From Acidimicrobiaceae bacterium (GTDB lineage: Bacteria > Actinomycetota > Acidimicrobiia > Acidimicrobiales > Bog-793): DNA of 52,692 nucleotides. A program made the position numbers and the translations under genes. The notes under the pieces were generated by a model that had not been told where the DNA came from, did no database searches, and saw only the letters and a list, made by a program, of their open reading frames with translations. The stretch lies in contig PLPK01000048.1 of the NCBI GenBank assembly GCA_003159795.1, positions 1 to 52,692 of the forward strand, given 5' to 3'. The first letter of the stretch is position 1. Each line of letters opens with the position of its first letter. Of this stretch, positions 1 to 52,692 are shown in pieces.

Positions 1-539
1 TGGGAGTGGCCGGAGTCGCCTTCGTAATACCCGCCGGCGGCGCAGTTGCCGTGCGAAGAGCAGGAGACCGAATCAATCGCCGCAACACCATCTGTGTTGA
101 GCGATGCAGCCAGCTCGCTCGGCGTTCTCCAAACGCCCGCGACCTCGCTGACGACGAAGGCTTGGGAGTGGCCGGAGCCGTCTCTATACTGCCCGCCGGC
201 GGCGCAGTTGCGAGCCGAGGAGCACGAGACGGAGTCGATTTGCGCGTCGTCGCCGACCTCGCTCGGCGTTCCCCAAACGCCCGCGACCTCGCTGACGATC
301 AAGGCCTGGGGGTTCCCAGAGCTGTCTTTGTAGTACCCACCGGCGGCGCAGTTGCCGTCCGACGAGCACGAGACCGAATTGATCACCGCGTTGCCACCGG
401 TATTGAGCGATCCGGCGACCTCGCTCCGCGTTCGCCAGGCGATGTCGGCACCTGCTGGTCCTGCCGAGCAGACGACCGCCGCCGCGAACGCACCGACGGC
501 GAGGAACGCGCCCAACAGCGGAGCGAGGATCCGACGCAT
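1..539 (-). CDS. Secreted repeat protein, 3' end truncated by window edge
   Basis: Reading minus from ATG at 539: MRRILAPLLGAFLAVGAFAAAVVCSAGPAGADIAWRTRSEVAGSLNTGGNAVINSVSCSSDGNCAAGGYYKDSSGNPQALIVSEVAGVWGTPSEVGDDAQIDSVSCSSARNCAAGGQYRDGSGHSQAFVVSEVAGVW... Signal peptide plus three degenerate repeats of about 48-54 aa (VSCSSxxNCAAGGxY). Runs off the window, so it is absent from the ORF track. Confidence 0.85.
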   Translation of the reverse strand, partial: MRRILAPLLGAFLAVGAFAAAVVCSAGPAGADIAWRTRSEVAGSLNTGGNAVINSVSCSSDGNCAAGGYYKDSSGNPQALIVSEVAGVWGTPSEVGDDAQIDSVSCSSARNCAAGGQYRDGSGHSQAFVVSEVAGVWRTPSELAASLNTDGVAAIDSVSCSSHGNCAAGGYYEGDSGHS

Positions 540-1082
540 GACTACCCCCGACAAATGAAGATGATGTGTTGATCGTCGGACAACGGGCCTGCGAGTCAGG
601 TGCGGGCTGGCGACAAAATGTGCCCGGCAGCCGCAATCACGTGGCACGTCGTCGCCAGACGGAATCGTAATCCGGAGGATGCTGATTCGACAGCTCCGCT
701 TCTCTCGTGAGTCCATCTGTGACGGCAAGAAGACCGTCCCGTCGACGTGACGTCCTCAGCGAATGATGCCATGGTCAGCAAGGGGACAGGTCACTTCGGG
801 CCGACGGCGGCGGGGCTGGTCTTCTCCGTCAGCGTCGCGGGGTTCGGGGAGGAGTAACTCCCAGGTCCAGGCGGACGTTGGGTGGCACGTGCCGAGGTTT
901 GTCGCGCCGTGATCGCAGCAACGGCGGTGTTCAAAGAGGCACATGGCGGGCGGAGCATCAACACGACCCGGAGCTCTCTTAAGGAGTGGACCGAAGATCG
1001 GGGTCCGGTCATCTGCAGCAACCGCAAAGTCGTCTGGAAGCGCATCGAGAGCTCTGGTCAGTAGCTCTCAGCGGTGATCCAG

Positions 1083-1130
1083 CCACTCTCTCAAGGTGGA
1101 GACACGGGTTCGAATCCCGTTGGACTGCCA
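1083..1130 (+). tRNA. tRNA-Glu(CTC)-like 3' half (anticodon arm + T arm + CCA); probable fragment or degenerate tRNA
   Basis: CCACT-CTCTCAA-GGTGG anticodon arm (loop CTCTCAA, anticodon CTC), variable AGAC, T arm ACGGG-TTCGAAT-CCCGT, then TGGACTGCCA. No convincing D arm and no perfectly pairing 5' acceptor strand upstream. Confidence 0.5.
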
Positions 1131-1929
1131 ACGCTGCGTACCTGGTGGAGGCACGATTTCGGCCCCATCCTCGCTCGGTTCGGGACCTTCCGCGAGGCGC
1201 TCCACCGCGCGTCCAATGCACGGGCCGAGGCCGATCACGTTCGCTGCGGAGGCAAGTTCAGACAGCGCGACCGCGATCTCCCGGTCGCGATTTGTGAATG
1301 CCGATCGGTGTGTCCTGAAAGGAAAGTGAGGCCGATGTAGAAGATCGCCAGCACAGTCCGTGCTGTCCCAGTGATGGAGGTAGGCCCTCCGGGTTCGCCG
1401 TGCAGGCGGAGATCCCAAACCGCCGCAGTGTCATGTCGGTCAAGAGCCGGGGTGGGAAGCGACTGCGGAAAAGGCTTGCGACCAGCGGGCCAGGTAGGCG
1501 ACGAGAAGACGAACGTGTGTGAACCACTGCTGACGCATCGAAAATTCATAAGACGACATCGAAACCGCAGGAGCGATCAGCCAGCGGGAAGAGGGCGTGC
1601 GCAACGAGCACGTCCGAAGTCAGGGAGCGGCCTGTGTGCTGCCCTGGCGGTGTCCGGTGTATAGGTGGCGTGAGCTCGTCGCAGGCGCCGGGATGGAACA
1701 GGAGAACCTGTCGTCTCGATACGAACGGCCAGATGAAACGGGCGATGTTTGCCTGCTGGTCGCCGAGAGGGAGAAGCCCACGGGAGAAGTGTCCTGTGGG
1801 TGAGAGTACCGATGCGAGGCACGGGGGCGGACTGGCCCGTAGTAGCGAGGAAGGCCCGGCAATCGGACCCGAGCGAAGGGGCCAGGCAGGTCAGGTCAAC
1901 TTGATGCCAACCCTGCGGGGGAGGAGCTG

Positions 1930-3204
1930 ATGGAAAGACCAAAGTTGAAGGCGAAGTCGTTTGAGATTCGAAAGCTCCTCGTTTACGAGGCGTGGAAGAG
2001 GGTCCAGGCGAACGCCGGGGCGCCGGGAGTGGACGCCGTGAGCATCGACCGGTTCGAAGCCGAAGAGACCGACAATCTCTACAAGCTCTGGAACCGGATG
2101 AGTGCGGGCAGTTACATGCCCGCAGCGGTGCGAGCGGTCGAGATACCGAAGGATCACGGGCGAGGGGTGAGGGTGCTCGGGGTGCCGAATGTGGCAGACC
2201 GAATAGCCCAGACCGCAGCAGCGATGCTGCTGGAGGAGAAGGTTGAACCGATCTTCCACCCAGACAGTTACGGCTATCGTCCGGGGCGCTCCGCCCATGA
2301 CGCACTGGCCGTGACTCGAAAACGGTGTTGGGCGAAGAACTGGGTGATCGATCTCGACATCCGGGCCTTCTTCGACAGCGTTGACCATGATCTGTTGTTG
2401 AAAGCGGTCGCTCACCACACCGACGAGCGATGGGTGCTGCTCTACATCGAACGGTGGTTGAAAGCCCCCATGCAGATGCCGGACGGCACCCTGGTCGAAA
2501 GAGTGAAGGGAACCCCACAGGGTTCTCCGATCTCACCCCTGCTGGCCAACGTGTTCATGCATTATGCGTTCGATCGCTGGATGGACCGGGAACATCCCGA
2601 TTCCCCCTTTGCTCGCTACGCCGATGACATCGTTGTCCACTGCAACACCGAGAACCAGGCCCGGAGCCTTCTGGCTTCGATTGCCGAGCGACTTGAGGCC
2701 CTCGGCCTTGAGTTGCATTCCGACAAGACGAAGATCGTGTACTGCAAGGACACGAAGCGCCGAGGGACGTCGCAGCACACCAGCTTCGACTTTCTCGGCT
2801 ACACCTTTCGGGCACGCCGCGTCTATGGCCGAAACGGACTCTTCATGGGGTTCTTGCCGGCCATCAGCAGATCGGCGAGAAAGGCAATCGGCCAAGAGAT
2901 CAGGGAATGGCATCTCAAACGTCGCAGCGACACAGACCTGTCCGGTCTCGCCTGGGCGATCAACGCCCAGGTCCGGGGCTGGATCAACTACTACGGGGCC
3001 TTCTACCGCTCCGAGTTGTACTTCCTGGCAAAGCGCATCGACGAGCACCTCGTCCGGTGGGCCATGCAGAAGTTCAAACGATTGAAGGGAAAGCCGGAAC
3101 TCGCATGGGCTCGGCTGCACGCTGCTCGTCAGCGCCAGCCTCGCCTGTTCGTTCACTGGCATCTCATCGTGCGCGCTAACAACCGACCCGCAAGAGCCGG
3201 ATGA
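1930..3204 (+). CDS. ltrA: Group II intron reverse transcriptase/maturase
   Basis: RT motifs GTPQGSPISPLLANVFMHYAFDRWM, FARYADDIVVHC, LGLELHSDKTKIVYC, FDFLGYTF; maturase X domain GWINYYGAFYRSEL; no obvious HNH endonuclease tail. Confidence 0.95.
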   Translation: MERPKLKAKSFEIRKLLVYEAWKRVQANAGAPGVDAVSIDRFEAEETDNLYKLWNRMSAGSYMPAAVRAVEIPKDHGRGVRVLGVPNVADRIAQTAAAMLLEEKVEPIFHPDSYGYRPGRSAHDALAVTRKRCWAKNWVIDLDIRAFFDSVDHDLLLKAVAHHTDERWVLLYIERWLKAPMQMPDGTLVERVKGTPQGSPISPLLANVFMHYAFDRWMDREHPDSPFARYADDIVVHCNTENQARSLLASIAERLEALGLELHSDKTKIVYCKDTKRRGTSQHTSFDFLGYTFRARRVYGRNGLFMGFLPAISRSARKAIGQEIREWHLKRRSDTDLSGLAWAINAQVRGWINYYGAFYRSELYFLAKRIDEHLVRWAMQKFKRLKGKPELAWARLHAARQRQPRLFVHWHLIVRANNRPARAG

Positions 3205-3267
3205 CGGGAGACTGTCACGTACGGTTCTGTGAGAGCCGGGGGGTGAGATTCCCCCCGGCTACTCGAC
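3194..3267 (+). ncRNA. Group II intron domains V-VI
   Basis: 35-nt DV-like hairpin with AGC near the 5' strand, followed by a strong DVI stem; immediately 3' of the maturase ORF. Confidence 0.8.
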
Positions 3268-3463
3268 AAAAGGGGAGCGCGCTGGTCACGACACTGCTGG
3301 TAAGCCGGCTGCCGCGACCTCGCCGTCCCCGGTGACACCGGTGTGATCTGCCGCGTCATCGAAAGCAACGGGTTCGGCCGCATCGAGCTCGCCGAGGAAG
3401 TTCCCCGGCATCACCACCACGCCGAGTGCAGCTCGGGAACAGATTCGTTGTTTGAACCCGTCC

Positions 3464-4480
3464 TCAGCTGGGACGCACCGAAAAAGCGACACCCACCTCA
3501 TCGAGGTGGCCGCGCAACTCGTCCTCGTGCAGAAGACCGGCCTGCGAGCCGAGTTCGTGCGAGACGCTCATGAAGTTCACCGGCGGCCACCGCAGAGCCT
3601 CGGCGAACGGCATGCCCCGGACGAGCGCCGCGGCCAACGCCGCCGCGAAGGCGTCCTCCGCCCCGGTGCGGTCGAGCGGAGCGCTCGAGTCAGGGAATGG
3701 CGGGACGAGATAGCGCTTCGCGCCATCGGCCGCGACGGCGCCGCCCGTCTCGTCCAGAACGACCACCTGACGGGGGCCGAGCTTCAACAATGGGTCGAGC
3801 AGCTCGGCGGGATCGCCGAGGCTCCCACCCGTCATCGCGGCGGCCTGGGTGCGGCTACAGACGAGGACCTCCGCGTGCTGGTACAGGCGCGCGAGCCGCT
3901 CGACTCCCTCTTCGACCTGAAACGTGCCAGGTTGGAACACCACCCGGACCGCGGAGTTCTCGTCTAGCCAGTCGGCGATCTGGTCCTGGTAGTCGAGCGC
4001 GTACGGCCCGAGCGAGGTGAGGTAAAGCCAGCTCGGAACCTCGCTCGGCCGTAGGTGCGGCCAGTGGTAGTCGAACTCCCCGTGCCAGACGAGGATCGTC
4101 CGTTCCCCGTTCAATGACAGCACGAAGTTGCGATTTGTGTGTGCGGGCGAGTCGATGTGGACAAGACGCGTGTCGACGCGCTCGGTGTGGAGCGCTCCAA
4201 GCAGGTCGCGGCCGATTTCGTCGTGGGCGAGGAAACTAGCCAGAGCGACGCGCAGGCCGAGACGCGCAAGCGCCACGGCCGCGTTGGCGGCACTCCCGCC
4301 GGCTTCGACAGTCGTGGCCTTCTCGTAGGGGATCTTGGCGCCGAGCGGGAACTCGAGCCACGTCCCGCGCTCGTCGACGCGCCTTTCGACCTGGCTGTCG
4401 GACAGCCGGATGAACAGGTCGGTCGCCACGTCGCCGACGCTGATCACGTCGTAGCACTGGGCCGGGGTCACAAAGCCCAT
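3464..4480 (-). CDS. PfkB/ribokinase-family carbohydrate kinase
   Basis: DVISVGDVATDLFIRL, EAGGSAANAAVALARLGLRVAL, VVVLDETGGAVAADG, RTGAEDAFAAALAAALVRG (C-terminal PfkB signature, with GAED instead of GAGD). Confidence 0.9.
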   Translation of the reverse strand: MGFVTPAQCYDVISVGDVATDLFIRLSDSQVERRVDERGTWLEFPLGAKIPYEKATTVEAGGSAANAAVALARLGLRVALASFLAHDEIGRDLLGALHTERVDTRLVHIDSPAHTNRNFVLSLNGERTILVWHGEFDYHWPHLRPSEVPSWLYLTSLGPYALDYQDQIADWLDENSAVRVVFQPGTFQVEEGVERLARLYQHAEVLVCSRTQAAAMTGGSLGDPAELLDPLLKLGPRQVVVLDETGGAVAADGAKRYLVPPFPDSSAPLDRTGAEDAFAAALAAALVRGMPFAEALRWPPVNFMSVSHELGSQAGLLHEDELRGHLDEVGVAFSVRPS

Positions 4481-4857
4481 CTCCCACCTCCCGCCGGCAG
4501 ATCGATCCTCCCGACTTCGCGGACCGATCTGGTCGACGAATCACTAGGTACCGGTCGTCATCGGCTTGAGCAAACTCTAGGTGTGCCGGAGGGTAAAGGG
4601 CCGATGGCCCTTCCGAGACCGGAGCATCCACCCCGAGCCGGCTCAGATCCCCGACCCGTCGTGCCCAACGGGAGTCAGAGAACGGGAACGGATTCCCAGG
4701 TATCTCGCGGCACTTTGATCTGTCAACCCCTGATCAATCGGCCACCGCTCTTGGTGGATACTCCGAGAGGGCTGCCTTCGCCGGGGCAGGCCCGCTCCGG
4801 GTCCTGGCCGGGCCGGCTCGAGGACCTCCCCGGCCGGTGCGCTCTCCGGAAGGTCGG

Positions 4858-4998
4858 TCATGAGCCCTGGAGAAGAACGACCCGGAACTCGTCGTCCGTG
4901 CAGTGCATCCTGACGAGCCCCACGACTTCGTCTCCGAGGTCCGAAAGCCTCGGGCCGACCCGTCCGCATCCGATGACGGCGACGTGCACCACGCCCAT
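4858..4998 (-). pseudogene. Short TrkA/RCK N-terminal (Rossmann) remnant, 46 aa
   Basis: Minus-strand translation MGVVHVAVIGCGRVGPRLSDLGDEVVGLVRMHCTDDEFRVVLLQGS*. GCGRVG and flanks resemble the intact TrkA at 22740 (MVVVHIIVVGCGRVGAELS). Below the length cutoff of the ORF track. Confidence 0.5.
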
Positions 4999-5205
4999 GA
5001 AGCACGTTTGCAGTGCCGGTCACATTCCGGTCCCGGCGTCGAGTCGCCGGATCTTCGGCGTGTGGGCACGGGGCCTCCCGTCTCGCCATGGCTTCGAAGG
5101 AGACAACTACTCTTGTCAGTTGCGCCTGGCGAAGCCGCCGAGGATCTCGGCGTGGCTGCAGTCGAAGAGGCGAGCCGCCGGGAACCACGATCTGAGGAGG
5201 ACACG

Positions 5206-6255
5206 ATGGCGAAGAGGGTCGGGATCCTGACGGGTGGCGGCGACTGCCCCGGCCTGAATGCGGTCATCCGTGCGGTCGTACGAGCCTCGGACGTCGCCGG
5301 TTGGGATTGCCTCGGCGTGCTGGAGGGCTGGCGTGGGCTCGTCGACGGGCTCTTCCGTGACCTCGGTCCGGTCCAGGTCTCCGAAATTCTCCAGCGTGGG
5401 GGCACGATCATCGGCACGAGCCGTACAAACCCCTACAAGATCGAGGGCGGCGTGGAGAAGTTGCTTCAGAACGCACGCGAGTGCGAGCTGGACGCGCTCA
5501 TCGCCATTGGCGGCGAGGACACGCTCGGTGTGGCCGCCAGGCTCTACCGTGAGCACGGGTTTCCGGTCGTCGGCGTGCCGAAGACGATCGACAACGACCT
5601 CTCCGGCACCGACTACACCTTCGGCTTCGATACGGCGGTGAACACCGCGACCGAAGCGATAGACCGTCTGCGCTCCCCGGCCGAGTCACGCCACCGAGTC
5701 ATGGTCGTCGAGGTGATGGGCCGCCACGCCGGTTGGATCGCGCTGATGAGCGGCATTGCAGGCGGCGCCGACCTGGTCCTGATCCCCGAGCAGAAGATGA
5801 CCGTCGAGGCCGTCTGCGAAGACCTCCGCCGAGGTCACGCACGCGGCAGGACCTTCTCGATGGTCGTCGTCAGCGAAGGCTACGAGCTCTCACACGAGAG
5901 CGGTGAGAGTCAGCTGGTGGGCCAGAATGCGCCCACGACAGACCAGTTCGGCCATGTCCTCCTCGGCGGTGTGGGCGAGGAGCTGGGGCGGGAGATCGAG
6001 CGGCGCACGGGGTTCGAGGCGCGAGTGGTCGTGCTCGGCTTCATCCAGCGTGGAGGCACCCCCACGCCGCGCGACCGCATCCTCGCGACGCGTTTCGGTC
6101 TGAAAGCGGCAGAGCTCGCGCACAACGGCGTCTTCGGTCAGATGGTGGCGCTGCGCGGCGACGACATCGCCGTCGTATCGCTGGACGAGGCGACGGCGGA
6201 GCTGAAGACGGTGACACCAGAGTGGTACGCCGTCGCGCAGGCGTTCTTCGGCTGA
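5206..6255 (+). CDS. pfp: 6-phosphofructokinase, probably pyrophosphate-dependent
   Basis: MAKRVGILTGGGDCPGLNAVIRAVV; GGEDT and GVPKTIDNDLSGTD; VMVVEVMGRHAGWIALMSGIAGGAD; SD GAGGAGG before ATG 5206. Confidence 0.9.
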   Translation: MAKRVGILTGGGDCPGLNAVIRAVVRASDVAGWDCLGVLEGWRGLVDGLFRDLGPVQVSEILQRGGTIIGTSRTNPYKIEGGVEKLLQNARECELDALIAIGGEDTLGVAARLYREHGFPVVGVPKTIDNDLSGTDYTFGFDTAVNTATEAIDRLRSPAESRHRVMVVEVMGRHAGWIALMSGIAGGADLVLIPEQKMTVEAVCEDLRRGHARGRTFSMVVVSEGYELSHESGESQLVGQNAPTTDQFGHVLLGGVGEELGREIERRTGFEARVVVLGFIQRGGTPTPRDRILATRFGLKAAELAHNGVFGQMVALRGDDIAVVSLDEATAELKTVTPEWYAVAQAFFG

Positions 6256-6465
6256 GTCCGTCGCGCTCGCGGCGCGCTGGCCCGCTGTGACGAGCAGCGA
6301 GGTGCTCCGTCCCCTGCATGAGGCGACAGGACGGAGGCGACCAGGCGCCATTGTCAAGACGGGCCCATCCGATGAGGCGGCGCCGGCTCTTCGGGGTCCC
6401 AGCGGACCGGATCGGCAGGAGTGAGGTCGAATTCTCCCGGGCGTCTGAAGGGGGAGTAGGTAAAC

Positions 6466-6483
6466 TATCGCCTTCAGGCGATA
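6466..6483 (+). other. Perfect hairpin in the leader upstream of the aldolase gene
   Basis: TATCGCC-TTCA-GGCGATA, preceded by GGGGGAGTAGGTAAAC, about 130 nt upstream of the aldolase start. Confidence 0.4.
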
Positions 6484-6609
6484 CGATCCGGTTGGAAAGC
6501 CCGCAGGCCGTGCGCGAACCTGGATGGTGAGATCCGGGGAGCGTTCGTGGCCCGCACCGTCCGCTCCAGCAGTCGCTTGGCTGAGTGCGCCGATAGAAGG
6601 AGAAATACC

Positions 6610-7665
6610 GTGGGGATCGACATCCGCGAGGTGCTCGGGGACGAGGCGGACTTCCTCCTCGACCACGAGTGCAAGACGATCGCGCGCGAGCAGCTCAGCC
6701 TGCCCGGCCCGGACTACATCGACCGAGTCCTTGTCGCAAGCGACCGGCCGATCGCGGTCCTGCGCAACCTGCAGCAGCTCTTTAGCCATGGCCGCCTCTC
6801 TGGCACGGGCTATCTCTCCATCCTCCCCGTCGACCAGGGCATCGAGCACTCGGGGGCGGCGAGCTTTGCCAAGAACCCGATCTACTTCGACCCCATGAAG
6901 CTCGCCGAGCTTGCCGTTGCCGCCGAATGCAGCGGCTTTGCCACCACGCTCGGGGTGCTCGGCATGATCTCGAGGCGCTATGCCCACAAGATCCCGCTCA
7001 TCTTGAAGCTCAACCACAGCGAGCTGCTCACCTATCCCAACCGCGGCGACCAGGTGCCCTTCGCCTCTGTCCGCCAGGCCGTCGACCTCGGGGCGCTTGG
7101 TGTGGGGGCCACGATCTATTTCGGTTCGGACGAGAGCTCGCGCCAGTTGCGTGAGGTGACCGAGATGTTTGCCGAGGCACACCGCTACGGGCTGTTCACG
7201 ATCCTTTGGTGTTACCTGCGCAACCCGGCCTTTAAGACCAAAGAGGCCGATTACCACGTGGCGGCCGATCTCACTGGGCAGGCCAACCACCTCGGAGTGA
7301 CCATCGAGGCCGACATCATCAAGCAGAAGCTGCCCGAGAACAACGGCGGCTACACCGCCTTGAACTTCGGCCGCACCGACCCGCTCGTCTACGAGAAGCT
7401 GACAAGCGATCACCCGATCGACTTGACGAGATGGCAGGTCGTGAACTGCTATGCGGGGCGCGTCGGGCTCATCAACTCCGGCGGGGAGTCAAAAGGCGCC
7501 GGCGACCTCGCCCAGGCCGTGCGGACCGCTGTCATAAACAAGCGGGCCGGCGGCATGGGCCTCATCGTGGGACGCAAGGCCTTCCAGCGACCCTTGGCCG
7601 AGGGGGTCGGGATCATACGGGCCATCCAGGACGTCTACCTCGACGATTCGGTCAGCATCGCTTAG
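6610..7665 (+). CDS. fbaB: Class I fructose-bisphosphate aldolase (FbaB/DhnA type)
   Basis: [24 protein letters not shown]...[18 protein letters not shown]...[21 protein letters not shown]...[18 protein letters not shown] 8-10 nt before GTG 6610. Confidence 0.88.
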
Positions 7666-7680
7666 CTGTCGGCAGCCGGT

Positions 7681-7720
7681 GGAGGTCGCCGAAGTCGCGG
7701 CGAGCCGCTACGCGACCTCC
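7681..7720. other. Nested inverted repeat after the aldolase gene (possible terminator or RNA structure)
   Basis: GGAGGTCGC (7681-7689) / GCGACCTCC (7712-7720) enclosing GCGG-CGAG-CCGC; no T tract. Confidence 0.5.
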
Positions 7721-8057
7721 GACACCGCCGTGTACGAAAACGCCGGACCGGGTGTACGGAATCGCCGAAATGCGCGGCTGCGGATTTCGGATCTGAATAC
7801 AGCCGCCCTCGTGGCGGAGGTCCTCTCATCGTCACAGTCGCCCTGGGGCCCCGGCCCAGTCATGCCCCACGGCTGTCAGACAAGGGGAACGAGTTCCTTA
7901 GGAGCAAGAGAGCCCTCCTGCCGGAACTGAGGGCGCGCGCCCGAGCCCCGTTCGACCACCCCGCTCCAGACCAGGTCCCCCGGCGGCCGGGCGCCCTGCG
8001 AGGGAGCTACCGGGCTGGGGAAATCTCGCAAGCCGTGGCGCCTGCTCGCGCCGCTCG

Positions 8058-9389
8058 CTAGCCGTCCTCGGGGGCGCTCGCTTCGCTGGGCGGCGCCTCG
8101 GCGCCATAGCGGGCGATGACGTGCACGTCGACACCGGCCTGGCCAGCGAAGCGCAGCACCCGCTGCACGACCGACGTCCCGCTCATGACCTGCTCCCATC
8201 TCGACCGGCGTGCGGCGCCGAGCACGATCAGGGTGATCTGGTGATCCTTTGCGAACTGCACCAAGGCAGTGGCGGGGTCGTCCGCGACTATCTCGTGCCA
8301 GCTCGCGCCGAGGTCCTCGGCCAGGTGCTTGACGGACGCGAGCTCCTCTTTGGACGCCACCCGCGAGCTGTCGTCCGCGACGACGCGGACCACCTGTAGG
8401 TCGGAGTGCACACGGGACGCGATGCGCGCCGCGCGCCGCAGCACCCTGTCGGTGCCCGTCGAACCCGTCACCGCCACCATGATGCGCTCCGCGGTGTCCC
8501 AGACAATGTCCGGATGCTGGGTGACCAGGTACGCCAGCAGCTCCTCCTCGGTCTCGTCCGCCACGAACCTCAGCGCGAGCTCGCGTAGTGCCGAGATGTT
8601 CTGGTGGCGGAAGAAGCTGTTGAGGGCTTGGGGGATCTTCTCGGGGGGATATATGTGGCCGTGCAGCATGCGCCTGCGCAGCTGCTCGGGCGACGAGTCG
8701 ATCAGCTCCAGCTGGTCGGCCTTTCGCACGACCCAGTCGGGCACGCGCTCGCGCACGCCTACGCCGGTGATCGCCTGGACGGCGTCCGCGACGCTTTCGA
8801 GGTGCTGAATGTTAACCGTGCTGATGACGCTGATGCCCGCTTCCAAGATCTCCAGCACGTCTTCCCACCTCTTGGCGTGAGGCCCCGAGCCGGGCACGTT
8901 GGTATGGGCGAGCTCGTCGATGAGCGTCACCTCGGCCTTGCGGGCGAGTACCGCCTCCAGGTCCATCTCCTCAAAGTGCGTGCCCCGGTACTCCACGGAC
9001 TTGCGCGGAACGACGGGCACGTCGCGTATCTGTTGGGCGGTGAGCTGCCGGCCGTGTGTCTCGACGAAGCCGATCACGACGTCGGCACCGCGCTTGTAAC
9101 GGCGCCAACCCTCATCGAGCATCGCCCAGGTCTTTCCGACGCCGGCCACCGCCCCGAGGTAGACGCGGAACTTGCCGGTCGGCTCGACCAGATCGTTGTC
9201 CGCTTCCCTCGACTCAGATGTAGCGACCACCGTCTGTCCCTGCTCCTCGATCCCCGTCGCGTCCCGATCGGTGCCGGAGACGACGCTAGTTCCTTCGCGT
9301 AAAGGGCCGTTTGCACCTGGCGAGCAGGTGACGACGGGGATGGCGTCCCGTAAGAGGTGTGAATCGGCCGATCCGCTCGGTTGACTCAT
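8058..9389 (-). CDS. KdpD N-terminal domain + universal stress domain protein lacking a histidine kinase core
   Basis: FRVYLGAVAGVGKTWAMLDEGWRRYKRGADVVIGFVETHGR...VTLIDELAHTNVPGSGPHAKRWEDVLEILEAGISVISTVNIQHLES (KdpD N domain), then ERIMVAVTGSTGTDRVLRRAARIA...TLIVLGAARRSRWEQVMSGTSVVQRVLR (Usp). Stops without TM helices or HisKA/HATPase. Confidence 0.9.
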   Translation of the reverse strand: MSQPSGSADSHLLRDAIPVVTCSPGANGPLREGTSVVSGTDRDATGIEEQGQTVVATSESREADNDLVEPTGKFRVYLGAVAGVGKTWAMLDEGWRRYKRGADVVIGFVETHGRQLTAQQIRDVPVVPRKSVEYRGTHFEEMDLEAVLARKAEVTLIDELAHTNVPGSGPHAKRWEDVLEILEAGISVISTVNIQHLESVADAVQAITGVGVRERVPDWVVRKADQLELIDSSPEQLRRRMLHGHIYPPEKIPQALNSFFRHQNISALRELALRFVADETEEELLAYLVTQHPDIVWDTAERIMVAVTGSTGTDRVLRRAARIASRVHSDLQVVRVVADDSSRVASKEELASVKHLAEDLGASWHEIVADDPATALVQFAKDHQITLIVLGAARRSRWEQVMSGTSVVQRVLRFAGQAGVDVHVIARYGAEAPPSEASAPEDG

Positions 9390-9898
9390 CCTCGATGAGC
9401 GCCTGATGGGGATCGACCACCTCGCCTTATCGACGAGCGAGGCTGCTCAACCGAGCCACCGACGGGTGAGCGCTGCGAGCGCGACGGTTCTCGCACGCGT
9501 CGAATCGCGGCGTGACGCGATCGCTCGTCTGGCACGTGAGCTTTCCTTGGAAGATCCCCGGGGCCGCGCGGCCATGGAGGTTGTCCGCTACTTCAATGAC
9601 GACGGGGCGAGGAGGATAAGACCCGCGGGGCCATCGTTGACGGTATGCACCTGGAGAAGGTTCCGAGACAGCACCAGCTGTTGGGGTGGCGCCTCGGAAC
9701 CGATGCCCTGGACTTCCTGAGGTCGTCGGAGCCGACCTTGACGTCGACGAATACGGATAACAGTCAGCGCCGGTTCCATGCCGTCGCCTGGCGCGGGGCA
9801 AGCTCCCGCGTGTGATCGTCCCGCGTGGACGGAGAGGATCGTTCAGGGCGCCATCGAGTCGGCCGCGCCACAACTGTCACGACCGGCCGACGGACGCG

Positions 9899-9967
9899 AA
9901 AAAGACCGCCGGGCACCGCCCGCCGCCTCTCGGATGTCCGAGCGGTGGGCGATGCCGTGGCGGTCTT
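9899..9967 (-). terminator. Long near-perfect hairpin followed by a T5 tract; terminator of gene 10005-10556
   Basis: AAGACCGCC (9902-9910) pairs with GGCGGTCTT (9959-9967); further nested pairing down to CTCGG-ATGT-CCGAG. On the minus strand it ends GGTCTTTTTC. Confidence 0.75.
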
Positions 9968-10004
9968 CTAGTCGGTCTCTATCCGGTTCGACTCCGCGCC
10001 TCGG

Positions 10005-10556
10005 CTAAGCGTGCCGCCGTCCGAGGAGCAGACCAAAGCCCGCGAACAGCACGAGCAGGATGCCGGGGATGACGAAGAACCAGGTGAGCAGGTTGAAGTT
10101 CGGCAGGGCGTCGACGGCCGCGTAGTTCTTCTGCTGGGCCTGCATCGTGTTCACGATCGGCTTGTACCAGGCGAGTCCCGGCGGGACGTTCTTGAAGATC
10201 GGAACCACCTGCGCGAAGTGGGTGAGGATCCCGCTCAGGTACGGGGTCTGATGCGAGAGGAGTGCGGGCACCTGGGCGGCAGGGATGTGCAGCGCCGCGG
10301 CGAGCGTCGCGATCAGCACGGGCACTTCGGGTGCGGCCGCCACGGCCCCGGTGGCGAACGGGCCGAGCGGAGTGAATGTTTGCACGTCGTAGTTGACCGT
10401 CTTCTGAACGGCGGCAGGTTGCATGATCGGGTGGAAGGCGCTCAAGAGCTTCTGACCCGCGCTCGCCCTGCTCGGCATGGAGACCGCGAACGGCAACACG
10501 ATCAGCAGAACACCGATGACAAGCACCGGCCAATGGAACATCCGGCTGTGTTTCAT
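10005..10556 (-). CDS. Small membrane protein, N- and C-terminal TM segments, unknown function
   Basis: MKHSRMFHWPVLVIGVLLIVLPFAVSMPSRASAGQKLL...NLLTWFFVIPGILLVLFAGFGLLLGRRHA; SD AAGGAG upstream of ATG 10556. Confidence 0.75.
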   Translation of the reverse strand: MKHSRMFHWPVLVIGVLLIVLPFAVSMPSRASAGQKLLSAFHPIMQPAAVQKTVNYDVQTFTPLGPFATGAVAAAPEVPVLIATLAAALHIPAAQVPALLSHQTPYLSGILTHFAQVVPIFKNVPPGLAWYKPIVNTMQAQQKNYAAVDALPNFNLLTWFFVIPGILLVLFAGFGLLLGRRHA

Positions 10557-11129
10557 GACGTCACTCCTTACTGAGAGCTGATGGGTTGGGGTTGGGACAC
10601 TATGTCCAGGACGTCGTCGATGCGGTGGTGCATGTGTTGTGCGCAGGGTAGCCGAGTGGCTCTCCTCGTGACGGCATTCCTGCTGCCAGTGCTGGGAGCG
10701 TCGTCGACACACTGACCTGCCCAGAGGCGAATGTTACGAGCCGCCGGTCGGTCGCCAGCGCCTGGGGCGGGACCCGGGTGGCGTCGATGATGCCGTGCGA
10801 CCCGCGGTGCCACCCCTGGCGGGGGAACCCGAGGGGCCTGTCCATCCCAACCGGACGGAGGCTGACCCGCCCAGGCCGCCCGCGACCCTTCGGTCCGCAG
10901 CACGCCCTCGGGCCGGCGTCGCCCGGCGGTCGCCGTCGTCCGTCGCAGACGGCGCGTTCAGCATTCCGGCGGCCCTGAGCCGTCGTCGCCGGTGTCATGA
11001 AATGTTGTGTCGCGGGTCTCATGACGTGCCCGTTCCGTCGGCTGCCGCCCCAGAGGGCCGGAGACTCGTGCAACGACGAACGACAAGTAGAGTGCGCCGG
11101 TGAGTTTCGTGATGACGCCTGCCTGACCC

Positions 11130-13085
11130 GTGGGACTGCAAGAGGATCACGTCACGTCACGCACCGAATCGGATCCTGCCCACGCCTCGCGCGACCCGAG
11201 GGAGATCCCAGCGAGGCGTGAGCGGCTCTCGCGGAGGTCGCTGGCGTGGGTGCTCGCGGCCCTGGTCGCGTACCTCGCGATCGCGTGCCTTGCGTACTGG
11301 CCGGTCGGGCCGCTCAGCGAGACGCAGATCGTCGGGTGCGCCTGCTCCGACCGGATCCAGGAGGTGTGGTTCCTCGGCTGGACGTTCCACGCGCTGAGCC
11401 ACGCGATCAACCCGTTCATGACCTCGGCGATGAACTACCCCTACGGGATCAATCTCGCCGACAACACGTCGATGCCGTTGCTCGGGGTGCTCGCGTCGCC
11501 GATCACCGCGATCTTCGGTCCCATCGCCGCATTCAACCTCTTCATGCGGCTTGCCTTTTTCGCGTCGGCGGCCTCGATGATGTTCGTCCTGCGGCGCTAC
11601 ACGAAGTGGTTCCCGGCTGCGTTCCTCGGTGGTCTGCTCTACGGGTTCTCGCCCTACGTCGTCAGCCAGGCGGTAGGCCACCTGTTCGTCGCGTTCGTGC
11701 CGATCCCGCCGCTCGTCGTCCTCGTCCTCGACGAGCTCCTCAGGCGGCAGGAGAGAAGCGCGCGCCGGTACGGGGTGATCCTCGGGCTGTTGCTCGCGGC
11801 CCAGTTCTTCATCTCGGTCGAGGTTCTCGTGACGACGGTGATCTGTGCCGTCGGCGGGATCGTCTTCGCCGTCGCGGTCTCGCACGCAGCGGTGCGACAA
11901 CGAATGGCCCACGCGCTGGAGGGTGCCAAGTGGGCCCTCGTCACGCTCGCCGTGCTGGTCGCCTACCCCCTGTACCTCTACTTCCTCGGTCCGTGGCACG
12001 TGAAGGGCCCGCAGCACAAGGTGGTGAACCTCTCCAAGCTGAAAGTCGACCTGTTCGGGACGATCACTCCGACCGTCAGTCAGTACTTCGCGCCGCATCA
12101 CATCGCGGCGATCGGCACGAGCTACGTCGACGACGACATCGCCGAGAACGGTTCCTACCTCGGGATCCCGCTCGTCGTTCTGCTGCCCTATCTGCTCTAT
12201 CGGATCCGGCGTGACCGGTTCGTCATGACGGTGGCCTTCATGGGATTGGTCGCCTACGTGCTTTCGCTCGGGTCGTCGCTCAATGTCGGCGGCCACACCA
12301 CCGGCGTCCCGCTGCCGTTTGCAATCATGACCAAGCTCCCCGTGATCGACAATCTGATCGCGTCGAGGTTCTCGCTCTATGTGGCTCTGGCCGCGGCGTT
12401 CGTCTTCGCGATCGGCCTGGATCACTGGAAACGGGGCGTCGGGGCCCTCTCCCGGGTCGAACGTGCACCCGTCCGCCGCCGCGGCAACTGGGCCACGACG
12501 GCCTGGCGACGCGTTCCAGTCACGGGTCTCGTCGCGCTGGTCGGCGCCGGCGTGCTGATCCCCCTCGTCCCGCAGATGCCGCTCCGTGAGCAGGCGGCGA
12601 ACGTTCCGGCCTACTTCACCTCCGCCTCGGTCAGGGCGATTCCAGAGGGAAGCGTCGTCCTTCCGTATCCCTACGACATCGGCGCGGTCAACTACGGGAT
12701 GCTCTGGCAGGCGGTCTCGGGCTTTCGGTTCAAGATCGTCGGCGGCGAGGCGTCCAAGCCGCCGCCGAGCGCGCCGGGGGCCACCCGTGCCGACCCGGTG
12801 CCGCCCGTCGTGGTGCTGAATCTGTTCCAGGCCGGGTACCTGGGGCTCATCCAGAAGCTGGCACCGAACTACGTCCCGATTCGGGAGGCGCAGGTGCGCC
12901 TCTACTTCAGGCGATGGCACGTCGGCACGGTCATCTTCTATCCGGCGGGTGCCGACCCGGCACTCGTGCTCCGCTACCTGACTTTCGCCTTCGGACGAAC
13001 GCCGGTGAAGGTCGGGGGAATCGACATCTGGTACCACACGGACACGGTCGATGCCTGGCTCCCCGCGAGGTCCGGTCGTTCGTGA
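11130..13085 (+). CDS. Polytopic membrane protein, GT-C-like/YfhO-like glycosyltransferase-type
   Basis: Many predicted TM segments (AWVLAALVAYLAIACLAYW, FVMTVAFMGLVAYVLSLGSSL etc.) and a C-terminal extracellular segment; 651 aa. Confidence 0.65.
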   Translation: MGLQEDHVTSRTESDPAHASRDPREIPARRERLSRRSLAWVLAALVAYLAIACLAYWPVGPLSETQIVGCACSDRIQEVWFLGWTFHALSHAINPFMTSAMNYPYGINLADNTSMPLLGVLASPITAIFGPIAAFNLFMRLAFFASAASMMFVLRRYTKWFPAAFLGGLLYGFSPYVVSQAVGHLFVAFVPIPPLVVLVLDELLRRQERSARRYGVILGLLLAAQFFISVEVLVTTVICAVGGIVFAVAVSHAAVRQRMAHALEGAKWALVTLAVLVAYPLYLYFLGPWHVKGPQHKVVNLSKLKVDLFGTITPTVSQYFAPHHIAAIGTSYVDDDIAENGSYLGIPLVVLLPYLLYRIRRDRFVMTVAFMGLVAYVLSLGSSLNVGGHTTGVPLPFAIMTKLPVIDNLIASRFSLYVALAAAFVFAIGLDHWKRGVGALSRVERAPVRRRGNWATTAWRRVPVTGLVALVGAGVLIPLVPQMPLREQAANVPAYFTSASVRAIPEGSVVLPYPYDIGAVNYGMLWQAVSGFRFKIVGGEASKPPPSAPGATRADPVPPVVVLNLFQAGYLGLIQKLAPNYVPIREAQVRLYFRRWHVGTVIFYPAGADPALVLRYLTFAFGRTPVKVGGIDIWYHTDTVDAWLPARSGRS

Positions 13086-13285
13086 TGCGGCGCGGGCCCG
13101 CCTCGTCTCGTGCTGGCGACCGGGGACTCCGGGGGGTCGACCGTGGCGGCCCGGAGAACACCCGGTCCGTCGTCGGGATGGCCCCGATGCCCACTGACCC
13201 GGTGGTCACGTCGCCGGGCTCGTGACGGGGGATCGACGCGCACGGAGCCGTGTCCGGGACGGTCACCCGGGAAGGGAGTGACGCG

Positions 13286-14314
13286 ATGAAAGCCTGTGTC
13301 TATCGCCGTTACGGCGGTCCAGAGGTGCTCGAGATCGTCGAGCGTCCGCGGCCCGTCCCCGGCCCGGGGGAGGTGCTCGTCAAGGTCGCCGTGTCCGGCG
13401 TGAACCCGACGGACTGGAAGATGCGTCGCGGTGCGACGGCGCCGCGGGCGCTCCCGTACCCGGAGATCGTCCCGGCACAGGACGGAGCCGGGGTTGTCGT
13501 CGAGGTCGGCGAGGGCGTGGATCCGGCCCGGTCGGGCGAGCGCGTCTGGCTCTGGGAGTGCGCATGGCGGCGTGCCGGGGGAACCGCGCAGGAGTTCGTC
13601 ACGCTCCCCGCCGACCACGCCGTGTTCCTCCCCGCGCCCGCGTCGTTCGACCTCGGGGCGGCGCTCGGCATTCCGGCGCTCACGGCGCACCGTTGTCTCA
13701 CGGTCAGTGCGGACTCGTCGGGCAGGCTCGGGCCGGGGGCGCTTTCCGGCTGCACCGTGCTCGTCGCGGGCGGAGCCGGCGCCGTCGGCCACGCCGCGAT
13801 CGAGCTCGCCCGGTGGTCGGGCGCGGTGGTCGTCACGACGGTGAGCTCCGAGGAGAAGGCGGCGCTGGCGCGGGCCGCCGGCGCGGACGTCGTGATCAAC
13901 TACCGGACCGAGGATGTCGTGGCCAGGACCAGGGAATTCGTTCCCGAAGGAGTCGGTTGCATCGTCGAGGTCGACTCGGTCACCAACGCCGGGATCGACC
14001 AGGACGTCCTCGCGGCCAACGGCATCGTCGCCGTCTACGCCAGTGACGAGCGGGACCTGTCGATGCCGGTGCGACCGGTGATGACGCTGAACGCCCGCTA
14101 TCAGTTCGTCCTCGTCTACACGGTCCCCCCGGCCGCCAAGTCCGCCGCCGTCGAGGACGTCGCCGCGGCTGTCGCCGACGAGGCGCTCCGGGTGGGCGAG
14201 GAGACCGGTCTCCCGCTCCACCGCTTCCCGCTGGCACGGATCCGTGAGGCGCAGAGCGCCGTGGAGGAGGGGGTCACCGGCAAGGTCCTGGTCGACGTTT
14301 CCGAACCGTCCTAG
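13286..14314 (+). CDS. MDR-family zinc-independent NADPH:quinone oxidoreductase
   Basis: MKACVYRRYGGPEVLEIVERPRPVPGPGEVLVKVAVSGVNPTDWKMR...GCTVLVAGGAGAVGHAAIELARWSGAVVVTTVSS. Confidence 0.9.
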   Translation: MKACVYRRYGGPEVLEIVERPRPVPGPGEVLVKVAVSGVNPTDWKMRRGATAPRALPYPEIVPAQDGAGVVVEVGEGVDPARSGERVWLWECAWRRAGGTAQEFVTLPADHAVFLPAPASFDLGAALGIPALTAHRCLTVSADSSGRLGPGALSGCTVLVAGGAGAVGHAAIELARWSGAVVVTTVSSEEKAALARAAGADVVINYRTEDVVARTREFVPEGVGCIVEVDSVTNAGIDQDVLAANGIVAVYASDERDLSMPVRPVMTLNARYQFVLVYTVPPAAKSAAVEDVAAAVADEALRVGEETGLPLHRFPLARIREAQSAVEEGVTGKVLVDVSEPS

Positions 14315-14381
14315 ACGCCGACCCTCGCGCGTGCCACATCGCGAGGCTCGCGGGCCGGTCCGGCGCAGCCGCGGCCACACC

Positions 14382-16040
14382 TCAGGCGTTCGGGCCGTAG
14401 ACCTGTCGCCAGTTGGGGACCGAGGGCCTGAAACGCCCCGCCGGACCCCGTCCGAAAAGAGCGAAGAGGTTGCCGGTGATCCGCCGGGTGATCGTGGCCG
14501 GACAGTCGCGCGTGCCTCGCGGACAGGGCGTGAGGGACCCGATCCACGAGGTCGCGCCGCTGTCGAAGATCCCGGCACGGCTTGTCGGGTCGGTCCAGTA
14601 GGTCATGTCGGAGTAAATGAACCCCTGCGAGGCACCCGTCTCGCTCACCGCGTCCGAGAGGCTGACCGGCGAGTGGGCGAGTATCTCGAGGTCGGCGGGA
14701 TGGTCCCCGGGGTCGAACTCGTCGAGGTCGCCGGTGACGATCCCCGGCACCTGCGAGCCGCGGCGGAGCCCGGTGCCGCGGAAGATCCACGGGGAGGCGT
14801 CGCGCGCGACGACGAGTCGCCCGGGCCTCGCGCCCGGCAGCAGGTAGCCGACGTACTGCTCGCCGACGAATCCGATCTCCGGCCAGTTGGCCGGCGGCGA
14901 GCTCCAGGTGTTCTCGGTCACCTCGAGTGGGTCGCCCTTGTTGTAGAGGGGGTCCTCCGCCGGGTCGCGGTAGTCGACTTCCTCGCGGTCGGCTCCCAGG
15001 GGAGAGGCCTGGAGCCGCACGTGGCGGAGAATGGCGCTCGCCCCGAAGAAGATCATGTTGACGCCGTGGGCCTCGGCCCGGTCCGCCGCTCGGCGCTCGG
15101 TGAGCGACCAGCATTCGTCGTGGCCGAGGGACAGCATCGCCCGATGCTCTCCCAGCAGGGCGGGATGCTGCTCGACGGTGACATCCGTGACGTAGGTGAC
15201 GTCGAGGCCCTCCTGCTCGACGAAGCGGATGAGCGGGTACTCGCTGCCGAGGAAGTCACCGGCCCCGTCGCCGTAGTCGTAGGGGCGGTCGAACGAGACG
15301 ACCCGGGCGCGGTTGCACGGCGGATACCCGCCGGCCGGACAGGTGCCCTCGCCGCCGTAGAAGTCGTAGCCCCCGTACTGGTTCCAGGCCTGCCAGGTGT
15401 AGACGTCGTTCTTCACGACGTAGGCGGCCGTGCTGGTCGGGTCCCAGACGGTCAGCGGGACGTAGCTTGCCTGTCCGCCGCTCCCGACGAGCTTGAGCAG
15501 GTAGTCACCCTGGACAAAGGCGCGGGTGACTGTGAAGTCGAGTGTCGGGGTCCAGTTGTCGCAGGCGACCATGTTCGTCACCGTCGTCCGCGGGCAGGGC
15601 GGCTGTTGACGCCCGGCGACCTCGGGCGACCGCCAGACGAGGCGGCCACCCCTTCCCTGGTAGTAGCCCATCCGGTAGGCGTCGACGTGCAGCCGCGACG
15701 CGGTCGTGGTCACGTAGAGCGTGACGTGGTCGCCGTGCGCCGCATACGTCGTGGAGGCGAACCCCGCGATCGACCCCGGTGTGCCCGGGCGGATCTCCCA
15801 GTCCCGGGTCCCGGGTCGCTTGTTCTCCTCGATCACCCAGCGCGTCTGCATCCCGTCCCGGCCAGGGGACGTCGTCGGATGGTGGCCCGCTCCCAGAGTT
15901 GGCTTGTGCCGGCCGTTCCGTGGCGCGGCCGCGTCCCGGCTCCTCGTCGCCGTGGCGCTGGACCCGGGCGTGGCGAATGCCAGCCCGGCGGTGACGGTGA
16001 CGGCGACGGCGATGTAGGTGACACGACGCTTCGAGATCAC
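14382..16040 (-). CDS. Secreted protein with N,N-dimethylformamidase large-subunit-like C-terminal domain
   Basis: GTG 16040 with SD GGAAGGA; signal peptide VISKRRVTYIAVAVTVTAGLAFATPGSSATA; VWDPTSTAAYVVKNDVYTWQAWNQYGGYDFYGG...VSFDRPYDYGDGAGDFLGSEYPLIRFVEQEGLDVTYVTDVTVEQHP...SLGHDECWS. Confidence 0.75.
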   Translation of the reverse strand: MISKRRVTYIAVAVTVTAGLAFATPGSSATATRSRDAAAPRNGRHKPTLGAGHHPTTSPGRDGMQTRWVIEENKRPGTRDWEIRPGTPGSIAGFASTTYAAHGDHVTLYVTTTASRLHVDAYRMGYYQGRGGRLVWRSPEVAGRQQPPCPRTTVTNMVACDNWTPTLDFTVTRAFVQGDYLLKLVGSGGQASYVPLTVWDPTSTAAYVVKNDVYTWQAWNQYGGYDFYGGEGTCPAGGYPPCNRARVVSFDRPYDYGDGAGDFLGSEYPLIRFVEQEGLDVTYVTDVTVEQHPALLGEHRAMLSLGHDECWSLTERRAADRAEAHGVNMIFFGASAILRHVRLQASPLGADREEVDYRDPAEDPLYNKGDPLEVTENTWSSPPANWPEIGFVGEQYVGYLLPGARPGRLVVARDASPWIFRGTGLRRGSQVPGIVTGDLDEFDPGDHPADLEILAHSPVSLSDAVSETGASQGFIYSDMTYWTDPTSRAGIFDSGATSWIGSLTPCPRGTRDCPATITRRITGNLFALFGRGPAGRFRPSVPNWRQVYGPNA

Positions 16041-16538
16041 ATTGCCAATCCTTCCCGGTCCACGAAAATTCCCCGCCGGCGGGGGGGACCTGCGAGGAGC
16101 CGGACCAGGCCCCCGTGGGAGGCGGGGTTGATCCCGGCGCGCCGGGCGGAATGGTGGCACCAGGTCATGACATCTCCCCGCATCGGGCACTCGCGTGGGT
16201 GGAGGGTCCCCATATGACGGGAACGACTGTATGTCGCCGGGGTCCGGGCCCGGCGTCGCTGGCCAGCCCGTCCGTCGTCGCCCCAGCCCGTCGCTCGCCC
16301 GTTCGATCGATCCCACGGGCTCAGGCGATCGACGCGTGTTGACGGCATTCAACCTCGGGTTCCGCACCGTGACGGGGCCATGGCGCATGATCACGCCACG
16401 GTGGGGCCCTTGGTAAGATCTACAAACTAGTCTGATTTTCTCGCTGGCAATCCTGAGGTTTGTCGCGAGTTCGGCGGGATATGGGGCCAGCTCGAGGCCC
16501 TCGCACAGTCGGGAATTCAAGCCACCGCACATTGTTCC

Positions 16539-18311
16539 GTGAGGATCTCGATGGCAAAACGGCCGAAGTCGAATCCCGGGGGCCTGGGTTCAAAGCTTTC
16601 ACCCGGCGAGATCGAGCGCCTCTGCATGCGCAACCTGCTCGACCTGCCAGGCGAGCGCATCTTTTTCAAGGATCTCGAGAGCCGTTTCCTCGTCGTCAGC
16701 CGGGGACTGCTCGAGGACCAGCTGCCGGGATGGTCGTCGGCGGACGTCATCGGCAAGACCGACTTCGACATCTTCAGCGAGCCGCACGCCGTCGCCGCCT
16801 TCGAGGACGAGCAGCGGATCATCCGGACCGGTGAGCCGATCGTCGGCAAGATCGAGCGGGAGACCTTCCGCAACCGCCCCGACGTCTGGGTGTCGACGAC
16901 GAAGTTCCCGTTGCGGGACGACGAGGGGCGGATCATCGGCAGCTTCGGCATCTCGCGGGACGTCACCGCCCAGATGGTGGCGGAGCAGGCCCTCACCTAC
17001 CAGTCGCTCCACGATACGGTGACGGGCCTCGTCAACCGCGTCGCGCTGCGGGACCGGCTCTCCCAGTCCCTCGCGCTGCTCGAGCGCCAGCCCGGGCAGG
17101 TCGCGCTGCTGTTCATCGACCTCGACAACTTCAAGACGATCAACGACTCGTTCGGCCACGAGACGGGCGACAAGGTGCTCGTCGAGGTGGCACGGCGCCT
17201 GACGAGCGTGGCGCGGCGCGCCGACACCGTCGCCCGCCTCGGCGGCGACGAGTTCGTCATGCTCTGCACGGCGCTGCGCGCCGACGACGACCCGCGCCTG
17301 CTCGGCGAGCGGGTCGTGCGCACCGTCGCCAAGCCCTTCATCGAGGGCGGGCTCGACCTGTCGATCACGGCGAGCGTCGGGATCGTCCTCACCGACGACC
17401 CGATCGCCGACCCGGGCCAGCTCTTCCAGGACGCCGACATCGCGATGTACCGCGCCAAGGACACCGGCAAGAACTGCTTCCAGATCTTCTCGCCTTCGCA
17501 GCGGGCCCGGGCCGTCGCCAGCCACGTCCTCGAGCGGGAACTGCGGGAGGCCCTCGACGCTTCCCAGCTCTTCCTCCTCTACCAACCGCTCTTCTCGATC
17601 GAGGACCGCAGCCTGCGTGGCGTGGAGGCCCTCGTGCGCTGGAACCACCCCACCCGGGGGATCGTGCTGCCGCTCGAGTTCATTTCGCTCGCCGAGGAGC
17701 GCGGCCTCATTACCCGGATCGACAGCTACGTCCTCGACGAGGCCTGTCGCCAGCTCAGCGTCTGGCTTCGAGAGGGGGGCTGGTCGAGCGAGTTCACGGT
17801 GGCGGTGAACATCTCCGGGCGCCAGCTCGTCGACCCGGGCTTCGCGGCCTATGTCGCGAAGACCCTCGCGCTGCACGGGCTCGAGCCCTCCCGGCTCTGC
17901 CTCGAGATCACCGAGACGACCCTCAACGGCGAGGCCGGCGACGTCGAGACGACGCTGGCGGCGCTCTCCGGACAGGGCGTCCGCCTCGCCATCGACGACT
18001 ACGGGACTGGCTACTCGACGCTCGCCCACCTCCACCGGTTGCGGGTTGACATCTTGAAGATCGACCGCAGCTTCATCGAGCAGATCGGCCGCACCGAACG
18101 TGACTCCGAGATCATCGCTGCCGTCACGGCGATGTCCCACGCGCTGGGCATGTCGGTCGTCGGCGAGGGGATCGCGACGAGCGAGCAGCTCGACGAGCTC
18201 GCCTCGCTCGACTGCGACCAAGTCCAGGGCTTCCTCTTCGCCCACCCGCTCCCGGCCGAGGGCATCGCCGAGTTCCGGCGCGGCGCGACACCGCGACCCG
18301 CTTCCCCCTAG
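16539..18311 (+). CDS. PAS-GGDEF-EAL cyclic-di-GMP turnover protein
   Basis: PAS-like VIGKTDFDIFSEPHAVAAFEDEQRI; RLGGDEFVML; GVEALVRWNHPTRG; VNISGRQL, LEITETTL, AIDDYGTGYSTL, LKIDRSF, VGEGIATSEQ. Both catalytic signatures look intact. Confidence 0.95.
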   Translation: MRISMAKRPKSNPGGLGSKLSPGEIERLCMRNLLDLPGERIFFKDLESRFLVVSRGLLEDQLPGWSSADVIGKTDFDIFSEPHAVAAFEDEQRIIRTGEPIVGKIERETFRNRPDVWVSTTKFPLRDDEGRIIGSFGISRDVTAQMVAEQALTYQSLHDTVTGLVNRVALRDRLSQSLALLERQPGQVALLFIDLDNFKTINDSFGHETGDKVLVEVARRLTSVARRADTVARLGGDEFVMLCTALRADDDPRLLGERVVRTVAKPFIEGGLDLSITASVGIVLTDDPIADPGQLFQDADIAMYRAKDTGKNCFQIFSPSQRARAVASHVLERELREALDASQLFLLYQPLFSIEDRSLRGVEALVRWNHPTRGIVLPLEFISLAEERGLITRIDSYVLDEACRQLSVWLREGGWSSEFTVAVNISGRQLVDPGFAAYVAKTLALHGLEPSRLCLEITETTLNGEAGDVETTLAALSGQGVRLAIDDYGTGYSTLAHLHRLRVDILKIDRSFIEQIGRTERDSEIIAAVTAMSHALGMSVVGEGIATSEQLDELASLDCDQVQGFLFAHPLPAEGIAEFRRGATPRPASP

Positions 18312-18418
18312 ACCGGTCCCACCTCCCAGGAACGAACGGCCGTCCGCGCCTCCCTCGTCGCCGCAGGCGCCGTACCTGGGCCGCCGGGGTGTCGGGGCTG
18401 TCCGGCCGGTACTCGCCC

Positions 18419-18432
18419 GGGACCTTGGTCCC
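18419..18432. promoter_or_regulatory. DosR/DevR-box-like inverted repeat
   Basis: GGGACC-TT-GGTCCC in the intergenic region upstream of the MFS gene. Confidence 0.3.
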
Positions 18433-18528
18433 TGGTCACTCGGCGAGCCGCTCCTAAGACTTGCCCGGAGTGCGACCGGAACCGTTGAGCGGCGACATGG
18501 CGCGCCTCCAGGGGACGGGACCGGCGCG

Positions 18529-20154
18529 ATGAGATGGCCCGGGCGGGGCCAGGCGACCGCCGGGACCGGACTCGGGTTCGGCGGTCGCCTGGCCGACGGC
18601 GCCCAGCGGCAGGAACGGTCGCCTATCGACCGGATCCCCCGGTCGTTACCGGCTTCCGGGTTCGATCCCGACACCCCGCGACGTGACCGGCACCGCGAGC
18701 TCGTCGTCGTGGTCGTCGTCGTGGGCGTCTTGATGGCCGCGGTTGACACGACGATCGTCGTCCTGGCGCTTCCAGCGATGGAACGGTCCCTCCACATCGC
18801 GCTCTCGGCCGTCGTCTGGGTGATCGTCTCCTACATCCTCGTCGTCACGATCCTGGCGACCCAGGTCGGCCGTCTTGGCGACATGTTCGGCCGGACACGC
18901 ATGTACGAGCTCGGCTTCCTCATCTTCGTCATCGGTTCGGCCCTGTGCGCGACGGCCACGAGCGAGGCGACGATCATTGCCTTCCGCATTGTCCAGGGTG
19001 TCGGCGGCGCGTTCCTCACCGCCAACAGTGGCGCGGTCCTGGCCGACGCCTTCCCCAGGCAGGAACGGGGGAAGGCCTTCGGTTACAACGCGATCGGTTG
19101 GAACGCGGGCGCCATCCTCGGGATCCTGCTCGGTGGGTTCATCATCACCTATGCGTCCTGGCGGTGGATCTTCTGGATCAACGTGCCCGTGGGGTTGCTG
19201 GCGCTGGCACTCGCGCGCAAGGTCTTGCGCGGAGATGCCCCGCGCCAGCGGCAGCGCCTCGATCTCGTCGGCATGGCTCTCTTCGGCACGGGGCTGTTCG
19301 GTGTGCTCTGGGCGATGACGAAGCTCGCGACGTCGAGACTTTCCGGCCCGCTCCTCGCCGCCCTCGTCGGTGGCGCATTCGTCCTCGTCGCCTTCGTCGT
19401 CGTCGAGCGACACCGGGCCGCGCCGATGGTCAACCTGCGGCTGTTCCGGATACCGACGCTCGCTCCGACGCTGCTCGCCGCGCTCTTCCAGGGGCTAGCC
19501 AACTTCGCCGTGCTGTTCCTCGTCCTCATGTATCTCCAGGGTGTGCGCCGCCTCACCCCCCTCGACGCGTCGTTGCTGCTGGTGCCGGGGTATCTCGTCG
19601 GGGGCGTCATCGGGCCGATCTGCGGCAGGCTGGCGGACCGGTTCGGCGCGGTCTGGCCGGCGACGATCGGCCTCGGCGTCGAGGTCCTCGCGCTCGGCGT
19701 CTACTCCCAGCTGACGACCACGACCCCCCTCGCGGTGGTCACCCTGGCGGCGGTGCTGAACGGGCTCGGCGCCGGTGCCTTCATGCCGGCGAACAACTCG
19801 GCGGTGATGAAGGTGGCTCCGGGGCGGGACTTCGGGATCGCCTCGGGGATGACGCGGACGTTCGCCAACGTCGGGATGGTGTTCTCGTTCTCCATCGCGG
19901 TCCTCGTGGCCGCGCGCTCAATCTCGCGCGGGCTCGCCTTCGCGATCTTCGTCGGCACGACGAGCCTGCCCCGCCGGCTGGGACCAGCGTTCACCACGGG
20001 TCTCCACGCCGCCTTCTTCTCCTCGATCGGCTTCATGGCGCTCGCCGCCGTGCTTTCCGCGACGCGGATGCTCGGGTCGCGCCGGAGGTCCGCCCTGGTT
20101 CACGCCGACGGGACCCCCCTTGACGGCCGGTCCCGCGAGCCGGGCGATGGTTAG
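18529..20154 (+). CDS. MFS drug:H+ antiporter, DHA2 (EmrB/QacA, 14 TMS) type
   Basis: LMAAVDTTIVVLALPAMERSL...VSYILVVTILATQVGRLGDMFGRTRMYELGFLIFVIGSALCA...RIVQGVGGAFLTANSGAVLADAFPRQERGKAFG. Confidence 0.92.
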   Translation: MRWPGRGQATAGTGLGFGGRLADGAQRQERSPIDRIPRSLPASGFDPDTPRRDRHRELVVVVVVVGVLMAAVDTTIVVLALPAMERSLHIALSAVVWVIVSYILVVTILATQVGRLGDMFGRTRMYELGFLIFVIGSALCATATSEATIIAFRIVQGVGGAFLTANSGAVLADAFPRQERGKAFGYNAIGWNAGAILGILLGGFIITYASWRWIFWINVPVGLLALALARKVLRGDAPRQRQRLDLVGMALFGTGLFGVLWAMTKLATSRLSGPLLAALVGGAFVLVAFVVVERHRAAPMVNLRLFRIPTLAPTLLAALFQGLANFAVLFLVLMYLQGVRRLTPLDASLLLVPGYLVGGVIGPICGRLADRFGAVWPATIGLGVEVLALGVYSQLTTTTPLAVVTLAAVLNGLGAGAFMPANNSAVMKVAPGRDFGIASGMTRTFANVGMVFSFSIAVLVAARSISRGLAFAIFVGTTSLPRRLGPAFTTGLHAAFFSSIGFMALAAVLSATRMLGSRRRSALVHADGTPLDGRSREPGDG

Positions 20155-20259
20155 GCGATCCCGGCGACGGCGCCGGGGCCGACCCGTCGGGCGCCGGATC
20201 CGGGCTCCCGGCCGGACGGCGGGGTTCATTCCCTCCCCGGGCCGGGGAATTGTGGTTAG

Positions 20260-22671
20260 GTGAGGCCCGTGCAGAGGCCGCCCCAAGACGCCACCGCCCG
20301 CGTCGGGAAGACCCCGTCGCCGGCGCCCGCCGGCGCCGGCCGGCCGTTTGCACCTGAGGCGCTGCCGGGACCGGACATCAGGCCGCTGCCCGAGACGCTG
20401 CGCTACCGGCTGAAGAACGCCCTCCTCGGGCCGCCACTGGCGACGGAGCGCCAGACGACCGAGAGGTTGGGCAAGGTGGCCGGCCTCGGAGTCCTCGCAC
20501 CGGACATGATCTCGTCCTCCGCCTACGGCACGGAGGAGATGCTCACCCAGCTCGTGCCGTTCTTCGGCGTCGCGGCGTTCGCGCTCCTCATCCCGGTGAC
20601 GCTCGTCATCCTCGGGATCCTGCTCTTCGTCACGCTGTCGTACCTGGAGGTGATCAAGGCCTACACGAAGGCGGGCGGCTCGTACGTCGTCGCGCGGGAC
20701 AACTTCGGCCCACGCACCGCCCAGGTGGCGGCGGTCGCGCTGCTTATCGACTACACGGTTACCGTCGCCGTGCAGTGCACGGCGGGTACGGACTCGCTCA
20801 CCTCCCTCGTGCCGAGGCTCGTCCCCTACACGGTGCCCATCACAGTCGCCGTGATCGTGATCCTCTGCTACGGGAACCTGCGCGGGATCCGGGAGGGGGC
20901 CAAGGTATTCGCGCTGCCGACCTACCTGTTCATCCTCGGGCTGGGCTCGGTCGTCGTCGTGGGTCTCGTGCGCGAGGCGATCGGCGACGCCCCGGCCCAG
21001 ATCTCGCGCCATTCCGGCATGCTCCCCTTCGGGGCGCACAGCGGGCTGATCGCCTTCGCCGCGATCACGGTGATCCTGCGCGGCGTCGCCAACGGGGGAT
21101 CGTCGCTCACCGGCCTCGAGGCCATCTCGAACTCGGTGGGGGCGTTCCGACGGCCCGAGGCGCGCAACGGCCGGATCACCCTCGTGATCATGAGCTGTGT
21201 GCTCGGCTTCCTGGTCCTCGGGGTGACCTTGCTCGCCCACTGGTCGCACGCCTCGCCCTACGCGGCGGGTTCCCCCACGGTCGTTGCCCAGGTGGCGGGG
21301 TGGGTGTGCGGGGCGCAGGGGGTGGGTCTCGCGCTGAAGGACCTCGTCGTGATCGCGACGATGCTGATCCTGTTCACCGGCGGCAACACGAGCTTCAACG
21401 GCTTCCCATACCTGGCGAGCTTCGTCGCCGCCGACTCGTTCCTGCCGCGGCAGCTGACGAGGCGGGGGCACCGGCTGGCGTTCTCCAACGGCATCATCGT
21501 GCTCGCCGTCGTCGGGGTCGCCCTGGTGGTGGGGACGCACGCCAGCCTCACGAGCCTCGTCGCGCTCTACGCGATCGGCGTGTTCACGGGCTTCACGATG
21601 GCCGGGGCCGGGATGGTGAAACACCACCGCACCCATCATGAGCCGGGCTGGAAGTACCGCCAGGTGATCAACGGCTTCGCCGCCGTGCTTTCGGCGGTCG
21701 TCGTGCTCATCTTCGCCGTGTTCAAGTTCACCGAGGGCGCCTGGCTCGTCGTCGTGCTCGGGCCGGTGCTCTACTTCCTGCTGCTGCGGCTCCACCGCCA
21801 GTACACGACCGAGTCCAAGGAGCTGGAGGAGGGGGCGGAGCAGGCCTGCGAGGCGCCGGTGCTCCGGCGCCACGTCGTGCTCGTCTTCGTCGACCGGCTC
21901 GACCTCGCCGCCGCCCGGGCGGTGCAGTACGCGCGCACGCTCAACCCGGACGAGTTGCGGGCGGTGCACTTCGCGGTCGACCCGCGTGAGGCCGCCAAGC
22001 TCGAGACCGAGTGGAGCCGGCTGGGGCTCTCGCGGCTGCCGCTCGACATTTTCGACTGCCCGGACCGGCGCCTGTCGCGTGCCGCCCTGGAGCTCGCCGC
22101 CCAGATCCTCGCCCAGGACGACACCGAGCTGTCGATCGTCATGCCCCGGCGCGCCTTCGCGACGGCCTGGCAACGGATCCTTCACGACCGCTCGGCCGAC
22201 CGGATCGCCGAGGCGGTCTCCCAGCTGCCCCACGCCAACGCGACGATCGTCCCCTTCCAGCTCTCCAGCGCCCGCGTGCAGACCCGGGCGCGGGCGCTCC
22301 TCGAGCGCACGGCGACCCGCCACTCGCGGCCTGCCGCGCCCGCGACCGACGAGCTGACCCCGAGGGTCTCCGGCACGACGCCGATCGGCGAGGCGCGCTG
22401 GCGCGCCCGGGTCCGCGTCGCCGGGCGGATCCACTCGGTGCGCGTGCCCGCCGGTGGGGCGACGGCCAACCTCGAGTGCACGCTCGTCGACCCGTCCGGG
22501 GCGATCCTCCTCGTCTTCCAGGGCCGCCGGCACATCCCCGGGGTCCAGCAGGGCGCCCGGCTTGTCGCCCGCGGGATGGTCGGCGCGTGGCAGGGCCAGC
22601 TCGCGATCCTCAACCCCATGTACGAGCTCGTCGCGGGGCCGGAGGGGGCCGGGGCCGAGACCCCGGGCTGA
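20260..22671 (+). CDS. APC-superfamily (KimA-like) permease with C-terminal Usp-like domain and OB-fold domain fusion
   Basis: ERLGKVAGLGVLAPDMISSSAYGTEEMLTQLVPFFG...AYTKAGGSYVVARDNFG; soluble HVVLVFVDRLDLAAARAVQYARTLNP; C-terminal VRVAGRIHSVRVPAGGATANLECTLVDPSGAILLVFQGRRHIPGVQQGARLVARGMVGAWQGQLAILNPMYELV. One uninterrupted frame. Confidence 0.88.
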   Translation: MRPVQRPPQDATARVGKTPSPAPAGAGRPFAPEALPGPDIRPLPETLRYRLKNALLGPPLATERQTTERLGKVAGLGVLAPDMISSSAYGTEEMLTQLVPFFGVAAFALLIPVTLVILGILLFVTLSYLEVIKAYTKAGGSYVVARDNFGPRTAQVAAVALLIDYTVTVAVQCTAGTDSLTSLVPRLVPYTVPITVAVIVILCYGNLRGIREGAKVFALPTYLFILGLGSVVVVGLVREAIGDAPAQISRHSGMLPFGAHSGLIAFAAITVILRGVANGGSSLTGLEAISNSVGAFRRPEARNGRITLVIMSCVLGFLVLGVTLLAHWSHASPYAAGSPTVVAQVAGWVCGAQGVGLALKDLVVIATMLILFTGGNTSFNGFPYLASFVAADSFLPRQLTRRGHRLAFSNGIIVLAVVGVALVVGTHASLTSLVALYAIGVFTGFTMAGAGMVKHHRTHHEPGWKYRQVINGFAAVLSAVVVLIFAVFKFTEGAWLVVVLGPVLYFLLLRLHRQYTTESKELEEGAEQACEAPVLRRHVVLVFVDRLDLAAARAVQYARTLNPDELRAVHFAVDPREAAKLETEWSRLGLSRLPLDIFDCPDRRLSRAALELAAQILAQDDTELSIVMPRRAFATAWQRILHDRSADRIAEAVSQLPHANATIVPFQLSSARVQTRARALLERTATRHSRPAAPATDELTPRVSGTTPIGEARWRARVRVAGRIHSVRVPAGGATANLECTLVDPSGAILLVFQGRRHIPGVQQGARLVARGMVGAWQGQLAILNPMYELVAGPEGAGAETPG

Positions 22672-22739
22672 GCGCGCCCCGGGCCCGGCCGCCGGCGCGA
22701 TCGCGTCAGGGGTTGTCCCGGTCGCCCGGCCGGTGTTGC

Positions 22740-23438
22740 ATGGTGGTCGTGCACATCATCGTCGTCGGCTGTGGGAGGGTCGGGGCCGAGCTCTCGATCC
22801 GCCTCACCGACCGGGGCCACTCCGTCTCCGTCATGGACCGCGTGCCGCGGGCGTTCCACCGGCTCCCGGAGGACTGGCCGGGCGAGATGATCATCGGCTC
22901 CGGGTTCAGCCTCGAGGACCTCGACGCGGCGGGGGCGTCCAAGGCCGGCGGGCTCGTCGCTGTGACGAACGGGGACAACACGAACATCCTCACCGCCCGC
23001 ATCGCCCGAGAGCACTACGGCATCGTGAACGTCGTCGCGCGCATCTACGACCCGCGTCGCGCCATCATCTACCAACGGCTGGGGATACCGACCGTGGCCA
23101 CTGTCACCTGGACGGTCGAGCACGTGCTGCAGCGTCTCGCGCCCGACATGGAGGAGTGCGCGTGGACGGACCCGTCGGGGCGCCTCGTGCTCGTCGAGCG
23201 CGTCCTCCCCGAGTCGTGGGCCGGCAGGCCGCTGCGCGACCTGCTGATCGGGAAACGGGCGAAGCTCGCGGCGGTGATCCGCGCCGGCGAGCCGCGGCTC
23301 GACACCGAGGGGCTCGTCGGTCAGGAGGGCGACGTGCTGCACCTCGTCGCGCTGAGGGGCGCGGTTGCCGAGCTCGAGAGCCTCCTCGGGGCGCCGGAGC
23401 CGCCGCCGGTCGCCGAGGACGGGAAGGACCGGCCATGA
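22740..23438 (+). CDS. trkA: TrkA-family (RCK) potassium uptake regulatory protein 1
   Basis: MVVVHIIVVGCGRVGAELSIRLTDRGHSVSVMDRVPRAF...VAVTNGDNTNILTARIAREHYGIVNVVARIYDPRRA. Confidence 0.92.
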   Translation: MVVVHIIVVGCGRVGAELSIRLTDRGHSVSVMDRVPRAFHRLPEDWPGEMIIGSGFSLEDLDAAGASKAGGLVAVTNGDNTNILTARIAREHYGIVNVVARIYDPRRAIIYQRLGIPTVATVTWTVEHVLQRLAPDMEECAWTDPSGRLVLVERVLPESWAGRPLRDLLIGKRAKLAAVIRAGEPRLDTEGLVGQEGDVLHLVALRGAVAELESLLGAPEPPPVAEDGKDRP

Positions 23439-24097
23439 AGGTCGCGATCGCGGGTGCGGGGACGGTCGGCCGGGCGATCGCCCGGGACCTCCGCACGAAC
23501 GGCCACGAGATCCTGCTCATCGAAAAGAACCGCGAGGTCATCGCGCTCTTGCAGCCGACCCTCGATGTCACCTGGGTCGAGGCCGACGCCTGCGAGATGA
23601 GCTCGCTCGACGCCGCCGGCATGGCGGAGGTCGACGTCGCCGTCGCCGTCACGGGCGACGACGAGGACAACCTTGTGATCTCGCTGCTCGCCAAGCAGGA
23701 GTTCGCCGTGCCCCGCGTCATCGCCCGCGTGAACGCCCCGGAGAACCAGTGGCTCTTCAACGACTCGTGGGGTGTCGACGTGGCGGTCTCGACGCCGGCG
23801 CTGCTCACCTCGCTCGTCGAGGAGGCCGTCTCGGTCGGCTCGCTCGTGCCGCTGCTCGAGCTCGGCGACGGCGGCACCCATCTTGTCGAGGTGACGCTCG
23901 CCCCCGGCTCGCCGGTGGCGGGGATGGCGCTCGCCAACCTCGACCTCCCGCGGGATGCGGCGGTCGTGGCGGTGATGCGCAAGAGCCATGTCGTGCCGCC
24001 GCGGGCCGAGACGGTGCTCGCCGCCGGCGACGAGATCCTGCTGCTGGCGACCAAGGACGTGGAGGACGCCGTCTACCAGCTGCTCGTCGGCCCGTAG
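23435..24097 (+). CDS. trkA: TrkA-family (RCK) potassium uptake regulatory protein 2
   Basis: ATGA overlap with the previous gene; MKVAIAGAGTVGRAIARDLRTNGHEILLIEKNREVI...AVAVTGDDEDNLVISLLAKQEFAVPRVIARVNAPENQWLF. Confidence 0.93.
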   Translation: MKVAIAGAGTVGRAIARDLRTNGHEILLIEKNREVIALLQPTLDVTWVEADACEMSSLDAAGMAEVDVAVAVTGDDEDNLVISLLAKQEFAVPRVIARVNAPENQWLFNDSWGVDVAVSTPALLTSLVEEAVSVGSLVPLLELGDGGTHLVEVTLAPGSPVAGMALANLDLPRDAAVVAVMRKSHVVPPRAETVLAAGDEILLLATKDVEDAVYQLLVGP

Positions 24098-24287
24098 CGG
24101 AGCCCAGGTGCCGGCCGGTGCGACGGGGGCCACGGCCCCGGTCCGCGGCCACGGGTCCCCGGTCAACGGGTGACCGCCGGAGGGTGCCCCGCGACGGTCC
24201 GGTCGGCGTCGTAGCGTGTCGAGAGGACAGGACTTCATGCCGGTCCAGGCCGCATCGGCCGCTGCCGGCGGAGAGATCGGGAGCGTG

Positions 24288-24716
24288 ATGAGACCCACAA
24301 TGCGGTTGCTTGCGGCTTCGACCCTGACGGCGGTCCTCGTCACGGGCGGGGTGCTCGCCACGGCCGGCGCGGCCGTCGCGCCGGTGGCCCGTGCCACGGT
24401 CATCGTGCGGGCCCCGGTGGCGTCGGTGACGGCCCGCGTCGGCGACGACGTCCGGGTCGAGCTCACCGCGTGCTCGGCGAGCTGCGGCTACACGTGGCGG
24501 GTGTCGGCCGGGCCGCGGGCCGCCGTCGCCAAGTACGTGTCGACCACCTATCGCCAGTCCCCCGGTTCGAAGGGCCTCGTCGGCGGGAACCAGATCGAGA
24601 GCGTCAAGTTCCTCGTCGTCGGCAAGGGGTCGACGTCGATCGTGTTCCGGTACTTCCCGCCGGGCAAGGACCGCAAGCCGACGCAGCGGTACCGGTTGAC
24701 GTTGCGGGTCGCGTAG
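24288..24716 (+). CDS. Secreted chagasin-like (MEROPS I42) cysteine peptidase inhibitor domain protein
   Basis: Signal peptide MRPTMRLLAASTLTAVLVTGGVLATAGAAVA; DDVRVELTACSASCGYTWRV...KGLVGGNQIESVKFLVVGKGSTSIVFRYFPPGKDRKPTQRYRLTLRVA follows the chagasin pattern (GYxW, LVGxxG/N, FxxxxxGxxxIxFxYxxP, FxLxLxV). Confidence 0.68.
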   Translation: MRPTMRLLAASTLTAVLVTGGVLATAGAAVAPVARATVIVRAPVASVTARVGDDVRVELTACSASCGYTWRVSAGPRAAVAKYVSTTYRQSPGSKGLVGGNQIESVKFLVVGKGSTSIVFRYFPPGKDRKPTQRYRLTLRVA

Positions 24717-24736
24717 ACGACCGTCCCTGCGCCGGG

Positions 24737-25549
24737 TCAGGGGAGCAGCAGCCTCGCGAGCCGTCGCGAGGTTACGACCAGCCCGGCGAGCCCGAGGACG
24801 GCGAGGTAGGCGGCGTGGCCGACGAGCGAGGCGGAGAGCGCCCCGGCGTCGAGGCCCCGTTCGAGCGCGACGGCCTGGTAGAGGGGCGTCGCGCGCACGA
24901 CGAGCTGCAACCACCCCGGGTAGACGCTCAACGGGTAGAAGGTCGCCGAGAAGAGGAACATCGGGATGATGGCGAGGGAGACCTTGTCGAAGTCCTGCCA
25001 GGTCCGCATGAACGAGGTCGCTGCCAGTCCCACGCCCGCGAAGGCGAAACCGATGAGCACCGCGGCCGGCAGGCACAGGATCGCCCACGGTGACAGCACG
25101 TAGCCGAACAGCGCCATGACGACGATGAACACCCCGGAATAGGTTGACCCCCTGATCAGCGACCAGCCCAGCTCGCCCAGTGCCACGTCGTTCGGCCCGA
25201 GCGGCGTGGAGAGGATCGCGTCGTAGGTCTTGGCGATCTTCAGCCGGAAGAACATGTTGAACGTGGCGTCGAAAAGCGCCCCGTTCATCGCCGAGGAGGC
25301 CAGCAGTCCCGGGGCCACATAGGCCGTGTAGGCGACGAGGCGGTTCCCGATGTGGAGGGCCCCGACGAGCTTGTTGAGTCCCACGCCGATCGAGAGCAGG
25401 TAGAAGAACGGTTCGAAGAACCCCGAGACGAAGATGATCCAGCTCCGGCGGTAGACGTAGATGTTGCGCTCGATGAGGCGGAGCGCCCGGCGGGAGCCGA
25501 GGATGCTGAGCGGCGTGATCCGCAGGGGGGTGGTGACCGTGGCGGTCAT
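24737..25549 (-). CDS. ABC-2 type transporter permease (NodJ/DrrB-like)
   Basis: RRALRLIERNIYVYRRSWIIFVSGFFEPFFYLLSIGVGLNKLVG...APGLLASSAMNGALFDATFNMFFRLKIAKTYDAILSTPLGPNDVALGEL. Confidence 0.9.
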   Translation of the reverse strand: MTATVTTPLRITPLSILGSRRALRLIERNIYVYRRSWIIFVSGFFEPFFYLLSIGVGLNKLVGALHIGNRLVAYTAYVAPGLLASSAMNGALFDATFNMFFRLKIAKTYDAILSTPLGPNDVALGELGWSLIRGSTYSGVFIVVMALFGYVLSPWAILCLPAAVLIGFAFAGVGLAATSFMRTWQDFDKVSLAIIPMFLFSATFYPLSVYPGWLQLVVRATPLYQAVALERGLDAGALSASLVGHAAYLAVLGLAGLVVTSRRLARLLLP

Positions 25550-26370
25550 ATCTCGAGTCTCTTCGCGTAACTCCGGGTCGCGAGCCAGTAGCCGATCCCG
25601 ACGACGACTACGAGGTAGGCCGTGTGGACGACGGCCGGCCCGACGCCCAGACCGCCGAGGGCGAGCCCGCGGCACAGCGCCACGCCGTGGTAGAGGGGTG
25701 TCGCCCAGGCGACGAACTGAAGCCAACGGGGCAGCTGGGAGATCGGGAAGAACGTCCCCGAGAACAGGAAGAGCGGGATGAGGCCGAACCGGTAGAGGGC
25801 CGAGAACCCCCGGTCGTTCTGCTGGGCGCCGGCGAAGGCCATGATCGGCGCGACGAAGGCGAGGCCCGCGAGTACGCCGGCGGGGATCGCGAGGACGGCG
25901 AGCCCCGAGCGCAGGGTGCCGAACGCCTCCATGATCGCGAGGTAGATCGCGCACACGGTGACGAGGCGGAAGGTGATCCAGGCGAGGTGGCCGCGCAGCA
26001 CGTCTCTCACCGTGAGCGGCGTCGCCAGCATCGCGAGATACGTGCGCCCCCACTTGATCGCGTCCATCACCGGGTACATGGCCTCGTCGGCGCCGACCTG
26101 CATTGCCGTCGACGCGAGCAGCCCCGGCGCGAGGAACTCGAGGTAGCCCACGCCCGACACGGTGTGGACGTGATGGTTGACGAGCGAGCCGAGGCCGACG
26201 CCGAGCGCGGCGAGGTAGATCACCGGGTACAGGAAGCTCGTCGTGATCGAGCCCCGCCAGGTCCGCTTGTACCGGTACGCCCAGTACGCCAGCGAGCGCA
26301 GCCAGCGCGGCCGGCCGAGGTGGGACGGTGCGCGCGCCGCCGCCGTGACGGTGCCGCCGAGGGCGCTCAC
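25546..26370 (-). CDS. ABC-2 type transporter permease (NodJ/DrrB-like), second paralog
   Basis: GTG 26370 overlaps the ATPase stop; WAYRYKRTWRGSITTSFLYPVIYLAALGVGLGSLV...LAPGLLASTAMQVGADEAMYPVMDAIKWGRTYLAMLATPLTVRDVL. Confidence 0.9.
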   Translation of the reverse strand: MSALGGTVTAAARAPSHLGRPRWLRSLAYWAYRYKRTWRGSITTSFLYPVIYLAALGVGLGSLVNHHVHTVSGVGYLEFLAPGLLASTAMQVGADEAMYPVMDAIKWGRTYLAMLATPLTVRDVLRGHLAWITFRLVTVCAIYLAIMEAFGTLRSGLAVLAIPAGVLAGLAFVAPIMAFAGAQQNDRGFSALYRFGLIPLFLFSGTFFPISQLPRWLQFVAWATPLYHGVALCRGLALGGLGVGPAVVHTAYLVVVVGIGYWLATRSYAKRLEI

Positions 26371-27380
26371 TCGACGAGCGTGCGGCCCGTGAGGTGCAGG
26401 AACACGTCCTCCAGGCTCGAACGCCGCACGAGGGTGCTTTCCGGGGTGAGGCCGAGCCGGTGGACCTCCCCGAGGGTCGCGTCCCCGTCGTCGGAGTACA
26501 AAAGGACCCGGTCCGGGAGCACCTCGCGGCGCTGGGCGAGCCCCTCGAGCGCCGCGGCGACCCCGGCCGGTTCGGTGGCGCCGAAGCGCAGCTCGACGAC
26601 CTCGCGCGTCGAGTACTTGGCGATGAGGTCCCGGGGGGCGCCCTCGGCGGCGAAGCGCCCGCGGTCCATGACGGCGAGCCGCTCGCAGAGCTGCTCGGCC
26701 TCGTCCATGTAGTGGGTCGTGATGACGAGGGTGACGCCCCGGCGGCGCAGGCGGTAGAGGCGGTCCCACAGCAGGTGACGGGCCTGGGGGTCGAGCCCCG
26801 TCGTCGGCTCGTCGAGGATGAGGAGCTCCGGGTCCGAGACGAGCGAGCGCGCGATCGTGAGGCGGCGCTTCATGCCCCCCGAGAGCGACTCGACCCGGTC
26901 GCGGGCGCGCTCGGTGAGCTGGACGAAGTCGAGCAGCTCCTCCGCCCGTTCCCGGATCACACGGCGCGGCAGGTCGAAGTAGCGCCCGTAGACGAGGAGG
27001 TTGTCGAGCACCGTGAGCTCGAGGTCGAGCGTGTCCTCCTGGGGGACGACGCCGATCCGGCTGCGGATCTCGGGCCCGTCACGGTCCGGGTCGCGGCCGA
27101 GCACCCGGAGCGTCCCGGCCGAGACCGGCGACATGCAGGCGATCATGCGCATCGTCGAGGTCTTGCCGGCCCCGTTCGGGCCGAGGAACCCGTAGGACTC
27201 GCCGCGTCCGATCGAGAAGTCGACGCCGTCGACGGCGACGAACTCGCCGAACCGCTTGACGAGCCCGGAGGCGACGACGAGCGGCTCGCCGTCCGCCGCC
27301 GGGACGCGTGACGTGGCACCGAAGGCGTCGGATGGGTCCACGGTGCGCCAAGCTAGTCGCCGGGAAAAAGGCCGCGACAC
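26367..27380 (-). CDS. ABC transporter ATPase, DrrA/NodI type
   Basis: GFLGPNGAGKTSTMRMI (Walker A), LSGGMKRRLTIARSLVSDPELLILDEPTTGLDP, ITTHYMDEAEQLCERLAVMDRG. Confidence 0.95.
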   Translation of the reverse strand: MSRPFSRRLAWRTVDPSDAFGATSRVPAADGEPLVVASGLVKRFGEFVAVDGVDFSIGRGESYGFLGPNGAGKTSTMRMIACMSPVSAGTLRVLGRDPDRDGPEIRSRIGVVPQEDTLDLELTVLDNLLVYGRYFDLPRRVIRERAEELLDFVQLTERARDRVESLSGGMKRRLTIARSLVSDPELLILDEPTTGLDPQARHLLWDRLYRLRRRGVTLVITTHYMDEAEQLCERLAVMDRGRFAAEGAPRDLIAKYSTREVVELRFGATEPAGVAAALEGLAQRREVLPDRVLLYSDDGDATLGEVHRLGLTPESTLVRRSSLEDVFLHLTGRTLVE

Positions 27381-27398
27381 GACACAGCGGGTCGATTG

Positions 27399-28013
27399 CT
27401 ACGTCGGCAGCGAACGTCCTTGTCGGCCGGCCCCGACGAGCCGCCAGGTGGCGGGGAGCAGGGCCGCCGCCAGCGCGATCTTGATCCCCTCGCCGGCGAG
27501 GAACGGCGTCAGCCCGCCCTCGAGCGCCCTGGCCGCGGTGAGGTGGTAGGAGACGGCGAGCCAGGGGACGCCGATCGCGAAGATGATCACCTCGCCGAGC
27601 AGCATTGTTGCGACGGAGCTTGCGACCCGCCGGTCTGCCCGCCGCTCCGCGAGCCGCCCGCAGACGGCGGCGGCGGCGACGAAGCCGATGACGTAGCCGA
27701 ACAGGGCACCGGGCCACCCCGAGGCGTGGCCGGCGAACCAGGGCACGCCGGCGAGCCCGGCGATGGCGTAGAGGGAGAGGGCCGCCGTCGCGCGTCGCAT
27801 GCCGAGGGCGCTGCCCGCGAGCACGACCCCGAGTGTCTGGCCGGTGATCGGCACCGGCGTCAACGGGATCGAGACCTGTGCGAGCAGGCCGACGAAACAG
27901 GCAGCCCCGACGACGATGGTGGCATCGCGGACCCGCACGTCCGGGATGAGGTCGGCGAGGACGACCGGACGTGGCCGGGGAAGCGTCGCGGCGTCTGTCG
28001 GCATGGCGGTCAC
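27399..28013 (-). CDS. bioY: Biotin transporter BioY
   Basis: VSIPLTPVPITGQTLGVVLAGSALGMRRATAALSLYAIAGLAGVPWFAGHASGWPGALFGYVIGFVAAAAVCGRLAER. Confidence 0.93.
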   Translation of the reverse strand: MTAMPTDAATLPRPRPVVLADLIPDVRVRDATIVVGAACFVGLLAQVSIPLTPVPITGQTLGVVLAGSALGMRRATAALSLYAIAGLAGVPWFAGHASGWPGALFGYVIGFVAAAAVCGRLAERRADRRVASSVATMLLGEVIIFAIGVPWLAVSYHLTAARALEGGLTPFLAGEGIKIALAAALLPATWRLVGAGRQGRSLPT

Positions 28014-28112
28014 CTTATCGAGCCCCGCGGCTGCGCTGAGTTGGGAGCCGCCGGCGTGCGGCCGGCGACACCGGCCGGTCCCCCCGCGCCGGCGGCCCCG
28101 GTGCCGGGACGC

Positions 28113-29117
28113 TCACCCCTTGGCGGCGGCCTCGCAGACCGTCTCGGTGATGAGACGGGTGACGAGGTACGGGTCGGCGTTGGCGTTCGGCCGCCGGTCC
28201 TCGATCCAACCCTTCTGTTCCTTCTCGACGTTCCACGGGATCCGGACCGAGGCGCCGCGGTCCCACGGGGCGTAGTGGAACTGGCTCCAGTGGGCGGTCT
28301 CGTGGGCGCCGGTGAGGCGGTCCTTGATGCCGGCGCCGTAGTTCTCGATGTGGTCCTCGACGCGGGTGGCAAGCGCCTCGCAGGCGGCGAGGATCGGCTT
28401 GTAACCCTCGCGCATGGCCTTGGTCGAGAAGTTCGTGTGCCCTCCGGCGCCGTTCCAGTCACCCGGCACCGGCTTGGCGGCGAAGCTCACGTCGGCCCCG
28501 AAGTCCTCGGCGATGCGGCCCAGCAGCCAGCGGCTCAGCCAGAGCTGGTCGCCGATGAGCGGGGGCGGCAGGACGCCGATTTGGAACTCCCACTGCGCCT
28601 TCATTACCTCGGCGTTCGTGCCCTCGATCGACAGGCCCGCCTCCAAGCAGGCGACCGTGTGGTGCTCGACGATGTCGCGGCCGACGATGTTCTCGGCACC
28701 GATGCTGCAGTAGTAGGGGCCCTGGGGGGCGGGGAAGCCGACTTCGGGCCAGCCGAGCGGCCGGCCGTCCTGGAAGAACGTGTATTCCTGCTCGATGCCG
28801 AACATCGGCTCCTGATCAGCGAAGCGCTCGGCGACCTCGGCGCACGGCGCCCGCGTGTTCGTGGGGTGCGGTGTGAAGTCGGTGAGCAGCACCTCGCAGA
28901 GCACGAGCTTGTTCTTGCCGCCCCGGAGCGGGTCGGGCGTGACGAGGACCGGCCGCAGGACGCAGTCCGAGAGGTTCCCCGGCGCCTGGTTCGTGCTGGA
29001 GCCGTCAAAGCCCCAGATCGGCGGCTCCTTCCCGTCGGCGACGATCTTCGTCTTGCAACGGATCATCGGGGTCGGCTTCCCACCGTCGATCCAGATGTAC
29101 TCAGCCTGGTAGCTCAC
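28113..29117 (-). CDS. glnII: Type II (eukaryote-like) glutamine synthetase
   Basis: AEYIWIDGGKPTPMIRCKTKIV...PIWGFDGSSTNQAPGNLSDCVLRPV...MFGIEQEYTFFQDGRPLGWP...GPYYCSIGAENIVGRDIVEHH...WNGAGGHTNFSTKAMREG. Confidence 0.95.
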   Translation of the reverse strand: MSYQAEYIWIDGGKPTPMIRCKTKIVADGKEPPIWGFDGSSTNQAPGNLSDCVLRPVLVTPDPLRGGKNKLVLCEVLLTDFTPHPTNTRAPCAEVAERFADQEPMFGIEQEYTFFQDGRPLGWPEVGFPAPQGPYYCSIGAENIVGRDIVEHHTVACLEAGLSIEGTNAEVMKAQWEFQIGVLPPPLIGDQLWLSRWLLGRIAEDFGADVSFAAKPVPGDWNGAGGHTNFSTKAMREGYKPILAACEALATRVEDHIENYGAGIKDRLTGAHETAHWSQFHYAPWDRGASVRIPWNVEKEQKGWIEDRRPNANADPYLVTRLITETVCEAAAKG

Positions 29118-29349
29118 GAACCACTCCCTTGGGTGCTCGCCGGTTCGGCACAGCCCTGCGTCGGAGGCTCGCGCGCGACGCGTCCACCTCCGACGAAGGA
29201 CCTATCCGCGTCTGACGTGCTCAGGGTGCCAGGCCGTCGTTTCGCGGCGGTATCGGCCGGATGAACTCCGTGTGAACTGGCACGCCCAGTCGTTTCAGGC
29301 GCCCGCCGCGGCTGCCGCCCGGAGTTCGCGGGACCCGGCGGCCGGCCCG

Positions 29350-30309
29350 TCAGGAGTAGGTGGTGTCGAGCCGGGCCATCACCTCGGGGGTGAGCAGCGG
29401 GACCACGTCGAGCGCGCGCAGGTTCTCCTCGACCTGCTCGACCCGGCTCGCGCCGGTGATCACCGTCGAGACGTGCGGGTTCATCGTGCACCAGGCGATC
29501 GCGAGCTGGGCGGCGGTGCAGCCGAACTCGTCGGCCATCTTGAGCAGGGCGGGCACGCGGGCGTTCGTTTCCGGCGCGACGACGATGTCACGCAGCCACT
29601 CGAACCCCGGGACGGTCGCCCGGGAGCCCTCGGGGACGCCGTCGACGTACTTGCCGGTGAGGACGCCCCAGGCAAGCGGGCTGTAGGTCGTGAGGCCGAG
29701 TCCCCAGTCCTCGTAGAGGCGGGCGTACTCGACCTCAACCCGCTTGCGTTCGAGCAGGTTGTACTGCGACTGTTCCATCACCGGCTTGTGGAGGTGGTGG
29801 CGTTCGGCGATCTCGAAGGCCGCCCGCAGGTCGTCCGCCGGCCACTCCGACGTCCCCCAGTAGGTCGCCCGGCCGGAGCTGACGATGTCGTGCATCGCCC
29901 AGACCGTCTCCTCGATCGGCGTGAGCGGGTCCGAGCGGTGGCAGAAGAGCAGGTCGACGAAGTCAAGGCCCATCCGCTCGAGCGAGCCGTCGATCGCCTG
30001 GAGCAGGTACTTGCGGTTGAGCGTGTTCTGCATGTTGACGCCCTCGTGGATGCCCCAGAACAGCTTCGTCGACACGACGTAGCTGTAGCGGGGCCAGCCG
30101 AGTTCGGCGAGGGCCCGGCCCATGATCCGCTCGGACTCGCCGCCGGCATACTGCTCGGCGTTGTCGAAGAAGTTCACGCCGCCCTCCCGGGCCGCCGTGA
30201 GGCACGCCTTGGCGAGCCCGGTGTCGAGCTGGGAGCCGAACGTCACCCACGAGCCGAACGAGAGCACGCCTACCTGCAGTCCCGATCCTCCGAGCCGTCG
30301 GTACTCCAT
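29350..30309 (-). CDS. Aldo/keto reductase, Kv-beta-subunit-like
   Basis: [25 protein letters not shown]...[43 protein letters not shown]...[27 protein letters not shown]. Confidence 0.93.
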
Positions 30310-30462
30310 CAATCGCCCCGATCTCCTGTCGTTTGCCGGTGTGTCGCGCCACCCGCGGGGTCGGCACGCCCCACAGTCTCGCGAGGTCTGTCATAGCATG
30401 CGCGCGGGCCGGCGGGACGGGACGGGTCGCCCCCGGCGAGCACGTCCGAAGGAGCGAACGAG

Positions 30463-31032
30463 GTGGACAACGGGCCGACGGACGACTCGTCCCCTGCCGC
30501 GGGGCGCGACACCGTCGTGCTCGTGAACAAGGCGGGGGAGCCGACGGGGACCGTCGCGAAGCTGGAGGCCCACGCGCCGCCCGGCCTTCTCCACCTGGCC
30601 TTCTCCGTCGTCCTCTACCGGCCGGATGGGCTCGTGCTGCTCCAGCAGCGCGCCGGCACGAAGTACCACTTTCCGCTGGCCTGGGCCAACTCGTGCTGCA
30701 GCCACCCGCGGCCCGGCGAGGGCGTCGTCGGCTCCGCCGAGCGACGCGTCCGGGACGAGCTCGGCCTGGACTGCCGGCTCGCCGAGGTCGGCACGTTCAC
30801 GTACCGCGCGACCTGCCCGGTCTCGGGGCTCGTCGAGCACGAGTTCGACCACGTCCTCGTCGGTGTGGTGGACGGCGACCCCGTCCCCGACCCCACCGAG
30901 GTCACCGCCGTGCGCTGGGCTGTCCCGGCCGAGGTGATCGCGGCACCGCCGGCGGACGGCGCCCCCTGGCTGGTGCCGGTGCTGCGCCTGGCCGAGCGGT
31001 CACGCGGCGCCGGTGCCGAACCCCCCGGCTGA
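30463..31032 (+). CDS. idi: Isopentenyl-diphosphate delta-isomerase type I (Nudix)
   Basis: LHLAFSVVLYRPDGLVLLQQRAGTKYHFPLAWANSCCSHPRPGEGVVGSAERRVRDELGL; EHEFDHVLVG. Confidence 0.95.
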   Translation: MDNGPTDDSSPAAGRDTVVLVNKAGEPTGTVAKLEAHAPPGLLHLAFSVVLYRPDGLVLLQQRAGTKYHFPLAWANSCCSHPRPGEGVVGSAERRVRDELGLDCRLAEVGTFTYRATCPVSGLVEHEFDHVLVGVVDGDPVPDPTEVTAVRWAVPAEVIAAPPADGAPWLVPVLRLAERSRGAGAEPPG

Positions 31033-31034
31033 GG

Positions 31035-31059
31035 GGCCCGGCCGTGGCGCGGCCGGGCC
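31035..31059 (+). terminator. GC-rich perfect hairpin 3' of idi
   Basis: GGCCCGGCCG-TGGCG-CGGCCGGGCC immediately after the stop codon; weak T tract (GTT). Confidence 0.5.
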
Positions 31060-31362
31060 GTTCCGGCAGCGTCCCCGAAGGTGAGGACGACCTTGCCGAG
31101 CTTGGAAGGGCCGCGAAGTCTGCATGGGCGGCGGCCGCGGTTGGAAGCGGGACGTCGCGTCGACCAGCGCTACAACCGACGTCGGGCGATGAGCGCGTTC
31201 AGGCCCGCGGCGACGACCTGCACGAGAAGCTGACGTCCGCGTGGCGTCGGTTCGGTTCGCGCGCCGACCCCGACCGCGCCACCGGTGAACACGACCCGCG
31301 CCCGGGGTCCAGGCTCGATCAACCGACCCTCGTCGCGCGGCGCTGGGCAGGGCGATCTCGGG

Positions 31363-32463
31363 TCAGGGGCGTCCCGCGGCGTAGGCGCCGGGCCACATCG
31401 TGGTGATCTGGATGAGCGTGCCGGTCTGCTCGGCCTGGACCACCTTCCCGTCGCCGATGTACATGACGACGTGGTAGACGTAGCCGCCGGAGGCGTAGAA
31501 GACCAGGTCGCCGGGCTGCAAGTCCGAGAACGGGATGTGCTCGATCGAGAGGTACTGGTCCTCGGCGCTGTGGGGGAGGCTGACCCCCGCCTGACCCCAC
31601 GACCACATCGCGAGACCGGAGCAGTCGAAGCCGTAGCCGGGCGAGGCGCCGCCCCAGACGTAGGGCACGCCGATCTGTGACTCCGCCGCCCTCACGGCGA
31701 CGAGGCCGGGCCCGTCCCCGCTCGGCGTCGTCGTCGCGGCGCTGGGGGCCGTCGACGGCGAGGCTTCGGACTGCTGCTTGGCCTCCTCGATGGTCTTCTT
31801 CGCCGCGGCCTGTGCCGCCGCCTGGGCTGCCTGCTGCTGCTCCTCGCGGGCGACGGCGGCGGCGAGCGAGCCGTTTATCCCGGCCAGCGTCGCGGTGAGC
31901 TGGGTGTCGAGCTTGTTGGCGTGGTCGCGCGCCGCGCCGAGCGTCTTGAGCGCGAGGCGCGACTGGGCGCCGTCATGGCGGAGCTGCGTCGTGCGCGCGA
32001 TGAGGGCGTGCTCGGAGACGCGCAGCGTGCTGACCGCCGCCGAGAGCTTCCCCGCCGCGGCCTCGACGTAGGTCTGCTGCGCGGGGTAGGCGTCTTCCTT
32101 TCCGGTGAGCACCGACAGGGCGCCCGAGGAGGTGCCGTCGTTCACATAGGCGTCGATCACCTCGCGTTCAAGCGACTGCCGGTCCGTGCCGACGGTCGCG
32201 CGTGTCGTCGCGATCGAGCGGAGGTCCTTGTGGATGTCACGCTTCAGGAGCGCCTCGCGGGTGGCCGCCTGGTCGTACTCCTCACCGAGGACCTGGAGCT
32301 TCACCTGGATGGTGGCGATCTTCGCCGCGAGGACCGAGGACTTGGACTGCAGCGTCGAGACGGGCTGCGAGGCACTGGCGACGCCGCAAAGCGTCGCGAG
32401 CAGCATTCCGGCGGTCACCAAAAGGGCCGCACCGACCGGGAGACGTCGGGGTCGGCGCGACAT
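31363..32463 (-). CDS. Secreted NlpC/P60 peptidoglycan endopeptidase with N-terminal coiled coil
   Basis: Signal peptide [21 protein letters not shown]; coiled coil; [45 protein letters not shown]...LQPGDLVFY...[15 protein letters not shown]. Confidence 0.95.
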
Positions 32464-32692
32464 ACGCTCCGGGCCGCATCCAGTGGGGTGGAGCATCACT
32501 GGCTCACCGCCCGCGACAGAACCCTCGCCGGGTTGCGCATTATCGTCCACCGTACCGGCGACCCCTGGCGCGATGCAAGAAAACCGTCCTGGTCTGGTGC
32601 TCCGTCGCCGCCGATGGCGCCCCGCTACGGTGAGACCGCCCTTCGGCGCGGCGCAGGCGGGTGGGCGTCTGTGCGGCAGAAAGGAAGACGAC

Positions 32693-34099
32693 ATGGGCGA
32701 GATGAGGCCCGTCTCGGCGGACGGGTTCCGCATTGAACACGATTCGATGGGTGAGGTGCGTGTGCCGTCCGACGCCCGCTGGGGGGCACAGACCCAGCGT
32801 GCCGTCGAGAACTTCCCGATCTCGGGGCGTCCCGTCGAGCGCTCGATCCTTGAGGCGCTCGCGATCATCAAGGGCACGTGCGCGGCAGTGAACGCTGAGC
32901 TCGGCACGATCGACGCCGCCGTCGCGGAGGCGATCCGGTCCGCCGCCGACGAGGTCGCCTCGGGCCAGCACCTCGAGCAGTTCCCGGTGGACGTCTTCCA
33001 GACCGGCTCCGGAACCTCGACGAACATGAACATGAACGAGGTGCTCGCCCAGCTCGCTGGCGAGCGGCTGGGGCGGAGGGTGAACCCGAACGACGAGGTG
33101 AACGCCTCCCAGTCCTCGAACGACACGTTCCCGGCAGCGATCCATCTCGCCTGCGTCCGCGAGATCCGGGCCGATCTCGTGCCGGCGCTTGACCAGCTCG
33201 CCACGGCGCTGCGCGACAAGGCGGCGGAGTTCGCGGACATCGTCAAGGCGGGCCGCACCCACCTCATGGACGCGACGCCGGTCACGCTGGGCCAGGAGTT
33301 CGCCGGCTACGCCGCCGCGATCGAGCACGGCATCGAGCGCCTCGCCTCGAGCCTGGGGCGGGTCGGCGAGCTCCCGCTCGGCGGCACGGCCGTCGGCACC
33401 GGCCTCAACGCCCAACCCGGTTTCGCCGCCGAGGTGATCGAACGCCTGCGCCGCGCGACCGGGCTCGAGGTCACCGAGGCCCGGGACCATTTCGAGGCCC
33501 AGGGGGCGCGTGACGGCCTGGTCGAGGCCTCGGGTGTCGTGCGGACGCTCGCCGTGTCGCTGTTCAAGATCGCCAACGACCTGCGCTGGATGTCGTCGGG
33601 CCCGCGCTGCGGGCTCGGGGAGATCCATCTTCCCGACCTCCAGCCGGGTTCCTCGATCATGCCGGGCAAGGTCAACCCTGTCGTGCCGGAGGCGGTATGC
33701 CAGGTCGTCGCCCAGGTGATCGGCAACGATGCCGCCGTCGCCTTCGGCGGGGCCTCGGGGAACTTCGAACTGAACATCATGTTGCCGGTCATGGGGAGGA
33801 ACCTGCTCGAATCGATCCGCCTCGTCGCCGCGGCGAGCCGCTGCCTCGCCACGAAGTGCGTGGCCGGGATCGAGGCGGACGCCGGGCGCTGTCGCGACTA
33901 CGCGCTCTCCTCGGCCTCGATCGCCACCGCCCTCAACCCATACATCGGCTACGAGAACGCGGCGAAGGTCGTGAAGCGCGCGCTGGCCGAGGGCAAGGAC
34001 CTGCGTTCCGTCGTCCTCGAGATGGGCCTGCTCGGAGAGGAGGAGGTCGACCGGGCCCTCGACGTCCTCGCGATGACCCGCGGCGGGATCATCGGCTGA
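32693..34099 (+). CDS. fumC: Class II fumarate hydratase
   Basis: [88 protein letters not shown]. Confidence 0.96.
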
Positions 34100-34109
34100 C
34101 GGGCCGGGC

Positions 34110-36086
34110 GTGAGCACGGTTCCCCGGTCTGTTGCGGTGCAGTTGGCGACTGGTGGGAGCGGTGTCGTGGATGCGCCCGGTGAGATGGCCTTCAGCGCGC
34201 CGCGCGACCCGGCCGTCTCGGTGATCGTCGTCGCCTGGGGATCCTCGCCGCACCTGTTCGGCTGCTTGGCCTCGATCGCCGCCCAACGCGCGGCCCCGCC
34301 GTTCGAGGTCGTGCTCGTGCTGAACCACGTCGAGCAGAAGGTCGTCGGCGCGGTCGCGAGCCGGGTCCGCGGGGCGACAGTCGTTGCCTCCCGTTCGGAC
34401 CTCGGGTTCGCCGGTTCGGTGAACGCGGGGGTCGGGTCGGCCCGCGCCGCGCTCTTCGCCGTTCTTCACGACGACGTCGAGGTGCCTCCCGACTGGCTGG
34501 AACGGCTCGCCGGTTCGGCAGCGTCGCACCCCGAGGCCGAGATCACCGGCTGCCGGGTCCTCGGGGGCCCGGACGAGTCGGCGACGTCACCGTCCGCCGC
34601 CCCGGGGGCGACGGTCGACGGCCCGGTCGACGTGTCCGATTGCGCCTTCCTCGTTCGGCGCACGGTTTGGGACCGCCTCGGCGGCCTCGACGAGATCTAT
34701 TACCCGTTCGGGTTCGTGACCACCGACCTGTGCGCCCGGGTCGTGGGGAGCGGCGGGCACGTGCGCGTCGAGCGCCGGGCGACGGTGCGCCGGAAGCGCT
34801 CGGGCCGCATGAACGACCGCTTCAAGTCGGTGGTCATGGGCCTCAACGGGGAACTGTTCGCCACCCGCCACGCCGTCGTTCCGGAGACCAGCGCCCCGGC
34901 GGCGCTCGCGCCGTCGGGGGCCCGCGCCCCGCGCCGGGGCGGCGGGGAGTCCCGCCTCCTCGTCATCGACGACGCGGTGCCCGATCCGTCGTTCGGTGCG
35001 GGATCCGGGCGCATGGCGGAGGTGCTGCGCGAGCTGGCGGCGGGCGGCCGCTTCACGATCGACCTCCTGCCGCTCGTCGCGCGCTGCGACGCCGATCCCG
35101 CGCGGGCCGCGGCCCTCGGCGTGGACGTCGTCGAGGGCGACCTCGAGGACCTGGTGGGCCGGGGTGGACGGCGCTACGGGGCGGTCATCGTCTCGCGGCC
35201 GCACAACTGGGTGGCGTCGATCGGGACGCTGCGCCGTCGCGCGCCGGCCGTCCCCGTCGTCTACGACGCGGAGGCGCTGTTCTCGCGCCGTCTCGCGCGA
35301 CAGGCCGCCTACGTCACCGACGCACCGACGGCGATCCGGGTGGCGCACGATGCAGCGCGTCTCGACGCAGTCGAGCGGGAGATCGCCCGCGAGGCGGACT
35401 ACGTCGTCACGATCTGCGAGGACGAGGCGGACTTCTTCCGGGACGGTTCGCCGGACCCGGGCAACGTCGTCGTGCGGCTGCCCTACCTCGCCGGGGTGAG
35501 ACCGTCCCCGGCGCAGCTTGCCGTGCGTCACGACCTGGGTTTCGTCGCAGGATGGTCCGCCGGGCCGGACTCACCGAACGCCGACGCCCTGGAATGGTTC
35601 GCGCGCAAGATCCTGCCGGGGGTGCGCGCCCGGGTGCCCGGGGCGCGTGTGCGGGTGACCGGCATCGACCCGCCGGCGAACGTGCGGCGCCTCGCCACCC
35701 CGGCGGTCGAGTTCGTCGGGCAGGTCGAGAGCCTCCCGGACTTCTACGCCTCGGTGCGCGTCGTTGTCGTCCCCATCCGCTACGGGTCGGGGGTGAAGTT
35801 GAAGACCGTCGAGGCGGTCCAGTTCGGCGTGCCGACCGTGGCGACGCAAGTGGGCGCCGAGGGGATCTCCCTCGACGACCGGGGTGCGATCGTCGTTGTC
35901 GACGATCCCGAACGCTTCGCGCGGGCCGTGGCGGCGCTCCTCGCCGACGACGAAGCCTGGCAGGCGCAGCGCGCGCGGGTACTCGCCCAGCAGGCCCGCT
36001 GGGTGGCGGGGGCGGCGGGCCCCGTCTGGGTCCCGCTCCTCGAACGGCTCACCGGTTCGCCGCCGGCCGGGCGATCAGCGCGGTGA
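34110..36086 (+). CDS. Bimodular glycosyltransferase (GT2 N-terminal + GT4 C-terminal)
   Basis: N: VSVIVVAWGSSPHLFGCLASIAAQ...LGFAGSVNAGVGSARAALFAVLHDDVEVPPDWLERL. C: VVPIRYGSGVKLKTVEAVQFGVPTVATQVGAEGISLDD. Confidence 0.9.
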   Translation: MSTVPRSVAVQLATGGSGVVDAPGEMAFSAPRDPAVSVIVVAWGSSPHLFGCLASIAAQRAAPPFEVVLVLNHVEQKVVGAVASRVRGATVVASRSDLGFAGSVNAGVGSARAALFAVLHDDVEVPPDWLERLAGSAASHPEAEITGCRVLGGPDESATSPSAAPGATVDGPVDVSDCAFLVRRTVWDRLGGLDEIYYPFGFVTTDLCARVVGSGGHVRVERRATVRRKRSGRMNDRFKSVVMGLNGELFATRHAVVPETSAPAALAPSGARAPRRGGGESRLLVIDDAVPDPSFGAGSGRMAEVLRELAAGGRFTIDLLPLVARCDADPARAAALGVDVVEGDLEDLVGRGGRRYGAVIVSRPHNWVASIGTLRRRAPAVPVVYDAEALFSRRLARQAAYVTDAPTAIRVAHDAARLDAVEREIAREADYVVTICEDEADFFRDGSPDPGNVVVRLPYLAGVRPSPAQLAVRHDLGFVAGWSAGPDSPNADALEWFARKILPGVRARVPGARVRVTGIDPPANVRRLATPAVEFVGQVESLPDFYASVRVVVVPIRYGSGVKLKTVEAVQFGVPTVATQVGAEGISLDDRGAIVVVDDPERFARAVAALLADDEAWQAQRARVLAQQARWVAGAAGPVWVPLLERLTGSPPAGRSAR

Positions 36087-36114
36087 ACTGGGTGTATCGG
36101 GAGGGTCGAGTACC

Positions 36115-36519
36115 GTGAACCCCGTGGAGCGACCGACCCCGGACGAGGGGCCCGACTCGCCGGCGCAGCTCGCCGCACGCGAGCTCGCCGAGGCCGACCA
36201 CGTGCGCGAGATCGAGTACCAGGCGGTGCTGCGCGAGCTCGCTGTGAAGGACCTCTGCGTGGAGGCGACCGAGGCCGAGCTCGCCCGGGTCGCGTCCGCC
36301 GAGGCCAACGCCCGCGCCGAGCTCGCCCAGGTCCGGGCCCGTGCCGAGGAGCTGTTCGGCGACCTCGGGCGGGCGGAGGCGGCGATCGTCGAGGCGAACG
36401 GACGGATCGAGGCCATCACCTCGACCCGTGGCTACCGCTGGTCGTCGGCCACGGTGTCGTTCCTCGGCCGACTCGCCCCGCCGTGGCGCCGGGCGCGGCC
36501 GGGCCCGGCGGCGGGCTGA
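36115..36519 (+). CDS. Coiled-coil protein next to glycosyltransferase
   Basis: Heptad-rich EIEYQAVLRELAVKDLCVEATEAELARVASAEANARAELAQVRARAEELFGDLGRAEAAIVEANGRIEAI followed by TSTRGYRWSSATVSFLGRL. Confidence 0.7.
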   Translation: MNPVERPTPDEGPDSPAQLAARELAEADHVREIEYQAVLRELAVKDLCVEATEAELARVASAEANARAELAQVRARAEELFGDLGRAEAAIVEANGRIEAITSTRGYRWSSATVSFLGRLAPPWRRARPGPAAG

Positions 36520-36533
36520 CCGGCCGGCGCCCC

Positions 36534-37295
36534 TTAGCCTGGCTCCGCCCAGAAGCGGCGCAGGAACTCGTCGGTCTCGGCGAGCGAACCGGCCCGGCCG
36601 ATCTCATAGAAGCGCTCCGTCGCCTCGTAGCCAAAGAGGAGGGAGCGCTCGGCGAGCGTGGCGTACAGCTCCGACAACTCGGTCACGCCGGCTCCGGCGA
36701 GGTCGATCGCCGGGGCGGTGAGACCGCCGAGGCCGTAGTCGACCCAGGCCATCTCCGGCGTCGGGTGCACCTTGTTGTAGCGGGTGACCCGGCCGGCCTC
36801 CAGCACTGCGTTCGAGGCGTCCCAGAGGTTCTCGTTGCGCAGCACGGTCATTGCCGCCGGCAGGCCGCTTGCCTCCCAGCGGGCGGCGACATCGGCGTAG
36901 TCGACGCGCAGGAACGTGTCGCCGTACAGGACGAGGAAGCGCCCGCCCAACAGGGCCGACGCCCGGCGGATCGCCCCGAGCGTCCCGTCGAGCCCCGGCG
37001 AGTCGTAGCTGTAGGCGATCTCGACCCCGTGGCAGGAGGGGCCGATCCTCTCCTCGATCATTTCGCCCAGGTAGCCGACGCACAGCACCGCGCGCGAGAC
37101 CCCGTAACCCGCGAGGAGGCGCAACTGGTGGACGAGGAACGGCTGGCCGGCGACCTCGATCAGCCCCTTCGGCTTTTGGCGGGTCGCCTCCCCGAGACGG
37201 GTCCCCCTGCCCCCCGCGAGGACACATACCGTCAGCGGCGCCGGCGCGCCCTTGCCGGTGCCTCCGGTTCTAGCGGTCAGCGTCGTCCCAGCCAT
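36534..37295 (-). CDS. hddC: Sugar-phosphate nucleotidyltransferase, HddC-like (D-glycero-D-manno-heptose-1-P guanylyltransferase candidate)
   Basis: TVCVLAGGRGTRLGEATRQKPKGLIEVAGQPFLVHQLRLLAGYGVSRAVLCVGYLGEMIE...FLVLYGDTFLRVDY; downstream in the heptose operon. Confidence 0.75.
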   Translation of the reverse strand: MAGTTLTARTGGTGKGAPAPLTVCVLAGGRGTRLGEATRQKPKGLIEVAGQPFLVHQLRLLAGYGVSRAVLCVGYLGEMIEERIGPSCHGVEIAYSYDSPGLDGTLGAIRRASALLGGRFLVLYGDTFLRVDYADVAARWEASGLPAAMTVLRNENLWDASNAVLEAGRVTRYNKVHPTPEMAWVDYGLGGLTAPAIDLAGAGVTELSELYATLAERSLLFGYEATERFYEIGRAGSLAETDEFLRRFWAEPG

Positions 37296-38268
37296 AGCGG
37301 GATTCGACGAAGTAGCGCGGGCGGTGGCGCACCTCGTCGTATATCCGCCCGACGTATTCGCCGATGATGCCGAGGGACAGCAGTTGGATGCCGCCGAAGA
37401 AGCAGATGAGGATGACGATCGTCGGGTTGCCGACGGGGAAGTGCACGCCCGCCAGCTTGCACGAGAAGTACGTCGTGCCCAGCAGGAAGGCGAGGCTCGC
37501 CAGCGCGATGCCGATCATCGAAATGAGCTCCAGAGGGTAGCGCGAGAAGCCGATCACGCCGTTGAGGCCGATGAGCACGGAGCCGGTGAAGCGGTTGTAC
37601 TTGCTGCGCCCCTCGACGCGGACCTGCCGGTCGTAGAGCACGCTCGTCTGGCGGAACCCGACGTAGCCGACCAGGCCGCGCAAGAACCCGTGCTGCTCGG
37701 GCAGCGACACGACGGCGTCGACGGCCCGGCGGCTCATCAACCGGAAGTCGCCCGTGTTCGGCGGGATGTCGACGTTGGCAATGCGCCGCAGGAGGCGGTA
37801 TCCGACCGCCGCCACGATCCGCTTCACGAGGGTCTCGCCGGCCCGGGTACGGCGCTGCGCGTAGACGATGTCGTAGCCGTCGCGCCATTTTTCGACAAGC
37901 TCGCCGATGAGCTCGGGAGGGTCCTGCAGGTCGCAGTCGATGACGACGACGGCATCGCCCGACGCCACCTCGAGCCCGGCGATCGTCGCTGTCGGCTGGC
38001 CGAAACGCCGCGAGAAGCGCAGCATCCGGACGCGTGGGTCCCGCTCCCGCAACTCGAGGATGACCTGCTCGGTGCGGTCGGTCGACGGGTCGACGCTGAA
38101 GATGATCTCCCAGTCGCAGTCGAGCCCGTCGAGCGTCGGGGCGAGCCGCGCGTAGATCCCGGGGACATTGTCCTCTTCGTTGTAGGTGGGGATCACGACG
38201 CTCAGCATCTTGCGCTCCGGCGCGGCCGGAGTGATCGCGCGCCCCACTTCCGCCCCGGAGGCGGTCAT
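37270..38268 (-). CDS. GT2 membrane-anchored (polyprenyl-P sugar/DPM1-ArnC-like) glycosyltransferase
   Basis: LSVVIPTYNEEDNVPGIYARL...VVVIDCDLQDPPELIGELVEKWRDGYDIVYAQRRTRAGE...GDFRLMSRRAVDAV; two C-terminal TM helices. ATGA overlap with the SDR gene. Confidence 0.92.
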   Translation of the reverse strand: MTASGAEVGRAITPAAPERKMLSVVIPTYNEEDNVPGIYARLAPTLDGLDCDWEIIFSVDPSTDRTEQVILELRERDPRVRMLRFSRRFGQPTATIAGLEVASGDAVVVIDCDLQDPPELIGELVEKWRDGYDIVYAQRRTRAGETLVKRIVAAVGYRLLRRIANVDIPPNTGDFRLMSRRAVDAVVSLPEQHGFLRGLVGYVGFRQTSVLYDRQVRVEGRSKYNRFTGSVLIGLNGVIGFSRYPLELISMIGIALASLAFLLGTTYFSCKLAGVHFPVGNPTIVILICFFGGIQLLSLGIIGEYVGRIYDEVRHRPRYFVESRYGWDDADR

Positions 38269-39131
38269 CCGTTTTCCTTCTGCACCGTCGAGAAGAACTG
38301 GTCGTCGATCCGCCGCAGTGTCGCGAGGTCGCGCTCGGTCCGCAGGCGTTCGCGGAACGCCTCGTCTTTCCAGGGGTCCCATTGCGCGCTGATGACCCGC
38401 CCCGTGATCCCGGCGGATTCCTCGGAGAGCAGGAAGGCGACGAGCTCGTAGACGAGCTCGGGGGGATCCCCCGAGCCGCGTTCGTGGGCGCTGTGGGTCC
38501 GCTCGAAGAACTGGGAGCCGACGGCGTCGGGACCGGCGGCGAGGATGTTGGCGTGCATCGGCGTGACGATGAAGCCGGGTGCGATCGCGTTGACCCGGAT
38601 GTTGTCGGGCGCGAGCTCGACGGCGAGGTTCTCCGTCAACCGCACCACCGCGGCTTTCGAGGTGGCGTAGCTGTCAAAGCGCGGGAAGGGTGCGGTCGCC
38701 CCGCCACCGGAGAACGTAACCACGGACCCGCCGCCGCGCAGCGGTTCCAGGCATGTCGTCACGGCGAGGAGCGTTCCGGCGACGTTGACGTCGAACGTGC
38801 GCCGGAAGTCGTCGACGCGCCACTCCCCGACCCGGCCGATGGGACCGATGACCGCCGCGGCGGTGACGGCCCCGTCGAGGCGCCCCGTGGGCGCGATTCT
38901 CGGGCGCGCCGCCAGCCAGGCCTGCTCGTCGGTGACGTCGAAGGCGATCGCGTCGTGCGGTCCGCCCGGCAACCCGCCGACCAGGCCGTCGAGGACGGCG
39001 GCGTCGCGGGCCACGAGGGCGAGGCTGGCGCCGAGCTCGGCGAGGGCCGTGGCGACGCCGCGGCCGATGCCCTTGCTGGCGCCCGTCACGAGGATCCGCC
39101 GGCCCGCAAGGTCGTCCATCACGGTCCCCAT
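38265..39131 (-). CDS. Short-chain dehydrogenase/reductase
   Basis: ILVTGASKGIGRGVATALAELGASLALVAR...FDSYATSKAAVVRLTENLAVELAPDNIRVNAIAPGFI. Confidence 0.92.
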   Translation of the reverse strand: MGTVMDDLAGRRILVTGASKGIGRGVATALAELGASLALVARDAAVLDGLVGGLPGGPHDAIAFDVTDEQAWLAARPRIAPTGRLDGAVTAAAVIGPIGRVGEWRVDDFRRTFDVNVAGTLLAVTTCLEPLRGGGSVVTFSGGGATAPFPRFDSYATSKAAVVRLTENLAVELAPDNIRVNAIAPGFIVTPMHANILAAGPDAVGSQFFERTHSAHERGSGDPPELVYELVAFLLSEESAGITGRVISAQWDPWKDEAFRERLRTERDLATLRRIDDQFFSTVQKENG

Positions 39132-39216
39132 ACTGGCCGTTGTCCCGGTGGCGCGCACGGTATGCGCCCTCGAGCCGAGCGCCCGATCATCGGGCGGCGG
39201 GCCGGCCCGCAACTGG

Positions 39217-40221
39217 CTACCGGCGTTGGGCGGCCTCGACGCAGGACCACGCGTAGCGCGCCGAGGCAAGGTCGCCGAGGAGCTCGCGTCCGTCAGCGGC
39301 CTGAATCGCCGCGGTGAAGTGCCGCCACTCGAGATCCCACGAGACGTCGTCATCCGGGTAGCGCTCGGTCTCGACCTCGGGTGGCCCGAGTTCCGGTCGC
39401 ATCCGGAAGATCCGCAGCTCCTGCGGCCCGTAACTGCGCACGAGGCCGTCGACGGCGAGCTTCGCATCGTGGCAGGCGATCTCGAGGGAGAAAGTGTTCT
39501 TCCACTCGGTCCAGCTGACGTGGAAGATGGCGAACGGCGAGGGGTCGCCGACACCCCCCGGCCCCCCGAGGATGATGACGGCGTTGTCGTCGACGGGCGC
39601 CCGCCAGAACTGCGTCCGCAACAGCGCGCTGTGCAGCGGCAGCTCGCCAAGGAGCCAGTAGCTGAGGTCGAGCAGGTGCATGCCCTGGTCAACGATCTCG
39701 CCACCCCCCGAGCGATGCGGGTCGGCCCGCCACTCCCGCTCGTAGCCGAGGCGTCCACCGTGGCCGTACCGGGCCCGCAGGTAGAGGACCTCCCCGTAGC
39801 GGCCGGAGCGGGCCTCGCCGATCGCCCGGGAGATCCCCGGGTGGAAGCGGTGGTTGAACCCGACCTTCACGAGGCGGCCGGCGGCGCGGGCCGCGGCGGC
39901 CACCCGCTCGATCTCGGCGACGCCGATCCCGGCGGGCTTCTCGACGAGGACGTGGGCGCCCGCCTCGAGCGCCCGGCACGAAATCCCGGCCAGCTGGTCG
40001 TGGACGGTCGCGACGATGACGACGTCGGGCCGCAGCGCGAGCACCTCGTCGAGGGTCCCGCACGCCCGGCCCCCGAAATCGGCGGCGAGGCCCGCGGACG
40101 CCGCCGCGACGACGTCGTGGCAGGCGACCAGCGTGTCGGCACCGAGCGCTTCGGCCCGCTTGCGGCCGATGAGCCCGCAGCCGACGATCCCGACCCGCAG
40201 CGGCCGGGGCGGCTCGGGCAT
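39217..40221 (-). CDS. Gfo/Idh/MocA-family oxidoreductase
   Basis: LRVGIVGCGLIGRKRAEAL...VVIVATVHDQLAGISCRALEAGAHVLVEKPAGIGVAEIER...VGFNHRFHPGI...EIVDQGMHLLDLSYWLLGE. Confidence 0.93.
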   Translation of the reverse strand: MPEPPRPLRVGIVGCGLIGRKRAEALGADTLVACHDVVAAASAGLAADFGGRACGTLDEVLALRPDVVIVATVHDQLAGISCRALEAGAHVLVEKPAGIGVAEIERVAAAARAAGRLVKVGFNHRFHPGISRAIGEARSGRYGEVLYLRARYGHGGRLGYEREWRADPHRSGGGEIVDQGMHLLDLSYWLLGELPLHSALLRTQFWRAPVDDNAVIILGGPGGVGDPSPFAIFHVSWTEWKNTFSLEIACHDAKLAVDGLVRSYGPQELRIFRMRPELGPPEVETERYPDDDVSWDLEWRHFTAAIQAADGRELLGDLASARYAWSCVEAAQRR

Positions 40222-41207
40222 CAGTTGTTCTCGGTCGCGTAGGCGCCGCTGCAGTCGAAGTCGAACGTCAGCTCCTGGGCGTTCTCCTCGGCGAGCGCCT
40301 GCCGCGTGTCCTCGGGGTGGGACGAGTACACGAGGAGGAAGCCCCCGCCCCCCGCACCGACGAGCTTGCCGCCGATCGTGCCGGCCTCGCGGGCGACCTC
40401 GTAGAGGTGGTCGATGTGCGCGTTCGCCATACCGGGCGACCGCTTGCGCTTGTTCTCCCAGTGCTCGTGCATCAGGGCCGCGAACCCGTCGAGGTCACCG
40501 CTCTCGAGCATCACGCGGCTCTCGTGGCCGAGCTCCTTCGTGTGGTGGAGGTTCTCGAGCATCTCCGGGTCGTGGCTTCTCGACCGGTTGTCCTGGTCGG
40601 CGAGGATCACCGACGCCGAGCGCGCGTCACCCGTGTAGAAGAGCAGCAGGCGCTCCCGTAGGCGGCGCAGCGTCTCCGTTTCGAGGTCGAGGGGCACGAC
40701 CTCGACGCGGTCGTCCGATAAGAACGTGTAGGCGCAGATCCCGCCGTGCGCCGCGACGTACTGGTCCTGCTTGCCGACCGGCTCACCGAGCACGTCGATC
40801 TCGATGTGGCACGCCGCCTCGGCGAGCGCGTGGGGCGTGATCGAGCGCCGCCGCGCGTGGGCGAGCGCCTTCAGCAGACACACGGCGAACGACCCCGAGG
40901 AGCCCATGCCCGTCCCCGCCGGGACGTCGGCGACGGAGGCGATCTCCAACGGGCTCCCCTGCCAGTGGCGCAGCAGCGCCTCCCGCAGGATCGGGTGCCG
41001 GATCTCCGAGATCTCGTCGACCTCCTCGGACTCGGAGTACTTCATCCGGTAGCGCTTCTGGAAGGCGGCGTGGACGAACATGTGGACGTACTTGTCGATC
41101 GCGCCGGCGACGAGGAACCCACCGAATTCCCTGTAGTACGACGGGAGGTCCGTCCCGCCTCCCCCCAAGGGCAGTCGCAGCGGTGCCCTGCTGTAGACGA
41201 CGCTCAT
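40221..41207 (-). CDS. hddA: GHMP kinase, D-glycero-alpha-D-manno-heptose 7-phosphate kinase
   Basis: YSRAPLRLPLGGGGTDLPSYYREFGGFLVAGAIDKYVHMFVH...VPAGTGMGSSGSFAVCLLKAL...EIDVLGEPVGKQDQYVAAHGG...GGKLVGAGGGGFLLVY. Confidence 0.9.
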   Translation of the reverse strand: MSVVYSRAPLRLPLGGGGTDLPSYYREFGGFLVAGAIDKYVHMFVHAAFQKRYRMKYSESEEVDEISEIRHPILREALLRHWQGSPLEIASVADVPAGTGMGSSGSFAVCLLKALAHARRRSITPHALAEAACHIEIDVLGEPVGKQDQYVAAHGGICAYTFLSDDRVEVVPLDLETETLRRLRERLLLFYTGDARSASVILADQDNRSRSHDPEMLENLHHTKELGHESRVMLESGDLDGFAALMHEHWENKRKRSPGMANAHIDHLYEVAREAGTIGGKLVGAGGGGFLLVYSSHPEDTRQALAEENAQELTFDFDCSGAYATENN

Positions 41208-42217
41208 CTCGAGGACCCCCTCTGTTCTTGGTACCTGGTTCCCTGGTCGCGCCAGGCGTACTCGTTGTCGTCGAGCCAGTCGAGCGTGTGCCCGATCGCC
41301 TGCGCGATCGTCACCCGCGGTGACCAGCCGAGGCTGCGGATCCGGCTCGTGTCGAGGTGGATCAACGGCGAGTCGCCGATCCAGCCACGGATCCCCCCGG
41401 AATGCTCGATCTCGGGCGCCACGCCGAGATGGGAGGTGATGATCCTGACCGACTCGTCGACGAGGATCGTCTCGTTTGTACCGAGGTTGTAGACGAAGCA
41501 GCCGCTCTCGCCGGCGTGCCGGTCGACGCAGGCGAGCATCGCGTCAACGCAGTCGACGACGTACAGGTACGACTTTGTCTGCTTCCCGTCGCCGAGGATC
41601 CCGAGGTGGGTGGGATCGCGTTTCAGCTGCCGGTAGAAGTCGACGACGTGTCCGTGCGTGTAGCGCTCACCGAGGATCGAGACGAAACGGCAGACGACGC
41701 CCGTCATCCCGAAGCCCGTCGAGTACGCCTCGATGAGTCCCTCACAGGCGAGCTTCGAGGCGCCGTAGAACGAGGTCTGCTGCGGGAAGGGCGCGTCCTC
41801 CGGCGTCGGGAAGACCTCCGGCTCGCCGTAGACGGAGCCGGTCGACGAGAACAGGATCTGCCGCACCCCGGTCGCCCGCATCACCTCGAGGACGCCCGAC
41901 GTCGAGAGCGTGTTCTGTTCGAGGTCCAGTCTTGGGTGCTCGGTCCCGTGGCGGACGTCGGCGTTCGCCTGGAGATGGAAGACCCAGTCGCAGCCGGTGA
42001 AGGCCTGCTCGAGGACGCCCGGGTCGAGCACGTCCCCCTCGACGAGGCTGAAACGCGGATGGTCACGTAGCGAGGCGAGGAACTCGTGTCTGCCGGTGCG
42101 GAAGTCGTCGACGACCACGACCTCGGCGCCGGCGGCGATGAGCCGGTCCGCCAGGTTGCTGCCGATGAAGCCAGCCCCGCCCGTGATGCAGGCGCGGGCG
42201 ACGGCGAGCGGGCTCAC
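41204..42217 (-). CDS. NAD-dependent sugar epimerase/dehydratase
   Basis: ACITGGAGFIGSNLADRLIAAGAEVVVVDDF...FSSTGSVYGE...QTSFYGASKLACEGLIEAY. Confidence 0.92.
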   Translation of the reverse strand: MSPLAVARACITGGAGFIGSNLADRLIAAGAEVVVVDDFRTGRHEFLASLRDHPRFSLVEGDVLDPGVLEQAFTGCDWVFHLQANADVRHGTEHPRLDLEQNTLSTSGVLEVMRATGVRQILFSSTGSVYGEPEVFPTPEDAPFPQQTSFYGASKLACEGLIEAYSTGFGMTGVVCRFVSILGERYTHGHVVDFYRQLKRDPTHLGILGDGKQTKSYLYVVDCVDAMLACVDRHAGESGCFVYNLGTNETILVDESVRIITSHLGVAPEIEHSGGIRGWIGDSPLIHLDTSRIRSLGWSPRVTIAQAIGHTLDWLDDNEYAWRDQGTRYQEQRGSSR

Positions 42218-42284
42218 CCGGGCATCTTCCGTGAAGCAGGGCCCGTCCAGCCGATGGCGCGCGGTCGCCCGGTGCGGGACACGG

Positions 42285-42995
42285 CTAAAGCGAGTAGCCG
42301 GCGGCTGTCGCGTCCCGGAAGAACATCTGGACGGTCTCGAGCGAGAACTGCGAGAGGTCCTTGCCGAGGCAGTCGAGCTTGCGGAGCAGGTCTGGCGTCA
42401 TCGTGATGATGTGGCAGCCGGCGCTGTTCGCCTGGACGAGGTTCAGCACCTCACGCGGCGAAGCCCAGATGCACTCGGCGGCCGGCGCCGCGGCCATGAT
42501 CTCGACGGCGCGACGTACGAGGGGGACGGGATCGACACCGGCGTCGGCAATCCGTCCGGCGAAGATCGAAAGATAGGAGGGCGCGCCGCCGGCCACCGCG
42601 GCGGTGGCCGCCTCGACCTGTTCGAGCAAGCACATCGCGGTGACGTTGACCTTCACCCCGTCGTGGGAGAGGTCGCGCACGAGCTCGGTCATCGGCTCGC
42701 CCGCCGTCGTCGTCACCGGGATCTTCACGTAGACGTTCTCGCCCCACGAGGCGATGAGCCTCGCCTGGCGGCGCATCTCCTCGCGTTCGTCGGCGAACAC
42801 CTCGAAAGAGACGGGATGCGTCGTGACGTGGCCGAGGAGTTCGGCGGCGAACTCCGCGTAGTCCGTCACACCTGCCTGGCGCATCAGCGTCGGGTTCGTC
42901 GTGAATCCCGAGATTCGCGGGTCGCGAGCGAGCTCCAGAATGGCCGGCAGGCTGGCGCCGTCGGCGAAGATCCGCGTCGTGATCTTGTCCAGCAC
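42285..42995 (-). CDS. Transaldolase/fructose-6-phosphate-aldolase-family protein
   Basis: KITTRIFADGASLPAILELARDPRISGFTTNPTLMRQAG...ENVYVKIPVTTTAGEP (Schiff-base Lys)...VKVNVTAMCLLEQVEAATAA...SIFAGRIADAGVDP. Confidence 0.9.
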   Translation of the reverse strand: MLDKITTRIFADGASLPAILELARDPRISGFTTNPTLMRQAGVTDYAEFAAELLGHVTTHPVSFEVFADEREEMRRQARLIASWGENVYVKIPVTTTAGEPMTELVRDLSHDGVKVNVTAMCLLEQVEAATAAVAGGAPSYLSIFAGRIADAGVDPVPLVRRAVEIMAAAPAAECIWASPREVLNLVQANSAGCHIITMTPDLLRKLDCLGKDLSQFSLETVQMFFRDATAAGYSL

Positions 42996-43006
42996 CGCGG
43001 TCGATG

Positions 43007-43597
43007 CTAGCAGTCGGCACCTCCGCTGAGCAGGACCGTTACTGCCTGCGCGAGGTCCGGCGCGCGCCGATCCGGCGTCACGAGTGCCGTTCTCTTGTGC
43101 GCACTTCGCGCCACTTCGATGAGGAACGTCCGGCAGCCGGCCGCCTTCCCGGCCTGCACGTCGGAATCGGTGTCGCCGATCATCCAGGAGCTCGCGAGGT
43201 CGATGTCGAGGTCGCGCGCGGCATCGAGCAGCAGGCCGGGTGCCGGCTTGCGGCAGTCACAGGCCCTTCCGAGTTCCGGGTCGGTCCCCTCGGGGTGGTG
43301 CAGGCAGATCCGCCAGCTGTCGAGCACGACGCCGTCGGCGGCGAGCAGGGCGACGACGCGGGCCTGCACGGCCTCGACCACGGCGAGGGGGACGGTCCTT
43401 TTTGCCGCGGCCGGTTGGTTCGTGACGCCGACGAGCAGGTACCCGGCCCGGGCGAGCTGCCCCGCGGCCGCGGCCACCCCGGGCACGAGCGCGACGTCCT
43501 CCGGGTGCAGGGGCGACTCGAACGTCCCCGTCGACGGGTCCGGGACGAGCTCGGTGAGCACACCGTCCCGGTCGAGGAACACAGCTGGGCGGGTCAC
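43007..43597 (-). CDS. gmhB: HAD phosphatase, D-glycero-D-manno-heptose 1,7-bisphosphate phosphatase
   Basis: AVFLDRDGVLTELVPDPSTG...GVTNQPAAAKRTV...CLHHPEGTDPELGRACDCRKPAPGLLLDAARDLDIDLASSWMIGDTDSDVQAGKAAGC (GmhB zinc-site pattern). Confidence 0.92.
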   Translation of the reverse strand: MTRPAVFLDRDGVLTELVPDPSTGTFESPLHPEDVALVPGVAAAAGQLARAGYLLVGVTNQPAAAKRTVPLAVVEAVQARVVALLAADGVVLDSWRICLHHPEGTDPELGRACDCRKPAPGLLLDAARDLDIDLASSWMIGDTDSDVQAGKAAGCRTFLIEVARSAHKRTALVTPDRRAPDLAQAVTVLLSGGADC

Positions 43598-44250
43598 GAC
43601 GCCGCCGGCCTCTGGGCGATGACGGTCACCAGCACCGGGAGGACGATCGGGTCGTCGCCGGGGTCGACCCCGGACAGCTCGGCGAGATACGAGGCCACGG
43701 GACCGGGCCCCGCGCCGGCCGGGGCCACGGCCCACGCCGAGACGAGGGCGCAACCGCTGGCGGCGGGGAACGCGGGCAGCGAGGCGCCGATGTCGGGGTG
43801 CCGGGCGTCGGGCATCGACAAGGGCGCGCCACCGACGCGGCCGGCGGTCGTGATCGGCTCCTGGGCGACGATGAAACCACCGGGGCGGGTCGCCGCCACC
43901 ATCCGCCGCCACACCGCGAAGGGCTCGGCGACGTGCATGAGGAGGAAACGGCACCAGGCGAGGTCGACCTGGACGGGCAGGGCAAACTCCTCCGCGGACT
44001 GGACGAGCGGGACGAGCTGGGGCGTACCGGTCTCGCGCGCCACCGCGGCGAGCTCGTCACCGGTATCCGGCGAGTGGTCGACCGCCCAGACGCGACCGGC
44101 GGGGCCGACGAGCGCGGCGAGCGCCAACGACACGCTGCCCGTGCCGGTCCCGATGTCGGCGCAGCGCCAGTCGGGCCCGACCGGGATGCGCGCGAGCGCG
44201 TCGACGAGGGCAGCGCGGTAGGGGTCGGCGTCGAACGGTGGAGTCGCCAT
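43594..44250 (-). CDS. Class I SAM-dependent methyltransferase
   Basis: WRCADIGTGTGSVSLALAALVGPAGRVWAVDHSPD...VDLAWCRFLLMHVAEPFAVWRRMVAATRPGGFIVAQEP. Confidence 0.9.
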   Translation of the reverse strand: MATPPFDADPYRAALVDALARIPVGPDWRCADIGTGTGSVSLALAALVGPAGRVWAVDHSPDTGDELAAVARETGTPQLVPLVQSAEEFALPVQVDLAWCRFLLMHVAEPFAVWRRMVAATRPGGFIVAQEPITTAGRVGGAPLSMPDARHPDIGASLPAFPAASGCALVSAWAVAPAGAGPGPVASYLAELSGVDPGDDPIVLPVLVTVIAQRPAAS

Positions 44251-44344
44251 CCACGGTCCAACTTACCGGTGCGCCCCGCGCGCCCTCGGCCAGTCGGGGG
44301 GGAGTCTTCGCGGACGTCACCGACGAGCCGCTACGGTAAGCGCG

Positions 44345-44770
44345 ATGCGGGTGACCCTGCTCCTGTGCGACGCGGCCCAGGTCGCCGACGGCAAGCTCTA
44401 CGTCCTCGGTGGCGGGTGGAGCCTCATCGGGCCGGATCCGACGCCCTCGGCCGTGGCGATGAAGATCGACGTCGACTGGACCGAGGTCGACCGGACCCAC
44501 CACTGGGAGCTGTTCCTCGTCGACGAGGATGGGCAGGCGGTCGTGGCCGAGACGCCGGACGGGCCACAGCCGATCGAGGTGCGGGGGGATTTCGAGGTGT
44601 CCCGGCCCGAGTCCGTCCCCGAGGGCAGCCCGGTCGATGTCGCCCTCGCGCTGAACTTCGGTCCGCTGCCGATCGCCCCGTCCTCGCGCTACAACTGGCG
44701 GCTCTCGATCGACGGTGAGACGCAGGAGGACTGGGTGTTGCCGTTCTCCACCCGCGCGCCTCGCGATTGA
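44345..44770 (+). CDS. DUF6941-like hypothetical protein
   Basis: MRVTLLLCDAAQVADGKLYVLGGGWSLIGPDPTPSAVAMKIDVDW...YNWRLSIDGE; family recalled, not searched. Confidence 0.75.
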   Translation: MRVTLLLCDAAQVADGKLYVLGGGWSLIGPDPTPSAVAMKIDVDWTEVDRTHHWELFLVDEDGQAVVAETPDGPQPIEVRGDFEVSRPESVPEGSPVDVALALNFGPLPIAPSSRYNWRLSIDGETQEDWVLPFSTRAPRD

Positions 44771-45699
44771 CTTCGCCTGATCGCACCGCTCCACCCGTCG
44801 CGGCCGGGGCTTCTCCGGTCCAGGGCCTGGTCGACCCGATCCGCCGGTGGTGGGCGGGGGCCCGCGTCGCCCGGGACGGGCTGCCATGGCGGGCGACGCG
44901 CGACCCGTGGGCGGTGCTTGTCGCCGAGACGATGCTCGCCCAGACCCAGGTCGCCAGGGTCGCGCCGCGCTACCGCGAGTTCGTCGCGCGCTTCCCCACG
45001 CCGGCGTCATGCGCCGTCGCACCGGTGGGGGAGGTGGTCCGCGCTTGGGTCGGCCTCGGTTACAACCGTCGAGCTCTCGCCCTGCACTCGGCCGCCGAGA
45101 CGATCGTCGCCCGCCACGGCGGACGCGTCCCGGCCGCCCTCGCCGATCTTCTCGGCCTCGCGGGGGTGGGCCCGTATACGGCGCGCGCCGTGCTGGCATT
45201 CGCCTTCGACGCGGAGGCCGCTGTGGTCGACACGAACGTCGGACGGGTGCTCGCCCGCGCCGCGGCGGGCCGGAGGTTGCGACCCAGGGAGGCCCAGGCG
45301 CTGGCGGACGGCCATGTCCCGCCGGGGTCGGCCCGTGAGTGGAACCTCGCGCTGATGGACTTCGGCAGCGTCGTCTGCGCGTCGCGCGACCCGGCGTGCG
45401 GCACGTGCCCGGTGCGTGCCGCCGGTGCCTGCGCCTGGCGCTCGGGCCGGGAGGGTGTTCCCGACCCCGCCGTCGGTTCCGCGCGGGTGACCGCCCGCCA
45501 GGCTCCGTTCGAGGGGTCGGACCGGCAGGGTCGCGGTCGACTCGTGCGTGCCGCCTGTGCCGGGCCGATCCCGGCGGCGGACGTCGCCCGGATCGCCGGC
45601 TGGCCGTCGCACGCCGCCCGCGCCCGCCGGGTCGCGGAGACGCTCGTCGCCGAGGGGATCCTCGTCGCGGGAGCGGCGGGGGAGCTGTCGCTCGCCTGA
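44767..45699 (+). CDS. mutY: A/G-specific adenine glycosylase (MutY-like, HhH-GPD + Fe-S)
   Basis: AETMLAQTQVARVAPRYREF, LLGLAGVGPYTARAVLAFAF, VVDTNVGRVLAR, WNLALMDFGSVVCASRDPACGTCPVRAAGAC; no complete Nudix-like C-terminal domain. Confidence 0.9.
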   Translation: MTSPDRTAPPVAAGASPVQGLVDPIRRWWAGARVARDGLPWRATRDPWAVLVAETMLAQTQVARVAPRYREFVARFPTPASCAVAPVGEVVRAWVGLGYNRRALALHSAAETIVARHGGRVPAALADLLGLAGVGPYTARAVLAFAFDAEAAVVDTNVGRVLARAAAGRRLRPREAQALADGHVPPGSAREWNLALMDFGSVVCASRDPACGTCPVRAAGACAWRSGREGVPDPAVGSARVTARQAPFEGSDRQGRGRLVRAACAGPIPAADVARIAGWPSHAARARRVAETLVAEGILVAGAAGELSLA

Positions 45700-45783
45700 G
45701 CGTTTCAGCGGCCCGGGTCGCCGGTGCGTACCGAACGGCGTCAGAGTTTCTTGCGTAACGTCATGGGACTGGTTGGGGAAAGG

Positions 45784-46338
45784 ATGTCTGTGGCCGAGAT
45801 CGCTGAGTCGAAGATCATCCGTGATGTCATCCACGTCGCACCGGACGTCCACGGTGACGATCGCGGCCGGTTCATCGAGACCTACCGCCGGTCCTGGTTC
45901 CCTCTCGGGCGCGAGATGGTGCAGGCCAACCGGTCGGACAAGGCCCAGGGAGCGGTCGTCGGTCTCCACTACCACCTGCACCAGGCCGACTACTGGTACT
46001 CGACTCGTGGCCGGTCGCGCGTCGTGCTGTACGACCTGAGGATCGGGTCTGCGACACAAGGGGCGCTCGAGCTCATCGATCTCGGCGCGGACGATCGCGG
46101 GGTGTTCATCCCGCCCGGCGTCGCGCACGGTTTCGCCTCGTTGACGGACATGACGCTCATCTACCTCGTCGACTCGTACTACAACGAGCAAGACGAGCTG
46201 GGTGTGGCCTGGGACGACCCCGACATCGCCGCCGACTGGGGGGTGACGGACCCGGTGCTCTCGGTTCGTGACCGGAGCAACCCACGTATTTCGCAGATCC
46301 CGGAGGCGCTCATGCCGCGGACCGGGATGCGGACGTGA
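45784..46338 (+). CDS. rmlC: RmlC-like dTDP-4-dehydrorhamnose 3,5-epimerase family cupin
   Basis: HGDDRGRFIETYRRSWFPLGREMVQANRSDKAQGAVVGLHYHLHQADYWYSTRGRSRVVLYDLRIGS...GVFIPPGVAHGFASLTDMTLIYLVDSYYNEQDELGVAWDDPDI. Confidence 0.85.
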   Translation: MSVAEIAESKIIRDVIHVAPDVHGDDRGRFIETYRRSWFPLGREMVQANRSDKAQGAVVGLHYHLHQADYWYSTRGRSRVVLYDLRIGSATQGALELIDLGADDRGVFIPPGVAHGFASLTDMTLIYLVDSYYNEQDELGVAWDDPDIAADWGVTDPVLSVRDRSNPRISQIPEALMPRTGMRT

Positions 46339-46419
46339 ACATTCGATAGCCGCGATGCGTCTTCCCGGGAGGCGCGCTTGAATGGTGCACGTGTTCGATG
46401 ATGCTGGGAGTCGTGCGCC

Positions 46420-47424
46420 TTGATCGCGGGCATCGTTATCGGCGCGCTCGTGCTCGTCGCGGGCTTCGCGACCTGGTCCAGTCACTCGCGGGCCAGGACC
46501 GAGCGGCGTTCGGTCACGACCCACCAGCGCGCGCTCGACGTGCTCGGGACCGTCTCCCGGCGCTGGGAGGGCGTCGCTCCGGTGCGCGCCCCGAAGCCCG
46601 ACGAGGTCGCGCGGACACACGTCCAACCGACGGGTGAGACGCCGAGAGCGCGGCACGAGGGCGACGAACTCTTGCCGAACCGCCGCGCGGGGGTACGCCT
46701 CGTCCCCCCGTCGGGGCCGACACCCGTCAGGCTCCCGATGTTCGTCGACGAGGGTCTCGCCCCGACGGGCGTCCCCGGCGAGTCGGGGCCCGACGAATCC
46801 GCGACCGGGGCCGTCGCCGGCCCGCCAAGTCGGCGTGGACGGGCGGCCCTTTTCGACCACGAATCGCTCAGCCCGGGCGCCGAGGTGGCGGCTCGCTCGT
46901 CCCGTCGCGCCCGCCACCGCTACCGGGGCGGCCGATCCGCCCGACGCGCCACCTCCGTCGCCGCGACGGTCGTCGCCCTCGCCGCGATCGGCGTCGCGGG
47001 CTGGCAGCTGGCGTCGGGGAGCACACCGACGCACCACGCAAACAAGACGGCTCCGTCGGGGTCGAAGGGCAAGAAGCACCACCACCCCGGTGGTCACAAG
47101 CCGGCGCAGGACGTCGTGCCGACCTCGGTCACGGCGAGCGTCGTCACGTACCAGACCTCGAGCCGGACCTACACGCTCACGTTCTCGACTTCGGGTACGT
47201 GCTGGCTCGGCGTGCAGCAGGGGGTGAACGGCAAGTACCTCTGGATGACCACGCTCTCGGCGGGAGGGAAGGCCTCGTACAAGGCGAGCGGGTCGATCGC
47301 GGTCCGGCTCGGTGCGCCGCCGTACCTGAAGGTGCAGCTGAACGGGGTCAACGTCGAGCTGCCCGTCAAGAACGTCCAGCCGTACGACATCACCTTCTCA
47401 CCCCCGCGCGACAGCACCGCCTGA
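46420..47424 (+). CDS. Bitopic membrane protein with RodZ C-terminal (DUF4115)-like domain
   Basis: TTG start; N-terminal TM IAGIVIGALVLVAGFATW and second TM ATVVALAAIGVAGWQLA; C-terminal SGTCWLGVQQGVNGKYLWMTTLSAGGKASYKASGSIAVRLGAPPYLKVQLNGVNVELPVKNVQPYDITF. Confidence 0.65.
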   Translation: MIAGIVIGALVLVAGFATWSSHSRARTERRSVTTHQRALDVLGTVSRRWEGVAPVRAPKPDEVARTHVQPTGETPRARHEGDELLPNRRAGVRLVPPSGPTPVRLPMFVDEGLAPTGVPGESGPDESATGAVAGPPSRRGRAALFDHESLSPGAEVAARSSRRARHRYRGGRSARRATSVAATVVALAAIGVAGWQLASGSTPTHHANKTAPSGSKGKKHHHPGGHKPAQDVVPTSVTASVVTYQTSSRTYTLTFSTSGTCWLGVQQGVNGKYLWMTTLSAGGKASYKASGSIAVRLGAPPYLKVQLNGVNVELPVKNVQPYDITFSPPRDSTA

Positions 47425-47474
47425 TCCCGCGCCGGGCGGCGGCGCGGCGTGCGTCTGCGCCGACATCTCCCAGG

Positions 47475-48527
47475 TCAGGCAGCGGCGAAGTGCCGCGCCA
47501 CCGCGGCGAATGCCTCCTTGGGCTCCCAGGGCATGTCCGGGTAGGTCGTCCCGTGGTGCCCGTGGGGCAGCGACTTCACGAGGGACATCGAGTCCATGTC
47601 GAGGTCGTAGCGAGGATTGTCGTCGGTGTGGGCCTCGGGTGTCACAAAGGTCGACACCAGGGCGCCAGCCACTCCTGAGCGTTCGAGTTCGTCGAGGGTT
47701 TCGGCGAGCTCGCGGGCCTGCATGGCTTCGTCACGCTCGAACGTCCCCTTCAGGCGGGTCCGGATGAAACGCCCGATCACCGGTCGCGTGTGGAGCCACA
47801 GCCGGGTGGTGTCGGTGACCCCGAACCCCAGGGCGCCCGAGCTCTCGGCACCACCGTAGGTGCGCATCCCGAACTCGGTGACGATCACCGGCTTGCCCGT
47901 TGACAGGAACGGTTCGAGCATCTCGATGTAGCGGTCCTTGGTCCGCGCCTCGCGGTAGTGATCGACTCCCACGTAGTCGAAAGGCCCCCAGTCCACCGGC
48001 TCGAAGACGAGCGAGCCGTAGGTGAGCGGGCCCTCGAATACGGCGCGCAGTCTGGGCACCAGCGCGGCCAGGAACGCATCGAGCTTCCCGTTGCCGAGCA
48101 GCGCCCAGTCTCCCTTGAGGTGTTGCAGGCGCTCGGTCACGCTCTTGCCGGGGACCAGCCCCGGCGTGAAGAGCGTAAGTTCGCCGCCGGCGACGAAGAT
48201 CACGCGGCCGGGGTGGGCCGCCGCCAGCGGTGCTGCCGCCTCGGCTGCTGCGACCAGTCGGGACGTGGTCTCCTCCGGCGAGTACTCGATGAAGGCCGGG
48301 CAGAACCACACCTCGAGTCCGAGTCTGAGCGCGATCTCGGCGACGGCCGTGATCCGTCCCACGGCACTACCCCCGATGCGCACGGCGTTGGCGTGCAGGT
48401 CGTCCCGGATGATCTCAAGTTCGCGCCGCACCAATGACAGGTCGAGTGCCTTCGGACGTGTCGAGATGGCATATCCAGGGCCCCGGAACACAGTGCCCGT
48501 GTCGTAGTGGACTCCCTGGTGCTGCAT
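47475..48527 (-). CDS. TIM-barrel glycoside-hydrolase-like protein
   Basis: LEVWFCPAFIEYSPEETTSRL...VIFVAGGELTLFTPG...FDYVGVDHYREARTKDRYIEMLEPFLSTGKPVIVTEFGMRTYGGAE; candidate acid/base and nucleophile Glu in GGELTLF and VTEFG. Confidence 0.65.
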   Translation of the reverse strand: MQHQGVHYDTGTVFRGPGYAISTRPKALDLSLVRRELEIIRDDLHANAVRIGGSAVGRITAVAEIALRLGLEVWFCPAFIEYSPEETTSRLVAAAEAAAPLAAAHPGRVIFVAGGELTLFTPGLVPGKSVTERLQHLKGDWALLGNGKLDAFLAALVPRLRAVFEGPLTYGSLVFEPVDWGPFDYVGVDHYREARTKDRYIEMLEPFLSTGKPVIVTEFGMRTYGGAESSGALGFGVTDTTRLWLHTRPVIGRFIRTRLKGTFERDEAMQARELAETLDELERSGVAGALVSTFVTPEAHTDDNPRYDLDMDSMSLVKSLPHGHHGTTYPDMPWEPKEAFAAVARHFAAA

Positions 48528-49127
48528 CTCGCCTGGATCCTCGCGCGTACCCGCCTAGGCCATGTGGATGACGTCGCAGTGATCCGCCGGAATCGCCCGA
48601 TCGTTCCCCACTCGGCGTCGGGTGCAGTCGTCCGCGGAGGCCACCTTTTCCGAACGGTAGGGTGCCCAGATCGGGCCGATCCAGGACGGATAACAGTCGC
48701 GAGCAGCGGTTCCCCTGAAACGCCATCCGGAGGCGCTGGTCATCACGCCGGTGGCCGCCAGATAGCTACGGACGTAATGACTTACGTCGACGACTTGCGA
48801 TGCCAGCGTTCCCATCGAGGCGTCCCACTTTGACGTCGTCATATCCAAATGGGGCCCGAGTTGAACCGGCGTCACGGCTCTGAGGGAAGCCGAACCGGAA
48901 GCGAGGATCGCCCTGGACGTTGACGGTCTCTTCCTGACCGACCAGCGCTTCGAGTGAGCGCCCGAGCCGGGTCTGACTTCATCGTGAACCGGCTGACGTC
49001 TCTTCGGACTGTCCCGAGGACGAGCCGCCGGCCCGGCGGTCTGGGCACTTCGCGGTCGTGGCTCTGCTTACGTTCGGGAAGACCTCTGGTGTCCGAAAGG
49101 GTGGGTCGATATCAGCCGGAGAGACCT

Positions 49128-49544
49128 TCAGCCCTTTGGTAGTAGCTCCACAACCGGAATCAGGCGCTCCGTCTTTTGCTGGTATTCGGCGAAGCCCGGG
49201 TAACGCCGGCCCTGTTCTTCGTAGATGCGGTCACGATCCTCACCGCTGACCGGCAACGCGTGCGCCGCATAGGTGTCGGTGCCGACTTCCACGGTCACGT
49301 CTGGGTGCGCAACCAGGTTGTGGTACCAGTCCGGGTGCGTGTCGGCTCCAGCCTTGGAGGCGAAGACGTACCGGTGCCCGTCGAGGTCCAAGAACATCAT
49401 CGGGTTGACCCGCTCTTGACCGGTCCTTGCTCCAGTCGTGTGCAGCAGGAGCACAGGGGCTCCCTCGAACTGGCCGCCGACGCGGCCCTCGTTGGCATGG
49501 AATTCTTCGATTATCTTCCGGTTCCAGTCCTGGACGTCGCTCAT
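49128..49544 (-). CDS. Deazaflavin (F420)-dependent nitroreductase, Ddn family
   Basis: WNRKIIEEFHANEGRVGGQFEGAPVLLLHTTGARTGQERVNPMMFLDLDGHRYVFASKAGADTHPDWYHNLVAHPDVTVEVG. Confidence 0.94.
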   Translation of the reverse strand: MSDVQDWNRKIIEEFHANEGRVGGQFEGAPVLLLHTTGARTGQERVNPMMFLDLDGHRYVFASKAGADTHPDWYHNLVAHPDVTVEVGTDTYAAHALPVSGEDRDRIYEEQGRRYPGFAEYQQKTERLIPVVELLPKG

Positions 49545-49678
49545 CGTTGACCTCGACTATTCGGGCAGCATGTTGTTGGGTCGAGCGTATCCTCGACGTG
49601 CCGTACTGCCCCACCTTCCCGGCGATCCGGGGCGATCTCCGCGCCAATCCGGGCGAGCGAGATGGGACGCACGTCGAA

Positions 49679-49987
49679 TCAACCGGGGACCTGCTGCATC
49701 ATCACTCCCCGGGTCGTGTTCGGAGCGCCCGCCCGCAGCTGGATCTCGACCAGGAACGAACTGGCCGTGATTTCCTGCACCACGAACCCGCCCGAGGTGG
49801 CCGCCGCGCTGGCGTTGGTGGTGCAGTTCCCGACGGCTGGACTGTTCGTCCCGAGCGTTTCCTCGTAGCCGCCGCCCGGGACGGTACTCGTGGTCGGTGG
49901 GAGCGGAACCGGCGTGGTCGTGGACGTTGACGTTGTCTTCGCGTTGAGGCTCATCGAACGGGCCGACACGAAGGTCAGGCTGGCCAC
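49679..49987 (-). CDS. Small exported/hypothetical protein, start uncertain
   Basis: ASLTFVSARSMSLNAKTTSTSTTTPVPLPPTTSTVPGGGYEE...GGFVVQEITASSFLVEIQLRAGAPNTT; hydrophobic N-terminus and Thr/Pro linker. Confidence 0.4.
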   Translation of the reverse strand: MASLTFVSARSMSLNAKTTSTSTTTPVPLPPTTSTVPGGGYEETLGTNSPAVGNCTTNASAAATSGGFVVQEITASSFLVEIQLRAGAPNTTRGVMMQQVPG

Positions 49988-50081
49988 CAGTACCGAGGCG
50001 GCCGGGACTGCTGACAGGTCGCGCTGGAGGCTGCGTGGGGCTTCCCGCAGACCCTGCGGTAGTTCTGTTCCCGGAATCCAG

Positions 50082-50681
50082 TCAGCGACCTACCGATTCC
50101 CACTTTGTCGAGGCGCGGGCGAGCTTGGGATGACTGACCAGCAGGTGCCAGATGACTGCACACAGACCCTCGGTGTGCGGCGTGACGTGGTCATCGAAGA
50201 GGGGGGGGATCACGACACAGGCGTTCGCGACCTTGGCGGTGTACCCGCCGTCGCGGCCGACGACGCCGAAGATGGCGCTTCCTCTTTCCCTGGCGAGTTC
50301 GAGCGCGGCGACGAGGTTCGCAGAGACGCCGCGTTCGGCGTCGCCCCCCCCGACGCTGAAGACGAGCACGGCGTCGTCCGAGGAGAGCCGCGATCCCTTG
50401 AGCCACTCCGAGAACGTCGAGCTCCACCCGTCGTCGTTGACACGGGCGGTGAGCTCGGAGACGTTGTCGACCGGAGTGTAGGACTCAACGTCACAGATCT
50501 TCCGGAAGTCGTTGACGGCGTGGGAGGCGTGCCCCGCCGAGCCGCCCACGCCGAGGATGAACAGTCGTCCATCGCGTTCCCGCACCTCGGCGATGCCGGC
50601 CGCGCAGCGCTCGACGGATTCCGGGTCTATCGCGCCGAGCACACGAGTCGACTCGGCGATGTAGCTCTCGCTGAACGACAT
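50082..50681 (-). CDS. gmhA: SIS-domain phosphosugar isomerase, GmhA-like (sedoheptulose-7-phosphate isomerase candidate)
   Basis: GRLFILGVGGSAGHASHAVNDFRKICDVESYTPVDN...DDAVLVFSVGGGDAERGVSANLVAALELARERGSAIFGVVGRDGGYTAKVANACVVIP. Confidence 0.82.
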   Translation of the reverse strand: MSFSESYIAESTRVLGAIDPESVERCAAGIAEVRERDGRLFILGVGGSAGHASHAVNDFRKICDVESYTPVDNVSELTARVNDDGWSSTFSEWLKGSRLSSDDAVLVFSVGGGDAERGVSANLVAALELARERGSAIFGVVGRDGGYTAKVANACVVIPPLFDDHVTPHTEGLCAVIWHLLVSHPKLARASTKWESVGR

Positions 50682-50903
50682 GGCGGCGTTCTCCTTTCCG
50701 GACTGGCGCCCGGCGGAGGCCGCGGGCGATCCCCATCCAGCGCCAACCAGCCAAGCACACCGGGCATGCCGCGGGCGCCTCGCCTGCTGGAAGGGCTGCT
50801 CGGGGGTGTCGGTACTGGCCTAGTTTCGATCAAGGGATTCTGCCTACTGAAATCACGCGAGTGCCAACCAGCCTCATGGCGATACCACCTCGCCACTACG
50901 CAA

Positions 50904-51521
50904 TCATGGATACCCCGCTGTTCCGAAGTACTGATTACCGTGCGTCGGAGGCGGCGGATGAATCGCCCCGGCAGGGCATCCCTGTGTTGCAGATGCAACG
51001 GCGTCGAAGTAATGGGGGCCGGATTCTCTCGAACTCGCGTAGGCGCGAAACACGGGCAACTTCTGTGGGGTCATAAGAACCAGCACTGCCCAGCAGGTTG
51101 CAGACCCTCCAACGACGATGGTTCCCTTGTAAGTCGGCGTGTACCCCCAACCAGCTAGCACCGCTACGGAACTGCTGAGAACGTCGACGCTGACTGTACT
51201 TTCACTCTTGGACCCCGTAGAGCTTGACACAATTTCCTTGACCGGACCCCGATTTGCTGGCGTGTTGATCGCGGCCCGAAGAAAGGGGATTAGGCCATGG
51301 AAATCATGTCTTTGTGACCAGAACGTTTCGCTCAATTCCGTCGCCTTGTTTAGAGCGCCCGAGGTCTCGAGGTCGTAATACGGCCTGTCGTAGGAGGGAA
51401 GCGTCCGAAGCTGCTCACCTGACGTTCCTGCTCCATTACCCGTGACACAGCCCATCAACAGCACGCCGAGGAGGACCGCCACGATCCAGCGATGACTTCC
51501 GACCTTATGAGACGAACGCAC
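50904..51521 (-). CDS. Predicted lipoprotein, unknown function
   Basis: MRSSHKVGSHRWIVAVLLGVLLMGCVTGNGAG (lipobox LLMGC) followed by a polar mature region. Confidence 0.65.
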   Translation of the reverse strand: MRSSHKVGSHRWIVAVLLGVLLMGCVTGNGAGTSGEQLRTLPSYDRPYYDLETSGALNKATELSETFWSQRHDFHGLIPFLRAAINTPANRGPVKEIVSSSTGSKSESTVSVDVLSSSVAVLAGWGYTPTYKGTIVVGGSATCWAVLVLMTPQKLPVFRAYASSRESGPHYFDAVASATQGCPAGAIHPPPPTHGNQYFGTAGYP

Positions 51522-51596
51522 TATCTCCAGGTCTTCCTTCCTCTCAGCTCAGCGCGCGAACACGTGCTTCCCCTCTACCTGTCCGCCACGAACACC

Positions 51597-52109
51597 CTAT
51601 GAGTTCAAGGTTGTCGAGGGCCCCAGAGTCCCGATGTCGGGTGCCGTTGTGTTCAAATTCCAGTCCTCCACCTGGTAGGTGGCAGCATCTACGATGACTG
51701 TCAACACCGTACCCGGAACCGCTTGCAACCCCGCAGGTACCTTTTCAAGTGCACCGGAAAAACTGCCACGGAGTTGAATCACGTACGAGTCAGGGTTCGG
51801 TCCATTGACGTAATCACCAGGTGTGACCACCCCGAGCGCCTGGAAACGTGTACAACCCACCACCAACACGGGAGCGGTAGCAGCGACCGGGTCACCATTT
51901 CCACTGGCCATCATTTGGGCGACATTCAGCAGGGAACTCGTCTGATCAGACGTCAAAACAAGCGGCGAAACCGAACTTTCGCTTGGTGATGACGTCAGAA
52001 CCATGGGCAGAACGACCGCCAGAGCGCCCACCATTGCGACGCCTGCGAACCGCCAAGTTTGCACCCAGCCTTTCGTTCCTCTAGTCCCAAAGACACCCTT
52101 TCCTGTCAT
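51597..52109 (-). CDS. Membrane-anchored exported hypothetical protein
   Basis: N-terminal TM FAGVAMVGALAVVLPMVLTSS; exported domain VLVVGCTRFQALGVVTPGDYVNGPNPDSYVIQLRGSFSGALEKVPAGLQAVPGTVLTVIVDAATYQVEDWN. Confidence 0.6.
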   Translation of the reverse strand: MTGKGVFGTRGTKGWVQTWRFAGVAMVGALAVVLPMVLTSSPSESSVSPLVLTSDQTSSLLNVAQMMASGNGDPVAATAPVLVVGCTRFQALGVVTPGDYVNGPNPDSYVIQLRGSFSGALEKVPAGLQAVPGTVLTVIVDAATYQVEDWNLNTTAPDIGTLGPSTTLNS

Positions 52110-52121
52110 TGTTCGTCCCCC

Positions 52122-52692
52122 TCAACAACTCGTGGCCCATTGGACCTGCGAATAAGGTTCAACCCAGGAGGTTGTGGTCACCGCGCCAGTGGGTAGACCA
52201 CCAGCCCCCACATCCTCCGTATAGGAGTACGAATTCGTCGGTTCATTGTCCCATGGATAGTACCCGTCGCCTGTACCTTGGCCTTGCCACCCCAAGAAGC
52301 TAGCACTTCCGACTGATCGAGCACCCGAAGCCGCAGTAATCTCGGTTCCCACATTAAGGAACCACGAATCCGGACCATTGTCAACGGACTCCATCACCTG
52401 GTTGCCATTGACGGTTCCGATCCAGTCATTGTTGCCCGCGTAGTAAATGACGACATCATAGTCGGTGTTGAGCTTGGCAGTTTGGCTCAGATGGACATGT
52501 TCCGTGTAGCCATAACCCATTCTATTGTCGGCCCAGAACCAGTACCGAGTGTTCCCGTTAGGGTACCCATACGCCCCGCCAGTCTCTACCCAATAACCCT
52601 CGAGTAGGCCTAATGAGCCAGCTGTACCCTCCCAGAGTTCCTCGTTGGTAAAATTGCTGCTAGTATTTGGACTGTAAAGGCACGTGAAATCT
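52122..52692 (-). CDS. Exported beta-rich protein, 5' end beyond the window
   Basis: The open frame continues upstream of the ORF-track Met: ...DFTCLYSPNTSSNFTNEELWEGTAGSLGLLEGYWVETGGAYGYPNGNTRYWFWADNRMGYGYTEHVHLSQTAKLNTDYDVVIYYAGNNDWIGTVNGNQVMESVDN... to TSC*. Confidence 0.7.
   Translation of the reverse strand, partial: DFTCLYSPNTSSNFTNEELWEGTAGSLGLLEGYWVETGGAYGYPNGNTRYWFWADNRMGYGYTEHVHLSQTAKLNTDYDVVIYYAGNNDWIGTVNGNQVMESVDNGPDSWFLNVGTEITAASGARSVGSASFLGWQGQGTGDGYYPWDNEPTNSYSYTEDVGAGGLPTGAVTTTSWVEPYSQVQWATSC

What the first reader, a model, noticed from the sequence alone, without database searches (positions are those of the whole stretch)
36534..50681. Apparently complete GDP-D-glycero-alpha-D-manno-heptose pathway in a Gram-positive-type actinobacterial genome
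Sequence: an HddA-like GHMP kinase (40221-41207), GmhB-like HAD phosphatase (43007-43597) and HddC-like nucleotidyltransferase (36534-37295) lie in one minus-strand run, with a GmhA-like SIS isomerase at 50082-50681. Established: GmhA-HddA-GmhB-HddC convert sedoheptulose-7-P to GDP-D,D-heptose in bacterial S-layer and capsule pathways. Inference: this high-GC organism builds a heptose-bearing surface glycan or secondary metabolite, with no LPS genes seen in the window.
Basis: partly seen in the sequence, partly recalled or inferred. Interest (0 to 1): 0.75.

Follow-up and report, generated by a model that had tools for sequence, protein, structure and literature searches.

The report
Likely GDP-octose, not heptose, cassette
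A gene run that looks like a seven-carbon-sugar pathway more likely makes an activated eight-carbon sugar, by steps known so far from the antibiotic lincomycin, and close relatives of the run occur unrecognised in many bacterial phyla.

Summary
HddA-, GmhB- and HddC-like genes lie in a nine-gene minus-strand run (36534-44250); a GmhA-like gene lies 5.8 kb away.

Transaldolase + isomerase + kinase + phosphatase + NTP-transferase is the LmbR/N/P/K/O set that makes GDP-octose in lincomycin synthesis. Seven window genes match LmbR, N, P, K, O, M and Z (29-41%). The isomerase groups with LmbN, away from GmhA (97/89), and shares LmbN's longer phosphate loop; sister cassettes share LmbL's Cys-to-Thr change. 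In an isomerase-first survey of 397 actinobacterial genomes, loop-type isomerases had a transaldolase in the same run (one copy is cut by a contig end); GmhA-type ones did not.

The five-gene core sits in 39 of the best 80 loci, across about nine phyla. Octose is not proven: the kinase scores higher against HddA-type WcbL than LmbP, the transaldolase is far from LmbR, and no enzyme was assayed. Best reading: GDP-octose for a lipid-linked surface glycan (0.72); rival: GDP-heptose (0.2).

The parts
43594..44250 (-). class I SAM-dependent methyltransferase, first gene of the run
   Evidence: Pfam PF13649 47 bits; a 56% homologue stands at the same place in the Acidimicrobiaceae locus L012 only
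43007..43597 (-). HAD-IIIA phosphatase (GmhB/LmbK-like; proposed octose-bisphosphate 8-phosphatase)
   Evidence: NCBIfam GmhB 108 bits, below cut-off 178; BLASTP LmbK 39%/99 bits, E. coli GmhB 38%/99 bits; lacks the GYVH motif; zinc-site Cys/His kept
42285..42995 (-). dedicated transaldolase (proposed octulose 8-phosphate synthase, LmbR role)
   Evidence: TIGR02134 310.7 bits, above cut-off 281.95; housekeeping transaldolase on contig C29; LmbR 29%
41204..42217 (-). GalE-type NAD-dependent epimerase (LmbM-like)
   Evidence: Pfam Epimerase 152 bits; LmbM 41% over 307 aa; archaeal GalE 3ehe 249 bits by phmmer
40221..41207 (-). GHMP kinase (HddA/LmbP-like; proposed octose 8-phosphate 1-kinase)
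   Evidence: tree
39217..40221 (-). Gfo/Idh/MocA oxidoreductase (LmbZ-like)
   Evidence: Pfam; LmbZ 37%/164 bits against 69 bits for the best solved structure
38265..39119 (-). short-chain dehydrogenase/reductase; start inferred
   Evidence: Pfam adh_short_C2 147 bits for the ORF 38265-39758; recurs in sister cassettes
37270..38268 (-). GT2 glycosyltransferase of the PgfS/ArnC polyprenyl-phosphate type with two C-terminal hydrophobic segments; start inferred from overlap with the SDR stop
   Evidence: NCBIfam PgfS 257 bits, ArnC-type 151 bits, both below cut-off; hydropathy
36534..37295 (-). sugar-1-phosphate nucleotidyltransferase (HddC/LmbO-like)
   Evidence: Pfam 50 bits; LmbO 37%/98 bits; best solved structure 61 bits
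50082..50681 (-). SIS isomerase (LmbN-like; proposed octulose 8-phosphate isomerase)
   Evidence: LmbN 32%/79 bits, E. coli GmhA 47 bits; long phosphate loop; tree
34110..36086 (+). glycosyltransferase with a GT2 and a GT1 domain, convergent with the run; possible user of the sugar
   Evidence: Pfam Glycos_transf_2 and Glyco_trans_1_4; link to the pathway is inference

Best explanation
The run encodes a GDP-octose pathway that works like the first half of lincomycin sugar synthesis. Proposed steps, all inferred from homology: (1) the dedicated transaldolase moves a three-carbon unit from fructose 6-P or sedoheptulose 7-P to ribose 5-P, giving octulose 8-P; (2) the SIS protein isomerises it to octose 8-P; (3) the GHMP kinase phosphorylates C1; (4) the phosphatase removes the 8-phosphate; (5) the nucleotidyltransferase makes GDP-octose. 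The LmbM-like epimerase, LmbZ-like oxidoreductase and SDR then tailor the GDP-sugar, the methyltransferase may methylate it, and the two-helix GT2 passes the octose to a polyprenyl phosphate for a surface glycan. The window lacks LmbL and LmbS counterparts, so its sugar should not be the amino-octose of lincomycin.
For: Gene set: seven window genes match LmbR, N, P, K, O, M and Z at 29-41% in the cluster found in G701; published functions of LmbR, N, K and O (PMC4351081); LmbR makes octulose from ribose 5-P (PMC5854111). Dedicated transaldolase: a separate housekeeping one exists. Isomerase: cassette SIS and LmbN share a phosphate loop about six residues longer than GmhA's and lie on one side of the tree, 97/89. 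Test in the other direction: seven of 397 actinobacterial genomes gave isomerase hits; the five with loop-type isomerases have a transaldolase in the same run (one further copy is cut by a contig end), the two with GmhA-type loops do not. Swap: the same cassette uses an LmbR-like transaldolase (37-39%) in L136, L137, L103 and L174. Sister cassettes have an LmbL-like enzyme with the same catalytic Cys-to-Thr change as LmbL, unlike canonical enzymes. Phosphatase: LmbK lies among 46 cassette phosphatases, 93/91; VRDGRPYPP in LmbK, VRDGKPYPP in many cassettes, GYVH in E. coli GmhB. Cassette kinases form a clade (100/93) apart from solved HddA-type kinases.
Against: The kinase scores higher against HddA-type WcbL (165 bits) than LmbP (122), and LmbP is a separate long branch. 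The transaldolase is far from LmbR (29%) and nearer to transaldolases of unrelated contexts (44% in Staphylococcus). The window's own phosphatase subgroup does not carry the LmbK-like loop and is not placed with LmbK. The epimerase is closer to an archaeal GalE. The window genome has no LmbL (only a canonical enzyme). No enzyme has been assayed. G701 is taken as S. lincolnensis from its length (10,319,054 bp, from memory) and its cluster content; its genes are named Lmb by order and family.
Confidence: 0.72

Rival explanations
1. GDP-D-glycero-alpha-D-manno-heptose pathway. The transaldolase only supplies sedoheptulose 7-P from erythrose 4-P, and the other four enzymes act on C7 sugars.
For: HddA is the best NCBIfam model for the kinase; kinase nearer WcbL than LmbP; the transaldolase family includes enzymes annotated as ordinary transaldolases.
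Against: Isomerase groups with LmbN away from GmhA; all four genes score well below curated heptose cut-offs; a housekeeping transaldolase already exists; the HddA-like loci outside the cassette clade carry no transaldolase; LmbZ-like gene, and LmbL-type enzymes in sister cassettes.
Confidence: 0.2
2. The set makes a GDP-octose or other higher sugar for a secreted small molecule (secondary metabolite) rather than for a surface glycan.
For: The only characterised relatives make an antibiotic; a methyltransferase heads the run.
Against: PgfS/ArnC-type GT2 in the run, another glycosyltransferase next to it, no NRPS or other lincosamide condensation gene among the Pfam-scanned window ORFs; plasmid and other loci lie among glycosyltransferases.
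Confidence: 0.15

Closest known systems
Lincomycin/celesticetin GDP-lincosamide pathway (LmbR, N, P, K, O, M, L, Z, S)
   Same: Counterparts of seven of nine enzymes; isomerase loop shared; LmbL-type Cys-to-Thr enzymes in sister cassettes
   Different: No LmbL or LmbS in the window; an extra SDR, methyltransferase and polyprenyl-type GT2; LmbP on a separate branch; transaldolase of another subfamily; no antibiotic genes seen
GDP-D-glycero-alpha-D-manno-heptose pathway (GmhA, HddA, GmhB, HddC)
   Same: Same four enzyme families and same logic of isomerase, 1-kinase, phosphatase, guanylyltransferase
   Different: Dedicated transaldolase; isomerase loop and phosphatase motif differ; kinase in a different clade; all below curated heptose cut-offs

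Membership tests
Lincosamide-type GDP-octose pathway | dedicated transaldolase with the sugar genes, beside a housekeeping one | tested here: met
Lincosamide-type GDP-octose pathway | isomerase of LmbN kind (long phosphate loop, LmbN side of the tree) | tested here: met
Lincosamide-type GDP-octose pathway | phosphatase of LmbK kind | tested here: inconclusive
   LmbK groups with 46 sister phosphatases, but the window is in another subgroup
Lincosamide-type GDP-octose pathway | kinase grouping with LmbP | tested here: not met
   LmbP on a separate long branch
Lincosamide-type GDP-octose pathway | LmbL (Thr-for-Cys) and LmbS for the amino-octose | tested here: not met
   no LmbL in the window genome and no LmbS-like family among the scanned window ORFs; LmbL-type present in sister cassettes
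GDP-heptose pathway | isomerase with the GmhA phosphate loop, on the GmhA side of the tree | tested here: not met
GDP-heptose pathway | kinase within the HddA/WcbL clade | tested here: not met
   cassette clade separate, 100/93; clade with the solved HddA-type kinases 100/99
GDP-heptose pathway | scores above curated HddA, GmhB, HddC and GmhA cut-offs | tested here: not met
Either pathway | enzyme substrates and product (C7 or C8, GDP) | not testable with these tools
   needs an enzyme assay

The most novel reading that the evidence does not exclude
A lincomycin-like GDP-octose pathway is a widespread, unrecognised part of bacterial surface-glycan synthesis, present in about nine phyla or more, hidden because its genes are annotated as heptose or galactose enzymes; lincosamide producers took their sugar from it or share its ancestry.
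Probability: 0.5. Interest if true: 0.8.

Novelty: new variant of a known kind. Interest (0 to 1): 0.62.

Why it matters
Linear eight-carbon aldoses activated as GDP-sugars are known to me only from lincosamide antibiotics, and the open-access papers searched name no such route for surface glycans. If true, a new sugar building block is spread over many phyla and hundreds of genomes carry the wrong sugar in their annotation. It also makes the origin of the lincomycin sugar testable and gives isolates (Solirubrobacter phytolaccae, Nocardioides pocheonensis) in which to look.

Tried and rejected
Looked for open papers linking transaldolase with hddA, or octose with polysaccharide and transaldolase: none on this; the octoses of the LPS search are the branched kind (paulomycin paper), a different route. 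Considered the kinase tree as proof of lincosamide kinship: it is not, LmbP stands apart. Considered the epimerase as LmbM-specific: rejected, an archaeal GalE scores higher. Transaldolases without the cassette (L101, L102, L089, Lactobacillaceae with PTS genes, Treponema) show that this transaldolase alone does not mean octose. No structure was predicted, because a fold would not tell C7 from C8.

Full report
Observation. The minus-strand run is longer than stated: methyltransferase (43594-44250), phosphatase (43007-43597), transaldolase (42285-42995), GalE-type epimerase (41204-42217), GHMP kinase (40221-41207), Gfo/Idh oxidoreductase (39217-40221), SDR (38265-39119), GT2 with two C-terminal hydrophobic segments (37270-38268) and nucleotidyltransferase (36534-37295). 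The SIS gene stands apart at 50082-50681. The genome is a draft of 2.08 Mb in 86 contigs, about 95% complete, in the same phylum as Streptomyces; its nearest kinase relative is from an Acidimicrobiaceae bin, so it may be acidimicrobial (inference).

The missing gene. The transaldolase (TIGR02134, 310.7 bits over a cut-off of 281.95) is a second, dedicated one: the housekeeping enzyme is on another contig. GDP-heptose synthesis, as I know it, draws sedoheptulose 7-P from the central pool and needs no dedicated transaldolase. Lincomycin synthesis does: LmbR (transaldolase), LmbN (C8 isomerase), LmbK (C8 phosphatase) and LmbO (C8 guanylyltransferase) are demonstrated, and LmbP (kinase), LmbM, LmbL, LmbZ and LmbS predicted, in one source (PMC4351081); a later review says LmbM, LmbL, CcbZ and CcbS convert GDP-octose to GDP-lincosamide (PMC12945683). 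LmbR joins a C3 unit from fructose 6-P or sedoheptulose 7-P to ribose 5-P (PMC5854111).

Direct comparison. A Streptomyces genome (G701, one contig of 10,319,054 bases, the length I remember for S. lincolnensis) holds such a cluster. Window proteins against it by BLASTP: GFO-LmbZ 37%/164 bits, EPI-LmbM 41%/209, KIN-LmbP 36%/122, phosphatase-LmbK 39%/99, NT-LmbO 37%/98, TAL-LmbR 29%/84, SIS-LmbN 32%/79. The same method gives SIS against E. coli GmhA (partial sequence) 47 bits, phosphatase against E. coli GmhB 99 bits and kinase against WcbL 165 bits. By phmmer, a related but different measure, the best solved structures give 61 bits for the nucleotidyltransferase, 69 for the oxidoreductase and 249 for the epimerase. 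So isomerase, nucleotidyltransferase and oxidoreductase lean to lincomycin, the phosphatase is even, and kinase and epimerase lean elsewhere.

Spread. Of the best 80 loci, 39 hold all five core genes, 20 of these also the LmbZ-like gene and 11 an LmbL-like gene. By record titles they cover Actinomycetota, Acidobacteriota, Chloroflexota, Pseudomonadota, Eremiobacterota, Dormibacterota, SAR324, Parcubacteria and Margulisbacteria. Most are metagenome bins, so single assignments may be wrong, but Solirubrobacter phytolaccae and Nocardioides pocheonensis are isolates, and plasmids of Rhizobium jaguaris and Lawsonia intracellularis carry it too.

Fingerprints. (a) SIS: GmhA structures and SIS genes of kinase loci without transaldolase read STSGNS or similar; every cassette SIS aligned, the window's included, reads SVGGG-four or five residues-[VIT]S or close to it, and LmbN reads SVHGG-four or five residues-VS, a loop about six residues longer. 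In a tree LmbN and the cassette isomerases form one side, 97/89, against GmhA; some long branches make the finer placement unsure. (b) Reverse test: the loci above were fetched by transaldolase, so 397 actinobacterial genomes were searched with the isomerase. Seven hit; the five with the long loop (G000, G093, G190, G334, G193) have a transaldolase in the same gene neighbourhood, while a second G334 copy is cut off by its contig end; the two with the GmhA-type loop (G062, G245) have none. (c) LmbL: in LmbL and its cassette relatives the catalytic cysteine of UDP-glucose dehydrogenases (GFGGSC) is threonine (FSGATL, FAGGTL); canonical enzymes in the same alignment keep it, and a third group has asparagine. 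The window's genome lacks this gene. (d) Phosphatase: LmbK VRDGRPYPP and many cassettes VRDGKPYPP replace the E. coli DHGYVH; LmbK falls among 46 cassette phosphatases, 93/91. The window belongs to another cassette subgroup with PDPSTGTFESP, unresolved. (e) Kinase: 53 cassette kinases are one clade (100/93); three structurally solved HddA-type kinases sit in another (100/99); LmbP is a third, long branch.

Swap. In L136, L137, L103 and L174 the cassette carries a transaldolase closer to LmbR (37-39%) than to the window's (29-35%). Two transaldolase subfamilies filling one slot suggests that both deliver the same product.

Mechanism. Shown: gene content, order, kinship and motifs. Inferred: every catalytic step. 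My reading is octulose 8-P, octose 8-P, octose 1,8-bisphosphate, octose 1-P, GDP-octose, then tailoring by epimerase, oxidoreductase and SDR, transfer to polyprenyl phosphate by the GT2, and use in a surface glycan. The SDR may stand in for the LmbS aminotransferase by reducing a keto sugar; that is speculation.

Verdict. The set works like the lincosamide GDP-octose route but fails two membership tests (kinase, LmbL/LmbS), so it is filed as a new variant, not as a lincosamide cluster. GDP-heptose stays possible at about 0.2. The assays named under next steps would settle it.

Noticed in passing
L098, L099, L100 (Streptomyces genomes G500, G592, G470): Clusters with LmbR-, S-, O-, P-, Z-, N-, M-, L- and K-like genes; in L098, whose ORFs were compared with the lincomycin cluster, only these and one further gene matched, so they may make an unknown octose-containing metabolite.
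   Followed up: partly
L097 (Streptomyces genome G513): Cluster matching many lincomycin genes at about 40-70%, so probably celesticetin or another lincosamide.
   Followed up: partly
L105 (Lawsonia intracellularis plasmid 3) 5514-22063: The complete core cassette with epimerase, LmbL-type, SDR and LmbZ-like genes on a plasmid; the kinase is annotated as galactokinase.
   Followed up: partly
L051, L087, L088: UDP-glucose-dehydrogenase-family proteins near transaldolase loci with asparagine in place of the catalytic cysteine (GGNLERD), a third state beside Cys and Thr.
   Followed up: no
L162 and L163 (Ligilactobacillus acidipiscis and Lactobacillus crispatus plasmids): TIGR02134-like transaldolase beside a LacI regulator and mannose-family PTS genes, without sugar-nucleotide genes.
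   Followed up: no
window 45724-46338 (+): Reads like a dTDP-4-dehydrorhamnose 3,5-epimerase (RmlC), judged by eye only; not searched.
   Followed up: no
window 50904-52691 (-): Three ORFs beside the SIS gene without Pfam match; two have a hydrophobic N-terminal segment, so they may be secreted or membrane proteins.
   Followed up: no
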